Shown here one piece after another: positions 1-63,628 of a stretch of DNA of 63,628 bases. Below the pieces are notes generated by a model. That model was not told the DNA's origin. It saw nothing but the letters and a program-made list of their open reading frames with translations, and ran no database searches. Position 1 is the first letter of the stretch. Every line of letters starts with the position of its first letter. The DNA lies in the NCBI GenBank assembly GCA_024698885.1, contig JAILQQ010000130.1, forward strand, positions 1 through 63,628. Direction: 5' to 3'. The translations under genes and the position numbers were made by a program. The stretch comes from Lachnospiraceae bacterium (lineage in GTDB: Bacteria; Bacillota; Clostridia; Lachnospirales; Lachnospiraceae).

Positions 1-1
1 T

Positions 2-292
2 AAGCAATTTGTTGTTGATGAATCCACTGACGTAGTTCTTAATGAAGATCATATCTTTGAGGAGATCCTTCTTGCAGATGTTTTTTTGCCGGTATCCGGC
101 GAAAAAAAGCGTATCCGTGCTATCAGCAGATGCCTCGCAGCGCGGGATTCTGTTGATCTGCTGATAGAGGCCCTTCGTAAAGGGCTGATCCCCGAGGAGG
201 ATTGCGGGGATCTGATCAGATACGCAAGAGAAGCAGGAAAAACATCATTGATCCCTCTCTTTCTGCTAAAACAGAGTGGAGAATGGGAGTGA
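2..292 (+). CDS. C-terminal end of an unknown protein (cut by window edge)
   Basis: The reading frame is open from the first bases of the window to the stop at 290-292, so this is the last ~96 residues of a gene that starts upstream. I do not recognise the family. The last ~60 residues form a helical unit (leucine-rich, then a basic 'RYAREAGKT' stretch, then 'IPLFLLKQSGEW'). This matches in pattern the C-terminus of the gene at 5220-6599 ('RIARENGQT', 'IPLLILKKHGEW'), so the two proteins share a C-terminal module. The next gene (ClpP) begins 22 bases downstream behind an AAGGAGG ribosome binding site, so this is probably an earlier gene of the same operon. Confidence 0.75.
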   Translation, partial: KQFVVDESTDVVLNEDHIFEEILLADVFLPVSGEKKRIRAISRCLAARDSVDLLIEALRKGLIPEEDCGDLIRYAREAGKTSLIPLFLLKQSGEWE

Positions 293-314
293 ACCTTGAA
301 AGGAGGCGGTATAC

Positions 315-887
315 ATGGTAATCAGCCCGATCGTACTGGAAAAGGGCATGTCATCCGACATTTTTTCCGCAAATCTGGAGGATCGGACGATCCACCTGAT
401 CGGACCGATCACGGATGAGATGGCAGCCACCATCGTGGCACAGCTTCTTTACCTGGCTAAAAAAAAACCGAAAGGGGAGGGGAGTGATATCCAGCTGTAT
501 ATCAACAGCCCCGGCGGCAGTGTATCGGCCGGATTTGCGATCTATGACACGATGCGGTTCATCACCCCGGACATCATGACCGTCTGCGTGGGCAGGGCCG
601 CTTCGATGGCGGCAGTTATTCTTTCCGGAGACAAAAAGGGAAAACGCTGTATCCTCCCCCATGCGGAGGTGATGATCCATCAGCCCTCCGGCGGCATGGA
701 AGGACAGTCGGAGGATATGGTGATCGCGGCCGAGCATATCAAAGAGACCAGAAACGTCTTGAACGGTATCCTCGCTGAAAATACGGGAAAGCAGCTTGAG
801 GACATTATAAAGGATACAGATCGCGATCACTGGATGAGAGCGGATGAAGCTGTTTCCTATGGGATCGTGGATCGTGTATTGAGATAG
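315..887 (+). CDS. clpP: ATP-dependent Clp protease proteolytic subunit, ClpP family
   Basis: This is a 190-residue serine peptidase of the ClpP family, which forms a barrel-shaped tetradecamer that degrades proteins fed in by an AAA+ unfoldase. The triad is complete: Ser97 in 'GRAASMAA', His122 in 'MIHQPSGG' and Asp171 in 'TDRDHW', at the classical E. coli-like positions. The substrate-strand motif 'NSPGGSVSAG' is present. Length is typical and there is no obvious long propeptide. The start has a good AAGGAGG site. It sits inside an operon of unknown and AAA+ genes rather than beside tig/clpX/lon, so it is probably a dedicated paralogue and not the housekeeping ClpP; that is inference. The partner ATPase may be the next gene, which starts 12 bases downstream. 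Confidence 0.95.
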   Translation: MVISPIVLEKGMSSDIFSANLEDRTIHLIGPITDEMAATIVAQLLYLAKKKPKGEGSDIQLYINSPGGSVSAGFAIYDTMRFITPDIMTVCVGRAASMAAVILSGDKKGKRCILPHAEVMIHQPSGGMEGQSEDMVIAAEHIKETRNVLNGILAENTGKQLEDIIKDTDRDHWMRADEAVSYGIVDRVLR

Positions 888-899
888 GAGGGGTGAAGC

Positions 900-2621
900 A
901 TGGCAAATTACAGTAATTGTGTTGAGCGCCAGATTCCCGTGCTGAGGAAAGATACGTTGAATCTGAAGATCACGGCGGTGGAACTTGTATCTATGAGGAA
1001 CGCCGGGAATTCAGATAACTTTAAGGTGTATCAGAAGGATGCTGATAAGATCCTGGAGATCCCTCAGACGATGGGGCGGCGGATCATTTTCGTGGCAAAG
1101 GATCAGAATCAGGTAGAAAAGACCGCTGTGCTGGTATCAAAAGGCCTGCAGATCAATGCTTTGGATTTCGATGAAGATACATACGCACATGTGTGCAATG
1201 TTTTGGACGAACCTGAGCGCTTGCTGATCGTGGTGAGGCTTTCAGTAAATCCGGGACAGGACGAGCATATACTCGCCAGGCAGACGTTGTTAAATGGAGC
1301 AGCTGTCGTGGATGAGCTGTCGGAAGGGACCGGTATTGGCAACACCCTGTTTTACGGATTTCAGGAAGGGCAGCTTTCGGATCAGCTGGCGGCAGCGGTC
1401 AGCGGCGTTGCCACCAATAATATCATGCTGGCGCTCCCGCCTGAACTGATGGAGCGTCCGGAGATCCATAAACTGATCACGGAAAAGGGTTTTGAAGTCT
1501 ATTACCTGAAGGAAATGCCGGATGGATACTATCGGGAGATCTTTGACCAGATCATCGGGGAAAACGGATACCGTTTTTCCTCGGATAGATTTAAGGATCA
1601 GGTATTCCGTGCACTTACCGCGCTTTATGGTGATACGTTATCCGAAGAGATTATGGATACCGATCTCAGGAAGGCTGCGGAACATTGCGGAGAGGGAGTT
1701 TTGTCTGAAAAGGATTTTACGGCGTTCCTTCCGATCCCTGATACAAATGCCGTGGAAAAGCTTGAGCGTATGCCCGGTCTGGCTAACGTTAAAAAAGCCG
1801 CAAAAGAGTATATTGATCTGTCTCGTGCCTGCAAGGAGAACCCCGCCCTGAAAGGCTTGCTGGGACACCTTCTGTTTGCGGGAGATCCCGGTACCGGGAA
1901 AACGACGGCGGCAAAGCTCTTTTCGGATATCCTGGCATCCGCCGGCATCACCAACGGCAGGTTCGTGACAGCAAACCGTGCGTCCCTGATCGGAAATTAT
2001 GTGGGACATACGGCTCCTAAGGTGGAAAAGGTGTTCAGAGAGGCAAGAGGGGGAGTCCTTTTTGTGGATGAGGCCGGATTCTTTATGATCAAAAACACAG
2101 GCGGCTTTGTGGATGAGGCCATCAAGGAGTTCGTACGGTATATGGAACAGTACCGCGGTGAAGTGATCGTCATTTTTGCCCTTTACCGGGAGGAAGAGGA
2201 AGACTTCCTTGCCTTGGATGACGGCCTGCCGTCCAGAATATCACGGGTGATCCGGTTTGATCCCTATTCGGGAAAGGAACTGCTTGTGATCTTTAAGCTT
2301 ATGATGGAGGACTATGGCTTTACCGTCTCAAATGACGTGACGCCTATTGTGTCCCGGTATTTTGGCAGGAAGCGTGAGAACAGCGGAAAAGCCTTCGGCA
2401 ATGCCAGGGAAGTCAGGAAGCTCTGCGACGCTGTGATCCGGCTTGCTGCTTCAAGATCTGCCGGTCCTAAAGGGACGGCGGGAAGGATCCTGAAGCAGGA
2501 TGTGTTAAAGGCTGTGGAGGAGCTTGAGGGAGTTTCCGCGGGAAAGGAGCTGACATTTGGATTCGGTGGTGCGTTTGCAGGCATCCCGTCAACGGTAATG
2601 ACGGAAGGAGGGAATATATAA
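900..2621 (+). CDS. AAA+ ATPase, CbxX/SpoVK-like, in ClpP operon
   Basis: A 573-residue protein with an unknown N-terminal half (~1-270) and a C-terminal AAA+ module of the CbxX/CfxQ/SpoVK type. Walker A is 'GDPGTGKTT' (residues 328-336, Lys334), followed by the family's 'NYVGHTAPKV' segment and Walker B 'VLFVDEAG' (Asp390, Glu391). The sensor and arginine-finger region follows ('GLPSRISRVIRF'). Such ATPases remodel protein complexes. It lies 12 bases after ClpP behind AGGAGGGG and its stop overlaps the next start by one base (TAATG), so translation is coupled. The C-terminus contains 'TFGFGG', which resembles the hydrophobic-Gly-hydrophobic tripeptide used by Clp unfoldases to dock on ClpP. 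A role as the ClpP unfoldase is inference. Confidence 0.88.
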   Translation: MANYSNCVERQIPVLRKDTLNLKITAVELVSMRNAGNSDNFKVYQKDADKILEIPQTMGRRIIFVAKDQNQVEKTAVLVSKGLQINALDFDEDTYAHVCNVLDEPERLLIVVRLSVNPGQDEHILARQTLLNGAAVVDELSEGTGIGNTLFYGFQEGQLSDQLAAAVSGVATNNIMLALPPELMERPEIHKLITEKGFEVYYLKEMPDGYYREIFDQIIGENGYRFSSDRFKDQVFRALTALYGDTLSEEIMDTDLRKAAEHCGEGVLSEKDFTAFLPIPDTNAVEKLERMPGLANVKKAAKEYIDLSRACKENPALKGLLGHLLFAGDPGTGKTTAAKLFSDILASAGITNGRFVTANRASLIGNYVGHTAPKVEKVFREARGGVLFVDEAGFFMIKNTGGFVDEAIKEFVRYMEQYRGEVIVIFALYREEEEDFLALDDGLPSRISRVIRFDPYSGKELLVIFKLMMEDYGFTVSNDVTPIVSRYFGRKRENSGKAFGNAREVRKLCDAVIRLAASRSAGPKGTAGRILKQDVLKAVEELEGVSAGKELTFGFGGAFAGIPSTVMTEGGNI

Positions 2622-3841
2622 TGGTGTGTACGATCGAAGAAGCAAAAAACGAGGTCAGAAACGGGGCGAGGGCATATTACAAGGCTTTAGAGGACAAAAA
2701 TGGGCGTTTTCCGGATACCGCCATGCTTCCTTTCTTTCTCGTTTCAGCCCCGGGGGTCGGAAAAACGGAGATCACCAAACAGGTCGCGGGGGAGCTGGGG
2801 GTCGGCTTTATCAGCTGTTGCATTACCCATTATACCAGAACTAATGCTTTTGGACTCCCTGTGATCCGGGAACTGAGCGAGGAGGAGAAAGCAGTCCTTG
2901 GGGACAGGAGCGGGAAATACACGGAGAACTCCATGAGTGAGATCATCGCGGGACCTGTACGGGCCTGCCTGGAGGGCCAGGAGAAAGGAATCCTGCTTTT
3001 GGATGAGTTTAACTGTATTTCAGATACGCTACTGCCGGTAGCCCTTTCGCTCCTTCAGACAAGGACGGTCGGTACCTATACGCTGCCACGGGGCTGGATC
3101 CTGGTGCTGTGCGGTAATCCTGTCTCTTTCAATAAGAGCGCCAAAGCCTTTTCGGCCGCGATCCTTGACCGGGTCAGGAGGATAGACATAGAGCCGGATA
3201 CGGAAACCTTTCTGGCCTATGCGGAGCAGAATGGCGTTCATCCGATCGTGCTCAGGTATCTCAGGGAATACAGCCAGAACGCGTATCGGATCAACGGAAA
3301 GGGGGAGGAACCTGAAACGGTCACCTTCCGCAGCTGGGAGAATCTGTCCTATACCCTGTATGGTTATGAAAATCTGGGACAGAATATCACCCAGATCACG
3401 GTGGATCAGTTTATTAAAGCAACGGATATCGCCGAAGACTTTTATCGCTTTTATCAGACACATCGTGATGGTTTCGGTTACCCTGAAGCGGAAGCTGTGC
3501 TGCGGGGAGAGCGGACGGCGGAACTGGTAAAGCTTCTTTCCGAAAAGGATTATCTCTTCCGGATGAATGCATTGAAAATTATTGAAAACACGCTCGCCGG
3601 AGCGTACAGGGAGGCAGCCCGGACGGGAGAATGGGCGGAAGATATGGAACGGCTTTCCGAATATGTAAACAGGGCTTTCCGCTTTATCAGACGGCTTCCC
3701 GACAGAGATACGCTATGTGAGAACCTGATGTATGGGATCGCGGAAGATCCGGATCTTCTTCCGATCGTAGAAAAGGTTGGCTGCGAGGAGTATCTGAAGG
3801 TATGCCGGAAGGCTTACGGTATTACCCGGAAAGGAGCATGA
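2621..3841 (+). CDS. MoxR-family AAA+ ATPase
   Basis: A 406-residue MoxR-type AAA+ ATPase. Walker A is 'APGVGKTE' (residues 43-50, Lys48) and Walker B is 'LLLDEFN' (Asp128, Glu129). The typical 'VLCGNPV' sensor segment and 'ILDRVRRIDIEPD' arginine region follow. Members of this family act as chaperones that load or activate partner proteins and are nearly always encoded next to a von Willebrand A (vWA) protein, as here: the vWA gene starts 3 bases after this stop. The start codon overlaps the stop of the upstream AAA+ gene by one base. The C-terminal ~150 residues are not recognised. Confidence 0.92.
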   Translation: MVCTIEEAKNEVRNGARAYYKALEDKNGRFPDTAMLPFFLVSAPGVGKTEITKQVAGELGVGFISCCITHYTRTNAFGLPVIRELSEEEKAVLGDRSGKYTENSMSEIIAGPVRACLEGQEKGILLLDEFNCISDTLLPVALSLLQTRTVGTYTLPRGWILVLCGNPVSFNKSAKAFSAAILDRVRRIDIEPDTETFLAYAEQNGVHPIVLRYLREYSQNAYRINGKGEEPETVTFRSWENLSYTLYGYENLGQNITQITVDQFIKATDIAEDFYRFYQTHRDGFGYPEAEAVLRGERTAELVKLLSEKDYLFRMNALKIIENTLAGAYREAARTGEWAEDMERLSEYVNRAFRFIRRLPDRDTLCENLMYGIAEDPDLLPIVEKVGCEEYLKVCRKAYGITRKGA

Positions 3842-3844
3842 GGT

Positions 3845-5233
3845 ATGGGCAAGATCAGGTTTAAGCCTGTCCTTACGCCGCTTAAGGAGACTAAAAAGCA
3901 GGCGGCTGCAAAGGCCAGGATCGAGGCGGTTTTAAGGAAACTGAAGAGGGAAAACCGCTTTCTGGTCGCCGCGGCGAATTTCCTGACACCGGTCGCGGTG
4001 AAGGAGAATCTGGGGGATCATATCGTCACGGATGGTAAGAATCTTTACTTTTCTCCCGCAGCATTCCTAAAAGATCCTGATGGAGACGATGCATGGATCA
4101 GAAAGCAGCTGCTACATATCATGATGCATGGTTTTCTGGGACATTTTGTGATGAAGGAAAGCTTCGAGCATCGTGGGCTATTCTGGATGGTACTGGATGT
4201 GCAGGTAATGCTGCTGCAGTATCTGATGGAAGGGACCCATTCGGATGTACAGGCAGTATTTGAAGAGATGATCGGCTATGAACTGTATTTTCGGTCGCAG
4301 GAGGACGGAGCCTTGTATGACGCTTTAAAGAGGACCATGAAGTGCCACCGGGCAGAGCTTGATGATCACAGTTTCTGGGCTTTACCGGATCCGCCGGGTT
4401 CTGCCGTAAGCTGTACGGCAGGATCCGCACAAGAATTCTGGGAACAGCAGATACAATTCCTGACAAGCGGAAAGAGTGTTTTCGGCCGCATGGACAAAGC
4501 TACGGCTGCAAAGCTTCTTACCGGGCTTGGGAAGAAGCTCCGGGAGGGAGGAAGGCAATGGGGAACCGGGGCCGGCAACGGAAAGGAGATGATGGAAGCG
4601 GCAGGAGAGGCAAAACTCTTCTACCGCGGAATTCTTCAAAAGCTGTCGGAACATAGGGAATCCGTCAGGGAAGAGGACAATATCGATCCGATCTATTATT
4701 CCTACGGGCTCTCCCTGTATGAGGACGTTCCGATCATTGAACCGTTAGAAGAGACAGAAACCCTGTGCTTGCGCTCAGTCGTGATCGGGATCGATACCAG
4801 CGGCTCCTGCGTTTCGGATCTTCCGCAGTTTCTTTCGGAAACGCAGGAAATATTCGGGGAGATCCTGCGGATCGGACATCTGGAAAAGCTTCATCTGCTG
4901 CAGTGCGATGACGCGATCCAGTCCGAGCAGACCATTGACAGTGCCGAAGAGCTTGCGGGGTACGGGAAAAAAGCGGAAATGCGGGGGTTTGGCGGAACCA
5001 GCTTTGTGCCGGTATTTAACAGGGTGAAGGAATATATAAAAGAAGGAGAGAAGATAGACTGCCTGATCTACCTGTCCGACGGATACGGACAATTTCCGAC
5101 GGAAGTTCCACCCTATCCCGTATATTTCGTGCTGAAGGAGAATTCACAGGGGCCGGGGGGTATCATCCCCCCCTGGGTCAGATGTCTGTATTTAGAACAA
5201 GGCGAAAGGGGGAAGAACCATGAATATGGTTAA
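3845..5233 (+). CDS. DUF2201-like vWA protein (metallopeptidase-like N-domain + vWA-like C-domain)
   Basis: A 462-residue partner of the MoxR ATPase, resembling the predicted metallopeptidase/vWA-like family (DUF2201, COG3864). The N-terminal half has a histidine cluster 'LLHIMMHGFLGH' (His91, His95, His100), similar to the HExxH region but with the catalytic Glu absent, so peptidase activity is doubtful. The C-terminal half has a vWA fold with metal-ion-dependent adhesion residues: Asp317-Thr-Ser-Gly-Ser321, 'GGTSF' (Thr385) and 'YLSDG' (Asp412). vWA domains bind protein partners through a bound cation. The gene is 3 bases after moxR, and its last 14 bases overlap the next gene. Confidence 0.85.
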   Translation: MGKIRFKPVLTPLKETKKQAAAKARIEAVLRKLKRENRFLVAAANFLTPVAVKENLGDHIVTDGKNLYFSPAAFLKDPDGDDAWIRKQLLHIMMHGFLGHFVMKESFEHRGLFWMVLDVQVMLLQYLMEGTHSDVQAVFEEMIGYELYFRSQEDGALYDALKRTMKCHRAELDDHSFWALPDPPGSAVSCTAGSAQEFWEQQIQFLTSGKSVFGRMDKATAAKLLTGLGKKLREGGRQWGTGAGNGKEMMEAAGEAKLFYRGILQKLSEHRESVREEDNIDPIYYSYGLSLYEDVPIIEPLEETETLCLRSVVIGIDTSGSCVSDLPQFLSETQEIFGEILRIGHLEKLHLLQCDDAIQSEQTIDSAEELAGYGKKAEMRGFGGTSFVPVFNRVKEYIKEGEKIDCLIYLSDGYGQFPTEVPPYPVYFVLKENSQGPGGIIPPWVRCLYLEQGERGKNHEYG

Positions 5234-6599
5234 CTATCTGGACTGGTGTAATGATTTCCTCCCGGAGGAGACATGGTACGGTCATCTTCATGCAGGGGAA
5301 TCCCGGGAGGTGCCTGTAAAGAACGGGCCCGGCTGGCTTCCGGACGGGCCGGAACTGGATAAAGACCTTCAGAAAGTGAAGGAGAACGGAGCGGCCTTTC
5401 GTGTGGCGGCACTGCGCTTCCGTAACAAGGAGCTGCAAAACCCGGATGGTCTGATCTGGTATTTCGGAAAGCCGGATCCGTGTGCGGATCGCTATAATCT
5501 GCAGGAAATAGACTGGGACACAGTGTTTGAAAACGAACCGGAGCGCGTGGTGTATCTCTATCGGGTATCGCCACTGATCATGGCCGTTCTGACAAAGGAC
5601 AGGAGAATGGTCTGGAACATGCTGCGTCAGGACAGAAGCCTGTCGATCAGCCGGTACCATTTCTGTTATGACGAGATACACTATAGCGCGAATAGAGATG
5701 ATGTGGTCCAGCCCTATGTATCATTACATGAACAGCTGACGGAGGCATGCGCGTCCTATATCCGGATCTGCAGGGCTCTGCTGACGGGAAATATGACACC
5801 GGATCTGTTTGCGGAACTGCTCTGCAGACTGGAAGAGGGAGCATCCGGTGACGGCCGCTGGTTCTTCTGGCCATTTGCCTATCAGGATGCAGATCCCGAA
5901 ACCTTCCGTAATTCCCTGAACCTGCTGCTTAGCATCAAAGAGCAGTGGCCGCAGATCTTTGGGAAGATTTACAATGAGAAGCTGCATGGCGAGATCCTGT
6001 TCAGCTTCTTCTGGAATTTCTGCCACCCGGAAGCACCGCCTGCGCGTCTCTACGCCTGGTTCATAAAAAAGATGCATGAGCTCTCTACGCAGCGGACAAC
6101 CGGTGATTTCTTTTACAGGCTGGTCGATCAGGCACTTGGCGTTCCTGAGCTGGAGCTTAACCTGCTCGGGGATGGAAGAGTCGAGCAATTTTGGAAAGAT
6201 CTGACAGGAAAAGAACCTGTGCTGGATCTTCGTGACAGAAAAAACGGGGAATGGTTCTATCGCCTTTTTGAGGAATTTGAAGCGAGCAGACCTTTTGAAA
6301 GCGGAAAGATCTCCCGACGATGCGTACAGTATCTCAGATATGTGCTCCGTTCCGTTACGAGAGTCATCCCCTGCGATGAGGATGAGGAAAGACTGGAGAT
6401 CCCGAAGGATCTTCTCCTGTGCAAGGACGCGGAGCTTCTTCTGTTAGCACTGCAAAAGAATCTCCTGTCTGTAAGGCAGGTGGATAACCTGATACGGATC
6501 GCGCGGGAAAACGGACAGACAACGGAGATCCCGTTACTTATCCTGAAAAAGCATGGAGAATGGAAGGAGGGAGAAGTAGTTCATGATCAACAGATATGA
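5220..6599 (+). CDS. Unknown protein of the ClpP/MoxR-vWA operon
   Basis: A 459-residue soluble protein that I do not recognise. There is no signal peptide or membrane segment; it is rich in Trp, Phe and acidic residues. Near the N-terminus it has 'YLDWCNDFLPEETWYGHLHAGESREVP'-type sequence (first ~35 residues). The last ~60 residues form a helical unit ending 'IPLLILKKHGEW', matching the end of the partial gene at the left edge. The start is chosen at the ATG behind AAGGGGGA; it overlaps the vWA gene by 14 bases, and the stop region overlaps the next gene by 17 bases, indicating translational coupling. Its role is unknown; context suggests a substrate-binding or adaptor component. Confidence 0.85.
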   Translation: MNMVNYLDWCNDFLPEETWYGHLHAGESREVPVKNGPGWLPDGPELDKDLQKVKENGAAFRVAALRFRNKELQNPDGLIWYFGKPDPCADRYNLQEIDWDTVFENEPERVVYLYRVSPLIMAVLTKDRRMVWNMLRQDRSLSISRYHFCYDEIHYSANRDDVVQPYVSLHEQLTEACASYIRICRALLTGNMTPDLFAELLCRLEEGASGDGRWFFWPFAYQDADPETFRNSLNLLLSIKEQWPQIFGKIYNEKLHGEILFSFFWNFCHPEAPPARLYAWFIKKMHELSTQRTTGDFFYRLVDQALGVPELELNLLGDGRVEQFWKDLTGKEPVLDLRDRKNGEWFYRLFEEFEASRPFESGKISRRCVQYLRYVLRSVTRVIPCDEDEERLEIPKDLLLCKDAELLLLALQKNLLSVRQVDNLIRIARENGQTTEIPLLILKKHGEWKEGEVVHDQQI

Positions 6600-8034
6600 A
6601 TTGCAATATATCGATCTGATACGATGGGATGATACGTTTTGGGAAGCACCGGTCTATCAGATCGACACGGAGGCGGAATTATTCCCGTATCTGGAGGCCT
6701 CGATCAAGGGGGCAGATACGGAAAAGAAAAATTATCCGGATCTGCTTCCGGGATGCAACAAGGGATTTCGCGTACTGAAAAACGGGTGCCCTTACACCAA
6801 CCAACAGGACGGGAGTATACCGGAGTATTACGGAGATACAAGAAGGGTGATCGCGAGGCTCCTGTCTGACGTAAAGCAGGGAAATTGTCAGATCTTCAGC
6901 CTGACAGTCAATGGAAAAAAGTATACGGATATCCGTAATATCCGGGAGATCACGGTGCCGGGGGCCGGGAACCGCCTGATCTTCAAAGCAGTGTATGAAG
7001 GCAGACAGGTACTGCTCGGCCTGCCGGTTATGCTGGAAGATTCGTATCCGGATATACCCGAAAAAAGGAACTCGGTCATTTCCCTGAGTACGATGGAACT
7101 GTATACTCTCTTGGATCCGGCAAAAGAGCACGCGCTCTCTTTGTTTGGAGCCAAACCCTTAATGTGGTTCAGAGGCAGAAGAGTTGATCTGTTTTATGGT
7201 TCGTTCCGTAACGAAAAAGGGGAAAAGATGAAGGGTATCTTTTACTTTCTGCATAACAGCCTGATCCCGAAATATGCCATAAAAGAAGACCGAAACGGTG
7301 AACTGCATTATCTGTTGTCCGATGTTGAATGGAGTTTCAACCGGAATTATCCCGTATGTATGGAAGTGACGGCAGGAGCACCAAAACCTGTGCTGTACAA
7401 ATATAAATATGTTTTCCTGAATATGGAGTCTTCAGAGGATGATATCTACTGCCCGCCGGAAACATTTGCCAGGGAATGCAAGGCCTTTATGGAAAAGAGC
7501 AGTTTTAGGAGAGGGGGACGGGAAACCTTCATCAGGGAGTTTGAAAAACATGTTCTGCAGGCTATCCGGCTTCCAAAAAGCGGAATGATCATTCGTGATA
7601 AGCAAAAGATCCCGTTTTCCTGTACGGCGGAAGGTGTATTGTCCGCCGAGATCACGTCGGGAGACCGCCGCATTTTACTCAAGCTGATATTAAGAGAGTC
7701 TTTAAGAGAAGATAGGCCGGCAGACTATTTTTTAGAGATCACCTCTCCTATGGTTGAGATCACAGGACGACGAGGTCATCAGATGCTGATTCGGTTTGAC
7801 AGAGCATCCGACAATTGGTCCGTCGAAGATCCTGGCAGCGGACGGAAATACAGTCCGGACGAGCTTTTTGCAAAAGGCATGCATATTCCTTCGGCAAAAA
7901 TGAACAAAGTGTATGTTTTGCAATGGAATGGAACTTTTGATTTTATCAGTGAACATCGGAACGAGGTGATCTGCTGTGCGGATGAGGCGGAACAGATCAT
8001 TTATGGAGAAAGGGAGGGATTTTTATGTCATTGA
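6583..8034 (+). CDS. Unknown protein of the ClpP/MoxR-vWA operon
   Basis: A 483-residue protein without recognisable family. No signal peptide, membrane segment or nucleotide-binding motif is visible. It looks like a mixed alpha/beta protein with many aromatic residues. A Cys pair occurs at 'VICCADEAEQ' near the C-terminus. It starts inside the preceding gene (17-base overlap, with AAGGAGGGAG upstream) and its end overlaps the next gene by 10 bases, so it is an integral operon member. Function cannot be assigned from sequence alone. Confidence 0.82.
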   Translation: MINRYELQYIDLIRWDDTFWEAPVYQIDTEAELFPYLEASIKGADTEKKNYPDLLPGCNKGFRVLKNGCPYTNQQDGSIPEYYGDTRRVIARLLSDVKQGNCQIFSLTVNGKKYTDIRNIREITVPGAGNRLIFKAVYEGRQVLLGLPVMLEDSYPDIPEKRNSVISLSTMELYTLLDPAKEHALSLFGAKPLMWFRGRRVDLFYGSFRNEKGEKMKGIFYFLHNSLIPKYAIKEDRNGELHYLLSDVEWSFNRNYPVCMEVTAGAPKPVLYKYKYVFLNMESSEDDIYCPPETFARECKAFMEKSSFRRGGRETFIREFEKHVLQAIRLPKSGMIIRDKQKIPFSCTAEGVLSAEITSGDRRILLKLILRESLREDRPADYFLEITSPMVEITGRRGHQMLIRFDRASDNWSVEDPGSGRKYSPDELFAKGMHIPSAKMNKVYVLQWNGTFDFISEHRNEVICCADEAEQIIYGEREGFLCH

Positions 8035-9092
8035 TCGTTCTTTTTGACGAAAAAGAGATATATGATCATTTACCGAAGGAAGAATGGTTAAATTTCAGGA
8101 AGTACGTGATGAAGGATGGTCCGGTGGATGATCATATACAGTCGGATTTCTGCGATCTTATAACCTTTGAGCTTCAGGAATTTCTGGAAACGAAGGTCAT
8201 CCGGGACTACTTTACAGAATTTGGACTGGAATATGTTCCGGATTACAAAATGAAAGCAGAAGAATGGGGGCCGTTAAGCTATCAGGGAGATGATCCGCAG
8301 TTTATCATGTTTCTGCATCCACGGCTGCAGTTTGCCCTGACTGCCCTGTATAGGGAACATTTTCATTACCTGATCCATCCTTATCTTCTGGATGCCACAT
8401 ACACGATGCCCCTGCTGAGGGAAAGGAATCTGTACGTTTTGGAGGATCCTGATCATATCACGCTGGACGGCCAACTCTTCAAACTGTTGGAAAACGGTGT
8501 CGACATCGTTGTGGGAGATCTTCATTCCCGGGATTTTTCAGAATCGTATCCGGATGATTTTTTACGGGCATTGTGGAAACTGGAATCAAAATACAGTTAT
8601 ATCTCGAAGGAGATGGATATTCAGTATTTTGGCGAAGAGAAGGCCACGGATATCCAAACGGATCTGTATACCTTATTAAGCGGGTCGGATACAGGTGTTC
8701 AGTATACGGACAATGAAGATATGTACAGATCCGTACGGGTTTCCGTTTCCACGCCGATCTCGTTTAAAGAGGACGATCTCAGAAGACTTCCTTTGTATTA
8801 TCTGGACCAGGTCGGAGATACATGGTTTTTCCGGCTGGGAATGTCCGTAAAATATCCCTCATTTGAGGATCTGATCGGGGAACTTCTGCTGGGAGGAAAT
8901 GCGCCCGCAAAAAGGATCATGCTCGTCCTGAACTGCAATGAGAGATGTGATGTCAGAAAATATCCGGAGTACATCAAATATATCATGGTGTATGACAGCG
9001 CAAAGCATGAGTTGGAAGTGCTGGGAAAAAACGGCCTGCATATCTTCCGGGAGGCGCTGCATCAGTCAGTAGAAGCGGATGAAACGGAATAA
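8025..9092 (+). CDS. Unknown protein of the ClpP/MoxR-vWA operon
   Basis: A 355-residue, acidic, soluble protein that I do not recognise. It begins 'MSLIVLFDEKEIYDHLPKEE' and is rich in Tyr, Asp and His with no nucleotide-binding or membrane signature. It overlaps the preceding gene by 10 bases behind an AGGGAGGG site. The next gene (HSP90-like ATPase) follows after 14 bases with its own AGGAGG. Conserved placement in the operon would be the best lead to its role. Confidence 0.82.
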   Translation: MSLIVLFDEKEIYDHLPKEEWLNFRKYVMKDGPVDDHIQSDFCDLITFELQEFLETKVIRDYFTEFGLEYVPDYKMKAEEWGPLSYQGDDPQFIMFLHPRLQFALTALYREHFHYLIHPYLLDATYTMPLLRERNLYVLEDPDHITLDGQLFKLLENGVDIVVGDLHSRDFSESYPDDFLRALWKLESKYSYISKEMDIQYFGEEKATDIQTDLYTLLSGSDTGVQYTDNEDMYRSVRVSVSTPISFKEDDLRRLPLYYLDQVGDTWFFRLGMSVKYPSFEDLIGELLLGGNAPAKRIMLVLNCNERCDVRKYPEYIKYIMVYDSAKHELEVLGKNGLHIFREALHQSVEADETE

Positions 9093-9106
9093 GAGAGGAG
9101 GACATT

Positions 9107-12100
9107 ATGGAATACAGATCATATGGTGAGATCATCGGTTCGATCATCGGAGGAGTATACCAGGACGGCATCGCCACCAAGATACTCCAGCACATGGACA
9201 GGATCAGGAATATGAGCGACGTTTCCCAGGCCAGGAGATGGGTGATGGAGCTTTTGCAGAATGCCAGGGACTGTTCCTATAAGGACACGGGAGTAAAGGT
9301 CAGGATCGAGCTTAAGGACAATGAACTTGTCTTCAGCCATAGCGGAAAACCCTTCCGCATTAAGGATGTGCTTTCCGTAATTAACCAGGTTACTTCCAAG
9401 GCCTCATCGGAGGAGACCATAGGACAGTTTGGAACGGGCTTTATGACCACGTTCCTTTTAAGCGACAGTGTGACGATACATTCCGTACTTAAGGAAGAAG
9501 GGCTTCCCTATAAGCCTTTCACCATAAGAATGGACCGCAGCAGTAATGAAAAAGACGGGATACTTGCGGGCATTGAGAAGACCATGCGTGAGCTTGACCA
9601 GGTTGACGTTTCTCCGGAGATCACTGATTTCAACAAGGAAGGCTATAATACGGTATTCAGCTATCCCCTTAAAGACCGCTACCATTATAATATCGCAAAA
9701 ACAGGCTTTGAGGACTTAAAAGAAACCATTCTCTACGTGATGCTTTTTTCAACACCTCTTAAGGAGATCGAGCTTGTAAGTCATGAAGGCGGTGAGAGGC
9801 AGGTCCGCTATACCCGTGGTGAGGATATTGCTATGGGTCCTGCCCTGCGGATCCTGACTATTAATAATGAGGGTACCTTAAATGGGGTAAAGCTGAATTC
9901 GGAGGACAATCATATCCTGTATTATACGGATAATGACCTGACTCTTGCCGCGGCTTATGACAGTGAAAAGCGTTTTAAGGTCTTTTCCGATAAGCTTCCC
10001 AGGATTTTTGCGGATTTTCCCCCTTATCGGGGCAGAAGGATTCCCCTTCCCTGTCATATTGAATAACAGGAACTTCAAGGTAAATGAGCCCCGGAGCGGT
10101 ATTACCCTTGTGGATAATGAAACTTCACAGGACGCAAAGGCCAACAAGGATATTATGCGGAAAGCTGTTGCCATGTATGAAAGGTTTCTGAAGGATGCGC
10201 TGGCATCAGGCTATGGAGACCTTGAAAACATTGTGGAGATCCCGGATTGGCGGGAAAGCAAGGAAATGTCCACAGCATGGGTAAAGGCTAACATTTATGA
10301 CGCCATTTATAGGATCGTTTCCGTTGTTCCCATGATAAAAACGGATAGGGGGGAGATGGCACTTGCTGACATAAATGTTGTTCTTCCGACACCCGTTGAA
10401 TATCCTGCGGATAATATGGAAAGCGTGATACGGATCGACCCATGGGACGGACAGGGTGAAAAGAAAGCCGTATTATCTGAATTACTCTCGGTGGGGCAGT
10501 CTTATACCGTACCGGCCGGAGATGAGCACTGGCTCAAGGCGTTTTCGGGATATGAGCAGCACAGGCAAAAAAGGATGACGCTTAAAGAAGTAGTGGAAAA
10601 AGCGGCGGAATTCCTTGCTAAGCTTGATGAGGGTAAAATGAGCCCGTTTATGTGGCTGCAGAAGCTTTATGATGCCTGTCTTGAGGAGAAATCCCTGAAG
10701 ACAGACATCGCGGCAGGCCAGATCGCCATATTCCCCAGCCAGGATGAGGATGACTGGAAGAAAAAGAAGCTTTATACAAACGCGGAAATATACCTTGATA
10801 ATGATATACCGGAGATCCTGAAGGATGTGACAGAAGAGCTGGACAGACTGTCTTCGTCGGATGGGATCGTCCTGCGAAAGAGCCTTCTCCATAAGGATTT
10901 TAAGATCGGACAGAAGGAGATGAAGCCCTATCCTGCTGAGAGGATAAGTGAGTATATATCGCTTCGTGCTGCGCGATCGTATAAGGTTCAGAATTATAAT
11001 TTATATTCATACGCTTATTTGAACGCATGGCATAACGCCTGGAACATGCTGGTGGCCTGCGGACCGGATGAAGATTTTTACAGAATGGCAGCCCGGGTAA
11101 GGGATGGACTGGAAGCATATGAACCCATTGGGACGAATACCTTTGGGAAATCGATGTGGAAAAGTACATATTGCTCCCTGTTAGAGGAGATCGCATCTGA
11201 GGTGGAAGCGGCTTCATCGCTGGATGGACTGACTCAAAAGTATTCTGCCCTTCAGGACACGGATGAAGTCTGTCAATGGATCAACGATTATGTAAATTGC
11301 GGGAAGAATTACCTAAGCGCCATGTCCGGGAATATTTATCCGGATCAGAAGGGCTGGCTCCGGAACCTCTTTGCTCTTTACAAAGACACCATGAAATATG
11401 AAGAACTCAAGGATATCATGGAGGTATTCAGTGATCAGGACAATGAATATGCTGTCCGGGAGAAGCTCTTAGATAAGAGGATAGTCAACACTCTCCAGCA
11501 TATTCAGAACTATAGTGACGGGGATGCGGCGTCAAAGATCGGTATAAGGGTCGATACCCTTCTGGCAACCGGAAGTCTTTCGCAGGCTTCAGATCATTAT
11601 CAGGAGGCCTGCGGGAAACTCCTTTCCTGGATCCGGACTCATATGGAGGAGGCGAGGACATACTTTCCTTCCTATTACAGCGAGGAGAACCAGATGAAGC
11701 TTTTGACGCCCCATGCAGCGGTGCTTCTTCAGAGGAAGGCCGATGATATGGAAGACATCATGAAGGAATTTGGCGTGTCCACCGCGGAAGATCTGAAGAA
11801 AAAGATAAAGAAGCTCCGTGACCAATATGGTTACCTGGATGGTGAAGAAAACGAAGAGGGATCTGACGCTGCCACAGGGGGATTCTGTCCGGAGTATGAT
11901 GTCTTTTATGGGTCGGATCTTGCAGGAGCAAGCGAAGATGTTCTCCGGGAAATAGGCATCGGGGGAGAAAGGTATGCACTGAAGAAAGTCGTGGAATATA
12001 TGAAAGAACAGGGATACGGCCTGATAAGTGAAGAGCCCGGAAGACGCTATATGCTGTCCGGAACCTCTGATGGATCAGGAAAACGCGAGCAAATAGAAGT

Positions 12101-12449
12101 CTTTTACGCGGATAATGAGAATTATCATCAGGCGGGATATGATATCAAGGTAACAGTATCGGTTTACGGAGATGACGGGGCTTTAGAAGAAACAAAGGTT
12201 TACTACCTTGAAGTCAAAACCCATACCCCGACCAGTGAGGTCAGGAACAGGATCGTCCTTTCAGATGAACAGATGATACTTGCGGCGTCAGAGGGAGAGC
12301 GTTATTCGATCCTCAATGTGGGATATGACCGCCTGATAAAGAACGGCACAGATATCACTGAACTGAAGGATCCGGTATCCCTTATCGGAAAGAGGAGGCT
12401 TGTCAACCTTCGTAAGGGGTACTTCTTCCACGTCAATCGGGTTGCGTGA
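9107..12449 (+). pseudogene. HSP90/sacsin-type ATPase with C-terminal DUF3883-like domain, frameshifted
   Basis: Two overlapping frames (9107 to 10066, and ~10020 to 12449) join into one ~1113-residue protein if one base of the CCCCC run at 10019-10023 is skipped. The N-terminal part is a GHKL ATPase of the HSP90/sacsin type: N-box 'ELLQNARD' (Asn52), 'HSGKPF', and G-box 'GQFGTGFM' (106-113). After the joint the family-like 'FPLIGAEGFPFPVI' segment reads through in the second frame. The C-terminus (~residues 950-1080) has 'GGERYALKKVVEYM', 'AGYDIKV' and 'YYLEVKT', the layout of a DUF3883/Mrr-like nuclease-type fold (D...ExK). It is the last gene of the operon. Whether it is dead, programmed to shift or misread is open. 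Confidence 0.82.
10019..10023 (+). other. CCCCC frameshift site
   Basis: The run of five C follows a TTT codon. In the first frame it reads TTT-CCC-CCT and then runs to a stop ~45 bases later. Skipping one base gives TTT-CCC-CTT-ATC and restores a conserved-looking protein. A P-site tRNA-Pro on CCC could re-pair at +1 on the overlapping CCC, so programmed shifting is mechanically possible; a point deletion/insertion or a read error is simpler. Confidence 0.75.
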
Positions 12450-12993
12450 TCCCGGTTTCCCCTCGATCCCCGGTGGCTTCAGGACCATCGGGGATATCCC
12501 CTGCGGAAGGAATATAATTAATGGCGTTTTCAAGCTTGACGAAAAGAGAATCAAGGATATTGCTTTTAGATTCGATCTGATCCATGGCGTCATCAAAAGT
12601 CTCGCCCAATTCCTTGTATTCTGATCTTCTCTTTAATTCATTGACGAGTGCGCGGGTTTGATCAAGATCCTTTTTATAATCCTTGAGGAGCCTGTCAAAT
12701 TTATCAAGGGAATCCTTCAATTCCTGCGGTATTTTTTCCCGGTCTTTTTCCGCGGCATCCGCCAGGACCTGGATCCTTGTGTCGGTTTCATCATCCCCCA
12801 GTAATTTGGCGGGAGATACATCCAGTGCAGCAGCGATCTTATTAACTTTTTTGAGGGAGATATTGTCACCTGAATTTTCAATCTTACTGATGGAGGATTT
12901 ATCATGATACCCGGCTTTTTCGGCCAATTCCTCCTGGGTAAGGTTTTTATACTCGCGTAAGGTCTTTATACGATAGGCAATGGTGATCTTCAT
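12433..12993 (-). CDS. XRE-family helix-turn-helix regulator
   Basis: A 186-residue DNA-binding protein. Residues ~1-65 form an XRE/Cro-type HTH ('LREYKNLTQEELAEKAGYHDKSSISKIENS', recognition helix around 'KSSISKIE'). The remainder is a charged, helical, probably coiled-coil tail. It lies convergent to the ATPase gene, overlapping its end by 17 bases, and divergent from the gene at 13224 across a 230-base region. It has its own good promoter. By position it is likely to control the divergent 13224 operon and itself; control of the upstream ClpP operon is possible but less direct. Confidence 0.9.
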   Translation of the reverse strand: MKITIAYRIKTLREYKNLTQEELAEKAGYHDKSSISKIENSGDNISLKKVNKIAAALDVSPAKLLGDDETDTRIQVLADAAEKDREKIPQELKDSLDKFDRLLKDYKKDLDQTRALVNELKRRSEYKELGETFDDAMDQIESKSNILDSLFVKLENAINYIPSAGDIPDGPEATGDRGETGITQPD

Positions 12994-13034
12994 GATGATT
13001 TCTCCTGGATCGTTTGGGCTGAAATGATGTTTCG

Positions 13035-13063
13035 ATTATAACACCGGAGAACATTAACTTCAA
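13035..13063 (-). promoter_or_regulatory. Promoter of XRE regulator gene
   Basis: On the minus strand, TTGAAG and TATAAT are separated by exactly 17 bases, upstream of an AGGAGA ribosome site and the XRE start. This is a near-consensus vegetative promoter. Confidence 0.7.
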
Positions 13064-13144
13064 CTTTGAACCATATTTATGCATAGATGCAGTTATCACG
13101 CTGCGACTGTCACAAAAGACGATTACAAAAAAAGATAATTATGG

Positions 13145-13173
13145 CTTCACAAGTTGAATAAATATGTTATAAT
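13145..13173 (+). promoter_or_regulatory. Probable promoter for the 13224 operon
   Basis: A perfect TATAAT (13168-13173) with a weak CTTCAC -35 at 17 bases lies ~50 bases upstream of the gene at 13224. The weak -35 would fit a regulated promoter in the divergent region shared with the XRE gene. Confidence 0.45.
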
Positions 13174-13223
13174 AAAGTCATAAATGGAAAATGAGGATGA
13201 AACTTGAAAGGAGGTAATAAGAT

Positions 13224-13814
13224 ATGCTCGAGGTTAGCCTTGACCGCTTTCGCTATAACGTAAATCCACAGCTGATCGAAATGAAGAAGGATGCGCTTTC
13301 CCATAAACCTGCTGGTCTACGTGTGGTTGATATATTAAAGCTTATTCTGATCCTGAGCCGTGTAGTCCAAAAAGAAGGCCTGCTCAGTATGGAAGATATG
13401 GTCGGGGATTTTGAGGATATTCCTGAGTATCTCCGCGAGTTTGTCCTTCTTATCGTAGATGGGGCTGACCCTGATTACATCGTAGAGTATGGGAGTATCC
13501 ATTATTACATGAGCAGCGACCGCGGAGAGCGCTTCAAGATTTTTTTCTCGCTGTATCTGATACTGCTCCTGCAGCTGGGGGGCAGGGATTGTATGATATG
13601 GTATATAGCAAAACACATGCTCAACGATGATGAAAGGCAGGAAATGTCAGAGCTTGACGCCAAAAGAAATGAGAAGTTAGGACCCGGGAAGCCGAGAAGT
13701 ATCCACGATATAGATCGTTTGTATCTTTCGCAGGACGATATAAATACGCTGCTTAATGGGTTTATGCCTGATGAAGTAAAGGAAAAAGATAAGCAAGATG
13801 AAAATGTTTCATGA
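13224..13814 (+). CDS. Unknown 196-residue protein
   Basis: A soluble protein I do not recognise, starting behind a perfect AAAGGAGG. It has mixed helical segments; the stretch 'FFSLYLILLLQLGGRDCMIWYIAKHML' in the middle is hydrophobic and may be a buried helix or a single membrane-associated helix. The C-terminus is strongly charged (KEKDKQDE). Its stop overlaps an ATG in the next frame (13811), so it is coupled with the following coiled-coil gene. Both lie divergent from the XRE regulator and may be a regulated pair. Confidence 0.75.
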   Translation: MLEVSLDRFRYNVNPQLIEMKKDALSHKPAGLRVVDILKLILILSRVVQKEGLLSMEDMVGDFEDIPEYLREFVLLIVDGADPDYIVEYGSIHYYMSSDRGERFKIFFSLYLILLLQLGGRDCMIWYIAKHMLNDDERQEMSELDAKRNEKLGPGKPRSIHDIDRLYLSQDDINTLLNGFMPDEVKEKDKQDENVS

Positions 13815-13852
13815 AGGAATTTGATAAATCTATAAAAAGGGAGGGAATGAAA

Positions 13853-14512
13853 ATGTCGGAAAAAATGTTAGTAACACAGGCGCTTGATGAGAGGGATCTT
13901 CTGGTAAAGAAGATCCGGGATAAGATCGAGAAGGCTAACTTTGCGGATACTGTCAAACATAATGAGGAAAAAGTGATCACGGCAAGAGTTTCAAGAGAGG
14001 AATTCAGTAAGGATGCAGAGAGCGCGTTCCAGCAGATCCAGGATCTGATCAGCCGTTTCCAGAAAATTGATGCTGCGATCGTGGCCTCCAACGCAAAAAC
14101 CATGATCAAAACATCACTTGGTGACTATACGGTTGCAGGAGCAATTTCGCTCAGAAGCAGACTTCGGAACAAAGGATCCTATAACGGAGAATCTGATTTT
14201 GAGTCAGCCCTTAAGAAGAAGCTGGAACATGATCTTGAACAAAATGTGCTGTTCGCAAACGTCAAAAATCAGGATCTTCAAAAGGCTGCCGAGGGTATGA
14301 GGCTTTCTATACTTGGTAAAGATGCCAAGGTGAAAGATGATAAGCCCCTTGAGGTCGTGGATGCTTATATCAGTGAGAATACGACTGAAGTTGTGGATCC
14401 TTTGGATATCCGGAAAAAAGTGGAGATGCTGAGGGAGAGACGGGATACGCTGCTGACGGAACTTGATACCCAGATCAAGGTATCCAACGCTACAACGTTT
14501 ATAGAAATCTGA
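13853..14512 (+). CDS. Unknown coiled-coil protein
   Basis: A 219-residue helical protein starting at the ATG eight bases after GGGAGG (an upstream ATG at 13811 is less well placed). Two charged helical stretches flank a central region: residues ~1-75 ('ERDLLVKKIRDKIEKANF', 'FQQIQDLISRFQKIDAAI') and the C-terminus ('IRKKVEMLRERRDTLLTELDTQIKVSNATTFIEI'). The pattern is weakly reminiscent of the small helical DIP1984-type family, but I would not assign it. The non-coding region with the tRNA-like structure begins immediately after the stop. Confidence 0.78.
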   Translation: MSEKMLVTQALDERDLLVKKIRDKIEKANFADTVKHNEEKVITARVSREEFSKDAESAFQQIQDLISRFQKIDAAIVASNAKTMIKTSLGDYTVAGAISLRSRLRNKGSYNGESDFESALKKKLEHDLEQNVLFANVKNQDLQKAAEGMRLSILGKDAKVKDDKPLEVVDAYISENTTEVVDPLDIRKKVEMLRERRDTLLTELDTQIKVSNATTFIEI

Positions 14513-14513
14513 T

Positions 14514-14710
14514 ATCGAAAGGCAATGCCTGCAACACGAAAACTTCAAACCCGGTTCCCCGGTAACAGGGTTACGTTACTTTTCAATATAGCGTAGCTGG
14601 TAACGCAGGACCAACGGTCCAAACTCGGGTTCGATCCCCGATATTGAGGCCCAGAAGGGGAAAGCAGTCAGCCGTACTGCTACTATAAAAACGGTTGCCA
14701 TTTTACCGAT
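14514..14710 (+). ncRNA. Candidate structured RNA enclosing a tRNA-like module (Y-RNA-like)
   Basis: Starting just after the upstream stop, the ends can pair: ATCG (14514-14517) with CGAT (14707-14710), AAA with TTT, and GGCAAT (14521-14526) with GTTGCC (14694-14699, one G-T wobble), interrupted by small bulges. Inside lie a hairpin GTAAC/GTTAC (14562-14574), the tRNA-like module (14582-14648), and a perfect 6-bp hairpin AGCAGT/ACTGCT with a 7-base loop (14663-14681). A closing stem plus a tRNA-mimic domain is the layout known for bacterial YrlA-type Y RNAs, which bind Ro60 proteins. No Ro60/TROVE protein is inside the window. No promoter is obvious, so the RNA may be processed from the upstream transcript. 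The ends are approximate. Confidence 0.55.
14582..14648 (+). other. tRNA-like fold with a 3-base 'anticodon' loop
   Basis: The 67 bases fold as a cloverleaf: 7-bp acceptor (TTCAATA with TATTGAG, one T-G pair), D arm GCG/CGC with loop TAGCTGGTAA (14591-14606), a third arm GGACC-AAC-GGTCC (14608-14620), a 4-base variable region, and a perfect T arm TCGGG/CCCGA with loop TTCGATC (14625-14641). All hallmarks of tRNA are present except an anticodon: the third arm's loop is 3 rather than 7 bases. No CCA follows. It therefore cannot decode; it looks like a tRNA mimic. Confidence 0.75.
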
Positions 14711-14941
14711 TTATGTTTTAAATGAACCATGAACCGTGAATGTTCAACCATTATGTTTATGAAACTTAAACCATGAACTGAGAACGTTCTTCAGACATAG
14801 AAATATGTTGAAATCCATGGAAAAGGTTAGGACGCTGAACCGGTTGGCCTGAAGTTATCCTCATGGCTGTGTTGCAGGCATTTTTCTGCCTGAAAATGTG
14901 CCGGAGTAAATCCCCGGGAATGACAGGAGGAAGCACGCTGC
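14711..14941 (+). other. Non-coding stretch with two small hairpins
   Basis: No reading frame is credible here. Visible structures are ACATA-GAAA-TATGT (14795-14808, GNRA tetraloop) and CAGGCA/TGCCTG (14875-14892), the latter not followed by a T run. The nonamer ACCATGAAC occurs twice in the first 70 bases. An AGGAGG near the end serves the next gene. Confidence 0.4.
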
Positions 14942-15901
14942 ATGGCAAAATCTGAAATGAAGAAAAAGAGGCGTATCAAACAAGGGGAAATTGACCGGGA
15001 TCTGACGGGGGAAATAAAACCGGAACCGTTATGGGATCATCTGACCCGTATCATTCCCCCGGAGATCATTCTGTATGACAGAAAAGGCGAATATCCCTAT
15101 ATAAATGTATCGGAACTGATGGCTTATTCCGAAGAGCAAAATAAGATCCCAAAAGTGATCATGGAATCCGTACTGGGAGAATTCTGCTATTATACATCTA
15201 CTGACTGCAGGTATCTCGATCAACTGGAATCAGAGCAGTTCAAGAAGCTGTATATAGCTCTGGATCCTGAAACAGAAGACTATAAATCCTTCGCAAGAAG
15301 ACCATATTATCAGATGAGGGGGAAGAGGATCAGTGAAGAGCAGGCAATTGAAATAATTGCCAGAACAGATAATTATTTCAGATTTCATTATGACAGGGAA
15401 CTGCTGGAAGCCGCCAATTATGTGGGGTGTATGAATTTTGACCAGTGGTGGATCGGTAAATATCATATTCCTGCGCACTACGGATGGTGCCATCCAAGTG
15501 GTATCATAGGCGGGAATGCGATGACCCAAAAATATCCGAACATACTGGAATTCATCGAGGAGGCTATCAGGTGGGCTATAAACTTTCCGGCTCTCGACAT
15601 CATGATCGGGGTGACCGAATGGGATGAGAAACCATATGACCCGGATGACTATAGTGGGTCGGATCCGTATGAGGAATATGAGAATTTTCCTGACAATATC
15701 GCGATCGGGATCAATGTTCATGAGAATACGGTGGAGATATTAAACGGTAAAAATGCAAGAGAACGCTATCTGATCTATGATAAAATGTATGGAGAAGAGG
15801 ATCGCAGAGTTTATATTCCCGAATACTATGAGGATAGGGGTCTTTTCATCTGTGATGAGCAATACCTGAAAAGATGTGAGGAGATACTGGGGATCAGATA
15901 G
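14942..15901 (+). CDS. Unknown 319-residue protein
   Basis: A soluble, acidic, aromatic-rich protein I do not recognise. It starts with a basic segment (KSEMKKKRRIKQGEIDRD) that could contact nucleic acid. The central part has 'NFDQWWIGKYHIPAHYGWCHPSGIIGG' and a very acidic 'DPDDYSGSDPYEEYENFPD' segment. An AGGAGG lies 12 bases before the start. It lies between the structured RNA and a PPP-type phosphatase, and the same style of composition (rich in Trp, Tyr, Asp) is seen in the unknown proteins of the upstream operon. Confidence 0.78.
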   Translation: MAKSEMKKKRRIKQGEIDRDLTGEIKPEPLWDHLTRIIPPEIILYDRKGEYPYINVSELMAYSEEQNKIPKVIMESVLGEFCYYTSTDCRYLDQLESEQFKKLYIALDPETEDYKSFARRPYYQMRGKRISEEQAIEIIARTDNYFRFHYDRELLEAANYVGCMNFDQWWIGKYHIPAHYGWCHPSGIIGGNAMTQKYPNILEFIEEAIRWAINFPALDIMIGVTEWDEKPYDPDDYSGSDPYEEYENFPDNIAIGINVHENTVEILNGKNARERYLIYDKMYGEEDRRVYIPEYYEDRGLFICDEQYLKRCEEILGIR

Positions 15902-15966
15902 GATAGTCAGGAAACCCTGGGATGTAGAGTGATCTGGGAGAAAAATGAAAATAAAGGAGGCTTGGG

Positions 15967-16686
15967 ATGGCGACATATGTAATATCTGATATTCATGGTG
16001 AATATGATCTGTTTATGGAACTGCTTGAAAAGATTAACCTCCGGGATGAAGATAACCTGTATATTCTGGGGGACGTCCTCGACCGGGGGCCGCATCCCAT
16101 TAAGACCATTCAAAAGCTTATGGAAATGCCGAATGCATTTTGTGTGGCGGGAAACCACGAGCAGATGGCTCTTGAATGCCTTGGTTTTCTGATGCAGGAG
16201 ATCACAGAAGAATCCATTACAGGCCTGGATGAAAAAGTGCTTCTCAATTTTTCGAGCTGGCAGGAGAATGGCGGGGACACCACCATTAAAGAATTCCGTC
16301 AGCTCGACATGGAAGAAAAACAGGATGTTATAGACTTTATTAGGGATTTCGAATTGTACGAGAAACTGTCAGTGAATGGCCATGAGTATCTTCTTGTCCA
16401 CTCCGGTCTCGGAAATTTTCGACCGGATAAGGATATTGAAGAGTATTCATTATTGGAGATCACCTGGGAGAGGGCAGATTATGATATTCAGTATTTCCCG
16501 GATAAATATGTGGTGACCGGCCACACGCCGACGCAGGAAATAACCGGGAATCCCAGGCCCGGATATATCTACAGGCATAATAATCATATCGCGATAGACT
16601 GCGGGGCGTTTATCCCCGGCGGGAGACTGGCGGCGATCTGCTTGGATACCGGGGAGGAATTCTATTCGTCAGATACTAAGGGCTGA
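15967..16686 (+). CDS. Metallophosphoesterase, PPP-type Ser/Thr phosphatase fold
   Basis: A 239-residue calcineurin-like phosphoesterase. All metal ligands are visible: 'DIHG' (Asp8, His10), 'GDVLDRG' (35-41), 'GNHE' (62-65), 'LVHSG' and 'GHTPT'. This motif set matches bacterial PPP phosphatases of the PrpA/lambda phosphatase or ApaH type, which hydrolyse phosphoproteins or dinucleoside polyphosphates; the substrate cannot be told from motifs. Start is 6 bases after AAAGGAGG. It follows the unknown gene by 65 bases. Confidence 0.9.
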   Translation: MATYVISDIHGEYDLFMELLEKINLRDEDNLYILGDVLDRGPHPIKTIQKLMEMPNAFCVAGNHEQMALECLGFLMQEITEESITGLDEKVLLNFSSWQENGGDTTIKEFRQLDMEEKQDVIDFIRDFELYEKLSVNGHEYLLVHSGLGNFRPDKDIEEYSLLEITWERADYDIQYFPDKYVVTGHTPTQEITGNPRPGYIYRHNNHIAIDCGAFIPGGRLAAICLDTGEEFYSSDTKG

Positions 16687-16763
16687 TAAGCCCTGCGCAA
16701 AGATATGTCAGATTGGTGTCATATGGGCTGGATAGATGTGATAAATACTAAAGGAGAGATTTC

Positions 16764-18269
16764 ATGAATTGGAATGATGATCATTCTATCAAAACTATAC
16801 TTATATTAGCAATGCTGTTATCTTTATCGGCATGTGGTATCGGCGCTGCATCTGATGGAACTGATATGGCTATAGAGACAGATCAAGAGGAAACCGCACA
16901 AGAGCGATCAGAAACAAATAGTGCTCCAGCTGAGAAACAGGAGCCTGCGGTTTCTTTGACGGAAGCTGAACTTCAGGCATTTACAGATTTATTTAACTCA
17001 GATGAGTACAATGGATTCCTTAAGGAATCATACAATTCACCAGGGGAAATCAATTGGGATGCTGTTCTGGAGTTTGACGCCGGATTGCAAAATCAGTACA
17101 CATGCGTATCGGGTAAAAAAACCGGTGATCATTATGAACTACGATTCAGAGTGAATTCAGAAGAATTGCCGGGATCAAATGCTGGTAAGAATTACGGAAT
17201 ATGGGCAGACCGAATTCTCAAAATGTCGAAAACAGCAGACACTATTGTTGTGGAGTCAAATGCTATTCAGTGGGATGATCATTGCGATGAAGAGCAGACT
17301 TTCGATGTAAATCTTTCTCAATATGATGAACCGGTGCATTTTGTCACCTATACTGCCGATCCCAATAAGGCAGATATTATCATCGTTAAAGATGACAAAG
17401 TCCTTTCAGGCCTTTATACATCAATATATTCTGAAGAGGGTTATAACTATCTGAAGAAAATTATAGCCGTGGGTTTTTTTGACTTTAATAGTGATGGATT
17501 GGATGATGTGGCTGTCATAGGCGATTCCGATTTCGGGAAGCACGTTCTGCTTTACGAGTCTGTTCCTGGAGGTCATCCGTTTGAACCGTTTGCGGTTGCA
17601 GATTTGGATGAAGAGAAAGTGTCGGAAATAGGAAGTGACTTTACAATAGCAGGGATGAAAAAGACGTTGCTGGGCGATGACCAGGAAGGACATTACAGAA
17701 GTTATCAGGAACTATACACTCATTTAGCAAAAGTATACAACATACAAGATGATAGAAATCAATATGATCTTATCTATGCAGATGATGACGATATCCCGGA
17801 ATTTGTCGTTGGCCATCCTGGATATTGGGTTTCTCTTATTGCATACGAGGATGGGAAGGCTCATTATCTCATGAACAGATGGCCTTATGGAGCCTTAGGA
17901 AATGGTGGGTATTTCTATGCTCCCGGAAAGGGTATTTATTATAACGGGGACGCTGATTCTGCAGGGGCTTTGTATTACAATTATTATATGTCAAAACGTG
18001 ATGAAGGTGGGTTGGGCACTGACTATTGGGTCCTGGATATTAACTTTAATGATCTTGACGGTGACGGCGAGCCTTCCGAATATGAACTGCAAAACTCCGG
18101 TGAATATGTTGGCTCTTCAGAATATCATAACGAAACAGATAAGGATATGACTGAGGAAGAGATAAAAGATGTGATCAGTCTATATGAAAGCTATGAGATG
18201 AAACAGATTACCGGCAGGATGGACTATCCCGCTTTTCTTGATGAATTAGCCGGAAAAGACATGCCCTGA
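16764..18269 (+). CDS. Lipoprotein with Asp-rich FG-GAP/dockerin-like loops
   Basis: A 501-residue exported protein. The signal peptide ends in lipobox LSAC (Cys24), followed by a Ser/Glu/Gln-rich linker to ~residue 60. Later regions contain calcium-loop-like Asp-rich segments such as 'FDFNSDGLDDVAVIG', 'YADDDDIPEFVV' and 'NDLDGDGEPSEYEL', as in EF-hand or FG-GAP/VCBS-type repeats. The function is unknown; it is likely surface-attached. AAAGGAGAG precedes the start. A hairpin terminator follows the stop. Confidence 0.82.
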   Translation: MNWNDDHSIKTILILAMLLSLSACGIGAASDGTDMAIETDQEETAQERSETNSAPAEKQEPAVSLTEAELQAFTDLFNSDEYNGFLKESYNSPGEINWDAVLEFDAGLQNQYTCVSGKKTGDHYELRFRVNSEELPGSNAGKNYGIWADRILKMSKTADTIVVESNAIQWDDHCDEEQTFDVNLSQYDEPVHFVTYTADPNKADIIIVKDDKVLSGLYTSIYSEEGYNYLKKIIAVGFFDFNSDGLDDVAVIGDSDFGKHVLLYESVPGGHPFEPFAVADLDEEKVSEIGSDFTIAGMKKTLLGDDQEGHYRSYQELYTHLAKVYNIQDDRNQYDLIYADDDDIPEFVVGHPGYWVSLIAYEDGKAHYLMNRWPYGALGNGGYFYAPGKGIYYNGDADSAGALYYNYYMSKRDEGGLGTDYWVLDINFNDLDGDGEPSEYELQNSGEYVGSSEYHNETDKDMTEEEIKDVISLYESYEMKQITGRMDYPAFLDELAGKDMP

Positions 18270-18277
18270 TTCGGGAT

Positions 18278-18301
18278 AACCCCTCCTAAAGGAGGGGTTT
18301 T
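18278..18301. terminator. Hairpin terminator between convergent genes
   Basis: AACCCCTCC-TAAA-GGAGGGGTT is a perfect 9-bp stem with a 4-base loop followed by TT on the plus strand. The stop codon of the minus-strand calpain-domain gene lies inside the stem, so the element may serve both directions. Confidence 0.8.
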
Positions 18302-21300
18302 AAAAGCTTTCCTTTATTATCATCCCTCTCGATCTTAGGTGCGTTTCCGTACGACACCAATTGGGCAAATACATCCTTTAACTCCCACCAGGAGGCGCCA
18401 AGCACGCCTGAGGTAAGGCTTCCGTTAAGCTTTCTTATTTCTTTTTTCGCGCCAAAGCCGGTCTTTCCGTTAATGGCTTCATCAACCGTTGCTTTCAGGT
18501 TCCCTTCCTCATCCTTTTCATAGACACGATTATGGAGATTAAGCGGATCCCTTACCAGGATATACCAACGGTTATTTTTAAGCTGAACATCCAGCATGCT
18601 CATTTCATGCATGGAAACGGCAAAAGTCATCCCCTCCTTTTTTCTTTTTGCGGTTTTTACATCATGGAGGAAGATCATCTCCTCCCTGGAATAATATCCG
18701 CCGGGATTCATTTCCATCATTGCTTTATTGCGGTCTCTCGCATAGATGTCCGTTATTTTACACCTGGCGTCGTAGTTTTCATTCGTTTCGTTAAAACCAC
18801 GCTTCAGCGGTTCATAATAAGTATCTTTTTCTCCAACGCTTGCAAGCATGGTTTCTAAAGACTGGCCGGCCATAAACCGTTCAAACAGTCGTGAAATAAC
18901 CGTAGAAGGTTCTAACAGGTCCGTCCCGTCATCCGGCTCCGGGCTCTCTGTCAGGATATTTTTCATAACCTGCGCGGCTATCGCTTCGGGATCCCGTGTA
19001 TATACCTCCTCTATCCGTTTTTGGATGGCATTCAGATCCTCCTCCTTCGCCCCTGGTATTTCTCTGAGGATATCCTCTTTTATAGAGGAGAACTGGACCT
19101 TTCTTAGATCATTGGCGGCCTGCACCTTGGCCTTGACTGTTTCAATGGTGGAATTGATCCACTCCTCCTCGTTCTGAAGGTCTGCGGAATTATTTTTTTC
19201 GATCGCCTCCCAGATATCAAAATGCAGCCAAAGGGGAACGCCGCTTAAAAGCATTCTCATTCTTCTGTTGTCGATATCTGCTTCAGTGAGATGATCGATT
19301 TCCGGCTCGGGCTTGTTATGCTCCCAGCAGTCCTTCCTGCCGGTAAGATGCATCAGTACCTTATCAGCAGATCCTGCCGCGATCTCGGTGGCCAGATCCG
19401 CAATCTCTCCCGTTTTCCTGTCCACTGTGGAAACCCTGTGCTGGGTCCCGGTAGAAGCATATGCCTTTTCCAAAAGCTGGACCCACATGCAGTCCTGGGC
19501 TGTGGCACTGATATCGTAATCCTTTCTCACCCTGATATAGACAGGACGCATCGTGACCTCCGGGCGTACCATATCATTCTCCGAGTCTACCCTGCGGTTA
19601 TTTTCGTCAAAGGCCATATAAAGCCTTACTAAGACTGTGCCGTCCCCTACATCATGAAACATATTCAGGATACCCTCAGGATTGGAACGCATATACGCGG
19701 TAATGGCGCCCAGAAAATAGCAGTCTCCGATATATCCCTGCTTAATATCATTGATATGGGGCTTGTGCAGAAAGAGCGGCAGATCCTTTACATTGCTTTC
19801 ATTAACATCATCACCGCTGTACATCGTATATACCGCAGTCTGGTCTTTTGCCGCCGCGTATTCCGCGTCCGTCATTCTTTCGGGGTTATTAACATCCCTG
19901 AGCTTTCCACGGCCCACGTCCCTGATCTCCGTCATTATATCGAGCAGGCCCTTTATCACATTATCCTCAAAGCTTATATTCCTAAGCTTTACAAAGGATC
20001 TCTGCAGATCCTTCTGGAACTTGTCAAGGAAAGCCATTTCCATTTCCGTCGTATCTGTCGTCACGATATACTTGATCTTGACATAATGCTCCATGGCTTC
20101 GACGGCCGTTTGGATCTCAGGGGGATATTCCTGTTCCCGTCCGTTAAGAAGAAGCCTGATCCCCGCAATACGTTCTTTAAGGTCATCCTTCATCCGGTCT
20201 CCAAACAGATCCGAGATATCCACGGGAGGCACTGACGCATCCCCGCGCTGCAGCTTGAGATCATCCCCTGCCTGATGATCCATTATTTCCTGAGGCATCC
20301 TTTCAAGTCTTTCCACGGATTCGGCATACTTTTCCTCCCCATGCACTTTATTACGGTCTGCGCTGTAAGCCCAGTGAAAGCCATGGAGAAGGGGGGCGAT
20401 CAGCCACTGCGTAAATGTCCTGCCTTCATTTCTTGCATTAAGGGCCCATTCGTACTGTTCCGTATAATGCGTGGTATGGGCCTTAATGTCGTTGAAATCG
20501 AAAAGCCGCTGCTCCGCCTCTGCCCGAAGCTTAAGGAGTCCGTCCAGAGAATCGTCTTTTCCCTCTACGGTATTTCCGTTCTCGTCTTTGTGCCTTCCCC
20601 TCAGCTTTTCTTTGTCGGAAAGCCTTTTTTCTTCATCCTTCAGAGCCTGGTTATCCTTATCCATATTAAGGGCAGCCTGCACGTTCAGAAGGCGCTTCCG
20701 TTCCCATACAACAACAGCTCTTTTGGCAAGGATGTCAAGCACTTCGGAAGCCTCCGTATCCTTGCACTTTTTGGCAAGGGCACAGATCGTCTCCCTATTT
20801 TTATATATTTCAAAATCAGAAAACTTCTCGAAGGTGAGCGTTGCGATAAGCTCCTTTGCCTCCTCAAGGAAATTTCCTTCCCTGTTTTCAGGGCCTATAT
20901 ATTCGGCACGATCAGGGGAATCCTCTTCTTCAAGTTTATAGTCTGCCTGTCTGGCAGCCTTTAACGCATTCATTTTCTCCCGGTATTCCGTAAAATCCCG
21001 CTCGTATCTCTCCTGGCAGAGCCTTATCTTTTCCTGCGTGACAGTGGTATCGATCCCGCCTGCGCTCGTGAGCCGTCCCATGGTAAGAAGATCCTCTTCC
21101 AGTCTTTTCACGGTATCAAGCATATTGATCGCTGCATCAGCCATGCCGATCTGTATATCAGATTGCTCCAGGTAGTATGAACTTCTGCTGTCTTTTCTCA
21201 TGTCCTGTGCGCGCTCGATGATCTCCCGCTGGTCTATCAGATATGGCAGCAGATCAAGGTCCTTTTTCGGATTTCCGGTAAGGGTCAGAGCCCTCAGGTT

Positions 21301-22398
21301 TCTGGCATGGCCAAGGATCCCGAGTTTTCCCTTCGTATCCAAGATCCTTTCCCGGATCAGGAAATCATCCATCCGGTCGGCAAGACCTTTCTTTTCAAGC
21401 TCCTCTCCGCGTTTTCTGAGCTTTTCCTGAAGCGCGAGCCTGCTCTTGCCCGTCCCCGTCTGTCTCAGTGATTCCTTCAGATTCTTAAGCGTGCCGTTAA
21501 GGATAAAGTCATTTGATCTGTTCAGGAAAATGGCAAGGCCGCCCTGGGACTGCCATATCATCTCGGTAAGGTTCTGCTGCTCCGCAGTCATCTTTTCGCT
21601 TTTTTCCATACTGATCTCCCTGTTTTCATGGGTACGGAAATAGCTGTCAAGCATTACCTGTTTTTTCAGCCGGTAATAGCTTACGATGGTGCTTGCCTTC
21701 CCATAATAGCTTTCAAAGGAGAGTCGTATTCTCTCGGGAAGGCCTGCATAAACCTCCGGGTTTTTCGTGATCAGATACTGCATGCTGCTGAACTGCTCAC
21801 TGAATCTTTCAAGGATCGCGGCGTTTTCTGCGACCTTATTATTTGATCTGATATCCAGGTTCTCGAGCTTAAGCTTCATGAACTGTTTCATGCAGGAAAC
21901 GATGGCCTGGCCTTTATCAGCCCCGTGATAAAGCTTTATCAGATCTGCATTGGCTTTTGTACTGGTTCCCATGAAGGAGGAAAGAACCTTAACGCTCAGC
22001 GGCATCCCATTCCCGATGATCCCGGATTTTTTGGCCGCCTGGAGAGCGCGTTCACGCATTTTTTTCTGGCGGTCTATTTCCTGCTCTTCGATAAACTCGG
22101 CGTTCACCTTCTTATGCCAGAGTTCCGTTCCCTTCTTCGAAGCCTGTTCTTTCCTCTGCTTTTCTGTATATACATCCTTGTAGGCTTTCCCGTAAGAGCT
22201 GAAGGTCTCTTTCTCCTGTTTTTTCGAATGGACCTCGCTCCTTATTCCCTGAAGGAAATCGCCCATCGCCCTCTGCTTCTCTGCTTTGTTTTCCGCGGAA
22301 TTAAGAACCTCTGTCACGTTTTCCCAGGCTTTTTTATGATCCACTAATTGCTGTGAACCGTCCTGCTTATTCGTTGTTGTATATAAATCATTTGGCAT
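18286..22398 (-). CDS. Giant protein with C-terminal calpain-like (C2) cysteine protease domain
   Basis: About 1370 residues. The first ~870 are charged, helical and largely coiled-coil-like, with no signal peptide. The C-terminal third has a calpain-type core: 'IKQGYIGDCYFLGA' (Cys893), then 'WVQLLEKAYAST', then 'AVSMHEMS' (His1264), 'ILVRDPLNLHNR' and 'ASWWELKDVF'. In place of the usual Asn of the triad ('NPW') there is Asp ('RDP'). Calpains are intracellular, usually regulatory proteases. The start is the ATG eight bases after AAGGA; a TTG nine codons upstream has no site. A sirtuin gene lies upstream on the same strand. Substrate and trigger are unknown. Confidence 0.8.
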   Translation of the reverse strand: MPNDLYTTTNKQDGSQQLVDHKKAWENVTEVLNSAENKAEKQRAMGDFLQGIRSEVHSKKQEKETFSSYGKAYKDVYTEKQRKEQASKKGTELWHKKVNAEFIEEQEIDRQKKMRERALQAAKKSGIIGNGMPLSVKVLSSFMGTSTKANADLIKLYHGADKGQAIVSCMKQFMKLKLENLDIRSNNKVAENAAILERFSEQFSSMQYLITKNPEVYAGLPERIRLSFESYYGKASTIVSYYRLKKQVMLDSYFRTHENREISMEKSEKMTAEQQNLTEMIWQSQGGLAIFLNRSNDFILNGTLKNLKESLRQTGTGKSRLALQEKLRKRGEELEKKGLADRMDDFLIRERILDTKGKLGILGHARNLRALTLTGNPKKDLDLLPYLIDQREIIERAQDMRKDSRSSYYLEQSDIQIGMADAAINMLDTVKRLEEDLLTMGRLTSAGGIDTTVTQEKIRLCQERYERDFTEYREKMNALKAARQADYKLEEEDSPDRAEYIGPENREGNFLEEAKELIATLTFEKFSDFEIYKNRETICALAKKCKDTEASEVLDILAKRAVVVWERKRLLNVQAALNMDKDNQALKDEEKRLSDKEKLRGRHKDENGNTVEGKDDSLDGLLKLRAEAEQRLFDFNDIKAHTTHYTEQYEWALNARNEGRTFTQWLIAPLLHGFHWAYSADRNKVHGEEKYAESVERLERMPQEIMDHQAGDDLKLQRGDASVPPVDISDLFGDRMKDDLKERIAGIRLLLNGREQEYPPEIQTAVEAMEHYVKIKYIVTTDTTEMEMAFLDKFQKDLQRSFVKLRNISFEDNVIKGLLDIMTEIRDVGRGKLRDVNNPERMTDAEYAAAKDQTAVYTMYSGDDVNESNVKDLPLFLHKPHINDIKQGYIGDCYFLGAITAYMRSNPEGILNMFHDVGDGTVLVRLYMAFDENNRRVDSENDMVRPEVTMRPVYIRVRKDYDISATAQDCMWVQLLEKAYASTGTQHRVSTVDRKTGEIADLATEIAAGSADKVLMHLTGRKDCWEHNKPEPEIDHLTEADIDNRRMRMLLSGVPLWLHFDIWEAIEKNNSADLQNEEEWINSTIETVKAKVQAANDLRKVQFSSIKEDILREIPGAKEEDLNAIQKRIEEVYTRDPEAIAAQVMKNILTESPEPDDGTDLLEPSTVISRLFERFMAGQSLETMLASVGEKDTYYEPLKRGFNETNENYDARCKITDIYARDRNKAMMEMNPGGYYSREEMIFLHDVKTAKRKKEGMTFAVSMHEMSMLDVQLKNNRWYILVRDPLNLHNRVYEKDEEGNLKATVDEAINGKTGFGAKKEIRKLNGSLTSGVLGASWWELKDVFAQLVSYGNAPKIERDDNKGKLLKPLL

Positions 22399-22487
22399 AA
22401 CAATAGTCCTTTCTTGTAAAAACACTTCTGATGCCGGAGGTTTCCTCCTTCTGCCATGATATCATATTTAGGCCTGCCTGCATATGG

Positions 22488-23252
22488 TCATATTTGACCC
22501 AGTATCTTTCCGATACTGTCGTGAAAGACCAGATCCGCCCTGCCCTCAAGCTTTGTCTTTGACTTATTGATGATGACCATATGCTTTCCGTGATACAAGT
22601 GCGCAAGCTGGGCTGCGGATCCAACCGCAAGGGAGGTTCCGCCGATGATCAGGCAGTCTGCCTTTCCGATCATGCTGATGGATTCCTGATAGGCTTTTTC
22701 GGGGAGGAATTCCCCATACAGGGTCACATCGGGTCGTACGGTTTTCCCGCACTTCGTACATTTCGGTACAGGTTCCCTGCTGTCAAAAATATAGTTCCCG
22801 TCATATTCCGCCCCGCAGGATACGCAGTGATTACGCCAGGTCGTCCCGTGTATCTCCTGCACATTTCTACTTCCGGCTTTCTGATGCAGACCGTCTATAT
22901 TCTGCGTGATGATACCCTTCAACCGGCCGTCCTGTTCCATTTTCGCAAGGGCATAGTGGGCAGCATTCGGCTCCACGGCCCTTGCATCAAGATTTTTACG
23001 GTAGTAGTCAAAGAATACCTCCGGCTCATGCTTCAGGCAGTCATAGCTTAAGAGATATTCCGGTCTGTATTTTGAAAACCGCTTCTCTGTTTTATGATAC
23101 AGGCCGTTTTTGCTTCTGAAGTCCGGGATGCCGCTTTCCGTAGATACGCCGGCGCCGCCTAAGAACACAATGTACCGCGATCCTCTCAGTATTTCTTCAA
23201 AGCGGTCTGTTTTCTGTTCCTCTGAAAGTTCTCTTTTCATCCGTTTTAACAT
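22488..23252 (-). CDS. Sir2-family NAD-dependent protein deacylase
   Basis: A ~254-residue sirtuin. It has 'GAGVSTESGIPDFR' (NAD binding), 'ITQNIDGLHQKAG', catalytic His in 'VQEIHGT', a zinc site of two Cys pairs ('CVSC' and 'CTKC'), and 'IIGGTSLAVGSA' with 'IINK' at the end. It removes acyl groups from lysine using NAD. The length is typical of the bacterial class. The start is uncertain: candidates lie at 23252, 23240, or a GTG at 23336, none with a strong ribosome site. The calpain-domain gene follows ~90 bases downstream on the same strand. Confidence 0.92.
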   Translation of the reverse strand: MLKRMKRELSEEQKTDRFEEILRGSRYIVFLGGAGVSTESGIPDFRSKNGLYHKTEKRFSKYRPEYLLSYDCLKHEPEVFFDYYRKNLDARAVEPNAAHYALAKMEQDGRLKGIITQNIDGLHQKAGSRNVQEIHGTTWRNHCVSCGAEYDGNYIFDSREPVPKCTKCGKTVRPDVTLYGEFLPEKAYQESISMIGKADCLIIGGTSLAVGSAAQLAHLYHGKHMVIINKSKTKLEGRADLVFHDSIGKILGQI

Positions 23253-23381
23253 GATCTCGCATGTGCCATCTTCGTCTTCCCCGTATAAACAGATTATGAT
23301 CTCCATTGATGGATTTGGCAAGTTTTTATTGAACACAGTCAGATGTATGATGAGGCAGCAGGGCTGATGAATTGGTACTCG

Positions 23382-23409
23382 TTGAAAAAAAACGGATTCG
23401 TGGTAAAAT
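23382..23409 (+). promoter_or_regulatory. Promoter of the lipoprotein decarboxylase gene
   Basis: TTGAAA and TAAAAT are separated by 16 bases. The spacer 'CGGATTCGTGG' is nearly identical to that of the promoter at 33520-33547. Confidence 0.6.
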
Positions 23410-23513
23410 AAGACTGGAACAGTTCAAGGAAAGACGTCGTATTTTGTGGCGCACGCCAGTTTTGCTTATCAAAACAAAGGATATAGATCGAGGAGAACAG
23501 GAGGAAATGAACC

Positions 23514-24917
23514 ATGAAACAAATATCAGCAGTATTGGCATTGTCAGCCGGGATGCTTTTGATGCTGCCGGGTTGCTCTGTCGGGAGCGTGGATATCACG
23601 GCAGACGCCATTACCGTATCCTTGCCCGGGATTAAGCAGGATCCCGGAGATATCGGGGAGGCACTTCGTGCGTATGGAATTGCGGAGGAAGCGGATGAAG
23701 AGCAGGAGACTGCCGAAGCAGCAGCCTCTGAAACGGAGCCTTCCGAAGACGAGGTGGCCATTGACCCTGCCAGAGAAGAACTGGATGCGTTTGCGGCAGA
23801 GGTGCTGAAACAGAAGGAGATGGATTTTGGATATCCCGTCAACCAGAATATTGCTCTTGACGGCTTTTATGACTGGTTTCAGGAAAGCGGATATGACACA
23901 TTGATGGCGAATAATGCGGGCGACCCGTTTGTGACGGAAGGACATTATCATCTCAATGCTCTCAGCTATGAGCGGGAGGTGATTGATTTCTTCGGCCCGC
24001 TTTACGGTTATGATCCTGATGATCTCTGGGGGATCGTCACCTTCAGCGGAACCGACGGAAACGATCACGGGATATATTTCGGAGCAAAGTATCTGGAGTC
24101 AAAAACAAAGCAGAAGCCTGTGGTATATGTGTCGGACGCGGCGCATTACTCCAATATGCGTCTGGCGGATCTGCAGAATCTGGATCTGGTGCTTGTTCCC
24201 GCTGATGAGCATGGCTGCATGATCCCCGAGGAATTTGAAAAGATGCTGGTAAAGGATCGTCCGGCCCTGATGGTATATGCCATGGGAACGACCTTCAAGG
24301 GCGGCGTGGACGACCAGGCAGCGCTGAATGCCATATTGGACAAATACCCGTCCATCGAGGTATACCGTCATGTGGATGCGGCGCTCTTCGGAGGCTATCT
24401 GCCCTACACGGAATATAAGGATGCCGTGGACCGCAGAGTGGCAGGCTTTGATTCCATTGCGGTCAGCGGACATAAGTTTTTCGGTATGGATGAACCGGCA
24501 GGTATCTTCCTGACAACAATGGAGATCAAGGATAATCAGAATCCGTATGAGGTATCTTACCTGAACGGAAGCATGCCCATGATCAACTGTTCCCGTTCCG
24601 CCCTGTCCGCACTGAAATTCTGGTGGATCATCAAGCATGTGGGAATAGAGGGCTTTACCGAGCAGGCCAACGGGATGCTGGAGACAGCTGAGTGGTTGAA
24701 AGGAGAGCTGGATGCGATAGGATGGGAGGCATGGCTTGAGCCGATGTCCAATACAGTATACTTCAAGCGTCCGCCTCAGGAGATCGCGGCTAAATATGAC
24801 CTTGCTCCGGATTATGACGAAAGACTCGGGGGCGATCTGTCGCATATCGTGGTCATGCAGCATGTCACGAAGGAACGCCTGCAGGGCTTCTTGGATGATC
24901 TGGCGGCAGTAGAATAA
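23514..24917 (+). CDS. PLP-dependent decarboxylase-like enzyme with lipoprotein signal
   Basis: A 467-residue protein. Residues 1-21 form a lipoprotein signal (basic start, hydrophobic core, lipobox LPGC, Cys21), and an acidic linker runs to ~85. The rest resembles group II amino-acid decarboxylases of the histidine-decarboxylase type: 'GHYHLNALSYEREVIDFFG', 'YVSDAAHYSNMRLA', Asp288 in 'HVDAALFGGY' and Lys321 in 'SGHKFFGMDEP' (the Schiff-base lysine). The PLP-binding residues appear intact, so an active enzyme anchored outside the cell is predicted, which is unusual. The substrate is unknown. AGGAGG precedes the start. An MBL hydrolase follows. Confidence 0.85.
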   Translation: MKQISAVLALSAGMLLMLPGCSVGSVDITADAITVSLPGIKQDPGDIGEALRAYGIAEEADEEQETAEAAASETEPSEDEVAIDPAREELDAFAAEVLKQKEMDFGYPVNQNIALDGFYDWFQESGYDTLMANNAGDPFVTEGHYHLNALSYEREVIDFFGPLYGYDPDDLWGIVTFSGTDGNDHGIYFGAKYLESKTKQKPVVYVSDAAHYSNMRLADLQNLDLVLVPADEHGCMIPEEFEKMLVKDRPALMVYAMGTTFKGGVDDQAALNAILDKYPSIEVYRHVDAALFGGYLPYTEYKDAVDRRVAGFDSIAVSGHKFFGMDEPAGIFLTTMEIKDNQNPYEVSYLNGSMPMINCSRSALSALKFWWIIKHVGIEGFTEQANGMLETAEWLKGELDAIGWEAWLEPMSNTVYFKRPPQEIAAKYDLAPDYDERLGGDLSHIVVMQHVTKERLQGFLDDLAAVE

Positions 24918-25029
24918 AAACAGAACTCCTCAAAGGTCTTAATGGAACTATTTTTATCACGGGGAACGGCTTTATGAGCAATATGCGAAAGCGATCCGGG
25001 AAATGATCCGAAAGGTGAAAGGAGAATAA

Positions 25030-25722
25030 ATGGCAGAGATAATCAGGATCAATGACAGCACCTGGCGGTTTGAGGATGACAGCGTTCGGTTTTTTCTTCT
25101 TTGCGGAGACGAGAAGGCCGCACTGGTCGATTCCGGCATGAACACGCCGGACGCCAGGAAAATGGCGGAAAGCCTGACGGATCTTCCGATCATACTGATC
25201 AATACACACGCCGATCCGGATCATATTTCAGGGAATGCGGCTTTTGAAGAGTTTTATATGAGCCCGGCGGAAGAGCCCAACTATCGGGAGAACAATGGAA
25301 AAGGAACGATATTGCCTGTGAAGGAGGGGGACATTATCGATCTTGGGAACAGAACCCTCAGCATCATCGATATTCCGGGGCACACGCCGGGAAGCATAGC
25401 GATCTTAGACGAGAAATACAGGGTACTGATCAGCGGAGATTCCGTGGAAGACGGCAATGTGTTCATGTTCGGGAAATACAGGAATATGGATCTGTATATA
25501 GACAGTCTCAGGCACCTTGCCAGATATGACGGCCGGTATGATGAGATTTATGCCATGCATGGGTCGATTCCGGTTAAACCGGATATCATCGGCAAACTGA
25601 TCGAAGGTGCCGGACAGATCAAAAATGGAGAGGCAGCAGGAACAAAGCTTAATCTGTTCGGCAGCGAGGTACTCTTGTATAAGTTCCCTTACGCGGGATT
25701 TTTGTGTGAGACAGAAGGATAA
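25030..25722 (+). CDS. MBL-fold metallo-hydrolase
   Basis: A 230-residue metallo-beta-lactamase-fold enzyme. The metal motif is 'THADPDH' (His60, Asp62, Asp64, His65), with later ligands in 'GHTPGS', 'SGDS' and 'AMHGS'. In this family it hydrolyses thioesters, phosphoesters or similar; the substrate is not evident. GAAAGGAG precedes the start. It follows the decarboxylase by ~110 bases. The region between carries a short coding-like tail (ending '...QYAKAIREMIRKVKGE') that may be a gene remnant. Confidence 0.85.
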   Translation: MAEIIRINDSTWRFEDDSVRFFLLCGDEKAALVDSGMNTPDARKMAESLTDLPIILINTHADPDHISGNAAFEEFYMSPAEEPNYRENNGKGTILPVKEGDIIDLGNRTLSIIDIPGHTPGSIAILDEKYRVLISGDSVEDGNVFMFGKYRNMDLYIDSLRHLARYDGRYDEIYAMHGSIPVKPDIIGKLIEGAGQIKNGEAAGTKLNLFGSEVLLYKFPYAGFLCETEG

Positions 25723-25727
25723 GAAGT

Positions 25728-26363
25728 TCAGTTTTTTTCTTCTTCCGCGGGTTCAAATATCATATCGGTCAGAGAGGATGACAGAAGATCTCCCGGATCG
25801 GCGTTTATACTGATCCATGCGTCTATCTTATCCGCAGGAAGAATGAGCGGCATGCGGTCGTGCAGCTGCTTCAGTCCTTCCCCCGGTTCTCTTGTAAGGA
25901 CAGTAAAGACGGGGAGGTCATCCTCAAAGCGGTACAGCCCGCAAAGGTAGGTGACAGAGGTACCGACGGGCTGGATCACATATTTTTTTCCTGTCTTTTT
26001 CCGGCCGGCCGGCGTAGTGAAATGCTCCCATTCGTAGTACCAGGAGGCCGGCACAATACAGCGATGTTTGTGCCAATGCTCAGCAAAAAGGGGTTTCCCG
26101 GAGGCGGTTTCGACCCTGGCGTTCACGACAGGGGAAGTGCTCTTTGGCAGGGTGAATCCCCATTTCATCGGAAATACAGTCCTGTTTCCCTTCCGGTTGG
26201 GCGCGATCACAGGCACCAGATCAGTAGGCCGGATCTCACCGGAAGTAAGGAGAGGCTTTGCCATTTTCTTCAGGAATTTCATGGTGAGGGCAGAACGTTT
26301 GGCTGCCTCCATGATGTCCTGCAATTCAGCATTTTCTTTCTCAATGAAAAATCTTGTACACAT
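25728..26363 (-). CDS. SOS response-associated peptidase (SRAP/YedK-HMCES family)
   Basis: A 211-residue SRAP protein. The start is chosen so that the essential Cys is residue 2 ('MCTRFF'), as required after Met removal to crosslink to abasic sites in single-stranded DNA. Other conserved residues are 'VNARVET', the Glu in 'WYYEWEH', and the His in 'LHDRMP'. These proteins shield abasic sites. The gene lies convergent to the MBL gene with 5 bases between stops. An earlier in-frame start would bury the Cys and is rejected. Confidence 0.93.
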   Translation of the reverse strand: MCTRFFIEKENAELQDIMEAAKRSALTMKFLKKMAKPLLTSGEIRPTDLVPVIAPNRKGNRTVFPMKWGFTLPKSTSPVVNARVETASGKPLFAEHWHKHRCIVPASWYYEWEHFTTPAGRKKTGKKYVIQPVGTSVTYLCGLYRFEDDLPVFTVLTREPGEGLKQLHDRMPLILPADKIDAWISINADPGDLLSSSLTDMIFEPAEEEKN

Positions 26364-26551
26364 ATCTATACCTGTCTCATCTGATCCGGTAACGGATCGT
26401 CTCTGCCACACATAGGATAAGAATACCACATGCTGCCGGCTTTAGGCTATACTGAATGAAATTTGAAGCGAGGCTCTATACCTGCGGCATATGCGCTTTG
26501 ATGAAAGAGCAGGCATAGCCGAAGTGAAAATGAAAAACATTCTCAAATTAC

Positions 26552-26603
26552 TTGACATATAAATACCCTGTCGCTATAATTGGGAATAGTTCTCATATTG
26601 AGA
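26552..26603 (+). promoter_or_regulatory. Perfect sigma-A promoter with overlapping palindromic operator
   Basis: TTGACA (26552-26557) and TATAAT (26575-26580) are separated by exactly 17 bases, a full consensus. TCTCATATTGAGA (26591-26603) is a palindrome just downstream of the expected start of transcription. In front of a zinc-type transporter gene it is a good candidate operator for a metal-sensing repressor (Fur/Zur or MntR class). Confidence 0.75.
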
Positions 26604-26670
26604 GCGAGGAATGCCTTGCAATTGCCTTATTTTTTGTGCGTGAAATAATAGAGATACGGAGGAAATAAAG

Positions 26671-27702
26671 GTGAAAAAATATATTCCTTTTCTGGTGGCC
26701 GCGATTATGATGGTGTGCTGTCTTTCGGCTTGCGGATCGGTAAATGATACATCTGCGGTATCAGGTGGTGATAAGCTTCAGATCGTAACAACAATCTTTC
26801 CCGAATATGACTGGGTAATGAATGTCCTTGGAGATAATCCGGCAAAGGCTGAAGTTACGATGCTTTTGAATAACGGCGTTGACCTTCACAGCTATCAGCC
26901 TACGGCAGACGATATCCTGAAGATATCAACCTGTGACGTGTTTATATATGTGGGTGGTGAATCTGATAAATGGGCAGAAGATGCCCTTAAGGAAGCAATA
27001 AATAAAGATATGACTGTGATCAACCTTCTTGATGTACTCGGAGATTCCGTTAAGGAAGAGGAACTGGTAGAAGGAATGCAGGAAAGCGAACATGAACATG
27101 AACACGAGGATGTTGATGAGCATGAAGGCGAAGAAGAGGATCATGAACATGAGGAAGGCGAAGTGGAGTATGACGAACACGTATGGCTGTCACTTCGAAA
27201 TACTGCAACATTAACTGACACCATTTCAAAGGAGCTACAGAGGATAGATTCGGCAAATGCTTCAGTTTATAAGACCAACAGTGACGCATATATCAAAAAA
27301 CTGAATGACCTCGATAAACAGTACGGTGATGTCGTGTCGGCATCAGCAGTTAAGACACTCCTGTTCGGCGACCGCTTCCCGTTCCGTTATCTTACGGAAG
27401 ATTACGGTTTAACCTATTATGCGGCGTTTGCCGGATGCTCGGCTGAAACAGAGGCGAGCTTTGAGACTATCACTTTCCTGGCCCGAAAGGTTGATGAGCT
27501 GTCATTACATGCCGTTATGACGATCGAAGGGAATGATCACAGGATCGCGGAAACGATCATACAAAACACTACTGACATGGATCAGCAGATACTTACGATG
27601 GATTCCATGCAGTCCACCACGTTAAAGGATGTGGAGGGTGGAACAACATATCTGTCGATCATTGAGAAGAATCTGTCTGTTCTTAAAGAGGCACTTAAGT
27701 AG
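26671..27702 (+). CDS. znuA: Zinc/metal ABC transporter substrate-binding lipoprotein (ZnuA-like)
   Basis: A 343-residue cluster A-I solute-binding lipoprotein (lipobox LSAC, Cys21). It has a metal ligand His73 in 'DLHSYQP', a His/Glu/Asp-rich loop (~residues 134-168) and His170 in 'DEHVWLS'. The His-rich loop is a mark of zinc rather than manganese binders. It captures metal outside the cell for import. No permease or ATPase gene is next to it, so it must work with subunits encoded elsewhere. A perfect promoter with an operator-like palindrome precedes it. Confidence 0.9.
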   Translation: MKKYIPFLVAAIMMVCCLSACGSVNDTSAVSGGDKLQIVTTIFPEYDWVMNVLGDNPAKAEVTMLLNNGVDLHSYQPTADDILKISTCDVFIYVGGESDKWAEDALKEAINKDMTVINLLDVLGDSVKEEELVEGMQESEHEHEHEDVDEHEGEEEDHEHEEGEVEYDEHVWLSLRNTATLTDTISKELQRIDSANASVYKTNSDAYIKKLNDLDKQYGDVVSASAVKTLLFGDRFPFRYLTEDYGLTYYAAFAGCSAETEASFETITFLARKVDELSLHAVMTIEGNDHRIAETIIQNTTDMDQQILTMDSMQSTTLKDVEGGTTYLSIIEKNLSVLKEALK

Positions 27703-27726
27703 GGGGAAGAAGGGTAGAACTGAAAG

Positions 27727-28494
27727 ATGGGTAACGAAAACGGAGAATGGATCATGCGCGGATTGGATTGGAATGATCCTTATCGCATCCGCACATGGCA
27801 GGAGCTGGTCAATTGGATAAACGAGGTGGGTTTCCTTCCTTTCTTTGCAAATGAAGTAGATGGGTTTTCAGCCGAGGAGCATGTTTCCCCCAATTTCTGG
27901 TGGACGGGGGACAGGGCCGAAGATCCCTGGGAGTGGCGGGAGATCATAGCCGCCAGCCACAAGGTTGCCTATGGGAAATTTTTTGACAAAAAGGCAGGCT
28001 TTATAAGCCTTGAGTGGCTTCCGTATTTTGTGAATTACAGGAGAAACGGATACGACTTCGATTCCAGGTGGGAGGACGGTCTTGCGAACCGCAGGGAGAA
28101 GATGATCATGGATCTTCTGACGGGAAGGGATGAAGACGGGGACATGACCTATCCGGACGATCGGATCCTCTCCACGGACTTAAAGAAGAAGGCCGGTTTC
28201 GGAAAAAGCGGCGAAAAGAACTATCCCGGCATCATAACAGGCCTGCAGATGCAGACATACCTGGTGATCGCTGATTTTCACAGAAGAGTGAATAAACGCG
28301 GAAAGGAGTATGGGATGCCAGTGTCCGTTCTGCTTCCTCCGGAAGCGATCTGGGGATATGAAACCGTAACGGCGGCATATTCGGAGAAGCCGGCAGATTC
28401 CTGGAAGAAATTAACCGACAGGACGAGGGAACTGTACCCTGACGCGGATGAGGAAGATATCATTGCGCTGATCGGGAAAGGGCCGGAACAGTAA
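27727..28494 (+). CDS. AlkZ-related protein
   Basis: A 255-residue protein matching a group annotated as AlkZ-related: 'GFLPFFANEVDGFSAEEH', 'WWTGDRAEDPWEWREIIA', 'VAYGKFFDKKAGFIS' and 'QMQTYLVIADF'. AlkZ itself is a DNA glycosylase for interstrand crosslinks; for this related group a repair role is only inferred, and the catalytic QxQ motif is not obvious. It follows znuA by 24 bases, probably on the same transcript. Confidence 0.75.
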   Translation: MGNENGEWIMRGLDWNDPYRIRTWQELVNWINEVGFLPFFANEVDGFSAEEHVSPNFWWTGDRAEDPWEWREIIAASHKVAYGKFFDKKAGFISLEWLPYFVNYRRNGYDFDSRWEDGLANRREKMIMDLLTGRDEDGDMTYPDDRILSTDLKKKAGFGKSGEKNYPGIITGLQMQTYLVIADFHRRVNKRGKEYGMPVSVLLPPEAIWGYETVTAAYSEKPADSWKKLTDRTRELYPDADEEDIIALIGKGPEQ

Positions 28495-28534
28495 CGATTG
28501 TCCCTCCCGCAAACGTATCACGGGCCATGGTGTA

Positions 28535-28563
28535 TTGCCTTATGGGAAGCTTTATGCTATGAT
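28535..28563 (+). promoter_or_regulatory. Promoter of the PEP-binding-domain gene
   Basis: TTGCCT and TATGAT are separated by exactly 17 bases. The predicted start of transcription is ~7-10 bases before the leader motif at 28577. Confidence 0.6.
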
Positions 28564-28576
28564 AAACACACATAAA

Positions 28577-28622
28577 GGAAGCAATGGCGTTTCATCTTTA
28601 TCAGATGGAGCGCCTTTTTTTG
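28577..28622 (+). promoter_or_regulatory. Conserved leader hairpin with T run (attenuator or riboswitch candidate)
   Basis: The leader has GGAAGC-R-ATGGCGTTT, a variable stem (CATCT/AGATG), GGAGCGCC, and seven T. GGCG pairs with CGCC to give a terminator-like hairpin. The same layout occurs at 63388-63432 with a different variable stem (CGG/CCG), which preserves structure while changing sequence. It lies between a promoter and the ribosome site, so it could attenuate transcription. The known riboswitch class, if any, was not identified. Confidence 0.6.
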
Positions 28623-28646
28623 TTCAAATGTGTAAGGAGGGTTGCT

Positions 28647-31232
28647 ATGGCGGCGTTTGAAAGAGTAAAGAGCGGGATACCGGAAATGGATGCGGCGCTT
28701 GACAACATACGGCTTGGCGACAACGTGGTATGGCGCGTGTCGGAGCTGTCACAGTTTAAGCTGTTCATGGAGCCGTATATCAGACAGGCAAAGGAGGACA
28801 GACGCAATATCATCTACTTCAGGTTTGCGAGCCATGAACCGCTTGTTGAGGACTGTCCCGAAGTAAAAACGGTAAATGTCCCGCTTTCCCACCGGTTTGA
28901 AAACTTCACGGTGGCTATCCATAATGAGATCGAGAAGGAGGGGAAGGATGCGTTCTATGTGTTCGACTGTCTCTCAGAGTTACAGACGGCATGGGCGACG
29001 GATCTTATGATGGGGAATTTTTTCCGGGTAACCTGCCCGTTCCTTTTCATCCTTGATACCGTCGCTTTTTTCCCTATCATAAGAGGGAAGCATTCGGTCC
29101 AGGCGGTCAACAAGATCCTTAACACCACCCAGCTTTTCTTTGATGTATATTCGGATAAGAAGAATATCTATGTCAGGCCGGAAAAGGTCTGGAACAGGAA
29201 TTCCGACACGATGTTCCTTCCGCATACCTATGAACCGGAAAGCGGCGCGTTCCGCCCGATCCTTGACGGGGTAAGATCGAGCAGGTTCTACCAGACGTTA
29301 GGGCTTGCGCAGCGTTCGGCCGAAGAGCAGTATTCCGATTCCTGGGACAGGTTCTTTAACCGCGTAAAGCTCCTCCATGAAAACGGCATGGACATAACGG
29401 ACGATTGTTCACAGATGTGCAATATCATGATGACGCGGGACGAAAAGATGCGGGAAATGGTAAAGAAGCATTTTACGCCGGAAGACTATTTCGCCGTCAG
29501 GGATCATATGATCGGCACCGGCATGATAGGCGGCAAGGCCTGCGGGATGCTTCTTGCAAGGGCTATCATCCGGAATAAGGAAGAGGATATCGGCGAAGTG
29601 CTTGAGCCCCATGATTCCTTCTATGCCGGCTCGGATCTGTACTATACATATATTGTGGACAACGGCCTCTGGGATATCCGGATCAAGCAGAGGACAGATG
29701 AGGGTTATTTCACGCTTGCGGCGGAATTCGCGCAAAAGATCATGGAGGGCTCTTTTTCGGAGGCGATGCGGGAGCAGTTTGTCCGGATCATAGAATATTA
29801 CGGACAGGATCCCTATATCATAAGATCCAGCAGCATCTTAGAGGACGGCTTCGGGAATGCTTTTGCGGGGAAATATGAGTCGGTGTTCTGCGTGAACAGA
29901 GGGAGCCTTGAAGAGCGCCTTGAGGAATTTGAGCATGCGATCAAGGTCGTATACGCAAGCTCCATGAGCCTTTCCGCCCTTGACTATCGTAAAAGGAGAG
30001 GATTGGACAAACGGGATGAGCAGATGGCCCTCCTTATACAGCGCGTGTCAGGTTCCTATTACGGCTCAAAATATATGCCATGTGCCGCGGGCGTTGGTTA
30101 TTCCTACAGCCCGTACCGGATCATGAAGGACAGTGACCCTTCGGCGGGGATGTTAAGACTTGTTATGGGGCTCGGAACATCTGCGGTGGACAGGACGGAG
30201 GGCTCCTATCCCAGGATCGTCAATCTTGATATGCCGGAGAAGACCTCTTATTCGTCGTCAGCCGACAAGCATAAATTCTCTCAGGGGAAAGCGGAAGTCA
30301 TAGACATGGGAGAGCATGCGCTTAAGAAGTATTCCCTTGACGAGCTGGGGGCAGACATCCCGAAATATCTAGACCGGATACTGTTTGAGCATGATTTTGA
30401 CGCGGAATACAGGCTCAGGGAAATGGGGCGGGATCGGGACGTGAAGTTCATTTCCTGTAAGGGGCTTGTCGCCAATAAGACCCTTATGGAGCAGATGCGG
30501 CGGATGCTTGGCTGCATTCAGGAGGAATACGAATATCCCGTGGATACGGAGTTTACGATCAACATTTCAGAGAGCGGCGAATATTCCGTTGACCTTCTGC
30601 AATGCAGGCCTCTCCAGGTTCAGAAGGGTAAATCGGGAACCGTGATCCCGCCGGATATTCCGGAAGAGAATATCCTGCTTGAAAGCAGGGGCGCGTCCAT
30701 GGGAATGTCAAAGACCCAGGAGCTTGACATTATTGTTTACGTGGATCCGGTGAAATACTACAACATGCCTTATAAGGAAAAGGATCTTGTGGCAAAGTTA
30801 GTTGGAAAGATAAACTGGCATTACCGGGATATGAACAAGCATATGATGCTGATCGTGCCGGGCAGGGTAGGAACGACCTCCCCCGAACTGGGCGTGCCCA
30901 CAGCATTTTCGGATATAAGCGCCTATGAGATCATCTGCGAGACGGAGGAATCAAAGGCGGGATATAATCCGGAATTATCCTACGGCAGCCATATTTTCCA
31001 GGATCTTGTCGAGGCGGAGATTTTGTATACGGCGGTATTTCATAATGAGAAGACAATACATTTTTCGCCGGAAAAGCTTGCGTCTTCAAAAGACATTGTT
31101 TCGGAATTCGAGAATCGAAGCGACCTTGCGGATATCGTGCATGTATATGATGTGAGCGGCAGAAAATGCGAAGTGTATAACGATGTGGCAAATGAGCACC
31201 TGCTCATTACCTGTCAGGCGTCCTCTTTATGA
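28647..31232 (+). CDS. PEP/pyruvate-binding (PPDK N-domain) protein with KaiC/RecA-like N-terminus
   Basis: An 861-residue protein with the start at the ATG six bases after AAGGAGG. Residues ~1-200 resemble a RecA/KaiC-like fold ('SGIPEMDAALDNI', 'IIYFRFASHEPL', 'AFYVFDCLSEL') but lack a Walker A lysine. Residues ~290-650 resemble the ATP-grasp domain of PEP synthase/pyruvate phosphate dikinase: 'GMIGGKACGMLLAR', 'YIIRSSSILEDGFGNAFAGKYESVF' and 'IQRVSG'. The swivelling phosphohistidine domain and the PEP-binding barrel are not evident, so it is not a full PEP synthase. The role may be signalling or a specialised kinase; unknown. Confidence 0.8.
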   Translation: MAAFERVKSGIPEMDAALDNIRLGDNVVWRVSELSQFKLFMEPYIRQAKEDRRNIIYFRFASHEPLVEDCPEVKTVNVPLSHRFENFTVAIHNEIEKEGKDAFYVFDCLSELQTAWATDLMMGNFFRVTCPFLFILDTVAFFPIIRGKHSVQAVNKILNTTQLFFDVYSDKKNIYVRPEKVWNRNSDTMFLPHTYEPESGAFRPILDGVRSSRFYQTLGLAQRSAEEQYSDSWDRFFNRVKLLHENGMDITDDCSQMCNIMMTRDEKMREMVKKHFTPEDYFAVRDHMIGTGMIGGKACGMLLARAIIRNKEEDIGEVLEPHDSFYAGSDLYYTYIVDNGLWDIRIKQRTDEGYFTLAAEFAQKIMEGSFSEAMREQFVRIIEYYGQDPYIIRSSSILEDGFGNAFAGKYESVFCVNRGSLEERLEEFEHAIKVVYASSMSLSALDYRKRRGLDKRDEQMALLIQRVSGSYYGSKYMPCAAGVGYSYSPYRIMKDSDPSAGMLRLVMGLGTSAVDRTEGSYPRIVNLDMPEKTSYSSSADKHKFSQGKAEVIDMGEHALKKYSLDELGADIPKYLDRILFEHDFDAEYRLREMGRDRDVKFISCKGLVANKTLMEQMRRMLGCIQEEYEYPVDTEFTINISESGEYSVDLLQCRPLQVQKGKSGTVIPPDIPEENILLESRGASMGMSKTQELDIIVYVDPVKYYNMPYKEKDLVAKLVGKINWHYRDMNKHMMLIVPGRVGTTSPELGVPTAFSDISAYEIICETEESKAGYNPELSYGSHIFQDLVEAEILYTAVFHNEKTIHFSPEKLASSKDIVSEFENRSDLADIVHVYDVSGRKCEVYNDVANEHLLITCQASSL

Positions 31233-31294
31233 TATGCCGCTTTGGCACGGTTTTTACCGGATACGCACTGAAAACGACCGGATACGTAAATCTG

Positions 31295-31324
31295 TTGCCA
31301 TACCGGAAGGTTTTTCCGTATAAT
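31295..31324 (+). promoter_or_regulatory. Promoter of the lipoprotein gene at 31385
   Basis: TTGCCA and TATAAT are separated by 18 bases, upstream of the leader hairpin CCGCTCC/GGAGCGG. Confidence 0.6.
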
Positions 31325-31328
31325 AAGA

Positions 31329-31379
31329 CAAAGAACAGAAAACCGCTCCGGAAGGGAGCGGAGATTCCGGAAGGAGGAC
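31329..31379 (+). repeat. Leader element shared with 39209-39260
   Basis: CAAAGAACA, then GCTCCGGAA, then AGCGGAGATT and an AGGAGG site. CCGCTCC (31343-31349) pairs with GGAGCGG (31355-31361). The leader of the double-glycine peptide gene at 39269 has the same order of blocks at the same distance from TATAAT. Confidence 0.5.
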
Positions 31380-31384
31380 AAGAA

Positions 31385-32407
31385 ATGGCGGATAATAAAG
31401 GAAACAGAGGAATGAGGGAATACGGTTTGGTTATCACGATCCTGCTTGCAGGTTTAGTGGGATGCGCGGTTCCCGTCCAGATGCAGAACATCCCGCAGGA
31501 GACGCAGGAAGAGCAGCCAGTGGGGTTGGCAAATCCGTGGGAATATGACGTTTCCCCAGAAGAGGTAAAGGAGCTTACCGGCGGCGAATTTATTGTTCCG
31601 GAGGATGCCTCTGATGTTGTCTACGGGGTTATGAAGGAAGAAAAGCTTGCGGAGATGAACTTCACGCTGGGAGATGTCGCGTATTGCGCCAGAATGGAGC
31701 CGGCCGATGAATTTGAGGATATCGCGGGGCTTTTCTATGAATGGGATGCGGAAGGAGTTGAAGATATGGGCGGTGCCGAAGCCCTTGTCCGCGTTAATCT
31801 TGAGGAAAATGTAACCAATGTCCTGTGGTATGACGGAAGCATGATGCGCTCGATGTTTACGAACGGTGCAGATTCCGAGGGCTATGATGTCGTGCGGATG
31901 GCAAGGCTCGTATTTGACGTGCCGGAAGCTTCAGATGGAACAGACCATGACACGATGGAGATCAACATCGGGACCACCGGGTTTGTCATAAGCATACCGT
32001 CAGATTATTACGAGGGCGAAGTGACCCGGGAAGAAAGAAAGGATGACCAGATCGCATATTATAAGAGCGATGAGCATCTTATGGACTTCGATGTATATCA
32101 GTTTGACAAAGAGGGGATGGCGCTTCCCGAATATGCGGAGAGCGAGGCGAAGGAATACGGCGCTGATCAGGTTGAAGAGGTGACGTATAACGGCATCCGG
32201 ATGATGCTGTACTATTCGACGGAAGAATATGAGGGGAGCACATACCGCGTTGCCAATTATATATTTGAAAATGACGCGGATTTCGCAGAGCTGTCCTTCT
32301 GGCTTGACGGGGACGATGCCGAGGATCTGGTGGAGCAGATACTGTTCAGTATCTATGCGGATATCGAGGGCGCTGACGACGGAACAATGCATGCCATGAC
32401 GCCCTGA
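31385..32407 (+). CDS. Lipoprotein of unknown function
   Basis: A 340-residue exported lipoprotein with lipobox LVGC after a hydrophobic stretch; the start is the ATG after AAGGAGGACAAGAA. The mature part is acidic, with no domain I can name with certainty. The C-terminal ~140 residues ('GTTGFVISIPSDYYEGEV...', '...FWLDGDDAEDLVEQILFSI') have the look of a small beta-rich domain of the kind seen in lipoproteins scoring lipid or peptide binding. A strong terminator follows. Confidence 0.8.
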   Translation: MADNKGNRGMREYGLVITILLAGLVGCAVPVQMQNIPQETQEEQPVGLANPWEYDVSPEEVKELTGGEFIVPEDASDVVYGVMKEEKLAEMNFTLGDVAYCARMEPADEFEDIAGLFYEWDAEGVEDMGGAEALVRVNLEENVTNVLWYDGSMMRSMFTNGADSEGYDVVRMARLVFDVPEASDGTDHDTMEINIGTTGFVISIPSDYYEGEVTREERKDDQIAYYKSDEHLMDFDVYQFDKEGMALPEYAESEAKEYGADQVEEVTYNGIRMMLYYSTEEYEGSTYRVANYIFENDADFAELSFWLDGDDAEDLVEQILFSIYADIEGADDGTMHAMTP

Positions 32408-32433
32408 TCCGGAACTGACGGGTCGAACTGACG

Positions 32434-32466
32434 CAGGCTATCCCGATTGCGGGATAGCCTGTTTTT
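32434..32466 (+). terminator. Rho-independent terminator
   Basis: CAGGCTATCCC-GATTGC-GGGATAGCCTG is a perfect 11-bp stem followed by TTTTT. It ends the lipoprotein transcript. A second perfect 10-bp hairpin (TCAATGGGTG/CACCCATTGA, 32472-32494) lies just after and may help end transcription of fdhD from the other side. Confidence 0.88.
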
Positions 32467-32540
32467 GATAATCAATGGGTGCGTCACCCATTGACTCCAG
32501 ATCGGGCAGGGATTCTCCTTTTGCTTTGGGAATCCGTGAC

Positions 32541-33302
32541 TCATGACGAGGCGGTAAATACCTCGTACTGATCCGGCCAGGCTCTGCCGATCAGGTTTAG
32601 GTTGTATTCTTCAGCCAGCTCCACTGACTCCGCGGTCGGGACCGATTTTGATACAAGAACCGGGATTCCGGCGGCAATGACTTTTTCCACCATATCCACC
32701 GGCACGCGTCCGGATGTGAAGAGCATGCATTCCGAAAGCGGGATTTCATGAAGAACGGCGTATCCCACCGCCTTGTCGACGGCGTTATGCCTGCCGATGT
32801 CTTCGCCTGTAAAAAGGGTTTCTCCCTTTCTTGACAATATACATATATGACTGGCCCCGGTCAGGTCATGGACAGGGGCTCCGTGACCGAATTCCTCCGC
32901 CAGTTTAAATACCCATTCGCTTTTAAGATCATATTCCGGCAGCTTTTGCAGGATATTCCCGTGCTCATTTGTTAAATAAACCCTGTTTCCGCTGCAGCAG
33001 GTCGGTACGCTGATCAGCGTTTCCGCAAAAGAAACATCCGAATTCAGAAATACGCTGGCCTCATTCTCGTACTTACAGAAGAATATGTTATAGATATCAT
33101 CCTTCTTTTTGATAATGCCGTCCGTAACCAGTCTCCCGGTCACGAGCTCCCTGAGATGATCCTTCGTACATATTATCCTGTATACGGGCTGTTCATTTAT
33201 GAGCACCTGAAGCGTATGCTCGCTGATCACAGATGTTTCCTCCAGTTTAATCTGTCCATTAAAAGACACAGATTTTAAGGTCAGTTTTCTGGTAATATCC
33301 AT
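32541..33302 (-). CDS. fdhD: Formate dehydrogenase accessory sulfurtransferase FdhD
   Basis: A 253-residue FdhD. It transfers sulfur from a cysteine desulfurase to the molybdenum/tungsten cofactor of formate dehydrogenase. Recognised by 'TCCSGNRVY' (the redox/sulfur cysteines), 'GASHICILSR', 'FTGEDIGRHNAVDKAVGYA', 'FTSGRVPVDMVEK' and 'AGIPVLVSKSVPT'. The start at 33302 (ATG) is preferred over a TTG eleven codons upstream. No formate dehydrogenase gene lies in the window. Confidence 0.94.
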   Translation of the reverse strand: MDITRKLTLKSVSFNGQIKLEETSVISEHTLQVLINEQPVYRIICTKDHLRELVTGRLVTDGIIKKKDDIYNIFFCKYENEASVFLNSDVSFAETLISVPTCCSGNRVYLTNEHGNILQKLPEYDLKSEWVFKLAEEFGHGAPVHDLTGASHICILSRKGETLFTGEDIGRHNAVDKAVGYAVLHEIPLSECMLFTSGRVPVDMVEKVIAAGIPVLVSKSVPTAESVELAEEYNLNLIGRAWPDQYEVFTASS

Positions 33303-33519
33303 ATTTTGTGAATTCCGATGGTTTTTTAATATCAATTCATATAAAATCCAATGAATCTTACGATATTATATCCCGTCCCGCAGGAAGATACAACCAGAAC
33401 AGAAAAACAGAAAAACAGAAAAACAAAGAAAACAAACAGCTGTCTCCCACCAAGAGAAAGGTTCGTCAGGCAGCATACAGGATACCGGAAAGGCCAATAA
33501 ACAAAACCAAGCGTTTTTG
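33303..33519. other. Intergenic region between fdhD and nhaC-type gene
   Basis: No gene is credible. It holds three tandem copies of the octamer CAGAAAAA (33400-33423) and, on the minus strand, a TATAAT upstream of fdhD without a clear -35. The nhaC promoter begins at 33520. Confidence 0.4.
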
Positions 33520-33547
33520 TTGAAAAAAAGCGGATACGTGGTAAAAT
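33520..33547 (+). promoter_or_regulatory. Promoter of the NhaC-family gene
   Basis: TTGAAA and TAAAAT are separated by 16 bases; flanks and spacer nearly match the promoter at 23382. Confidence 0.6.
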
Positions 33548-33566
33548 AAGGAAAAAAGAAAACACT

Positions 33567-33629
33567 CAAAGAGAAGGATCGGCAGGGATGAGAGAGAGCA
33601 TCCCGGGTTTCTCTTTGGGTATTTTTTAT
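33567..33629 (+). promoter_or_regulatory. Structured 5' leader of the NhaC-family gene
   Basis: CAAAGAGAA (33567-33575) pairs perfectly with TTCTCTTTG (33609-33617). Inside, GGGATG (33585-33590) pairs with CATCCC (33599-33604). A T-rich stretch (GGTATTTTTTAT) follows. The compact two-stem shape with a T run, between promoter and ribosome site, suggests an attenuator or small riboswitch; an ion ligand would fit a Na+/H+ antiporter but this is inference. Confidence 0.5.
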
Positions 33630-33693
33630 ACCGGGCCAGGTGAAAAGCTGCATTCATTGGGAGAAAAGATGAAACGAGGAAGGAGACCGGATT

Positions 33694-35199
33694 ATGATGA
33701 TAGAAACGGGATGGATTTCAATACTGCCGCCGTTGATCGCGATCGCGCTTGCGCTGATCACAAAAGAGGTATACTCATCACTGTTTATCGGTGTTCTTTC
33801 CGGAATGGTGATCTATACGCTGTTTGCGCATGAAGCGTTCATCGCCATATTTGCCCATATGTTTGACATGATGGCGGAAAAGATCGCGGATAATTCCTAT
33901 ATGATCGTATTTCTGGCGCTTCTGTGGGCTGTGATCACCCTGGTGGGAAAATCCGGCGGAATGGAAGCATACGGCAGATGGGCCGGAAAAAAACTGAAAA
34001 GCAGACGCATGACACAGCTTGCCACGGCTTTTCTTGGCGTGCTCATCTTTATTGACGACGGGTTTAACTGCCTGACGATCGGGACCGTCATGAGGCCTAT
34101 CTATGACAGACAGAAAATATCGAGAGAAAAACTGGCTTATATCATTGATGCTACGGCGGCGCCTGTCTGCATCATCGCGCCGGTTTCCTCCTGGGCCGTG
34201 GCGGTTGCGTCAGAGGTCAGCGATACAAACGGTTTTCACGCCTTTCTTTCCACGATCCCCTATAATCTGTACGCGCTCCTAACGCTATTAATGGTGCTGT
34301 TTATCTGCGTTACAGGGAAGGACTTCGGTAAAATGCGGCAGGCGGAAATGAATGTTTCTTCTGCCCTGCAATCTGAGGAGGAAAAAAAGGACGCTGCATC
34401 GTCCGACGGTCATGTATACGATCTTGCGTTACCGATCGTCGTGCTCATTATCTGCGCGATCTTAGGGATGGCATATGTCGGCGGTTTCTTCTCCGGGGTA
34501 TCCTTCTCGGAGGCGATCGGTTATAATCCGACAGCAGGTCTTTCCTTAGGCGCGTTTGCCGGCCTTGTGACGGCGTTTGTGCTGTATATTCCCCGAAAGC
34601 TCATGAAGCCGAAGGAATTTGTCAGCGCGATCGTAAACGGGATCGGGAGCATTGTGCCGCCGATGCTCATTCTTATCCTGTCCTGGAGCTTAGGGGGTGT
34701 GTGCCGCCAGATGATCGGAACGGGTGAGTTTATCTCGGGATTTGTGACCCAGGCCAATATATCCTTTAAGGTGCTTCCGCTTCTGATCTTTGTTATCGCG
34801 GCGCTCATGTCATTTTCCATGGGTACATCCTGGGGGACTTTCGGGATCCTGATCCCGATCGTTTCGATGATCTGCCAGGCAGCCGGAGGGGCGGATATGC
34901 TTATTCCTGCACTCGGCGCTACGCTGGCAGGATCGGTATACGGCGATCACTGTTCCCCGATCTCCGACACCACGATCCTGTCGTCGACAGGAGCCATGTG
35001 CGACCATATCAGGCATGTTGAAACCCAGATCCCATACGCCACGCTGGTCGCCGTAGTATGTGCCGTCGGTTACCTGGTCATCGGTTTTACCGATACGCCG
35101 TGGATCGGTTTTTTGGCGGGCGCGGTCCTTCTGATCGGAGCGCTTGTACTGCTTCATAAGAAAGGAGCAGATCCGGCCCAAAGAGCAGACCGGCGCTGA
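33694..35199 (+). CDS. Na+/H+ antiporter NhaC family protein
   Basis: A 501-residue membrane protein with ~11-12 hydrophobic segments. It has the NhaC-family core 'LGVLIFIDDGFNCLTIGTVMRPI' and 'DATAAPVCIIAPVSSWAVAVASEV', and later 'SFSMGTSWGTFGILIPI' and 'YGDHCSPISDTTILSS'. It exchanges sodium (or carries organic substrates in some members) for protons. It starts behind AGGAAGGAG. The long leader holds a two-stem structure. RecD2 follows 9 bases downstream. Confidence 0.9.
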   Translation: MMIETGWISILPPLIAIALALITKEVYSSLFIGVLSGMVIYTLFAHEAFIAIFAHMFDMMAEKIADNSYMIVFLALLWAVITLVGKSGGMEAYGRWAGKKLKSRRMTQLATAFLGVLIFIDDGFNCLTIGTVMRPIYDRQKISREKLAYIIDATAAPVCIIAPVSSWAVAVASEVSDTNGFHAFLSTIPYNLYALLTLLMVLFICVTGKDFGKMRQAEMNVSSALQSEEEKKDAASSDGHVYDLALPIVVLIICAILGMAYVGGFFSGVSFSEAIGYNPTAGLSLGAFAGLVTAFVLYIPRKLMKPKEFVSAIVNGIGSIVPPMLILILSWSLGGVCRQMIGTGEFISGFVTQANISFKVLPLLIFVIAALMSFSMGTSWGTFGILIPIVSMICQAAGGADMLIPALGATLAGSVYGDHCSPISDTTILSSTGAMCDHIRHVETQIPYATLVAVVCAVGYLVIGFTDTPWIGFLAGAVLLIGALVLLHKKGADPAQRADRR

Positions 35200-35208
35200 T
35201 ACAGGCAA

Positions 35209-37395
35209 ATGGAACAGCTTAGATGTGTTGTAGAGCGAATTACATATCAGAATGAGCAGAACGGCTATTGTGTGATCAAATGCAGGGCAAAGGGCTTTCA
35301 GGATCTGGTGACGGTGGTAGGCACAATGCCGGATGTCCATGTGGGAAGCGTCTTATCTCTTGGCGGATCATGGAAGATGGACGCAAAGTACGGGAGGCAG
35401 TTTTCCATGGAAACCTTTGAGGAAACGCTTCCGGCTACGGTTTACGGCATCGAGAAATACCTGGGAAGCGGCCTGATCAAGGGGATCGGACCGAAGTATG
35501 CCAAAAAGATCGTAGGACAGTTCGGAAAGGATACGTTAGAGATCATAGAAACGTCGCCGGATGAGCTCCTAACGGTGCCGGGGATCGGAAAAGGCCGGGT
35601 GGAAAGCATCAAAAAGAGCTGGACGGAGCAGAAGGAGATCAAGAATATCATGCTCTTTTTACAGAGCCATGATGTTACCACGAGCCACGCAACAAAGATC
35701 TATAAGACTTATGGGAATGAAAGCATTAAGGTAGTTGAAGAAAATCCTTATCGTCTGGCAGATGACGTCTGGGGCATAGGCTTTCGGACGGCAGATACAA
35801 TCGCCGAAAAAATGGGCTTCGGGCATGAGCGGTATGTAAGGCTCAGAAGCGGGATCATGTATACCCTGAATAGGCTGGCGGATGAAGGACACTGCTATGC
35901 GACAAGGGACATGCTGCTGAATACAGGGGCAGAGCTCCTTTCCGTTGAGGATAATCTGCTGTCCATGACGCTTGATGAAATGATACGGCAGAAGGATGTG
36001 ATCATCGAGGAGCTTCTCCCCGATGCGGAGACGGACAGGGAGCCCGGCCTTGCGATCTACCTTCCGCCGTTTTTCTTTTCCGAGCGCGGGACGGCCAAAA
36101 AGCTGCAGACCATCCTGACAAATAAAGAGGGTATCCGGATAGATCCCAAGGGACTGGCGGAACGGGTAAGCCGCAAAACCGGCATGACGTATGATGACGT
36201 TCAGATACAGGCCATTCTTTCCGCTGTGCAGAGCAAGGTCATGATCCTGACAGGCGGCCCGGGGACGGGAAAGACCACGACTACCCTGGGAATCATCACG
36301 GCCTTTAAAGAATCCGGCGCGAGGATCCTGCTTGCGGCACCCACCGGCCGGGCGGCGAAGCGCCTTTCGGAAGTAACCGGGATGGAAGCAAAAACCATAC
36401 ACCGTCTGCTCGAAACAAAACCGCCGGAGGGATACCAGAGAAATGAGGAGAATCCTTTGGAGGGAGATGTCCTGATCGTGGACGAATGTTCCATGATCGA
36501 TATCATGCTTGCGTATAACCTGCTGAAGGCGATCCCTGACTCCATGACGCTGATCCTTGTGGGCGATATCGACCAGCTGCCGAGCGTGGGGGCGGGAAAT
36601 GTGCTCAGGGATCTGATCGATTCCGGCTGTTTTCCCGTGGTAAGGCTTTCGAAAATATTCCGGCAGGCACAGACAAGCCGGATCATCACGAATGCCCACA
36701 GGATCAATGCCGGCAAGCTGCCGGATATCTCAGGCGGGCGCAACAGCGACTTTTTCTTCATGGAAGAGGAGGAGCCGGAGAAGGCTGTGGAAACGATCGT
36801 ATCCCTGGTAAGGAAAAAGCTTCCCGATTATTATCACGTGCCATCTTCGGATATTCAGGTATTGACGCCGATGCAGCGGAGCGTGATCGGCGCCTCGAAC
36901 CTGAATCAGGCACTGCAGGCGGCCCTGAATCCTTCCGGGAATTTCCTGAGAAGAGGCGGCATCTGTTACAGAAAAGGCGATAAGGTGATGCAGATACGCA
37001 ACAATTATGACAAGGATGTTTATAACGGGGACATCGGGGTCATTTCGTCCGTGGATACGGAAGACCGGTCCCTGGCGGTCATTTTTGATGACAGGCAGGT
37101 CAAATATGACGCGACGGAGCTTGACGAGCTGGTGCTTGCCTACGCGTCCACGATTCATAAGTCCCAGGGTTCGGAATATCCGATCGTGGTCATGCCGGTC
37201 ATGATGAGCCATTATATGATGCTTCAGCGGAACCTGATTTATACCGGCATTACGAGAGCAAAAAAGATCCTGGTCCTGGTCGGGACAAAGAAAGCGCTGG
37301 CCTATTCCGTCAGCCATGTGACGGTAGACAAGAGAAACACTCTGTTAAAGTACAGGCTGAGGGAGATTCTTGCACCTTGGAGTGATAATCAATGA
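35209..37395 (+). CDS. recD2: RecD2-type ATP-dependent DNA helicase
   Basis: A 728-residue SF1B helicase of the RecBC-independent RecD2 class. An N-terminal OB-like region and helix-hairpin-helix motifs ('GIGPKYAKKIV', 'VPGIGKGRVESI', 'VWGIGFRTADTI') precede the motor. Walker A is 'LTGGPGTGKTTTT' (Lys355), motif II is 'VLIVDECSM', with 'VGDIDQLPSVGAGNVLRDL' and motif VI 'YTGITRAKKI' near the end. It unwinds 5' to 3' and acts in repair and replication fork maintenance. The stop overlaps the asparaginase start by 4 bases. Confidence 0.95.
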   Translation: MEQLRCVVERITYQNEQNGYCVIKCRAKGFQDLVTVVGTMPDVHVGSVLSLGGSWKMDAKYGRQFSMETFEETLPATVYGIEKYLGSGLIKGIGPKYAKKIVGQFGKDTLEIIETSPDELLTVPGIGKGRVESIKKSWTEQKEIKNIMLFLQSHDVTTSHATKIYKTYGNESIKVVEENPYRLADDVWGIGFRTADTIAEKMGFGHERYVRLRSGIMYTLNRLADEGHCYATRDMLLNTGAELLSVEDNLLSMTLDEMIRQKDVIIEELLPDAETDREPGLAIYLPPFFFSERGTAKKLQTILTNKEGIRIDPKGLAERVSRKTGMTYDDVQIQAILSAVQSKVMILTGGPGTGKTTTTLGIITAFKESGARILLAAPTGRAAKRLSEVTGMEAKTIHRLLETKPPEGYQRNEENPLEGDVLIVDECSMIDIMLAYNLLKAIPDSMTLILVGDIDQLPSVGAGNVLRDLIDSGCFPVVRLSKIFRQAQTSRIITNAHRINAGKLPDISGGRNSDFFFMEEEEPEKAVETIVSLVRKKLPDYYHVPSSDIQVLTPMQRSVIGASNLNQALQAALNPSGNFLRRGGICYRKGDKVMQIRNNYDKDVYNGDIGVISSVDTEDRSLAVIFDDRQVKYDATELDELVLAYASTIHKSQGSEYPIVVMPVMMSHYMMLQRNLIYTGITRAKKILVLVGTKKALAYSVSHVTVDKRNTLLKYRLREILAPWSDNQ

Positions 37396-38405
37396 TGAAA
37401 AGAATACTATTGATCGCAACAGGTGGGACGATAGCCTCACGTTATACAGAAAATGGCTTGTCGCCACAGATCTCCGGCGAGGAGCTGTTATCTTTCGTGC
37501 CGGAAGCAAAGGAATTCTGCAGGACAGATGTCATCTCGCCCTTCAGCCTGGACAGCACCAACGTCAGAAGGGAGCAATGGCTTGATCTTGAGAAAGTCGT
37601 TGAAGATAATTATGACAGCTATGATGGTTTCGTTATCTGCCATGGGACGGATACAATGGCCTATACGGCAGCCGCCCTTTCGTATCTGATCCAGAACAGC
37701 CGAAAGCCGATCATCCTTACCGGGGCACAGAGGCCTATAGACCTTCCCGTTACGGATGCAAGGACAAATCTTCTGGACAGCCTGCGCTTTGCGGCACACG
37801 AACGGGCTCATGGTGTGTGCATTGTTTTCAACGGGCAGGTTATCGCCGGGACAAGGGCAAAAAAGGAAAGGACGCAGAGCTATAACGCTTTTTCAAGCAT
37901 CAACTATCCTCCGATCGCTGTCATACAGGAGAAGCGTATCATTTTCTACATTGACGATATCGATCAGGTGAAGGATGAGATTGTTTTCTATCATGATCTG
38001 AACCAGAAGGTCTTTCTCTATAAGCTTATCCCGGGAAGTGACGGGAAGGTGCTGAAACTGCTGCTGCCGGATTATGACGCACTGATCATTGAATCCTTCG
38101 GCGTCGGGGGGATACCCGCCTATGAAGAAAATGGCATTGCCGAGGCTCTCAAAGAGTGGAAGGAAGCCGGGAAGATGGTGGTCATGGCAACGCAGGTTAC
38201 GAATGAGGGAAGTGATATGAGCGTGTATCAGGTAGGGCAGACAATAAAGGATGACTTTGATCTGCCGGAATCGTTTGACATGACTCTGGAGTCAACCGTT
38301 ACCAAGGTCATGTGGATCCTGTCGGAAAGCAGGGATCCGCAGGAACTTAAACGCCTGTTCTATAAGACGATCAATCACGATATCCTCTTTAATAATAACT
38401 TGTGA
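37392..38405 (+). CDS. ansA: Type I L-asparaginase
   Basis: A 337-residue cytosolic-type asparaginase (no signal peptide). It hydrolyses asparagine to aspartate and ammonia. Signatures: 'ATGGTIAS' with the first nucleophile Thr, 'HGTDTMAYTAAAL' with the second catalytic Thr-Asp pair, and the later Lys in 'RAKKERTQSYNAF'. It overlaps recD2 by 4 bases (ATGA), so it is translationally coupled to a DNA helicase without obvious functional link. Confidence 0.94.
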   Translation: MMKRILLIATGGTIASRYTENGLSPQISGEELLSFVPEAKEFCRTDVISPFSLDSTNVRREQWLDLEKVVEDNYDSYDGFVICHGTDTMAYTAAALSYLIQNSRKPIILTGAQRPIDLPVTDARTNLLDSLRFAAHERAHGVCIVFNGQVIAGTRAKKERTQSYNAFSSINYPPIAVIQEKRIIFYIDDIDQVKDEIVFYHDLNQKVFLYKLIPGSDGKVLKLLLPDYDALIIESFGVGGIPAYEENGIAEALKEWKEAGKMVVMATQVTNEGSDMSVYQVGQTIKDDFDLPESFDMTLESTVTKVMWILSESRDPQELKRLFYKTINHDILFNNNL

Positions 38406-38433
38406 ATCTAAAAAACAAACAGGAGTTACGGAT

Positions 38434-39057
38434 ATGCAAACAGCAGGCATGAGGAATCATTTTGACACCCGAAGACCGGTATACATCGTTAAGCCCCTGA
38501 TATCAGGGCTGGTATTCATATTATTTGCACTCCTTCTGTCCGGATGCGCGTCGAAGGATAAAGAGGAAGGGCCGGCCCATGAGGACGTGTCTGCCGAAGC
38601 AACTATGGAGGTTAGCTCAGAGAGCCTGATATCCGGGCGATGGAGCGATACAATATCGAATCTTCCTGACGGTGAGAACCTTTCTCCGCAGATCAGCTTC
38701 AGCCCGGTACCGGACGCGGAAAGCTACTGTATTTACATGCTCGATGAGAGCGCAGGACAGTGGGAGCACTGGATATCCTATCATCTTACGGAGACCGAGT
38801 ACGCCGAGGGCGAGGAAACTGATACGGACACGTATTCCTATATTGGGCCTTATCCGCCCAAGGGGAGTGGAGAGCATATTTATACAGTATATGTTTTTGC
38901 TTTGAAGGCTGATCCGGACGGCGGATATCCGAGCGAGTTTGACGCTCCGTTTATCACTGCAGATGAACTGCGTGAAAAGCATCTGGATATATCCTGTGGG
39001 AAACCGGGCAATGTTCTGGGATATGGAACTGTGTCCGGAACGTTCAGTAATGATTGA
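38434..39057 (+). CDS. PEBP (YbhB/YbcL)-family lipoprotein
   Basis: A 207-residue exported lipoprotein (lipobox LSGC, Cys38). The mature domain resembles phosphatidylethanolamine-binding proteins of the YbhB/YbcL type: 'NLSPQISFSPVPDAESYCIYMLD', 'WEHWISYHL', and 'YIGPYPPKGSGEHIYTVYVFAL' (the ligand pocket PP(K)G-H motif). Function in bacteria is unclear. AGGAG precedes the start; it sits 28 bases after the asparaginase. Confidence 0.85.
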   Translation: MQTAGMRNHFDTRRPVYIVKPLISGLVFILFALLLSGCASKDKEEGPAHEDVSAEATMEVSSESLISGRWSDTISNLPDGENLSPQISFSPVPDAESYCIYMLDESAGQWEHWISYHLTETEYAEGEETDTDTYSYIGPYPPKGSGEHIYTVYVFALKADPDGGYPSEFDAPFITADELREKHLDISCGKPGNVLGYGTVSGTFSND

Positions 39058-39174
39058 GAAGGAGATATTTCAAGAGTATTCAGAACATCCTCCAGCGTAC
39101 ATTTCATATCCTTTCAGTTTTATAAGAGAGAATATACCGGACGTGCATGAAAAAAGACCGAATACGCAAAACGC

Positions 39175-39262
39175 CTGCCGCTCCTTTCGATCATCGCGTA
39201 TAATATGTCAAAGAACAAAAACACAGCTCCGGAAAGAAAGCGGAGATTAAAGAATGGAGGAA
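39175..39262 (+). promoter_or_regulatory. Promoter and leader of the double-glycine peptide gene
   Basis: TATAAT at 39199-39204 with a weak CTGCCG 18 bases upstream. From 39209 the leader repeats the blocks CAAAGAACA, GCTCCGGAA and AGCGGAGATT seen at 31329-31379, then ends in TGGAGG. Confidence 0.5.
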
Positions 39263-39268
39263 AAAACG

Positions 39269-39574
39269 ATGGCGAAGATATTAACCAAAATGGAAGCTGA
39301 AGAAATGGCAAAAAAGCTAAACGCATCTATTTCCGATGAAGAAATGGCAATGGCAACCGGAGGGACAGGTGGTGATAATCCTGCTTCCAGATTTCAGGTC
39401 GGAGATCATGTTCGACTTGTGGAAGGCGGAGAGGACTATGAGGATGTAGTCATCATAGAGATTTGGGGTTATTGGCCGGAAACAGGATGGTATTATCTCA
39501 TAAAGGTTCTTGTGCCTGACGTGGGATGGCTTGAGGTCGGTGCAGTTAACGAGAGCGATATCATCCCGGCATAA
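39269..39574 (+). CDS. Peptide with double-glycine (bacteriocin-type) leader
   Basis: 101 residues. The leader ends 'ISDEEMAMATGG' at Gly31-Gly32, the pattern cut by C39 peptidase transporters. After it comes 'TGGDNPASRF' and a ~65-residue core with 'VGDHVRLVEGG', 'VVIIEIWGYWPETGWYYLIKV', a beta-rich SH3-like composition. Start is the ATG eight bases after GGAGG; an ATG five codons earlier lacks a site. No processing transporter lies nearby. It could be a bacteriocin, a signal, or a secreted structural peptide. Confidence 0.78.
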   Translation: MAKILTKMEAEEMAKKLNASISDEEMAMATGGTGGDNPASRFQVGDHVRLVEGGEDYEDVVIIEIWGYWPETGWYYLIKVLVPDVGWLEVGAVNESDIIPA

Positions 39575-39667
39575 GGAAGACAACATTAACTGGAATGGAG
39601 AAATGTTTCGCGCCGGGAAACAAGGTATATCCCATAAAAACAGATCTTGATGTGATGGGATCATAAA

Positions 39668-39701
39668 AGCCGCTTGAGCATTGCTTGGCGGCTCATTTTT
39701 T
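39668..39701 (+). terminator. Rho-independent terminator
   Basis: AGCCGC (39668-39673) pairs with GCGGCT (39688-39693), followed by CA and six T. It ends the peptide transcript before the epimerase gene. Confidence 0.75.
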
Positions 39702-39763
39702 GTTTAAGGTTTGATCACGGATATGGTAAAATAAAAGGAGTCTATGATAAGGAGATAAGTCAA

Positions 39764-40654
39764 ATGAAATACGGAATATATTTTGCATACTGGGAAAAAG
39801 AATGGGGCTGCGACCAGAAAGCCTACATAAGGAAAGTGAAGGAGCTTGGCTTTGATATCCTGGAAATATCCTGTGCCATGCTTAAGGATATTTCGGATGC
39901 AGAGATCGCGGAAATGCGGAAACTGACTGAGGATGCCGGCATTATCCTGACCGCGGGCTATGGCCCTGCCGCCTCCGAAAATATCGCAAGTGCCGACCCT
40001 GCTGTGCGTGCACATGCGCTGGAGTTTTATACAGATATACTGAAAAAGCTGGAAAAACTGGATATCCATACGATAGGCGGCGGAATCTATTCCTACTGGC
40101 CTGTGGATTATACAAAACCGATCGATAAGGAAGGCGACTGGGCACGCAGCGTATCCGGCGTGCGGGAGGTCGGCAGGATTGCCGCGGAATGCGGGGTGGA
40201 TTACTGCCTTGAAGTGCTGAACCGGTTTGAGGGCTATATCCTGAATACCTGCGAGGAGTGCAGGCGCTTTGTGGAAGAGGTGGATGTGCCTGCTGTCAAG
40301 ATCATGCTGGATACTTTCCATATGAATATTGAAGAGGATGATATGCTCTCGGCGATCCGGCTTGCGGGGAAACAGCTTGGGCATTTTCACGTAGGGGAGA
40401 ACAATCGCCGCCTGCCGGGAAAGGGCGGCCTTGACTGGTACGGGATCGGAAAAGCCCTGCGGGATATCGGATATCAGGGGAATGTGGTCATGGAGCCCTT
40501 TGTGCAGCAGGGCGGAGGCGTCGGAAGCGATATCAAGATCTGGCGCGACCTCAGCCATAATGCTTCGCAGGAACGCCTCGATGAAGATGCCAGACAGTCT
40601 GTGGAGTATCTCCGCTATGTCTTCAGCGGGCCGTATGGGGATTACAGTGGGTAG
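39764..40654 (+). CDS. D-allulose (D-psicose)/D-tagatose 3-epimerase family
   Basis: A 296-residue TIM-barrel sugar epimerase that inverts C3 of ketohexoses (and sometimes ketopentoses). It closely matches the characterised clostridial D-psicose 3-epimerase pattern: metal ligands Glu150 ('CLEVLNRFE'), Asp183 ('MLDTFHMN'), His209 ('GHFHVGE') and Glu244 ('VVMEPF') fall at the family positions. Start chosen at the ATG behind AAGGAG. The next gene, hflX, begins 16 bases downstream. Confidence 0.93.
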   Translation: MKYGIYFAYWEKEWGCDQKAYIRKVKELGFDILEISCAMLKDISDAEIAEMRKLTEDAGIILTAGYGPAASENIASADPAVRAHALEFYTDILKKLEKLDIHTIGGGIYSYWPVDYTKPIDKEGDWARSVSGVREVGRIAAECGVDYCLEVLNRFEGYILNTCEECRRFVEEVDVPAVKIMLDTFHMNIEEDDMLSAIRLAGKQLGHFHVGENNRRLPGKGGLDWYGIGKALRDIGYQGNVVMEPFVQQGGGVGSDIKIWRDLSHNASQERLDEDARQSVEYLRYVFSGPYGDYSG

Positions 40655-40670
40655 GAAGTGCCAGAAAAAC

Positions 40671-41891
40671 ATGAATGATCCCTTTATTGAAAAATATATA
40701 CTTGTAGCCGTAGCGACCGGAGATTATGAGTCAGCGGAAGCCTCCCTTTCGGAATTGGCAATGTTAGTTGATACCGCAGGCGGAAAGGCGGTCTGTAAGG
40801 TGGTTCAGTCGCTGGATTCGGCCAATAACGCAACCTATGTCGGAAAAGGCAAGGCTGAAGAACTGGTGGGCCTCATGGAAGAATTTGAGGCAGACGGCAT
40901 TGTATGTGATGATGAACTGACGCCGGTTCAGATCCGGAACCTGACTGAGATAACAGACAGTAAGGTCATTGACAGGACGATCCTGATCCTGGATATTTTT
41001 GCCGCGCATTCCCATACAGCAGAGGGAAAGCTGCAGGTGGAGATGGCACAGCTGAAATACAGGGCTTCTCATCTGACCGGAGCGGGGCTTGCCCTGTCAC
41101 GGCTCGGAGGCGGGATCGGAACCAGAGGTCCTGGAGAGAAGAAACTGGAGTCGGATCGCCGGGCTATCCGGAAAAGGATAGCTGTTTTATCCGGGGAGCT
41201 TACGAAGCTTAAAAAGAATCGGGAGACGGCCAGAAAACAGCGCATGCGGAGCGGAATCCCCGTAATTGCCATAACAGGCTATACCAATGCCGGAAAATCA
41301 ACGCTGCTAAACCGTCTGACTGCTTCTGATGTGCTTGAGGAAGATAAGCTTTTCGCCACGCTTGATCCTACGACCAGGAGCTGTATACTGCCGGGGAACA
41401 GGAAAGTATTGTTTACAGACACGGTAGGATTCATTCATAAGCTTCCGCATCATCTGATCGATGCTTTCCGGAGCACTTTAGAGGAAGCCAGGTTTTCGGA
41501 TATGATCCTTCATGTTGTTGACGCGTCGGATCCGGAATATGAGCTTCATATGAAGGTGGTCTATGATACCCTGAAAGAGCTTGATGTTCTTGATAAGCCT
41601 GTGATCACAGTGTTTAATAAAATGGATGCGGTATGCGAAGAGGTATTCCTGCGTGACCAGGCAGCGGATGCAGTCGTAAAGATATCTGCAAAGACCGGTG
41701 AAAACATGGAAGAGTTGCTTAAGAATATCCGGGACATTCTTATGGACGGCCAGATTTATATTAACAGGGTTATCAATTATTCAGAAGCCGGAATGATCGA
41801 GCGGATCAGAAATGCCGGACAGCTTTTGAAAGAAGAATATCTGCCGGAAGGAATCCGGGTGGAAGCGTATGTTCCGGCAGAGTTGGCCTGA
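40671..41891 (+). CDS. hflX: GTPase HflX
   Basis: A 406-residue ribosome-associated GTPase. The N-terminal HflX domain has 'YVGKGKAEEL', 'DRTILILDIFAAHSHTAEGKLQVEMAQLKY' and the glycine-rich 'LGGGIGTRGPGEKKLE'. The G domain has G1 'GYTNAGKST' (203-211), G3 'DTVG' and G4 'NKMD'. HflX rescues stalled ribosomes under stress. The start is uncertain: no strong ribosome site is near, and an ATG at 40635 inside the epimerase gene is an alternative. Confidence 0.95.
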   Translation: MNDPFIEKYILVAVATGDYESAEASLSELAMLVDTAGGKAVCKVVQSLDSANNATYVGKGKAEELVGLMEEFEADGIVCDDELTPVQIRNLTEITDSKVIDRTILILDIFAAHSHTAEGKLQVEMAQLKYRASHLTGAGLALSRLGGGIGTRGPGEKKLESDRRAIRKRIAVLSGELTKLKKNRETARKQRMRSGIPVIAITGYTNAGKSTLLNRLTASDVLEEDKLFATLDPTTRSCILPGNRKVLFTDTVGFIHKLPHHLIDAFRSTLEEARFSDMILHVVDASDPEYELHMKVVYDTLKELDVLDKPVITVFNKMDAVCEEVFLRDQAADAVVKISAKTGENMEELLKNIRDILMDGQIYINRVINYSEAGMIERIRNAGQLLKEEYLPEGIRVEAYVPAELA

Positions 41892-42052
41892 ATAACGACA
41901 GTGAAAAAGTGTATTTGACGGATTTTGCTGAAAACAACAGGGGATGGAAAAATGATTACAAAGCATAGCGAGTATGGTATCATGTATTAGTAGCGCTGAC
42001 GGAAATCTGGCTATTATATGTTCCTATCGAAATTAGAAAGGGGAAATCAGAA

Positions 42053-42361
42053 ATGGAAAAGGAAATAGAACAGATTAAGGACAGATTTGTCAGCGAGCTA
42101 TCGCCGCTTAAAATATATCTGTTTGGATCATATGCTAATGGAACAGCAAACGAAGACAGTGATTTTGACTTTTACATTGTTGTAAAGGACGGTTCAAAAA
42201 GTCTGGTGGATCTTACAGCAGAAGCATATAGGTCAATCAGGTCTGTTAGAAGCAGGGCTGTAGATATCATTGTCGGAACCGAGAGCAGTTTTGAGCACAG
42301 AAAGAACCGGATGGGAATTGAAAATGAGGTGATGAATAAGGGGATATTGATTTATGGCTGA
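42053..42361 (+). CDS. MNT-type nucleotidyltransferase (antitoxin-like)
   Basis: 102 residues. A minimal nucleotidyltransferase: 'LFGSYANGTANEDSDFDF' gives GS (25-26) and the metal-binding Asp37 and Asp39. In MNT/HEPN pairs this protein modifies or neutralises the HEPN partner. Start behind AAAGGGG. It overlaps the next gene by 8 bases, so the two are coupled. Confidence 0.88.
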   Translation: MEKEIEQIKDRFVSELSPLKIYLFGSYANGTANEDSDFDFYIVVKDGSKSLVDLTAEAYRSIRSVRSRAVDIIVGTESSFEHRKNRMGIENEVMNKGILIYG

Positions 42362-42770
42362 CGAATATGTATTGGACGCAAAGGAGTGGCTTTCTTATGC
42401 GGAAGCAGACTTAGGAGTGGCAGAACACTTGTTTAATACTTATCATCCCAAGCCGTTGGAAATAATATGCTTTCATTGCCAGCAAGCGGCTGAGAAAGCA
42501 GTAAAATCTATCATTGTGCTCAAAGGTAGTCAAGGAGGCCTGCCAAAGAAGCATGATTTGTTTTTGCTGCTTAACCAGATCAAAAACTTCCTAAAGATTG
42601 ATGAGAAATATTATGATTACTCGGATATTCTTTCACCATACGGAGTAGCTATGCGATATCCTAATGAGTTGATGCTGGAAGAACACCATGCTGAGAAGGC
42701 TCTTAGAATTGGAAAAGAGTTTGTGGAATGGTCAAAAGATATTATTTTTAATGCTGAAGACAATAATTAA
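42354..42770 (+). CDS. HEPN-domain protein (toxin-like partner of MNT)
   Basis: 138 residues, helical HEPN fold: 'SYAEADLGVAEHLF', 'CFHCQQAAEKAVKSIIVL', 'KKHDLFLLLNQI' and 'AMRYPNE'. HEPN proteins of such pairs are often ribonuclease toxins with an Rx4-6H motif; here that motif is not clean (Arg101 is followed by His at 111-112), so it may instead bind nucleotide only. Starts within the end of the MNT gene. Confidence 0.87.
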   Translation: MADEYVLDAKEWLSYAEADLGVAEHLFNTYHPKPLEIICFHCQQAAEKAVKSIIVLKGSQGGLPKKHDLFLLLNQIKNFLKIDEKYYDYSDILSPYGVAMRYPNELMLEEHHAEKALRIGKEFVEWSKDIIFNAEDNN

Positions 42771-42802
42771 ACAGATAATGATCAGGAATCCGGGAGGAAT
42801 AC

Positions 42803-43156
42803 ATGGATAATAAAAACTATAGGGGAGCAAAGATCCTGACCCTGATCCCGATCGTTGTTTTCGCTCTCACGATCATATGCCTTGGCGCTCTGGCGTTCGA
42901 TTATTTTTCCACAGGCAGCGATGTGACTGCGGTCGCTTTGATCTTCACAGGCACATTGAGTGCGCTCTTTACTACGCTGCCGTGTCTGGTGATGTCTGTT
43001 TTGGGGACGGTGCTCGCGGCAAGAGCCAAAAGAGAGGGCATTGTACAGGCGGGCAGGTTCTTTGTCACGGGAATTATTGAGATCGTTTTCTATGGCGTGG
43101 GGCTGGTCGGTGCGGCCGCTGCCTGTGTCATCACGATCCTTGCCCGGATCCGGTAG
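42803..43156 (+). CDS. Small membrane protein, three transmembrane segments
   Basis: 117 residues with three hydrophobic stretches (~14-34, ~42-70, ~84-112). No family recognised. AGGAGG-like GGGAGGAA precedes the start. Its 3' end overlaps the convergent MATE gene by 26 bases. Confidence 0.75.
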   Translation: MDNKNYRGAKILTLIPIVVFALTIICLGALAFDYFSTGSDVTAVALIFTGTLSALFTTLPCLVMSVLGTVLAARAKREGIVQAGRFFVTGIIEIVFYGVGLVGAAAACVITILARIR

Positions 43157-44534
43157 GGAGGGCGCAGACGGTCAGCTTCCGGTAGGTTCCGATGTACATC
43201 GTAAGGAAGCTCGCCAAGCCTCCAAGGAAATTAGATATGGGTTCGGCCAAAAAGACCCCGAGCACCGAGAGCCCGCCGATATGCGGAAGCAGCAGCGTGA
43301 GCGGCACCACGATGATCACCTTCCGAAAAATGGAAAAGAATATGGACTGCTTCGCCTTTCCCAGGGCGACAAAGCTTGACTGTCCCACAAACTGAAGCGC
43401 CATGAAGATAAAGCCTGAAAAATAGATCATTAACGGAAGCTTTCCCGTGGATATGATCGTTTCCTCTGAGGTAAACATGGTAAGAAAGAAGGTGGGGAAC
43501 AGTATGATCAGAAGCCACATCAGCGCCGTATAGCCTATGCTCACCGCCGCCATGAACCGGATCCCCTGCTTTACCCGCATATTATCTCCGGCACCGAAAT
43601 TGAAGCTGATGACCGGCTGTGAACCGGCAGTCAGTCCGTTTATCGGCAGACTGATCATTTCCCGGACCGAGTTAATGATCGTCATGATCCCTACGTACAG
43701 ATCTCCTCCGTGGAGGGAGAGCGTGGCATTGCAGACAGCCTGAACCGCGCAGTTTGTGGCAGACATGATAAAGCCCGCAAGTCCCAGCGTCATGATTTCC
43801 GGCAAAAGCCTCCATTTTGGGTGCTTCAGATCCCGAAAGCGTATCTTGATCACAGCATTTTTTCCGAAAAGAAACCGCAGCACCAGAACAAACGCAATAC
43901 CCTGGGATATGACGGAAGCAGCAGCCGCCCCCGCAACCTCCATATGGAATCTGAAGATAAACAGAGGGTCCAGGATCAGGTTTATGGCAGCGCCTGTGAT
44001 CATATATACCATGGCCCTGTCCGCGTAGCCCTGAAGATTGATGAAACCGTTCATCCCTGTTCCCATCGTGATAAAGACAGTTCCCAGAAGATAGACCGAA
44101 AGATAATCAGAGGCATAGGCATAGGTGACATCGCTGGCGCCCAGCAGGTAAAGCAAAGGCCTTTTGAACAGATAAAATATGACGCCGCAGCTGATCCCAT
44201 TAATAAGCTGGGAAACAAGCGTCGTCACTTCTATGTCGAGCGCCCGCTTTTCATCCCTCTTGCCTCTTGCGATGGCACATAACGGAGCACCCCCGGTGGC
44301 AAAGAGATTGGTAAAGGCCGCGATCAGGCTTATCACCGGAAAAGAGAGGCCGACTCCCGTAAGAGCCGCCCCTCCTTCCGCCCCGGGCATATGCCCGAGG
44401 TAGATCCGGTCCACAATATTGTAAACAACCTGAATAAGCTGCGCTAAAGTCAGGGGAACCGCCTGGGAAAGGATCAGGCTGCTGACCTTTCCTTCCTTGA
44501 AATTTCCCTTCTCCGTCTTCGTCTTTTTTGCCAT
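43131..44534 (-). CDS. MATE-family efflux transporter
   Basis: A 467-residue membrane protein with ~12 segments. MATE signatures: 'VPLTLAQLIQVVYNIVDRIYLGHM' near the N-terminus, 'INLQGYADRAMVYMITGAAINLILDPLFIF' and 'QPVISFNFGAGD'. It exports cationic compounds using sodium or proton gradients. The start is the ATG nine bases after AGGA, three codons inside a longer frame. It follows the nitroreductase with 11 bases between, so both share a transcript. Confidence 0.92.
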   Translation of the reverse strand: MAKKTKTEKGNFKEGKVSSLILSQAVPLTLAQLIQVVYNIVDRIYLGHMPGAEGGAALTGVGLSFPVISLIAAFTNLFATGGAPLCAIARGKRDEKRALDIEVTTLVSQLINGISCGVIFYLFKRPLLYLLGASDVTYAYASDYLSVYLLGTVFITMGTGMNGFINLQGYADRAMVYMITGAAINLILDPLFIFRFHMEVAGAAAASVISQGIAFVLVLRFLFGKNAVIKIRFRDLKHPKWRLLPEIMTLGLAGFIMSATNCAVQAVCNATLSLHGGDLYVGIMTIINSVREMISLPINGLTAGSQPVISFNFGAGDNMRVKQGIRFMAAVSIGYTALMWLLIILFPTFFLTMFTSEETIISTGKLPLMIYFSGFIFMALQFVGQSSFVALGKAKQSIFFSIFRKVIIVVPLTLLLPHIGGLSVLGVFLAEPISNFLGGLASFLTMYIGTYRKLTVCALPTGSGQGS

Positions 44535-44545
44535 ATGAAGCAATC

Positions 44546-45076
44546 CTATTGTACTTTAAATCCATTGAACCAGGCGCGGTCTTCAAATGCTTTTTTCACA
44601 GGCACGCCCGGTTCGCTCTCTGCTTTGCCGACCGGAAGAACGCAGACCAGTTCATAGCCATCGGGAACCTGAAGTATTTCCGCGATCTTATCCCCGATCC
44701 TGTCTTCGTCCGTAATATGTCCCTCATACCAGCAGCTCTGATATCCGAGATCTACGATGGTGAGAAGCATATTTTCTATCGTGGCGGAATAATCCTGCAC
44801 CGCAAAGCACCTGTCCCGGTATGCGATGATCCTCTGTGTCAGCACGCATATCATCGCGGGCGCTGTTTCTCCGACAGGCGGCGTCACAACAGCGTGTATG
44901 CGTTTCAGGATCTGGGGGTCATCCACACAGATCAGGCTGGTGGTCTGCTTGTTACAGCCCGAAGGAGCCGCAAGTCCCGCCTCCATGATTGTTCTAAGGT
45001 CTTCCCTTGGTACCGGGTCCGGTTGATAGCTTCCGCGATAGCTATGCCTCATTCTGATGGTATCGATCATGCTCAT
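44546..45076 (-). CDS. Nitroreductase-family flavoprotein
   Basis: A 176-residue FMN enzyme: 'RMRHSYRGSYQPDPV' (FMN phosphate binding), 'AAPSGCNKQTTSLI', and 'LGYQSCWYEGH'. Nitroreductases reduce nitro compounds and quinones with NAD(P)H. Start behind AGGAAAGGAAG. It is first gene of a two-gene operon with the MATE exporter, suggesting a joint detoxification role. Confidence 0.9.
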   Translation of the reverse strand: MSMIDTIRMRHSYRGSYQPDPVPREDLRTIMEAGLAAPSGCNKQTTSLICVDDPQILKRIHAVVTPPVGETAPAMICVLTQRIIAYRDRCFAVQDYSATIENMLLTIVDLGYQSCWYEGHITDEDRIGDKIAEILQVPDGYELVCVLPVGKAESEPGVPVKKAFEDRAWFNGFKVQ

Positions 45077-45166
45077 AAGTTCTTCCTTTCCTGTCACAAG
45101 TCCATTCAGGTTTCTCTATAAATATAACATCTTCAGGTCATTTCATCCAGCTTTTATATGACACTG

Positions 45167-45194
45167 TTGACCTTATGAAGGATTCTGGTATCAT
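45167..45194 (+). promoter_or_regulatory. Promoter of the kinase-like gene at 45236
   Basis: TTGACC and TATCAT are separated by 16 bases, ~40 bases before the start codon. Confidence 0.5.
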
Positions 45195-45235
45195 ATTCTA
45201 TACAAAGATGTATCCTATCCTGCCAGGAGGACATT

Positions 45236-46120
45236 ATGAGAGAAATAAGCATTGAAGGACTCAAGCTGATCGGATCCGGTGCCAACGGCAAAGTGTATCG
45301 CCTGAATGATGAACAGATCGTAAAGGTATACAATCCTCTGACGAATCCGTATGAGAAAATCGAGAGGGAGAAGAGCGTGTCCAAAACCGCCTTTATCCAT
45401 GGCGTCCCAACGGCAATATCCTTTGACATTGTCCGGGTCGGTGAAGAATACGGCATGGTCTACGAGATGATCGAAGCCAAAACATTGGGAGCCGCTATAG
45501 AAGAGGATCCCGGGATGGCCGGCGAATACGCGGCCCGGATGGCGCGCCTTCTGAAAGATCTGCACCACACTTCCTTTGCTGAGGGCGAATTGCCTGACGG
45601 CAGGCTGAACCTGCACGCCTGGGCGGATATCGCGGAGAGGAGCGGGTATTATCCGGCAGAGGTGATGGAAAGGATGCGCAGGTTTATCGATGACATCCCG
45701 GAACGCAATACCTTCATCCACGGGGATTTTCATCCGGGCAACATCATGCTGTCAAAGGGTGAAATGCTCCTGATCGACATGGGGGATGCATCCCTCGGGC
45801 ATCCTGTGATCGATCTTCTCGGATCATACCAGATCATGAAGGCAACAGCGGAACGGCCCGGAGGAGCCATGCGGTATATGGGGATGTCCCTTGAGCTTGC
45901 AAAAGAGGTATGGAGCGTCTTTATCAGAGAGTATTTTGAGACGGACGATCCGGAGCGTCTGGCAGGGCTTGAACAGCTCCTCCGCTTTTACTGTCTTATC
46001 CGCACATTTCCGGGAATTACCTTTTCTGAACTTCTTAAGGAAGATGAACGCCGGGCCCTTGTTGACAAGGTCGTTAAATCATTTATGAAAGGGGCAGACC
46101 GGGTCAGGCTCCCGTTTTAA
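45236..46120 (+). CDS. Aminoglycoside phosphotransferase/TIGR02172-like kinase fold protein
   Basis: A 294-residue protein-kinase-like fold. It has 'GSGANGKVYRL' (glycine loop), 'IVKVYN' with the ATP-binding Lys, the catalytic loop 'FIHGDFHPGNIM', and 'LIDMGDASLGHP' (metal-binding Asp). It matches the small-molecule kinase group (TIGR02172) found in clostridia; the substrate is unknown. AGGAGG precedes the start. Confidence 0.85.
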   Translation: MREISIEGLKLIGSGANGKVYRLNDEQIVKVYNPLTNPYEKIEREKSVSKTAFIHGVPTAISFDIVRVGEEYGMVYEMIEAKTLGAAIEEDPGMAGEYAARMARLLKDLHHTSFAEGELPDGRLNLHAWADIAERSGYYPAEVMERMRRFIDDIPERNTFIHGDFHPGNIMLSKGEMLLIDMGDASLGHPVIDLLGSYQIMKATAERPGGAMRYMGMSLELAKEVWSVFIREYFETDDPERLAGLEQLLRFYCLIRTFPGITFSELLKEDERRALVDKVVKSFMKGADRVRLPF

Positions 46121-46222
46121 AGGATAAAGACTTTTCGCCGCAATCTGTTGTATAATGAAAAAGCAGGAATAAAACCGGAGCAGATGGCACTCTACGTAAA
46201 AGGAGAAACAGAGGAGCAGGAT

Positions 46223-47893
46223 ATGAACATTTTTGGGAGAAGAGCAGAACTGACAGCGGACGCAAATGACGCGGGCGTAGGAGAGATTGTCTCCTTTGTC
46301 CGGGAACACCTTGGGAGAAATGGCATCAAGGGGAAGGAACTTTACCGGGAAGTGCTTGCGGTCGAAGAAGTGACGATAAGCCTTGCCAAGTATACGGCAG
46401 CCGGTGAAAGCATTACCGTCAGGGTCGCAACCTTTATGGGGCGCGTCAATATCGAACTCATGTCAAAGGGGGACAGATATAACCCGACTGACAGCATGAC
46501 GGAGGAACTGCCTTCCGACGCGGAGACAGCAGAAGCTGAGTTTGATATGATCAGGAGAGCCATCCTGAAGTCATTGGCTGACCGTATCAAGTACAGATAT
46601 TTTAGGGGCACCCACAGGATCTATATCACAGGAAACATGCGGAAAAAAACACTCCTGTCCGTGACCCTCGGCACAATGGCGCTTGCGATCGTGATCGGTC
46701 TTATCCTGACAATGGCGGGATCTGCCCAGTTTAACGATATCCTGGACGATTACATACTCATTCCGATCCGGACCATGTATTTAAACGCGCTCAAGATGGT
46801 CGTCGCCCCGCTTGTCTTTTTTTCGATCGCCACCTGTATTGCGCGGTTTTCCGATATGTCGGAGCTCGGACGCATCGGGGGACGGATCCTTTTCATGTAT
46901 ATGGTCACTACCTTCATTGCCGTTATGACCGGAATAGGCGCCTTTTATCTGTTTAAGCCGGGAAGCCCGATTCCGACGGAGGCGGTATTGGAATCGGCCA
47001 AGGAGCTTACCTCAAAGACCATGGATGTTTCCATAAAGGACATGATCGTGAATATCGTGCCGAATGATTTTGTGCAGCCCTTTGTGGAATCAAACATGAT
47101 CCAGTTAATATTTCTCGCGGTACTGTGCGGCGCCGGCACGGGGATGATCGGCCGTTATTCCGATTCGGTAAGGAACGGTTTCGAAGCACTGAATGCTCTG
47201 TTTTCAAAGATCATGCTGCTGATCATAAACTGCATGCCGGTTGCGATCTTTGCCTCCTTCTGCTCCATGATGCTTAACATGGGGGTGGCGACGATTGTTT
47301 CCCTGCTTGGTATTTTTGCGACATTTCTGTTCGCACTGTTTTGTATGATGATCATATACTGCCTCCTGATGCTGATCCTGGCAAGACTGAACCCGATCCC
47401 GTTTTTGAAGAAGTATTCTTCCACGATGATCCAGGTGTTTTCCCTTGCCTCAAGCAATGCGGCCATTCCTCTTAACCTGAACGCCTGTAAAGGACTGGGG
47501 ATCGCCTCTAAGCTGTACAGCCTCTCCATTCCGCTCGGCGCGACCCTGAATATGGACGGGGGATGTATCTACATGGCTGTGTTTGCGTTCGCCCTTGCCA
47601 AAACCTATGGCGTGGATATTTCTGCCGCCTCTGTTACAGCTTTGGTAATGTCGATCATTATCCTGTCTGTCGGCGCGCCCGGCATACCCGGTTCAGGACT
47701 GATCTGCCTGAGCGTGCTTCTGATCCAGCTCGGCGTTCCCGCGGAGGCCGTTGGACTTGTCATGGGGATCGATTCCCTCGTCGGCATGTTCCGCTGCATG
47801 AATAACTGTACGGGCGATGTCGCGGTGAGTACGATAGTCGCAAAATGGGAGGGACTGCTTGATATGGACCGGTACAGACGGACAGATGCGTGA
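46223..47893 (+). CDS. Dicarboxylate/cation symporter with N-terminal RsbW-like ATPase domain
   Basis: 556 residues. Residues ~2-135 resemble an anti-sigma-factor-type HATPase (RsbW/SpoIIAB-like): 'REVLAVEEVTISLAKY', 'ITVRVATFMGRVNIELMSKG', and 'MIRRAILKSLADRIKYRYFRGTHRIYI'. The Asn of the N-box and the DxGxG loop look altered, so ATP binding is doubtful. Residues ~140-556 are a DAACS-type symporter: 'VVAPLVFFSIATC', 'SSNAAIPLNLNAC', 'SIPLGATLNMDGG' and 'DSLVGMFRCMNNCTGD'. It imports acidic amino acids or dicarboxylates. The start is the ATG 6 bases after GAGGAG. Confidence 0.88.
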   Translation: MNIFGRRAELTADANDAGVGEIVSFVREHLGRNGIKGKELYREVLAVEEVTISLAKYTAAGESITVRVATFMGRVNIELMSKGDRYNPTDSMTEELPSDAETAEAEFDMIRRAILKSLADRIKYRYFRGTHRIYITGNMRKKTLLSVTLGTMALAIVIGLILTMAGSAQFNDILDDYILIPIRTMYLNALKMVVAPLVFFSIATCIARFSDMSELGRIGGRILFMYMVTTFIAVMTGIGAFYLFKPGSPIPTEAVLESAKELTSKTMDVSIKDMIVNIVPNDFVQPFVESNMIQLIFLAVLCGAGTGMIGRYSDSVRNGFEALNALFSKIMLLIINCMPVAIFASFCSMMLNMGVATIVSLLGIFATFLFALFCMMIIYCLLMLILARLNPIPFLKKYSSTMIQVFSLASSNAAIPLNLNACKGLGIASKLYSLSIPLGATLNMDGGCIYMAVFAFALAKTYGVDISAASVTALVMSIIILSVGAPGIPGSGLICLSVLLIQLGVPAEAVGLVMGIDSLVGMFRCMNNCTGDVAVSTIVAKWEGLLDMDRYRRTDA

Positions 47894-49394
47894 ACGCGGG
47901 GTGAAAAAGGAAACATCGGATAACAGAATATATGTGGCTATTGATCTGAAGTCCTTTTATGCCAGCGTGGAATGCGTCGAGCGCGGCTATGACCCGCTCA
48001 ATACGAATCTGGTTGTGGCGGATCCTTCCCGGACGGAGAAAACGATCTGCCTTGCGGTATCGGCCGGCCTAAAGTCCTACGGGGTTCCGGGCAGACCGCG
48101 GCTTTTTGAGGTAGTGCAGAGAGTCAGCGCTTTAAACAGCCAGAGGAAGCACAACGCGCCGGGACACGAATTAACCGGCCGGTCCGTCCTTGTTTCGGAA
48201 TTATCGCAAAATCCCGCACTGGCGCTTGATTATATCGTCGCGTCTCCGCGGATGGCGTTATATATGCGCTACAGCACCGATATTTACAGGATCTATCTGA
48301 AATATATCGCCCCGGAGGATATTCATGTATATTCCTGTGATGAAGTGTTTATGGATGTGACCGGTTATTTGGACACTTATGGACTGACCGCGCATGAACT
48401 GACAAAGAAGATGATCAGGGACGTCCTGAAAACAACCGGTATCACGGCGACCGCGGGCATAGGCACGAACCTGTTTCTCTGCAAGGCGGCCATGGACATC
48501 GTGGCGAAGCATATCCCGGCGGATCAGGACGGCGTCCGGATAGCGGAGCTTGACGAAATGTCCTTCCGGGAAAAGCTCTGGAACCATACTCCGCTTTCGG
48601 ACTTTTGGCGCATCGGAGGCGCAACGGAAAAGAAGCTTTTAAAATACGGGCTGGATACATTGGGCAAGGTTGCCAGGGAATCCGAACGGAATGAGGATCT
48701 CTTCTATGAGATCTTCGGGGTGAACGCGGAACTGCTGATCGACCATGCCTGGGGTTTTGAACCGACGACGATCGATCAGATCAGGCAGTACAGGCCTGAA
48801 ACTAACAGTCTGAGTTCCGGTCAGGTGCTTATGCGGCCTTACGAATTCAGCGAAGCCCGTATTGTTGTACGCGAAATGACGGATGCCCTTGCGCTGGATC
48901 TTGTTTCAAAAGGCTTCGTGACAGACCAGATCGTGCTTACGATCGGCTATGAAAGCCTGAAAGCGGATGACGGATTCAGCGGGGAAACACAGCTTGACCG
49001 ATACGGGAAGCTGACACCTAAGCATGCCCATGGGACGGCAAACCTTTCAAAGAAAATGTCTTCCTCGAGCCGGATGATCGATGCCGTTATGGATCTGTAC
49101 GACCGGATCGTTGACCCGAAGCTGCTCATACGGCGGATTACAATAGCCGCCTGCAGGATCGTTCCGGAACAGGAAGCGGACGAGACGCCGGAATATGAGC
49201 AGTTAAGCCTTTTTACGGATTACGGGAAGCTCGAAAAGGAAAAAAAACAGCATGAAAAGGAAAAAGCGCTCCAGAAAGCCGAACTGGCGATAAAGGAACG
49301 CTTTGGGAAGAATGCTATCATTAAGGGGACCAGCCTGAAGCAGGGAGCCACCGGCAGGGAGCGGAACGCGCAGATAGGGGGACATAAAGCATGA
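47886..49394 (+). CDS. Y-family DNA polymerase (UmuC/Pol IV-like)
   Basis: A ~502-residue translesion polymerase. It has 'VAIDLKSFYASVECVERG' (metal-binding Asp), 'YSCDEVFMDVTGYL' (Asp-Glu), 'TATAGIGTNLFLCKAAMDIVAKH', and the helix-hairpin-helix region 'FWRIGGATEKKLLKYG'. It copies past damaged DNA. The start is uncertain (47886 ATG, overlapping the upstream stop; or the GTG at 47901). The YolD-like gene overlaps its end by 4 bases, a common pairing in Firmicutes. Confidence 0.93.
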   Translation: MRERGVKKETSDNRIYVAIDLKSFYASVECVERGYDPLNTNLVVADPSRTEKTICLAVSAGLKSYGVPGRPRLFEVVQRVSALNSQRKHNAPGHELTGRSVLVSELSQNPALALDYIVASPRMALYMRYSTDIYRIYLKYIAPEDIHVYSCDEVFMDVTGYLDTYGLTAHELTKKMIRDVLKTTGITATAGIGTNLFLCKAAMDIVAKHIPADQDGVRIAELDEMSFREKLWNHTPLSDFWRIGGATEKKLLKYGLDTLGKVARESERNEDLFYEIFGVNAELLIDHAWGFEPTTIDQIRQYRPETNSLSSGQVLMRPYEFSEARIVVREMTDALALDLVSKGFVTDQIVLTIGYESLKADDGFSGETQLDRYGKLTPKHAHGTANLSKKMSSSSRMIDAVMDLYDRIVDPKLLIRRITIAACRIVPEQEADETPEYEQLSLFTDYGKLEKEKKQHEKEKALQKAELAIKERFGKNAIIKGTSLKQGATGRERNAQIGGHKA

Positions 49395-49804
49395 ATCATG
49401 ATGATTACAGCGATATCATAAACCATCCTCATTATCAGTCCAAAACGCGCCCGCATATGTCATTACATGACCGTGCCGCTCAGTTTGCGCCCTTCGCCGC
49501 TCTGGTCGGATATGATGCCGAGGTGAAGGAAGCCGGAAAGGTGTACGATGAAAGGATATTTCTCTGCGAAGATGCTTTGGATGAGCTGGATCAGAAACTG
49601 GCTGAAATAGCGGAGGATATTGAGGAAGAACCGAGGATCAGCGTGACCTGGTTCGTCCGGACAGACGGGGCGCAGGGAGACGGCGGGACGTTTTCCTGCT
49701 ATGAGGGCAGCCTGAAAAAGATCGACGGGATCGGGCGGAAGTTAGTGTTTACTGACGGGAAAGAGATACCGATTTCGGCCATAGAAATGATTGACAGAGG
49801 ATGA
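49391..49804 (+). CDS. YolD-like protein, partner of Y-family polymerase
   Basis: 137 residues with 'RPHMSLHDRAAQFAPFAALVGYDAEV', the conserved centre of YolD-like proteins that accompany translesion polymerases. The start overlaps the polymerase stop (ATGA). A second shorter relative lies at 61572-61784. Its precise biochemical role is not known. Confidence 0.85.
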   Translation: MNHDDYSDIINHPHYQSKTRPHMSLHDRAAQFAPFAALVGYDAEVKEAGKVYDERIFLCEDALDELDQKLAEIAEDIEEEPRISVTWFVRTDGAQGDGGTFSCYEGSLKKIDGIGRKLVFTDGKEIPISAIEMIDRG

Positions 49805-49855
49805 ACAGGAAATGACCCGGTCCGGAAAGCAGACCGGCGCAGACATGGTGATCGT

Positions 49856-51067
49856 ATGAAGGATGAAAACGGGAAATATGTCAGATTAGCTCTTTCCATA
49901 GCGGGTGCGTTATCCGTAAGCATCATACTTTATTTTATGATACTGCGGATCAGTGATGTTTCGGATGCGGTCGGGGTGATCGATGCGATCTTAAAGCCGT
50001 TTGTCTATGGGGCCGTCATTGCATATCTGCTGACGCCGTTATGCCGGAGGCTTGAGAGACTGTTTAAGAAGGCATTTAAAACGCGGAAAGAGGGCTTTAT
50101 TCAGGCGATCGCGGTATTCTGCGCGCTTTTGATCGGTATTCTGATCATTATCCTGATCGTTCTGTTAATCATTCCGGCACTGGTAAAAAGCGTCTCCGGT
50201 CTGATCCAGGTACTTCCGTCACAGCTTGATAAAGCAACTGCATTCATGGAGGATTTTCTGGACAGGCAGCCGGTGATCATACAAACCCTGGATTCCTGGA
50301 CAGAGGAGATCGCAGAGCATATAGAGAAGTGGCTCAACACTTCTGTTCTTCCGAACCTTCAATCCATCGGCCTGTCGCTCTTTGACCGTGTTGCCGGGAT
50401 CGTTACGGTATTTAAAAATTTATTATTGGGACTGATCATCGCATTATATCTGCTGTTAAAGAGGGGACAGTTTGCCGCACAGGCTAAGCTGTGTTTACGG
50501 AGCATACTTCCCGGAAGGTGGTACCGGATCATCCTGACAGAAGCCGCCTATGCCGACAGGATGTTTAACGGTTTTTTCATGGGGAAACTGAAGGATTCCG
50601 TGATCATCGGATTTATTTGCTTTATCGGATGCCTTGTCCTGGGATATGGATCCCCGCTTTTGATCGCCGTGATCATCGGCATAACGAATATTATCCCGTT
50701 TTTCGGACCGTTTATCGGCGCTGTTCCCTGCGCCCTGCTGCTTGTACTGGAAAATCCCGTGCACTGTCTGACTTTTATCATATTTGTGATCATCCTTCAG
50801 TTATTGGACGGGAATGTGATCGGACCGAAGATACTGGGAGACACGACGGGACTTTCGAGCTTCTGGGTACTGTTTTCCATTCTGTTCTTTGGCGGCCTGT
50901 GGGGCGTAACCGGCATGATGATAGGAGTGCCGTTATTTGCCGTGATATACGATGTGATCCGGACGTTAGTCTTCAAAAGTCTCCGGAAAAAGGGGGAGAC
51001 AGCGCTGATCGAGGACTATGAACGGACCTTTAAGCATGACGAAAAAGCCGAAGGCTCTTCACGATAA
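49856..51067 (+). CDS. AI-2E family transporter (YtvI/PerM-like)
   Basis: 403 residues with ~8 hydrophobic segments. Family motifs: 'YLLTPLCRRLERL', 'LGYGSPLLIAVIIGITNIIPFFGPFIGAVP' and 'LDGNVIGPKILGDTTGLSSFWVLFSILFFGGLWGVTGMMIGVPLFAVI'. Members export small molecules or exchange sodium; the substrate is unknown. The start is weakly marked. Confidence 0.92.
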   Translation: MKDENGKYVRLALSIAGALSVSIILYFMILRISDVSDAVGVIDAILKPFVYGAVIAYLLTPLCRRLERLFKKAFKTRKEGFIQAIAVFCALLIGILIIILIVLLIIPALVKSVSGLIQVLPSQLDKATAFMEDFLDRQPVIIQTLDSWTEEIAEHIEKWLNTSVLPNLQSIGLSLFDRVAGIVTVFKNLLLGLIIALYLLLKRGQFAAQAKLCLRSILPGRWYRIILTEAAYADRMFNGFFMGKLKDSVIIGFICFIGCLVLGYGSPLLIAVIIGITNIIPFFGPFIGAVPCALLLVLENPVHCLTFIIFVIILQLLDGNVIGPKILGDTTGLSSFWVLFSILFFGGLWGVTGMMIGVPLFAVIYDVIRTLVFKSLRKKGETALIEDYERTFKHDEKAEGSSR

Positions 51068-51111
51068 CCCGAAATCAGGGAAGTGGAACTGACAGGCTCT
51101 GACATAACAGA

Positions 51112-51678
51112 ATGGATGAGCATATAAAAGAGATCATAGTAAAATACGGAAGAGATATCATATGCTCGGATGCGTTTCAAAAGACCTTTGAACAGGTGCA
51201 TCACAAGTGCATGACGGTCGGGGACCATATGCTTTCGGTCACCGCAGAGGCTGTCAGGCAGTGTCTGTCCCCGGGCCAGGCAGATGATAAAACACTGAAG
51301 GGCATTGTTACGGCGTCTCTGTGCCATGATCTGGGCATCATGGGAAGGGCAGAGAAGTACAATAACAATGCCCAGTGTTTTGTCCGCCATCCTGCGGATT
51401 CCATTTTGGCCTACAAGGCGCTTACCGGCGAAGATGATATCCGGATCATCGATGCGATAAACTGTCACATGTTTCCGCTTAAGCCCCGTATGCCCAGGTA
51501 CAGGGAGGGGTGGGTGCTTACCTGGGCGGATAAAGTAAGTGCAGTGAAGGAAAGGCTTGGAAGACCTCCCGTAAGCAGGGCAGAGCGGGACGAGATACTG
51601 GCCATGGCGCAGCGCAAAAGCCAGGGCGGCCCGGCGGATGCGCATGACAGAAGCCCGGTGAAGGAAAGAAGGATCTGA
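51112..51678 (+). CDS. HD-domain phosphohydrolase
   Basis: 188 residues with an HD fold: 'VHHKCMTVGDH', 'SLCHDLGIMG' (the HD pair), a later conserved His in 'NCHMFPL', and 'TWADKVS' (Asp). HD enzymes hydrolyse nucleotides or cyclic nucleotides. It is followed by the FGGY kinase after 3 bases. Confidence 0.85.
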   Translation: MDEHIKEIIVKYGRDIICSDAFQKTFEQVHHKCMTVGDHMLSVTAEAVRQCLSPGQADDKTLKGIVTASLCHDLGIMGRAEKYNNNAQCFVRHPADSILAYKALTGEDDIRIIDAINCHMFPLKPRMPRYREGWVLTWADKVSAVKERLGRPPVSRAERDEILAMAQRKSQGGPADAHDRSPVKERRI

Positions 51679-51681
51679 ACG

Positions 51682-53199
51682 ATGAAAATAGCGGGTCTTG
51701 ATGTAGGAACAACAGGCTGTAAGCTTACTGTTTTCGATGAAAGCGGAAAAGAACTCGGTAAATCATACCGGGATTATCCGGTCAGGAGAAATGCAGGGGG
51801 CCATGAAATTGATGTATCAGCCCTTATGGAGGGCGTCTATGCTGTCATAGAGGATATGGCAGCCGAATATCCTGATATAGCAGGCATCGGCGTGACCAGC
51901 TTTGGAGAAACCTTTGTCATGACCGATGAAAAGGGGAATCCGCTTGCCCCTGCCATGCTCTATACAGATCCCAGAGGCAGGGAAGAATGCAGAGAGCTTG
52001 CTGAACGATGCGGGGATACCGGGATCGCAAGGATCACCGGCGTTACGCCGCATGAAATGTACGGCCTCCCGAAGATCATGTGGCGGAAAAAGCATAACCC
52101 GGAGATATTTGAAAAGACCAGACATATTTTTCAAATGGAGGACTACGTGGTTTTTGCCCTTACAGACAATGCCCAGATCGATTATTCCCTTGCCGCAAGG
52201 AGCATGGCCTTTGATATTAACAGCCTGTCCTTCAGCGATGAGGTTCTGGAAGCTGCCGGCATCGATAAGGGACTGTTCTCAAAGCCTGTGGCGACCGGAA
52301 CGGATGCCGGACCCGTAACCCCTGAGGCGGCAAAAAGAACCGGTCTTTCACAGGATACGCGCATTGTCTCCGTAAGTCATGATCAGGTGGCTGCCTGTAT
52401 CGGAGCCGGAGCCTTTGACGAAAGGGTTGCTGTGGACGGGGCCGGAACCGTGCAATGCTTAACGCCTATCTTTGACGGTATGCCCGAAGTGATGAAAATG
52501 ATGCCGGGCAAATATGTGATCGTTCCCTATGTCATCCCGGGAAAGTATGTGACTTATGCATTCTCCTATACCGGGGGAGCCCTGATACAGTGGTGCACAC
52601 AGAATCTGGCGAAGCACGAGGCAGCTCTTGCCGCGTCTTCCCATACCACGGTCAATGAGTTTCTTGAAAAGGATTATATACAAAACCGAAAGCTCTTAGG
52701 GCTTGATCCCGACGGGCCTTCCGGAATGCTTACCCTGCCGCATTTTGCCGGTGCGGCAACACCGTATATGGATACGGGTTCGAAGGGAGCGATCATAGGC
52801 CTTACCACAGACAGCAGGGTCAGCGATATCTATCGTTCCTGCATGGAGGGCGTTACCTACGAGATGTATCTGAACTATCAAAATGTGGTAAAGGCAGGGG
52901 CGAGACCTGAAATCATTCACGCTACCGGCGGCGGCGCGCACTCCGCGGTCTGGATGCAGATGAAGGCTGATATGCTGGGGCTTCCGGTCATCGCCCTTGG
53001 CACGGTGGATGCCGGAACCGTGGGCTCGGCAATGCTGACGGGTATCGCCGTAAATATCTTTAAGGATCTGGCCGAGGCCGGATCCAAAATGATCGAAAAG
53101 ACCAGCACCTACGAACCCCGGCCGGCGTACCACGAGAAATACAGGGCAGTGTTTAGGCGCTATGAAAAGCTGTATGATGCCGTGAGAGGATTTGTGTAG
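51682..53199 (+). CDS. FGGY-family carbohydrate kinase (xylulokinase-like)
   Basis: 505 residues. It has the N-terminal 'GLDVGTTGCKLTVFD' phosphate loop, 'GVTSFGETFVM', 'HDQVAACIGAGA' (catalytic Asp region), and 'ATGGGAHSAVWMQMKADMLGLPV' near the C-terminus. It phosphorylates a sugar or polyol; xylulokinase or a related kinase is likely. A xylitol/sorbitol-type dehydrogenase lies ~5 kb downstream and a ketose epimerase upstream. Confidence 0.92.
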   Translation: MKIAGLDVGTTGCKLTVFDESGKELGKSYRDYPVRRNAGGHEIDVSALMEGVYAVIEDMAAEYPDIAGIGVTSFGETFVMTDEKGNPLAPAMLYTDPRGREECRELAERCGDTGIARITGVTPHEMYGLPKIMWRKKHNPEIFEKTRHIFQMEDYVVFALTDNAQIDYSLAARSMAFDINSLSFSDEVLEAAGIDKGLFSKPVATGTDAGPVTPEAAKRTGLSQDTRIVSVSHDQVAACIGAGAFDERVAVDGAGTVQCLTPIFDGMPEVMKMMPGKYVIVPYVIPGKYVTYAFSYTGGALIQWCTQNLAKHEAALAASSHTTVNEFLEKDYIQNRKLLGLDPDGPSGMLTLPHFAGAATPYMDTGSKGAIIGLTTDSRVSDIYRSCMEGVTYEMYLNYQNVVKAGARPEIIHATGGGAHSAVWMQMKADMLGLPVIALGTVDAGTVGSAMLTGIAVNIFKDLAEAGSKMIEKTSTYEPRPAYHEKYRAVFRRYEKLYDAVRGFV

Positions 53200-53215
53200 A
53201 AAATACGAATACGGA

Positions 53216-53263
53216 TTGATTTCTCCTTTGTTTGATTGTAAAATAAGCCCAACAATATTGTTG
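53216..53263 (+). promoter_or_regulatory. Promoter and palindromic operator of the PAS-MCP gene
   Basis: TTGATT (53216-53221) and TAAAAT (53239-53244) are 17 bases apart. The perfect 14-base palindrome CAACAATATTGTTG (53250-53263) lies over the start of transcription and is a likely regulator site. Confidence 0.65.
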
Positions 53264-53306
53264 CCCGGTATATAAGTTTGCATAGAACAAACGAAGGAGG
53301 TTCGAA

Positions 53307-54812
53307 ATGTTTTTCAAGAAGGAAACGACCAATGCTTCCCTGATTGCGGCCATAGACAGCGCCAGCTTGGACAACGTGAAAAAGGGAGGGAATCTGATCA
53401 GCGATCAGGACGCTCTTTCGGAAAGCGACAAAGAGGCGATACGGCGGATAAACGATCAGGCTGCCCGGATCATGGCATACGCCGTTAACGAGACCGAAAA
53501 GCTTAACATGGTCAACGAGATAATCCATTCCGGCATGTGGGAAATGTATTTCGACTCCGGGAGCGGCGAGATCAACAAGGTCGTCTGGAGTGATGAGTTC
53601 CGCAGAATGATCGGCTTCAGGGACAGATCGGACTTTCCGGATACATTGGATGCGTGGACGGATAAGCTGCATCCCGAGGACAAGGAAATGGTTTTGTCAG
53701 AGTTCGGCGCGACTCTGGCTGATAAGACGAACCGCAAGAAATATGACGTGAATTACCGTTTGCAGACAAAGTCAGGAGAGTACAGGTGGTACCGTGCGGC
53801 GGGCAATCTTTCCAGGAACGCAGACGGTATCCCTCAGATATTCATAGGGATCTTTATTGATATTACAGAGCAGATGGCGCAGTCGAAACGGCTGGAGGTG
53901 GAAACCCAGCGTCACGAAGCCATTGACAGTACGCTGTCCGAGGGCAGCTGGAGCATGAACGTGATCGGCAGAGACGCCTCCAATCCGAAAAATCCCTTCT
54001 GGTGGAGCCAGCAGTTCAGACATCTTCTCGGATATCAGGATGAAAGGGATTTCCCGAACGTACTCAATTCATGGAGTGACAGTCTCCACCCGGACGACAA
54101 ACAGGCGGCATTGGACGCTTTCAGCAACCATGTCGGCGACTATTCCGGCAATACGCCCTATGATCTCGAATACAGGCTGCGGCGGAAAGACGGTTCTTAC
54201 AGGTGGTTTAGGGCTATTGGAGCGACCGTAAGGGAGAGTGATGGCACACCGATCATTGTTGCGGGCTCGATCCTGGACATAACGGATTCCAAGAAGAACC
54301 GGGAGATTGAGCACGAAATGCGGGACAGCGTCAATAACCTGTCCCAGGCTCTGACGGAAATGACCAAGACCGTTGACCAGGCTACAAAGGATATGACCGG
54401 CGTGGCCGAAAAGCAGTCCGAAATCGTAAAGTCAACGGACATCATAAACGACTCGGTAGGGGCTTCTCTTAAGATCATCGACATTATCCAGGATATCGCC
54501 TCTCAGACCAACCTCCTGTCATTGAATGCATCCATAGAGGCTGCCAGGGCGGGTGATGCCGGCAGAGGATTCGCCGTGGTGGCGGAAGAGGTCGGGAGAC
54601 TGGCAGTCACTTCCAAGGAAACGAGCGAGGAGATCGCCAAAACCCTGAACCATATGTCGGAAACTATCAAAAACATGGTAGACAAAACGGTAGGGATAAA
54701 TGAAAACATTGCATCACAGGGTGCTGCGATGGAGGAGATCAATGCCAATATCGAGGAACTGAGCGCCATGGCGGAAACCATCAGCCAGATTTCCAAGGGA
54801 ATGCTTGAATGA
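53307..54812 (+). CDS. Soluble PAS-PAS methyl-accepting chemotaxis-type protein
   Basis: 501 residues without a transmembrane segment. Two PAS_3-type domains, each with a 'F-P-D/N-x-L-x-x-W-x-D-x-L-H-P' core and 'YRWYRAAG'/'YRWFRAIG' (~residues 65-195 and ~205-335). The MCP signalling domain follows with the hairpin tip '[35 protein letters not shown]'. It would sense a ligand or redox state in the cytoplasm and signal to CheA. AAGGAGG precedes the start. Confidence 0.9.
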
Positions 54813-54839
54813 CGTGCCTTCACCGCAAAAAAATCTTTT

Positions 54840-54868
54840 TTGACATTCCGGAGGATATACCGTATAAA
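54840..54868 (+). promoter_or_regulatory. Promoter of the double-glycine peptide gene at 54923
   Basis: TTGACA and TATAAA are exactly 17 bases apart, a strong vegetative promoter just after the MCP gene. Confidence 0.7.
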
Positions 54869-54922
54869 TAGATGTAGGTGGAACACCGACAATAGAATAT
54901 GATCTAAAGGAGGGTAATGCGA

Positions 54923-55201
54923 ATGTCTGATAAGACAAATCTCAGTCTCAAGGATTTAAAAAACAAGAAGACCCTGAAGGAAAGGGGCAAGTTAACGGAC
55001 GCAGAGCTTGATAAGGTAACGGGCGGTTACTGGGAGTATCAGGGCTATGCGGCAGGTTACTGGATTGAGTGTCCTTTCTGCGGAAGATTCCAGGAAAGTG
55101 ATTTTGCCACATGGGCAGATACGGCCCAGCAGGTAGATCAGTTCAGGTGCAAATGCAACGGCGCCTTTGCCGTGGATGCGGCAGGCAATATGTATTATTG
55201 A
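54923..55201 (+). CDS. Peptide with double-glycine leader and Cys-rich core
   Basis: 92 residues. The leader ends 'LTDAELDKVTGG' at Gly34-Gly35. The core has two Cys pairs ('CPFC' and 'CKC') around 'WADTAQQVDQF', as in a small zinc ribbon or disulfide peptide. The start is the ATG eight bases after AAGGAGGG; an ATG six bases earlier is too close to the site. Its promoter is near perfect and a strong terminator follows, so it is a single-gene transcript. It is probably secreted after leader cleavage. Confidence 0.8.
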   Translation: MSDKTNLSLKDLKNKKTLKERGKLTDAELDKVTGGYWEYQGYAAGYWIECPFCGRFQESDFATWADTAQQVDQFRCKCNGAFAVDAAGNMYY

Positions 55202-55220
55202 TCGGAGCCACATGACAGAA

Positions 55221-55265
55221 ACGGCACCGGATATGGGGGATTCCCCTCTTCCGGTGCCGTTTTTT
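55221..55265 (+). terminator. Rho-independent terminator
   Basis: ACGGCACCGG (55221-55230) pairs perfectly with CCGGTGCCGT (55251-55260), with an inner GGGG/CCCC pairing and five T after. It ends the peptide transcript. Confidence 0.9.
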
Positions 55266-55281
55266 GGTTTGCTATCCGATC

Positions 55282-55560
55282 TTAACCGTGGTAGGCCGGG
55301 CAGCCCTCACAGTTCCTCTCATATTTAGCCGGGCAAGAGTTGCAGTCTCTGATTATTCGCGGATCCTGTCCTCCGGCTACTTTGTCAAGCTCTTCATCCG
55401 TCAAAAGCATGCCGGCCTTTCTTATGGCATCTATCTGCTCAGAAACAAAAAGGTCCTCAACAGATCCCCCTATATAGTTATACGCACTATCATGGAAAAA
55501 GGCAGAATTTTTTTTCCATTCGGCCGGATCTTCCGCAAAACGGCTCCTGCAGAGGCTCAC
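55282..55560 (-). CDS. Peptide with long double-glycine leader, four-Cys core
   Basis: 92 residues. 'LLTDEELDKVAGG' (Gly63-Gly64) matches the leader of the peptide at 54923 nearly exactly, but here the leader is longer. The short core has 'CNSC' and 'CEGC' (Cys73, 76, 84, 87). The start is a GTG overlapping the stop of the hybrid histidine kinase by 4 bases, so the peptide is translated after the kinase. It may be a processed signal or bacteriocin linked to this sensor. Confidence 0.72.
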   Translation of the reverse strand: MSLCRSRFAEDPAEWKKNSAFFHDSAYNYIGGSVEDLFVSEQIDAIRKAGMLLTDEELDKVAGGQDPRIIRDCNSCPAKYERNCEGCPAYHG

Positions 55561-57854
55561 GCTTCCGGCGCAAACTCCAGTACTTCGGCATCATCTTCCC
55601 CGGGAGCTTCCGCCTCGCCTTCCGGCAGAACTTTTTCAAGCGTATCCAGCACTTTATCATATTCACGCAGAAATTCCCCGTGACCGGAGAGAACGGAAGC
55701 CTTATCCCCCTTTCCGGCGGAGATTTCCAACATCATGGCAAGCTGATAAGGAGCCTCGGCGCCGATCATGGCGGAGGTGCTTTTGATCGAATGGATCAGC
55801 GTCTCATAGTTTTTAAAATCTTCCGCTCGTAAGAATTTTGCCAGATCTTCCTTTTTCTCCCCGGAGCCGTTTAAATATTCGCTCAGGATCAAACGGTAGA
55901 ATTCGTCGTCCCCGCCGCAGTTTGCCAGGCCTCTTGCGGTATCGATCCCGTTGTCTTCGAGGATCTTAAAGGGAGATTCGATCATTTCACCGTTTAGTTC
56001 CGCCTGATCGGCGTTCATTTCCTCGTCTTCTTCAACGATCTCGATCTTTTCCGCCGGAATGTACTTTTTCAGCATCGTTTCAAGATACGTACTGTCGATC
56101 GGCTTGGTCAGATAATCGTTAAAGCCTTTGGACAGATAGCGCTCCCTGGCGCCGACCACAGCGTCGGCCGTAAGACATATCACAGGGGTATCGATATTCG
56201 GCCCTTCCTTATGACTCCTGATAGCACGCAGCGTTTCTTCGCCGTCCATCTCAGGCATTCTCTGATCCATCAGGATCACATCGTATTTCTTCTGAAGCGC
56301 AAGCGCCACAGCTTCTTTTCCGCCGGAGGCCGTATCAATGCGTACCAGTGTATCCCTGAGGAATTCCGTGGCTACGATCAGGTTCATTTTTGTATCATCC
56401 ACAATGAGGATATCTGCCTCAGGCGCCCGGAAGCTTTCGTGATATGCTTTTCTTTCGCCGAGGGTTTTCTCAAATTTCTCCTTGAAATTGCCGATCGGCT
56501 CCTGCGAGATGACTGTCTGGGGAATGGTGATCGTAAAGGTCGATCCGACGCCATAGGTGCTTTCGACTGTGATATCGCCATCCATCATCGAAAGGAGCAT
56601 CTTCGTGATGGCAAGCCCCAGGCCCGTGCCTTCCTTGGTGCTGTTTTTTTCCAGATCAACCCTTTCAAATTTCCCGAACAGTTTCTCCAGGTTTTCTTCC
56701 CGGATACCGATCCCCGTATCGGATACCGAAATGACTAACTTCATGACAGACCTTCCGTCGGGGGTCTTTTCCGGTCCTTCTCCGGCAACCTTCAGGGTTA
56801 TGCTTCCTGTATCCGTATACTTGACAGCGTTGTTCAATACGTTCGTGATCACCTGCCTGACTCTTACGACGTCACCGAACAGACGGTCCGGAAGACTTTC
56901 ATCCACATCTGTAAGGAAGGTCAGATTTTTACTCTTTGCCCTGAAAAAGACCATATTACTGACATCATTGATCACGGCGCTCAGCTGGTATTCAACCTCC
57001 ACGATATCCATTTTGCCTTCTTCGATCTTCGTGAAATCCAGAATATCGTTAATGATGGCAAGGAGATTGCTTCCGGCACTGTCCACGTTTCCGGAATAAT
57101 TCCGGATCTTCCGGAAGGCTTCGTGATACACCATCGGACTGGCGCCGGAGAGTTTTTCCGCTTTGGCGGACTCCCTTAAGATCATCTCATTCATACCGAG
57201 AACCGCGTTGATCGGCGTGCGGATCTCATGACTGGTATTGGCGAGGAAATCCGTCTTCGCCTCGCTGGCCCGTCTCGCTTCTTCCAAGGCATTATCCTGT
57301 CTGATCTTTGCCCGGACCGTTTCGTACTGCGCCAGGCCGCACATGACCACGTTGACAAAATACATCATGGGAAGACGGGAATAGTAAACATCCGGGAAAC
57401 GATAGCCCATATCTCGCAGAGGCGTGTTCATATATATGACCATGATGAGGAAGAACACGAGATTGAAATACAGGCCGTAGGACAGGTTAAAGAAAAAGAA
57501 AACAACAGGTACGGCCAGAAAGAACAGAAAGATACTGGAGCCGTCCGTTCCGCCGGTATAAAGGAAAAACATGAAGGTGATCCAGTAGACAAAGCACTGG
57601 ATATTGATGGCCAGATGCATCAGCCAGCGTCGTTTCTTTTTTCCGAATTTACATATGGAAAAATTGAGGACGGCGATGGCTGTCATGACCGCGCAGAAGA
57701 GCGCGTATTTCGCCACCAGCATATCACCGCGGATATAGTTATCGATGCACAGATAAATACAGAAGGGGACGACAAAGGAATATATGGCGATGCACAGTGT
57801 CAGGTTTACGGTGACGTAGCGCTCGTCGATATGAAACAGTTTCTTTATATCCAT
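55557..57854 (-). CDS. Hybrid sensor histidine kinase with receiver and Hpt domains
   Basis: 765 residues. Six or so membrane segments (~15-180) form the sensor. HisKA has His209 in 'FLANTSHEIRTP'; the HATPase domain (~310-445) has 'NNAVKYTDTG', 'DTGIGI' and 'GTGLGL'. A receiver domain (~480-600) has Asp530 in 'VILMDQRMP', and a C-terminal Hpt domain has His688 in 'LIHSIKSTSAM'. The full phosphorelay in one chain needs an outside regulator. Start behind AAGGGAG. A GTG of a double-glycine peptide gene overlaps its stop. Confidence 0.93.
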   Translation of the reverse strand: MDIKKLFHIDERYVTVNLTLCIAIYSFVVPFCIYLCIDNYIRGDMLVAKYALFCAVMTAIAVLNFSICKFGKKKRRWLMHLAINIQCFVYWITFMFFLYTGGTDGSSIFLFFLAVPVVFFFFNLSYGLYFNLVFFLIMVIYMNTPLRDMGYRFPDVYYSRLPMMYFVNVVMCGLAQYETVRAKIRQDNALEEARRASEAKTDFLANTSHEIRTPINAVLGMNEMILRESAKAEKLSGASPMVYHEAFRKIRNYSGNVDSAGSNLLAIINDILDFTKIEEGKMDIVEVEYQLSAVINDVSNMVFFRAKSKNLTFLTDVDESLPDRLFGDVVRVRQVITNVLNNAVKYTDTGSITLKVAGEGPEKTPDGRSVMKLVISVSDTGIGIREENLEKLFGKFERVDLEKNSTKEGTGLGLAITKMLLSMMDGDITVESTYGVGSTFTITIPQTVISQEPIGNFKEKFEKTLGERKAYHESFRAPEADILIVDDTKMNLIVATEFLRDTLVRIDTASGGKEAVALALQKKYDVILMDQRMPEMDGEETLRAIRSHKEGPNIDTPVICLTADAVVGARERYLSKGFNDYLTKPIDSTYLETMLKKYIPAEKIEIVEEDEEMNADQAELNGEMIESPFKILEDNGIDTARGLANCGGDDEFYRLILSEYLNGSGEKKEDLAKFLRAEDFKNYETLIHSIKSTSAMIGAEAPYQLAMMLEISAGKGDKASVLSGHGEFLREYDKVLDTLEKVLPEGEAEAPGEDDAEVLEFAPEA

Positions 57855-58105
57855 AGCGGTCTCCCTTCTTAGCGGCGACTGCGCCGATCCGCTTCGGCAC
57901 ATTATCTATTTCATTATATCATATAATGTCCGGTGTATGTCCATTGAATATCCTGTGTTTATTGACCTGTTTTCTGACCGGACAGACCGGTTAAACATAG
58001 TGCTTCAAGAAAAAATATGATATAATTTAACTGCTTTTTGTAAGAGTTTCAAAACCGCTCATAAGAACCTATGGGATCATATCGGCGTGGAAAGGAGAAG
58101 GTCAG

Positions 58106-59155
58106 ATGGAAATGCAGAGAGGAGCCTTTATGAGAGGCACCGACAAAATGGTCATAAAGGATATTGAAAAGCCGAAGGCGGGAAAAGGGAAGGTTGTGGT
58201 GTCGATCGAGTATGTAGGGATCTGCGGGTCGGACGTGCACTACTACCACAGCGGAAGATGCGGCGCTTATGAAGTGGATCTGTCACAGGATTTCATGCTG
58301 GGACATGAATGCGGCGGCGTGATCGCCGAGGTGGGAGAGGGCGTTACCGGCCTGAAGGTCGGCGACAAGGTCGCGCTGGAGCCCGGTATCACCTGCGGAA
58401 ACTGTGAGTTCTGCAAGGCCGGGAAATATAACCTCTGTCCGGACGTGATCTTTTTGGCCACGCCTCCCGTACAGGGCTGTAATATGGAGTTTATCGAGTA
58501 TCCGCAGGAATACTGCTTTAAGCTGCCGGAGCATCTCTCTACCAGGGAGGGAGCGCTGATCGAGCCGCTATCGGTGGGAATGCATGCGGCAAACCAGGGT
58601 AATGTCGGTGTCGGAGATACCGTAGTCATTCTCGGCGCCGGCTGCATCGGGCTTACGACCCTTCTGGCCTGCCGCGCTCACGGCTGCGGTACCGTTATTG
58701 TAAGCGATCTTGTGGACGCAAGGCTTGATAAGGCAAAGGAGCTGGGCGCGGACCATGTGCTCAACGGGAAGAACTGCGATGTCATTGAAGAGATCAGAAG
58801 GATAACGGGCGGCCGTCTGGCAGATAAGGTTTTCGAAACCGCCGGCTCCCCCGTCACGATCAGGCAGACGCCCTTTGCCGCGGGCCGGGGCGCAACCGTC
58901 ACGCTGGTCGGTATTTCCGTACAGCCGGAGATCGAGTTCAACTTTGCCCAGGTCATGGATAAGGAGCTGAGCATTCAGTCCGTCTTCCGTTACCGGAATA
59001 TCTATCCCCGCGCTATCGCGGCAGTGGCAAGCGGCGCAGTGAACGTCAAGGGCATCGTAACCCACGAATTTGATTTTGATCACATCCAGGACGCTTATGA
59101 CGAGGCGGTCAATAACAAAACAGACCTGGTTAAGGCGGTTATCAAGGTGAAATGA
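58106..59155 (+). CDS. Zinc-dependent polyol (xylitol/sorbitol-type) dehydrogenase
   Basis: 349 residues, medium-chain dehydrogenase. Catalytic zinc: Cys40 ('GICGSDVHYY'), His67-Glu68 ('GHECGG'). Structural zinc: Cys97, 100, 103, 111. NAD-binding 'VVILGAGCIGL'. The 'GSDVHYYHSGRCG' signature is that of sorbitol/xylitol dehydrogenases. It would oxidise xylitol or sorbitol to a ketose, which an FGGY kinase like that at 51682 could phosphorylate. AAGGAG precedes the start. Confidence 0.92.
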   Translation: MEMQRGAFMRGTDKMVIKDIEKPKAGKGKVVVSIEYVGICGSDVHYYHSGRCGAYEVDLSQDFMLGHECGGVIAEVGEGVTGLKVGDKVALEPGITCGNCEFCKAGKYNLCPDVIFLATPPVQGCNMEFIEYPQEYCFKLPEHLSTREGALIEPLSVGMHAANQGNVGVGDTVVILGAGCIGLTTLLACRAHGCGTVIVSDLVDARLDKAKELGADHVLNGKNCDVIEEIRRITGGRLADKVFETAGSPVTIRQTPFAAGRGATVTLVGISVQPEIEFNFAQVMDKELSIQSVFRYRNIYPRAIAAVASGAVNVKGIVTHEFDFDHIQDAYDEAVNNKTDLVKAVIKVK

Positions 59156-59177
59156 TCCCTGCTCTTTGTGAGCGGCG

Positions 59178-60911
59178 CTAGACTTTACCAAGCTGCATCC
59201 GGTAGTATTTCTCGTAAATACCGCCGCGGCGGATCAGCTCTTTATGCGTTCCCCGTTCCCTGATGCCGTCTTCATCCAGTACGATGATCTCATCGGCGCC
59301 CAGTATGGTCGAAAGGCGATGCGCGATCGTAAGAGTCGTCCGGCCGACGGACAGCTTATCCAGCGATTCCTGGATATAACGTTCACTTTCGTTATCCAGG
59401 GCGCTGGTGGCTTCGTCCAGGATCAGGATGGGCGGATTCTTTAAGAATACTCTTGCGATCGCGATCCGCTGCTTCTGACCGCCGGACAGTCTTGCGCCCC
59501 GTTCCCCGACCTGTGTCTCAAAGCCTTCCGGAAGCTTTTCAATAAACTCGAGCAGATCCGCGTTCGCGGCTGCCTCAAATATCTCTTCATCGGATGCGCC
59601 GGGTTTTCCATAGGCGATATTCTCCCGGATAGTCCCGTTGAATAAATACACATCCTGCTGCACGATCCCGATAAAGCTTCTCAGGGATTTCTGCGTGACC
59701 TGCCGTACATCGGTCCCGTCGATCCTGACGCTTCCCGCCGTCACGTCATAGAAGCGGGGAAGCAGGGAACAAAGAGTAGTCTTTCCGCCGCCGGAGGGTC
59801 CGACGATCGCTACATTCTTTCCCGCGTCCAGATGCAGGTTGATATCCTTAAGGACTGTTTCTTCCTTTTCATAGGAGAAGCAGACATTCTCATAGTCAAT
59901 GACCCCGGTAACCTCCGTAAGCGGGAAAGCATCCGGACTGTCCGTGATCTCCGGCATCGTTTCCATTACTTCCGCAAACCGCTCAAAACCTGCCATCCCC
60001 TTTTGAAGCTGTTCGGTAAACTCCACGAGTACGTTGACCGGATTAATGAAAATGTTGATATAAAGAGCATAGATGGCAAGATCCTCCCCGGTTATCCGGC
60101 CGGTAGCAAGAAAGGCGCCGCCCGCGGCTATAATGGTAATAAACATCAGGCCTTCGAAAAAATTATTACCGGCATGGAAAAACGCGAACTGCCTGTAGTT
60201 TTCCCGCTTGGAATCCAGAAAGGCCAGATTGGAGCGGGTAAACTTCTTTTGCTCGACTTCCTCCCCGGTAAAGGATTTTACCACGCGGATCCCGCCGAGG
60301 GTATCCTGTAATGCCGAGTTTATTCCGGCGATCTTTCTCCTGTTGTCGGAGAAGGTCGCACGCATCCTTTTGTTCTGACTGATCGAAAATATGAGCATGC
60401 ATATGACCACAGCCCCGAGGCATAACGTCAGCGCCGTATTGATCCTGAGCAGCAGGACAAAGGAACCGAGGATCTTGACCACGGATATAAAGATATTCTC
60501 CGGCCCGTGATGCGCAAGCTCCGAGATATCAAAAAGATCCGACACCAGCTTGCTCATCATTTCGCCGGTATTATGCGAATCATAATAGGAAAAGGAAAAA
60601 GCCTCGAACCGGTCAAAAAGCTCCTGCCGCATCTGCGATTCGATCCGCGCGCCCATCATATGTCCCTGATATGTCACATACCATTTGCAGAAGGTCCTGA
60701 TGCCGTACATGATCAAAAGCAGCGCGGTAAGCATTCCGAGCCTTGCCAGGATCACAGCCGCCGCTTCCTTAAAAAGCGTAGCCTGAAGGAATCTTAAAAG
60801 CTGAGGGAATGCCAGATCGATCAGGGACAGGAGCGACGCGCAGATCAGATCCAGGATAAATACTTTTTTATAGGGTTTGTAGTAAGGGATAAATCGTTTG
60901 ATCAGCTTCAT
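59178..60911 (-). CDS. ABC exporter, fused membrane and ATPase domains
   Basis: 577 residues, a homodimer- or heterodimer-type exporter half. Six membrane segments (~1-310) include 'NTGEMMSKLVSDLFDISELAHHG'. The ATPase has Walker A 'GPSGGGKTT', signature 'LSGGQKQR' and Walker B 'ILILDEATSALD'. No C39 peptidase domain is present, so it is not the processing transporter for the nearby double-glycine peptides. The ribosome site is weak. Confidence 0.92.
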   Translation of the reverse strand: MKLIKRFIPYYKPYKKVFILDLICASLLSLIDLAFPQLLRFLQATLFKEAAAVILARLGMLTALLLIMYGIRTFCKWYVTYQGHMMGARIESQMRQELFDRFEAFSFSYYDSHNTGEMMSKLVSDLFDISELAHHGPENIFISVVKILGSFVLLLRINTALTLCLGAVVICMLIFSISQNKRMRATFSDNRRKIAGINSALQDTLGGIRVVKSFTGEEVEQKKFTRSNLAFLDSKRENYRQFAFFHAGNNFFEGLMFITIIAAGGAFLATGRITGEDLAIYALYINIFINPVNVLVEFTEQLQKGMAGFERFAEVMETMPEITDSPDAFPLTEVTGVIDYENVCFSYEKEETVLKDINLHLDAGKNVAIVGPSGGGKTTLCSLLPRFYDVTAGSVRIDGTDVRQVTQKSLRSFIGIVQQDVYLFNGTIRENIAYGKPGASDEEIFEAAANADLLEFIEKLPEGFETQVGERGARLSGGQKQRIAIARVFLKNPPILILDEATSALDNESERYIQESLDKLSVGRTTLTIAHRLSTILGADEIIVLDEDGIRERGTHKELIRRGGIYEKYYRMQLGKV

Positions 60912-61026
60912 AGGTCCGACCGATTCATTTCTGTATACTTTTGCGTCAGATTATATCATTTTTTTCCATTGGCAACAAGTTTATGAGCATTTCCCATAAT
61001 TTTATCGTATAATCAGAAAGGTGATT

Positions 61027-61131
61027 GCGAATCGGCGCGGGTCAAGCGGAAATGATTCGGTCGGATCGCCGACCGAATCGGCATGAACAAGTTCATGCCT
61101 AAGCGCACGATTCGCAAGCGAATCGGCGCGG
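61027..61131. repeat. Cluster of three perfect hairpins with a direct repeat
   Basis: Perfect inverted repeats lie side by side: GATTCGGTCGG/CCGACCGAATC (61054-61079, 11 bp), GGCATGAAC/GTTCATGCC (61080-61099, 9 bp), and CGATTCGC/GCGAATCG (61108-61125, 8 bp). The 14-mer GCGAATCGGCGCGG occurs at both ends (61027 and 61118). The whole lies in the leader of dtd, just after the divergent ABC gene. Confidence 0.75.
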
Positions 61132-61144
61132 AGGAGAGATAAAG

Positions 61145-61609
61145 ATGAAATTCGTTATACAGAGAGTCAATGAGGCGGAGGTCATGGTGGAGGACAGGGT
61201 CACCGGACGGTGCGGAAAGGGGTTTCTGATCTTCATCGGCGTATGCGATACCGATACTAAGGAGATCGCCGACCGGATGATCCGGAAGACCGTGAACCTG
61301 CGGATCTTTTCCGACGCCCAGGGAAAGACCAATCTTTCGATCCGGGATGTGGGGGGCTCGATCCTTGCCGTCTCTCAGTTTACCCTCTATGCGGATATCC
61401 GTAAGGGGAACAGACCTTCTTTTACGAAAGCGGGAAGTCCGGCCCATGCGGAGGAGCTTTACGAGTATATCCTGAAGGAGCTTCGGGAAACCTGTCAGAT
61501 CCCCGTGGAAGCCGGCGTATTCGGGGCCGAGATGCGGGTAAGGCTTGAAAACAGCGGACCGTTTACCATCATCATGGAATCGGAAGAGCTGTTTCCGACG
61601 GGTTCTTAA
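61145..61609 (+). CDS. dtd: D-aminoacyl-tRNA deacylase
   Basis: 154 residues. It removes D-amino acids from tRNA, preventing mistranslation. Signatures: N-terminal 'MKFVIQRVNEAEV', the active-site 'SQFTLYAD', and 'FGAEMRV' followed by 'NSGPFTII' (the cross-subunit Gly-Pro; here 'GP' is intact). Start behind GGAGGAGAG. Its end overlaps the convergent YolD-like gene by 38 bases. Confidence 0.94.
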   Translation: MKFVIQRVNEAEVMVEDRVTGRCGKGFLIFIGVCDTDTKEIADRMIRKTVNLRIFSDAQGKTNLSIRDVGGSILAVSQFTLYADIRKGNRPSFTKAGSPAHAEELYEYILKELRETCQIPVEAGVFGAEMRVRLENSGPFTIIMESEELFPTGS

Positions 61610-61784
61610 GATCGAAGCCCCTTAACGCGTCAAACGGCGCAAATATCTTAGCTCTGCGGGACAGATCCATTTTGGGGTGCCGTATGGAGAAAGGGTCATC
61701 CGGCGCATGCACGGGTTTTCCTTTTTCATATACCTCTTTATATCTGAAATTTTCAGGGACTGCCGATTCGTTTTTGCTTTCCAT
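61572..61784 (-). CDS. Small YolD-like protein under LexA-type promoter
   Basis: 70 residues. The conserved centre 'HPKMDLSRRAKIFAPFDALRGFD' parallels 'SLHDRAAQFAPFAALVGYD' of the YolD-like protein at 49391. No polymerase is next to it. The promoter places transcription start at the ATG itself, so translation may be leaderless; no ribosome site is visible. A longer frame from 61802 would start upstream of the -10 and is rejected. Its last bases overlap dtd by 38. Confidence 0.72.
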   Translation of the reverse strand: MESKNESAVPENFRYKEVYEKGKPVHAPDDPFSIRHPKMDLSRRAKIFAPFDALRGFDLKNPSETALPIP

Positions 61785-61790
61785 ACCTGC

Positions 61791-61819
61791 ATAATAGAAC
61801 ATATGTTCGATTATGTCAA
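61791..61819 (-). promoter_or_regulatory. lexA box: LexA (DinR)-regulated promoter
   Basis: On the minus strand, TTGACA (61814-61819) and TATTAT (61791-61796) are exactly 17 bases apart. CGAACATATGTTC (61797-61809), a match to the Gram-positive LexA box CGAAC-N4-GTTC, fills the spacer, so repressor binding would block the polymerase. Confidence 0.85.
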
Positions 61820-61849
61820 TACCTTTTTTGATTGTCTGAAAGGAGAATT

Positions 61850-63286
61850 ATGTCGGATCACAGAAAAACATCATTTTATAAATGCCTTTTAACCGCTTTT
61901 CTGCCGGCGGTGGTTTTTACGCTGGCATCCTGTTCCTTCCCTGTCCCCGTACAGACCGGATCGCTTCCTTCCGCTTCGGATAAGAATACCTCCGGGGATC
62001 TGCCGGAACGCGGGGAAGAGGGGATCCGGGCGATCGCCGTAAAGACAGAGGACCAGTCGATGACCATCACCGAAGGGACAAAGAAAACCCTGACCGGAAA
62101 AGCTGCTGTCATCTTCAGTGACGGAAGCAAAAAGGAGGATGCCTGCGTGCGCTGGTATGATGAGGACGGGACGCGGGTATTGTCCACAGAAGGGCTTGCG
62201 CCCGGAAGCCATACGCTGACGGGGAAGATCTCCTATTTTGACAATCCTGTGATCGAACAGAGAGCGGATCCCTATGTGATCTATAACGAGGACGACGGCT
62301 GCTACTATTTTACGGCCTCCTATCCTGCTTTTTTTGACGCGGAACACGGGTATGACAGGATCGTGCTCCGCAAAAGCCCTACCCTTTCCGGGCTTCGGGA
62401 GGCGGAAGAGCATATCATCTGGAAAGCGCACCCTTCCGGAGCGCAGAGCCATCATGTATGTGCGCCGGAGCTGCATAAGATAAACGGGAGCTGGTATATC
62501 TATTATGCCACGACCTGCAGCAGCGACATCTGGTCCATCCGGCCCTATGTGCTGCAGTGCAGTGGTCCCGATGACCTGTTAAATCCCGATAAATGGATCG
62601 ATAAAGGGCGTTTTACCGATAAAAACGGGAATGTAAACGGGATCTTCAACGCGTTTTCCCTGGATATGACCTGCTTTGAAAACAAGGGAAAGTATTACGC
62701 GATATGGGCGCATAAGGGATATTTCCCGGGCGCGCTTCCCGGCTCTCTTCTTCTGATGGCGGAGCTTGACGAAAAGGAGCCCTGGAAGCTTGCGTCGGAT
62801 CCCGTTCTTTTGTCGGAGCCGGAGTATGACTGGGAACAGGTAAACGAAAAGGTCAACGAGGGACCGGCCGTTCTTCAGCATGACGGGCGGATCTATGTGA
62901 CCTATTCCGCCTCCGCCACCGGACCGGAATATTGCATGGGCATGTTAAGCGCCGACGCGGACGCGGATCTTCTCGATGCCGCAAGCTGGCAGAAGGCGGA
63001 AAGGCCGGCGTTATCCTCCGATGACTTTACGGATCAGTACGGTCCCGGACATAACAGCTTTACGGTGGATGAAAACGGGAATACGATCATGGTATACCAT
63101 TCCAGGGATCAACGGTGCTATGACAATGAATGCGACTGGGCGGAGGCGGATCCGCTCTACGATCCCTGCCGGAACGCGAACTTTGCCTATGTCCGCTTTG
63201 ACGCAGACGGGACGCCGGTCTTTAACAGCACGGAGGAAAAGGAGACCGCCGGGCTTGCCGTATCCATTACGATAAAAGTAAAATAA
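61850..63286 (+). CDS. GH43-family glycoside hydrolase lipoprotein
   Basis: 478 residues, exported lipoprotein (lipobox LASC, Cys28). A ~100-residue linker and Ig-like segment precede a five-bladed beta-propeller of the GH43/62 type with candidate catalytic residues Asp140 ('RADPYVIY'), Asp272 ('FSLDMTCF') and Glu337 ('NEGPAV'). Such enzymes cut arabinofuranosyl or xylosyl bonds of plant polysaccharides. The start is the ATG four bases after AAGGAG. Confidence 0.88.
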   Translation: MSDHRKTSFYKCLLTAFLPAVVFTLASCSFPVPVQTGSLPSASDKNTSGDLPERGEEGIRAIAVKTEDQSMTITEGTKKTLTGKAAVIFSDGSKKEDACVRWYDEDGTRVLSTEGLAPGSHTLTGKISYFDNPVIEQRADPYVIYNEDDGCYYFTASYPAFFDAEHGYDRIVLRKSPTLSGLREAEEHIIWKAHPSGAQSHHVCAPELHKINGSWYIYYATTCSSDIWSIRPYVLQCSGPDDLLNPDKWIDKGRFTDKNGNVNGIFNAFSLDMTCFENKGKYYAIWAHKGYFPGALPGSLLLMAELDEKEPWKLASDPVLLSEPEYDWEQVNEKVNEGPAVLQHDGRIYVTYSASATGPEYCMGMLSADADADLLDAASWQKAERPALSSDDFTDQYGPGHNSFTVDENGNTIMVYHSRDQRCYDNECDWAEADPLYDPCRNANFAYVRFDADGTPVFNSTEEKETAGLAVSITIKVK

Positions 63287-63497
63287 TACTGAAAAAATAA
63301 TAATTTTTTTGTGAATAGTGTCAATTGCTATACGATCTCAAAGAAGGTATAGTATAATTCAGTGATTTATTAGTTTTGATCATTTCAGGGAAGCGATGGC
63401 GTTTCGGCTTTATACCGGAGCGCCGTTTTTTCGATGATCCGGTCTTTACACGGACCGGCGCAGAGAAGGAGATGTTCAGAGGGAGGAGAAGAGTATT
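63287..63497 (+). promoter_or_regulatory. Leader of the AGCS symporter gene, with conserved hairpin
   Basis: TATAAT lies at 63353-63358. From 63388 to 63432 the motif GGGAAGCG-ATGGCGTTT, stem CGG/CCG, GGAGCGCC and a T run repeats the element at 28577. A further hairpin CCGGTC/GACCGG follows (63438-63458). GGAGG is the ribosome site. The leader could control transcription or translation of the symporter. Confidence 0.55.
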
Positions 63498-63628
63498 ATG
63501 AGTAATTTTTTGGATCTGCTGGAAACAGTAAACGGGAAGGTAAACGGTTTTGTCTGGGGATTGCCCATGCTGATCCTGCTAGTCGGTACGGGGATCATCA
63601 TGACGGTGCTGACGAAATGCTTCCAGAT
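63498..63628 (+). CDS. Start of an AGCS-type alanine/sodium symporter (cut by window edge)
   Basis: The frame is open to the right edge; 43 residues are visible: 'MSNFLDLLETVNGKVNGFVWG' followed by a membrane segment 'LPMLILLVGTGIIMTVLTKCFQ'. This N-terminus is that of AGCS amino-acid:cation symporters (AlsT/DagA). The ribosome site GGAGG is at good distance. Confidence 0.75.
   Translation, partial: MSNFLDLLETVNGKVNGFVWGLPMLILLVGTGIIMTVLTKCFQ

Follow-up and report, generated by a model that had tools for sequence, protein, structure and literature searches.

The tRNA look-alike located behind a phage-type gene in a 63,628-nucleotide stretch of a Lachnospiraceae genome (hereafter the window) is one exchangeable part of a structured RNA of about 350 bases (14527-14880), which contains several pseudoknots and accompanies a single protein family, both in Lachnospiraceae and across diverse phages. 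This RNA comprises a 12-bp pairing of its ends, an H-type pseudoknot on the 5' side, long-range helices that cross, a region with 7-nt periodicity and a conserved 3' domain (Table 1). The tRNA-like fold itself (14582-14648) is real and part of the covarying RNA, not a chance sequence, and the window harbors a copy that has lost its anticodon loop.

Table 1. Features of the RNA and of the adjacent genes in the window
Feature	Position	Strand	Basis
Upstream gene overlapping the start of the partner gene at 13811, 196 aa; not the conserved partner	13224-13814	+	
Partner protein gene, 233 aa, PHROG 1491 family, homologue of coliphage T5.085	13811-14512	+	Profile match
P1, 5' strand GCCTGCAACACG; the RNA core starts here	14527-14538	+	Covariation, 71 rows
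5' strands of the long-range helices P2 (CTTC) and P3 (CCCGGTT)	14543-14556	+	Covariation
5' H-type pseudoknot: CCC/GGG hairpin, loop GTAAC (14562-14566) pairing with GTTAC (14575-14579)	14557-14579	+	
Nested tRNA-like domain whose anticodon loop is replaced by three bases (AAC)	14582-14648	+	Rfam tRNA model, R2, comparison of loci
Variable linker with small hairpins	14649-14722	+	Locus comparison, single-sequence fold
Heptad region, AA with 7-base period (TGAACCA TGAACCG TGAATGT TCAACCA ...)	14723-14789	+	Limits by eye
Conserved 3' domain: P5 hairpin (about 14793-14809), P6, P7, 3' strands of P2 and P3	14786-14880	+	R1 and covariation
P1, 3' strand TGTGTTGCAGGC (14868-14879), then ATTTTT as possible 3' end	14868-14885	+	

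The domain starts with an acceptor strand TTCAATA, followed by TA and a D arm (GCG...CGC); its third arm is a 5-bp stem closed by three bases (GGACC-AAC-GGTCC), and its 3' part consists of a T arm (TCGGG-TTCGATC-CCCGA) and the second acceptor strand TATTGAG, with U-G as the outermost acceptor pair. The Rfam tRNA model, searched with lax filters over 14400-14950, scores it at 43.3 bits (14582-14649, cut-off 29), and R2, a model built from 22 nested domains that do not include the window's, gives 51.9 bits (14580-14651), which bears out the cloverleaf arms with a 3-base third loop described by the first-pass annotation. The domain was missed by ARAGORN and by a fast-filter Rfam scan of the whole window, in which no Rfam family was at its cut-off; ARAGORN at relaxed thresholds had lower sensitivity and was dropped. 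Sub-threshold Rfam matches near 14549-14928 (CRISPR-DR3, microRNAs, LcrF thermometer) were regarded as chance. Since the folding energy of the window RNA is unconvincing on its own (z about -1.2, not significant), thermodynamic folding was set aside as proof and the reality of the RNA rests on the comparison across loci.

The partner gene is followed by a conserved 5' block and, in most loci about 300 nt further on, by a conserved 3' block. R1, a model of the 3' domain made from 39 sequences that were then searched again with it, matches 81 of 83 sources with E below 1e-16 and scores the window, one of the 39, at 104.9 bits; in the two R1-negative sources (L054 and L092) the stored sequence stops 280 and 244 nt past the gene. 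The core alignment holds 71 distinct rows, after removal of L054, L067, L071, L079 and L092, which meet a contig end, lie in an odd place or have an unmatched box, and then of duplicates and of L069 with its long insertion. In this alignment P1 is paired in 99.2% of 852 cells with 93 double-changed cells, P2 in 96.8% with 74, P3 in 99.4% with 86, and the loop helix of the pseudoknot in 98.9% with both-side changes at all five pairs; in each case none of 500 shuffles did as well, and slid partners scored lower throughout. The hairpin stem beneath the pseudoknot covaries at one of four pairs and is weakly informative. The 3' domain is paired in 97.7% of 1314 cells, with both-side changes at 14 of 17 pairs and 0/500 shuffles, in an alignment that was fitted to the structure and includes two weak extra R1 matches (L036 142-215 and L027 8191-8315). 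Covarying pairs among orthologous loci, on which the first-pass annotation had proposed to judge the RNA, are therefore found in P1, P2, P3, the pseudoknot loop helix and the 3' domain. P7, formed in the window by CCATG (14815-14819) and CATGG (14862-14866) together with AGG and CCT, crosses P2 and P3, so that the core is multiply knotted.

These helices also redraw the limits of the RNA. It had been described as a tRNA mimic spanning 14514-14710 and closed by a longer stem; the mimic does lie within a real RNA, but the covarying closing stem is P1, whose 3' strand extends the RNA about 170 bases beyond 14710. Transcription may terminate at the ATTTTT that follows P1 (to 14885); a pattern scan of the window gave no terminator on the + strand.

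Between the linker and the 3' domain, the dinucleotide AA recurs every seven bases. In 76 bacterial loci, near-identical ones included, the AA autocorrelation at lag 7 is 3.7 times the expectation (z 32, 40 dinucleotide shuffles), with z 24 at lag 14 and z 19 at lag 21, and in 13 phage and plasmid loci the z values at the same lags are 12, 9 and 7 (100 shuffles). Such a regular array may be bound by a protein at one heptad per subunit.

The conserved partner of the RNA is the gene at 13811-14512, the other neighbours being variable, and the window carries both this gene of the PHROG 1491 family and the RNA module with P1, pseudoknot, heptads and 3' domain. Its product matches phrog_1491 with E 4.8e-36, a family labelled 'tail fiber protein', and NCBIfam DIP1984 weakly (E 0.049, far under its cut-off); no Pfam match was found at E 0.01 and no PDB sequence match at E 1. 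The conserved start is probably the ATG at 13853. Homologues 60-76% identical are present in 80 loci, which were obtained by scanning the named genomes of 128 relatives, most of them titled Lachnospiraceae or its genera. None of the genes at the other 80 loci is related to the overlapping upstream gene, whose product shows a weak MotA-like match (E 1e-6) far under the cut-off.

A protein search of 250 family genomes gave a match in 11, two being fragments of about 33 residues without any R1 match in their genomes, while all nine with the full or nearly full protein carry the RNA too. R1 is positive in 11 genomes of the same set, these nine and two more: G135 keeps the 3' domain, preceded by a partner gene reduced to a 13-residue end match (E 0.007), and the other has the heptads and the 3' part only, after another reading frame. 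The 5' box lies within about 100 nt of the partner stop codon in 79 of 80 loci (regular expression allowing 3 edits), as would be expected if the RNA acted in cis as a 3' untranslated element to control or stabilise the partner mRNA. We consider this improbable, since the RNA precedes the matched gene in L071 (8857-10657, none seen downstream), the 3' domain persists in G135 beside that short remnant, and in phage locus L099 the sole R1 match lies about 1.6 kb downstream, after other genes. Moreover, typical 3' UTR elements are simpler than this RNA.

The genes around the bacterial module differ from locus to locus. Among neighbour clusters of 81 loci, each named from one representative, a small HTH protein (weak HTH_3 match) occurs near the module in 43, an RNA ligase of family PF09414 in 17, a T4-Rnl1-type ligase in six, Thg1 in seven, metallophosphatases in ten (with a second cluster of nine named from sequence only), PARG in ten and PIN7 in eight. 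As a rough background, of 250 family genomes five contain Thg1 above cut-off at any position and 30 contain PF09414, some of the latter matches resembling ordinary DNA ligases; both Thg1 and a PF09414 ligase are absent from the window's own genome. Nine loci (L013 at 3237-6443, L019 at 6106-7997, L020-L022, L024, L025, L067 and L077) have large tRNA gene arrays close to the module, and Rfam finds tRNA genes in 12 of the 14 phage or plasmid stretches of 5-9 kb, one more having an RNA ligase. No nuclease gene is consistently linked to the module.

In the window, the RNA is followed by an ApaH/PrpE-like metallophosphatase (15967-16686), whose product also matches a phage RNA ligase family and, below cut-off, bacterial Pnkp. 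Further downstream, on the - strand, a 1379-aa protein (18286-22425) has a calpain-type (C2) peptidase match just below the Pfam cut-off. On the upstream side, a Sacsin-type ATPase and a NOV_C protein (9107-12449) both match PADLOC TmtA PDLC03967 (E 1.5e-66 and 3.1e-30), which looks like a single long protein split between two genes, and an operon at 315-9092 codes for ClpP, a SpoVK-like AAA protein, a MoxR-like AAA protein, a DUF2201 vWA protein and three proteins without Pfam match.

The first-pass annotation had inferred a Y-RNA-like RNA linked to this vWA/AAA+ operon, on the model of bacterial Y RNAs, which bind the vWA ring protein Ro60. YrlA-type Y RNAs also have a tRNA-like module with an altered anticodon arm, and the shortened arm of the window copy resembles them in this respect. 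Nevertheless, an identification as a Y RNA acting with a Ro60/vWA protein is almost surely wrong: no Y RNA model reaches its cut-off in the window, none is among the six Rfam matches at E up to 10 in 14400-14950, the TROVE domain of Ro60 (PF05731) has no match in the window's own genome (G000, a draft 97.7% complete), the partner belongs to PHROG 1491 and the overall architecture is different. The operon likewise found no support as the partner. The DUF2201 vWA gene, 8.6-10 kb upstream of the partner gene, has no cluster member at any of the other 80 loci, many of which have shorter flanks, and ClpP, AAA and MoxR recur in 3, 4 and 2 of them.

The partner protein also occurs in many phages: 173 phage records match it in tblastn, 89 of them with a query coverage of 80% or more, and so do 8 plasmid records. 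Thirteen phage loci and one plasmid locus (L095-L108) were examined. P7 is present downstream of the gene with five of five pairs in all 13 tested loci (all but L099) as seven different sequence pairs, the partner strand being picked, with some choice, as the best one beside CTG or CAG. P1 pairs best with its own rather than a swapped partner strand in 12 of 14 loci (L110 included, L099 excluded), its own strand ranking second in the other two, L100 and L103. The best P1 duplex of L095 and that of L107 contain large internal loops. R1 matches seven of the nine loci L095-L103 (L095-L101) at E 0.1 or better, five below 0.01, with no match in L102 and L103, whereas L104-L108 give two weak matches (E 0.11), of which that in L108 (4312-4361) misses the RNA seen by eye. 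P7 in the phage and plasmid loci rests on direct pairing. The window RNA used as a DNA query has no match in phages or plasmids, and 44 stretches of viral contigs retrieved by a motif scan for the 3' domain were discarded as chance, R1 confirming none at E 0.01.

In the T5-like phage DT57C, the homologue of the partner is named T5.085, and 445 phage records match the RNA stretch of this phage, 433 of them along 80% of its length or more. About 1.9 kb from this gene, DT57C also has an annotated 'RNAX, stable RNA with unknown functions' (L104 5952-6587), inside which Rfam detects a tRNA stretch at 39 bits. The T5-type RNA stretch is interrupted by an insert of about 540 bases in MT074459 and PP810246 (H88 and H95), and a homing endonuclease is annotated in the insert that splits it in Salmonella phage bastian. 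Outside Lachnospiraceae, L110 belongs to a different family in the same bacterial class and harbors the gene, the RNA features and a nested tRNA (by eye and Rfam tRNA model).

Among the 14 phage and plasmid loci, a nested tRNA is present only in L101 (Rfam), and the T5-like DT57C and My1 have none; two IMG/VR contigs found via the bacterial protein (L093 and L094) do contain nested tRNAs. In four loci, those of Av-05, Dulem virus 39, FENT2 and PVP-SE1 (L096, L100, L103 and L107), a tRNA starts directly behind the 3' end of the RNA.

RAGATH-27 (RF03100) exceeds its cut-off in only one of the 14 loci, that of Dulem virus 39 (L100), where it recognizes the beginning of the RNA (77.2 bits versus 76.1); L101 scores 30.8 bits, under the cut-off, and the model has no match in the window, L110, L093 or L104-L108. 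RAGATH-27 as known thus appears to be a fragment of the RNA of one phage clade. When L100 is compared by eye with the Lachnospiraceae consensus, the CGAAAACUU(Y)AAAC box and the pseudoknot layout seem to be shared, but the 86-nt model covers the 5' part only, without 3' domain, heptads, nested tRNA or protein partner. The same stretch of Dulem virus 39 also holds a type II hammerhead ribozyme (L100 516-580). No open-licence PMC paper naming T5.085, T5p083, RAGATH-27 or PHROG 1491 was found, the excerpts of PMC11507696 and PMC8191799 do not mention RAGATH-27, and searches for tRNA-like or heptad RNAs among such papers gave no account of this RNA. RAGATH-18 is the reRNA of IS607 TnpB, and the remaining 33 RAGATH families are said to have unknown functions in the excerpt of PMC11061315. 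The arrangement is comparable in that RAGATH-18 is a scaffold RNA of a protein encoded just upstream; here, however, the protein is unrelated and none of our Rfam scans gave a RAGATH-18 match.

The phage setting also recalls GOLLD and ROOL, large structured RNAs of phages and prophages often close to tRNA islands, with tRNAs at times in the GOLLD linkers (PMC12286853, excerpt). By analogy, the core could multimerise into a scaffold or cage on which the linker tRNA is cargo or decoration. This is unlikely: the RNA is half the size of GOLLD or less, has no Rfam match to either family, possesses a dedicated protein partner and a hypervariable anticodon, and its heptad region suggests a protein coat.

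In the bacterial loci, R2 detects a tRNA-like domain between the 5' and 3' blocks in 71 of 81 R1-positive loci, the other ten copies lacking it, and L055 (10764-10915) has two such domains in tandem within one RNA. This conserved location, at orthologous positions within a conserved RNA, makes it very improbable that the window element is a decayed ordinary tRNA gene, even though its anticodon loop is gone and some nested copies are odd or missing. The best 150 of 213 tRNA-model matches were aligned. Among 63 distinct nested domains, 54 have a loop of seven bases and nine are odd, the window domain being the only one with three bases. The 54 seven-base loops, to which the anticodon counts were restricted, display 23 different anticodons, with Thr (NGT) in 24, Ile (GAT, AAT or TAT) in seven, and Leu, Arg, His, Lys, Ser and others represented as well. 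The entropy is 1.86 bits at position 34, matched only by the pre-acceptor base and the discriminator, and 1.71 bits at position 35. Moreover, among 19 pairs with a body identity of 90% or more, 11 differ in anticodon although their stems are nearly the same. The nested anticodon is therefore hypervariable and readily exchanged between near-identical copies, while U33 is kept in 47 of the 54 loops and a purine at position 37 in 51.

These domains are likely poor translators. Position 34 is A in 12 of 54 loops, although bacteria use A34 almost only in tRNA-Arg; the acceptor begins with U1-A72 in 45 of 71 domains instead of the G1-C72 type of decoding tRNAs, and NCCA follows the acceptor in 14 of 65. 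The window copy, with its 3-base loop and no CCA, departs further from a functional decoding tRNA.

One explanation makes the anticodon irrelevant, and hence variable: the nested or following tRNA would be a handle that recruits RNase P and RNase Z to trim or split the RNA, the halves staying joined via P1-P3. The residues of the D- and T-arm elbow are among the invariant positions of the nested domains, and the tRNA immediately after the RNA in the four phage and plasmid loci agrees with processing. On the other hand, U33, the purine at 37 and the seven-base loop should then drift, which they mostly do not; the acceptor ends fail to align to the model in several copies (L036, L042, L045, L060, L061 and L073), and neither DT57C nor My1 has a nested or directly following tRNA. 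We regard this explanation as doubtful.

The reading that we tentatively favour, possible but far from assured, is a ribonucleoprotein of phage origin whose bacterial form presents the exchangeable anticodon arm to anticodon nucleases. The partner protein would multimerise along the heptads and form the particle together with the P1-P7 core; in bacteria this may display the tRNA-like arm as an expendable bait, acting as a sponge or as a tripwire-like sensor, for anticodon nucleases or other tRNA-cutting toxins. The anticodon would shift to track the current nuclease, the RNA ligases, phosphatases and Thg1-type polymerases encoded nearby, where present, would repair cut tRNAs, and copies without the anticodon loop, as in the window, or without the whole arm could be insensitive or rewired variants. 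The strongest arguments for such a bait are that the anticodon changes while U33, the purine at 37 and the loop size mostly stay, and the RNA-repair and tRNA genes that lie around the module in some loci. In phages, tRNA arrays together with RNA ligase and Pnkp repair counter the anticodon nucleases PrrC, RloC and PARIS; the genomic setting is the same here and the opponents presumably so, but the tRNA is embedded within a larger RNA instead of being free.

The main argument against a bait is that the nested tRNA is missing in most phage forms, so that the core must have a duty of its own; ten bacterial-type copies lack the domain as well. In addition, the variety of anticodons could arise by repeated capture of different tRNAs, the enrichment of neighbours was set against rough controls and includes no consistently linked nuclease gene, the window's genome lacks the two repair enzymes named above, and the tRNA right behind the RNA in four loci favours processing. 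A wider version of the bait is rather doubtful: it would define a new class of ribonucleoproteins born in T5-like and many other phages and acquired by gut Lachnospiraceae, with a protein filament or ring on heptad RNA, a core of several pseudoknots and, in the bacterial form, a swappable arm whose anticodon changes to intercept or sense the tRNA-cutting weapons of phage-host conflict.

A mostly unannotated RNA thus seems to adjoin a gene doubtfully called 'tail fiber protein', even in the T5 group. If the ribonucleoprotein reading is true, RAGATH-27 would gain a full architecture and a protein partner, a reason would be suggested for the presence of the PHROG 1491 gene in phage tRNA islands, and the expendable tRNA bait would become a directly testable idea.
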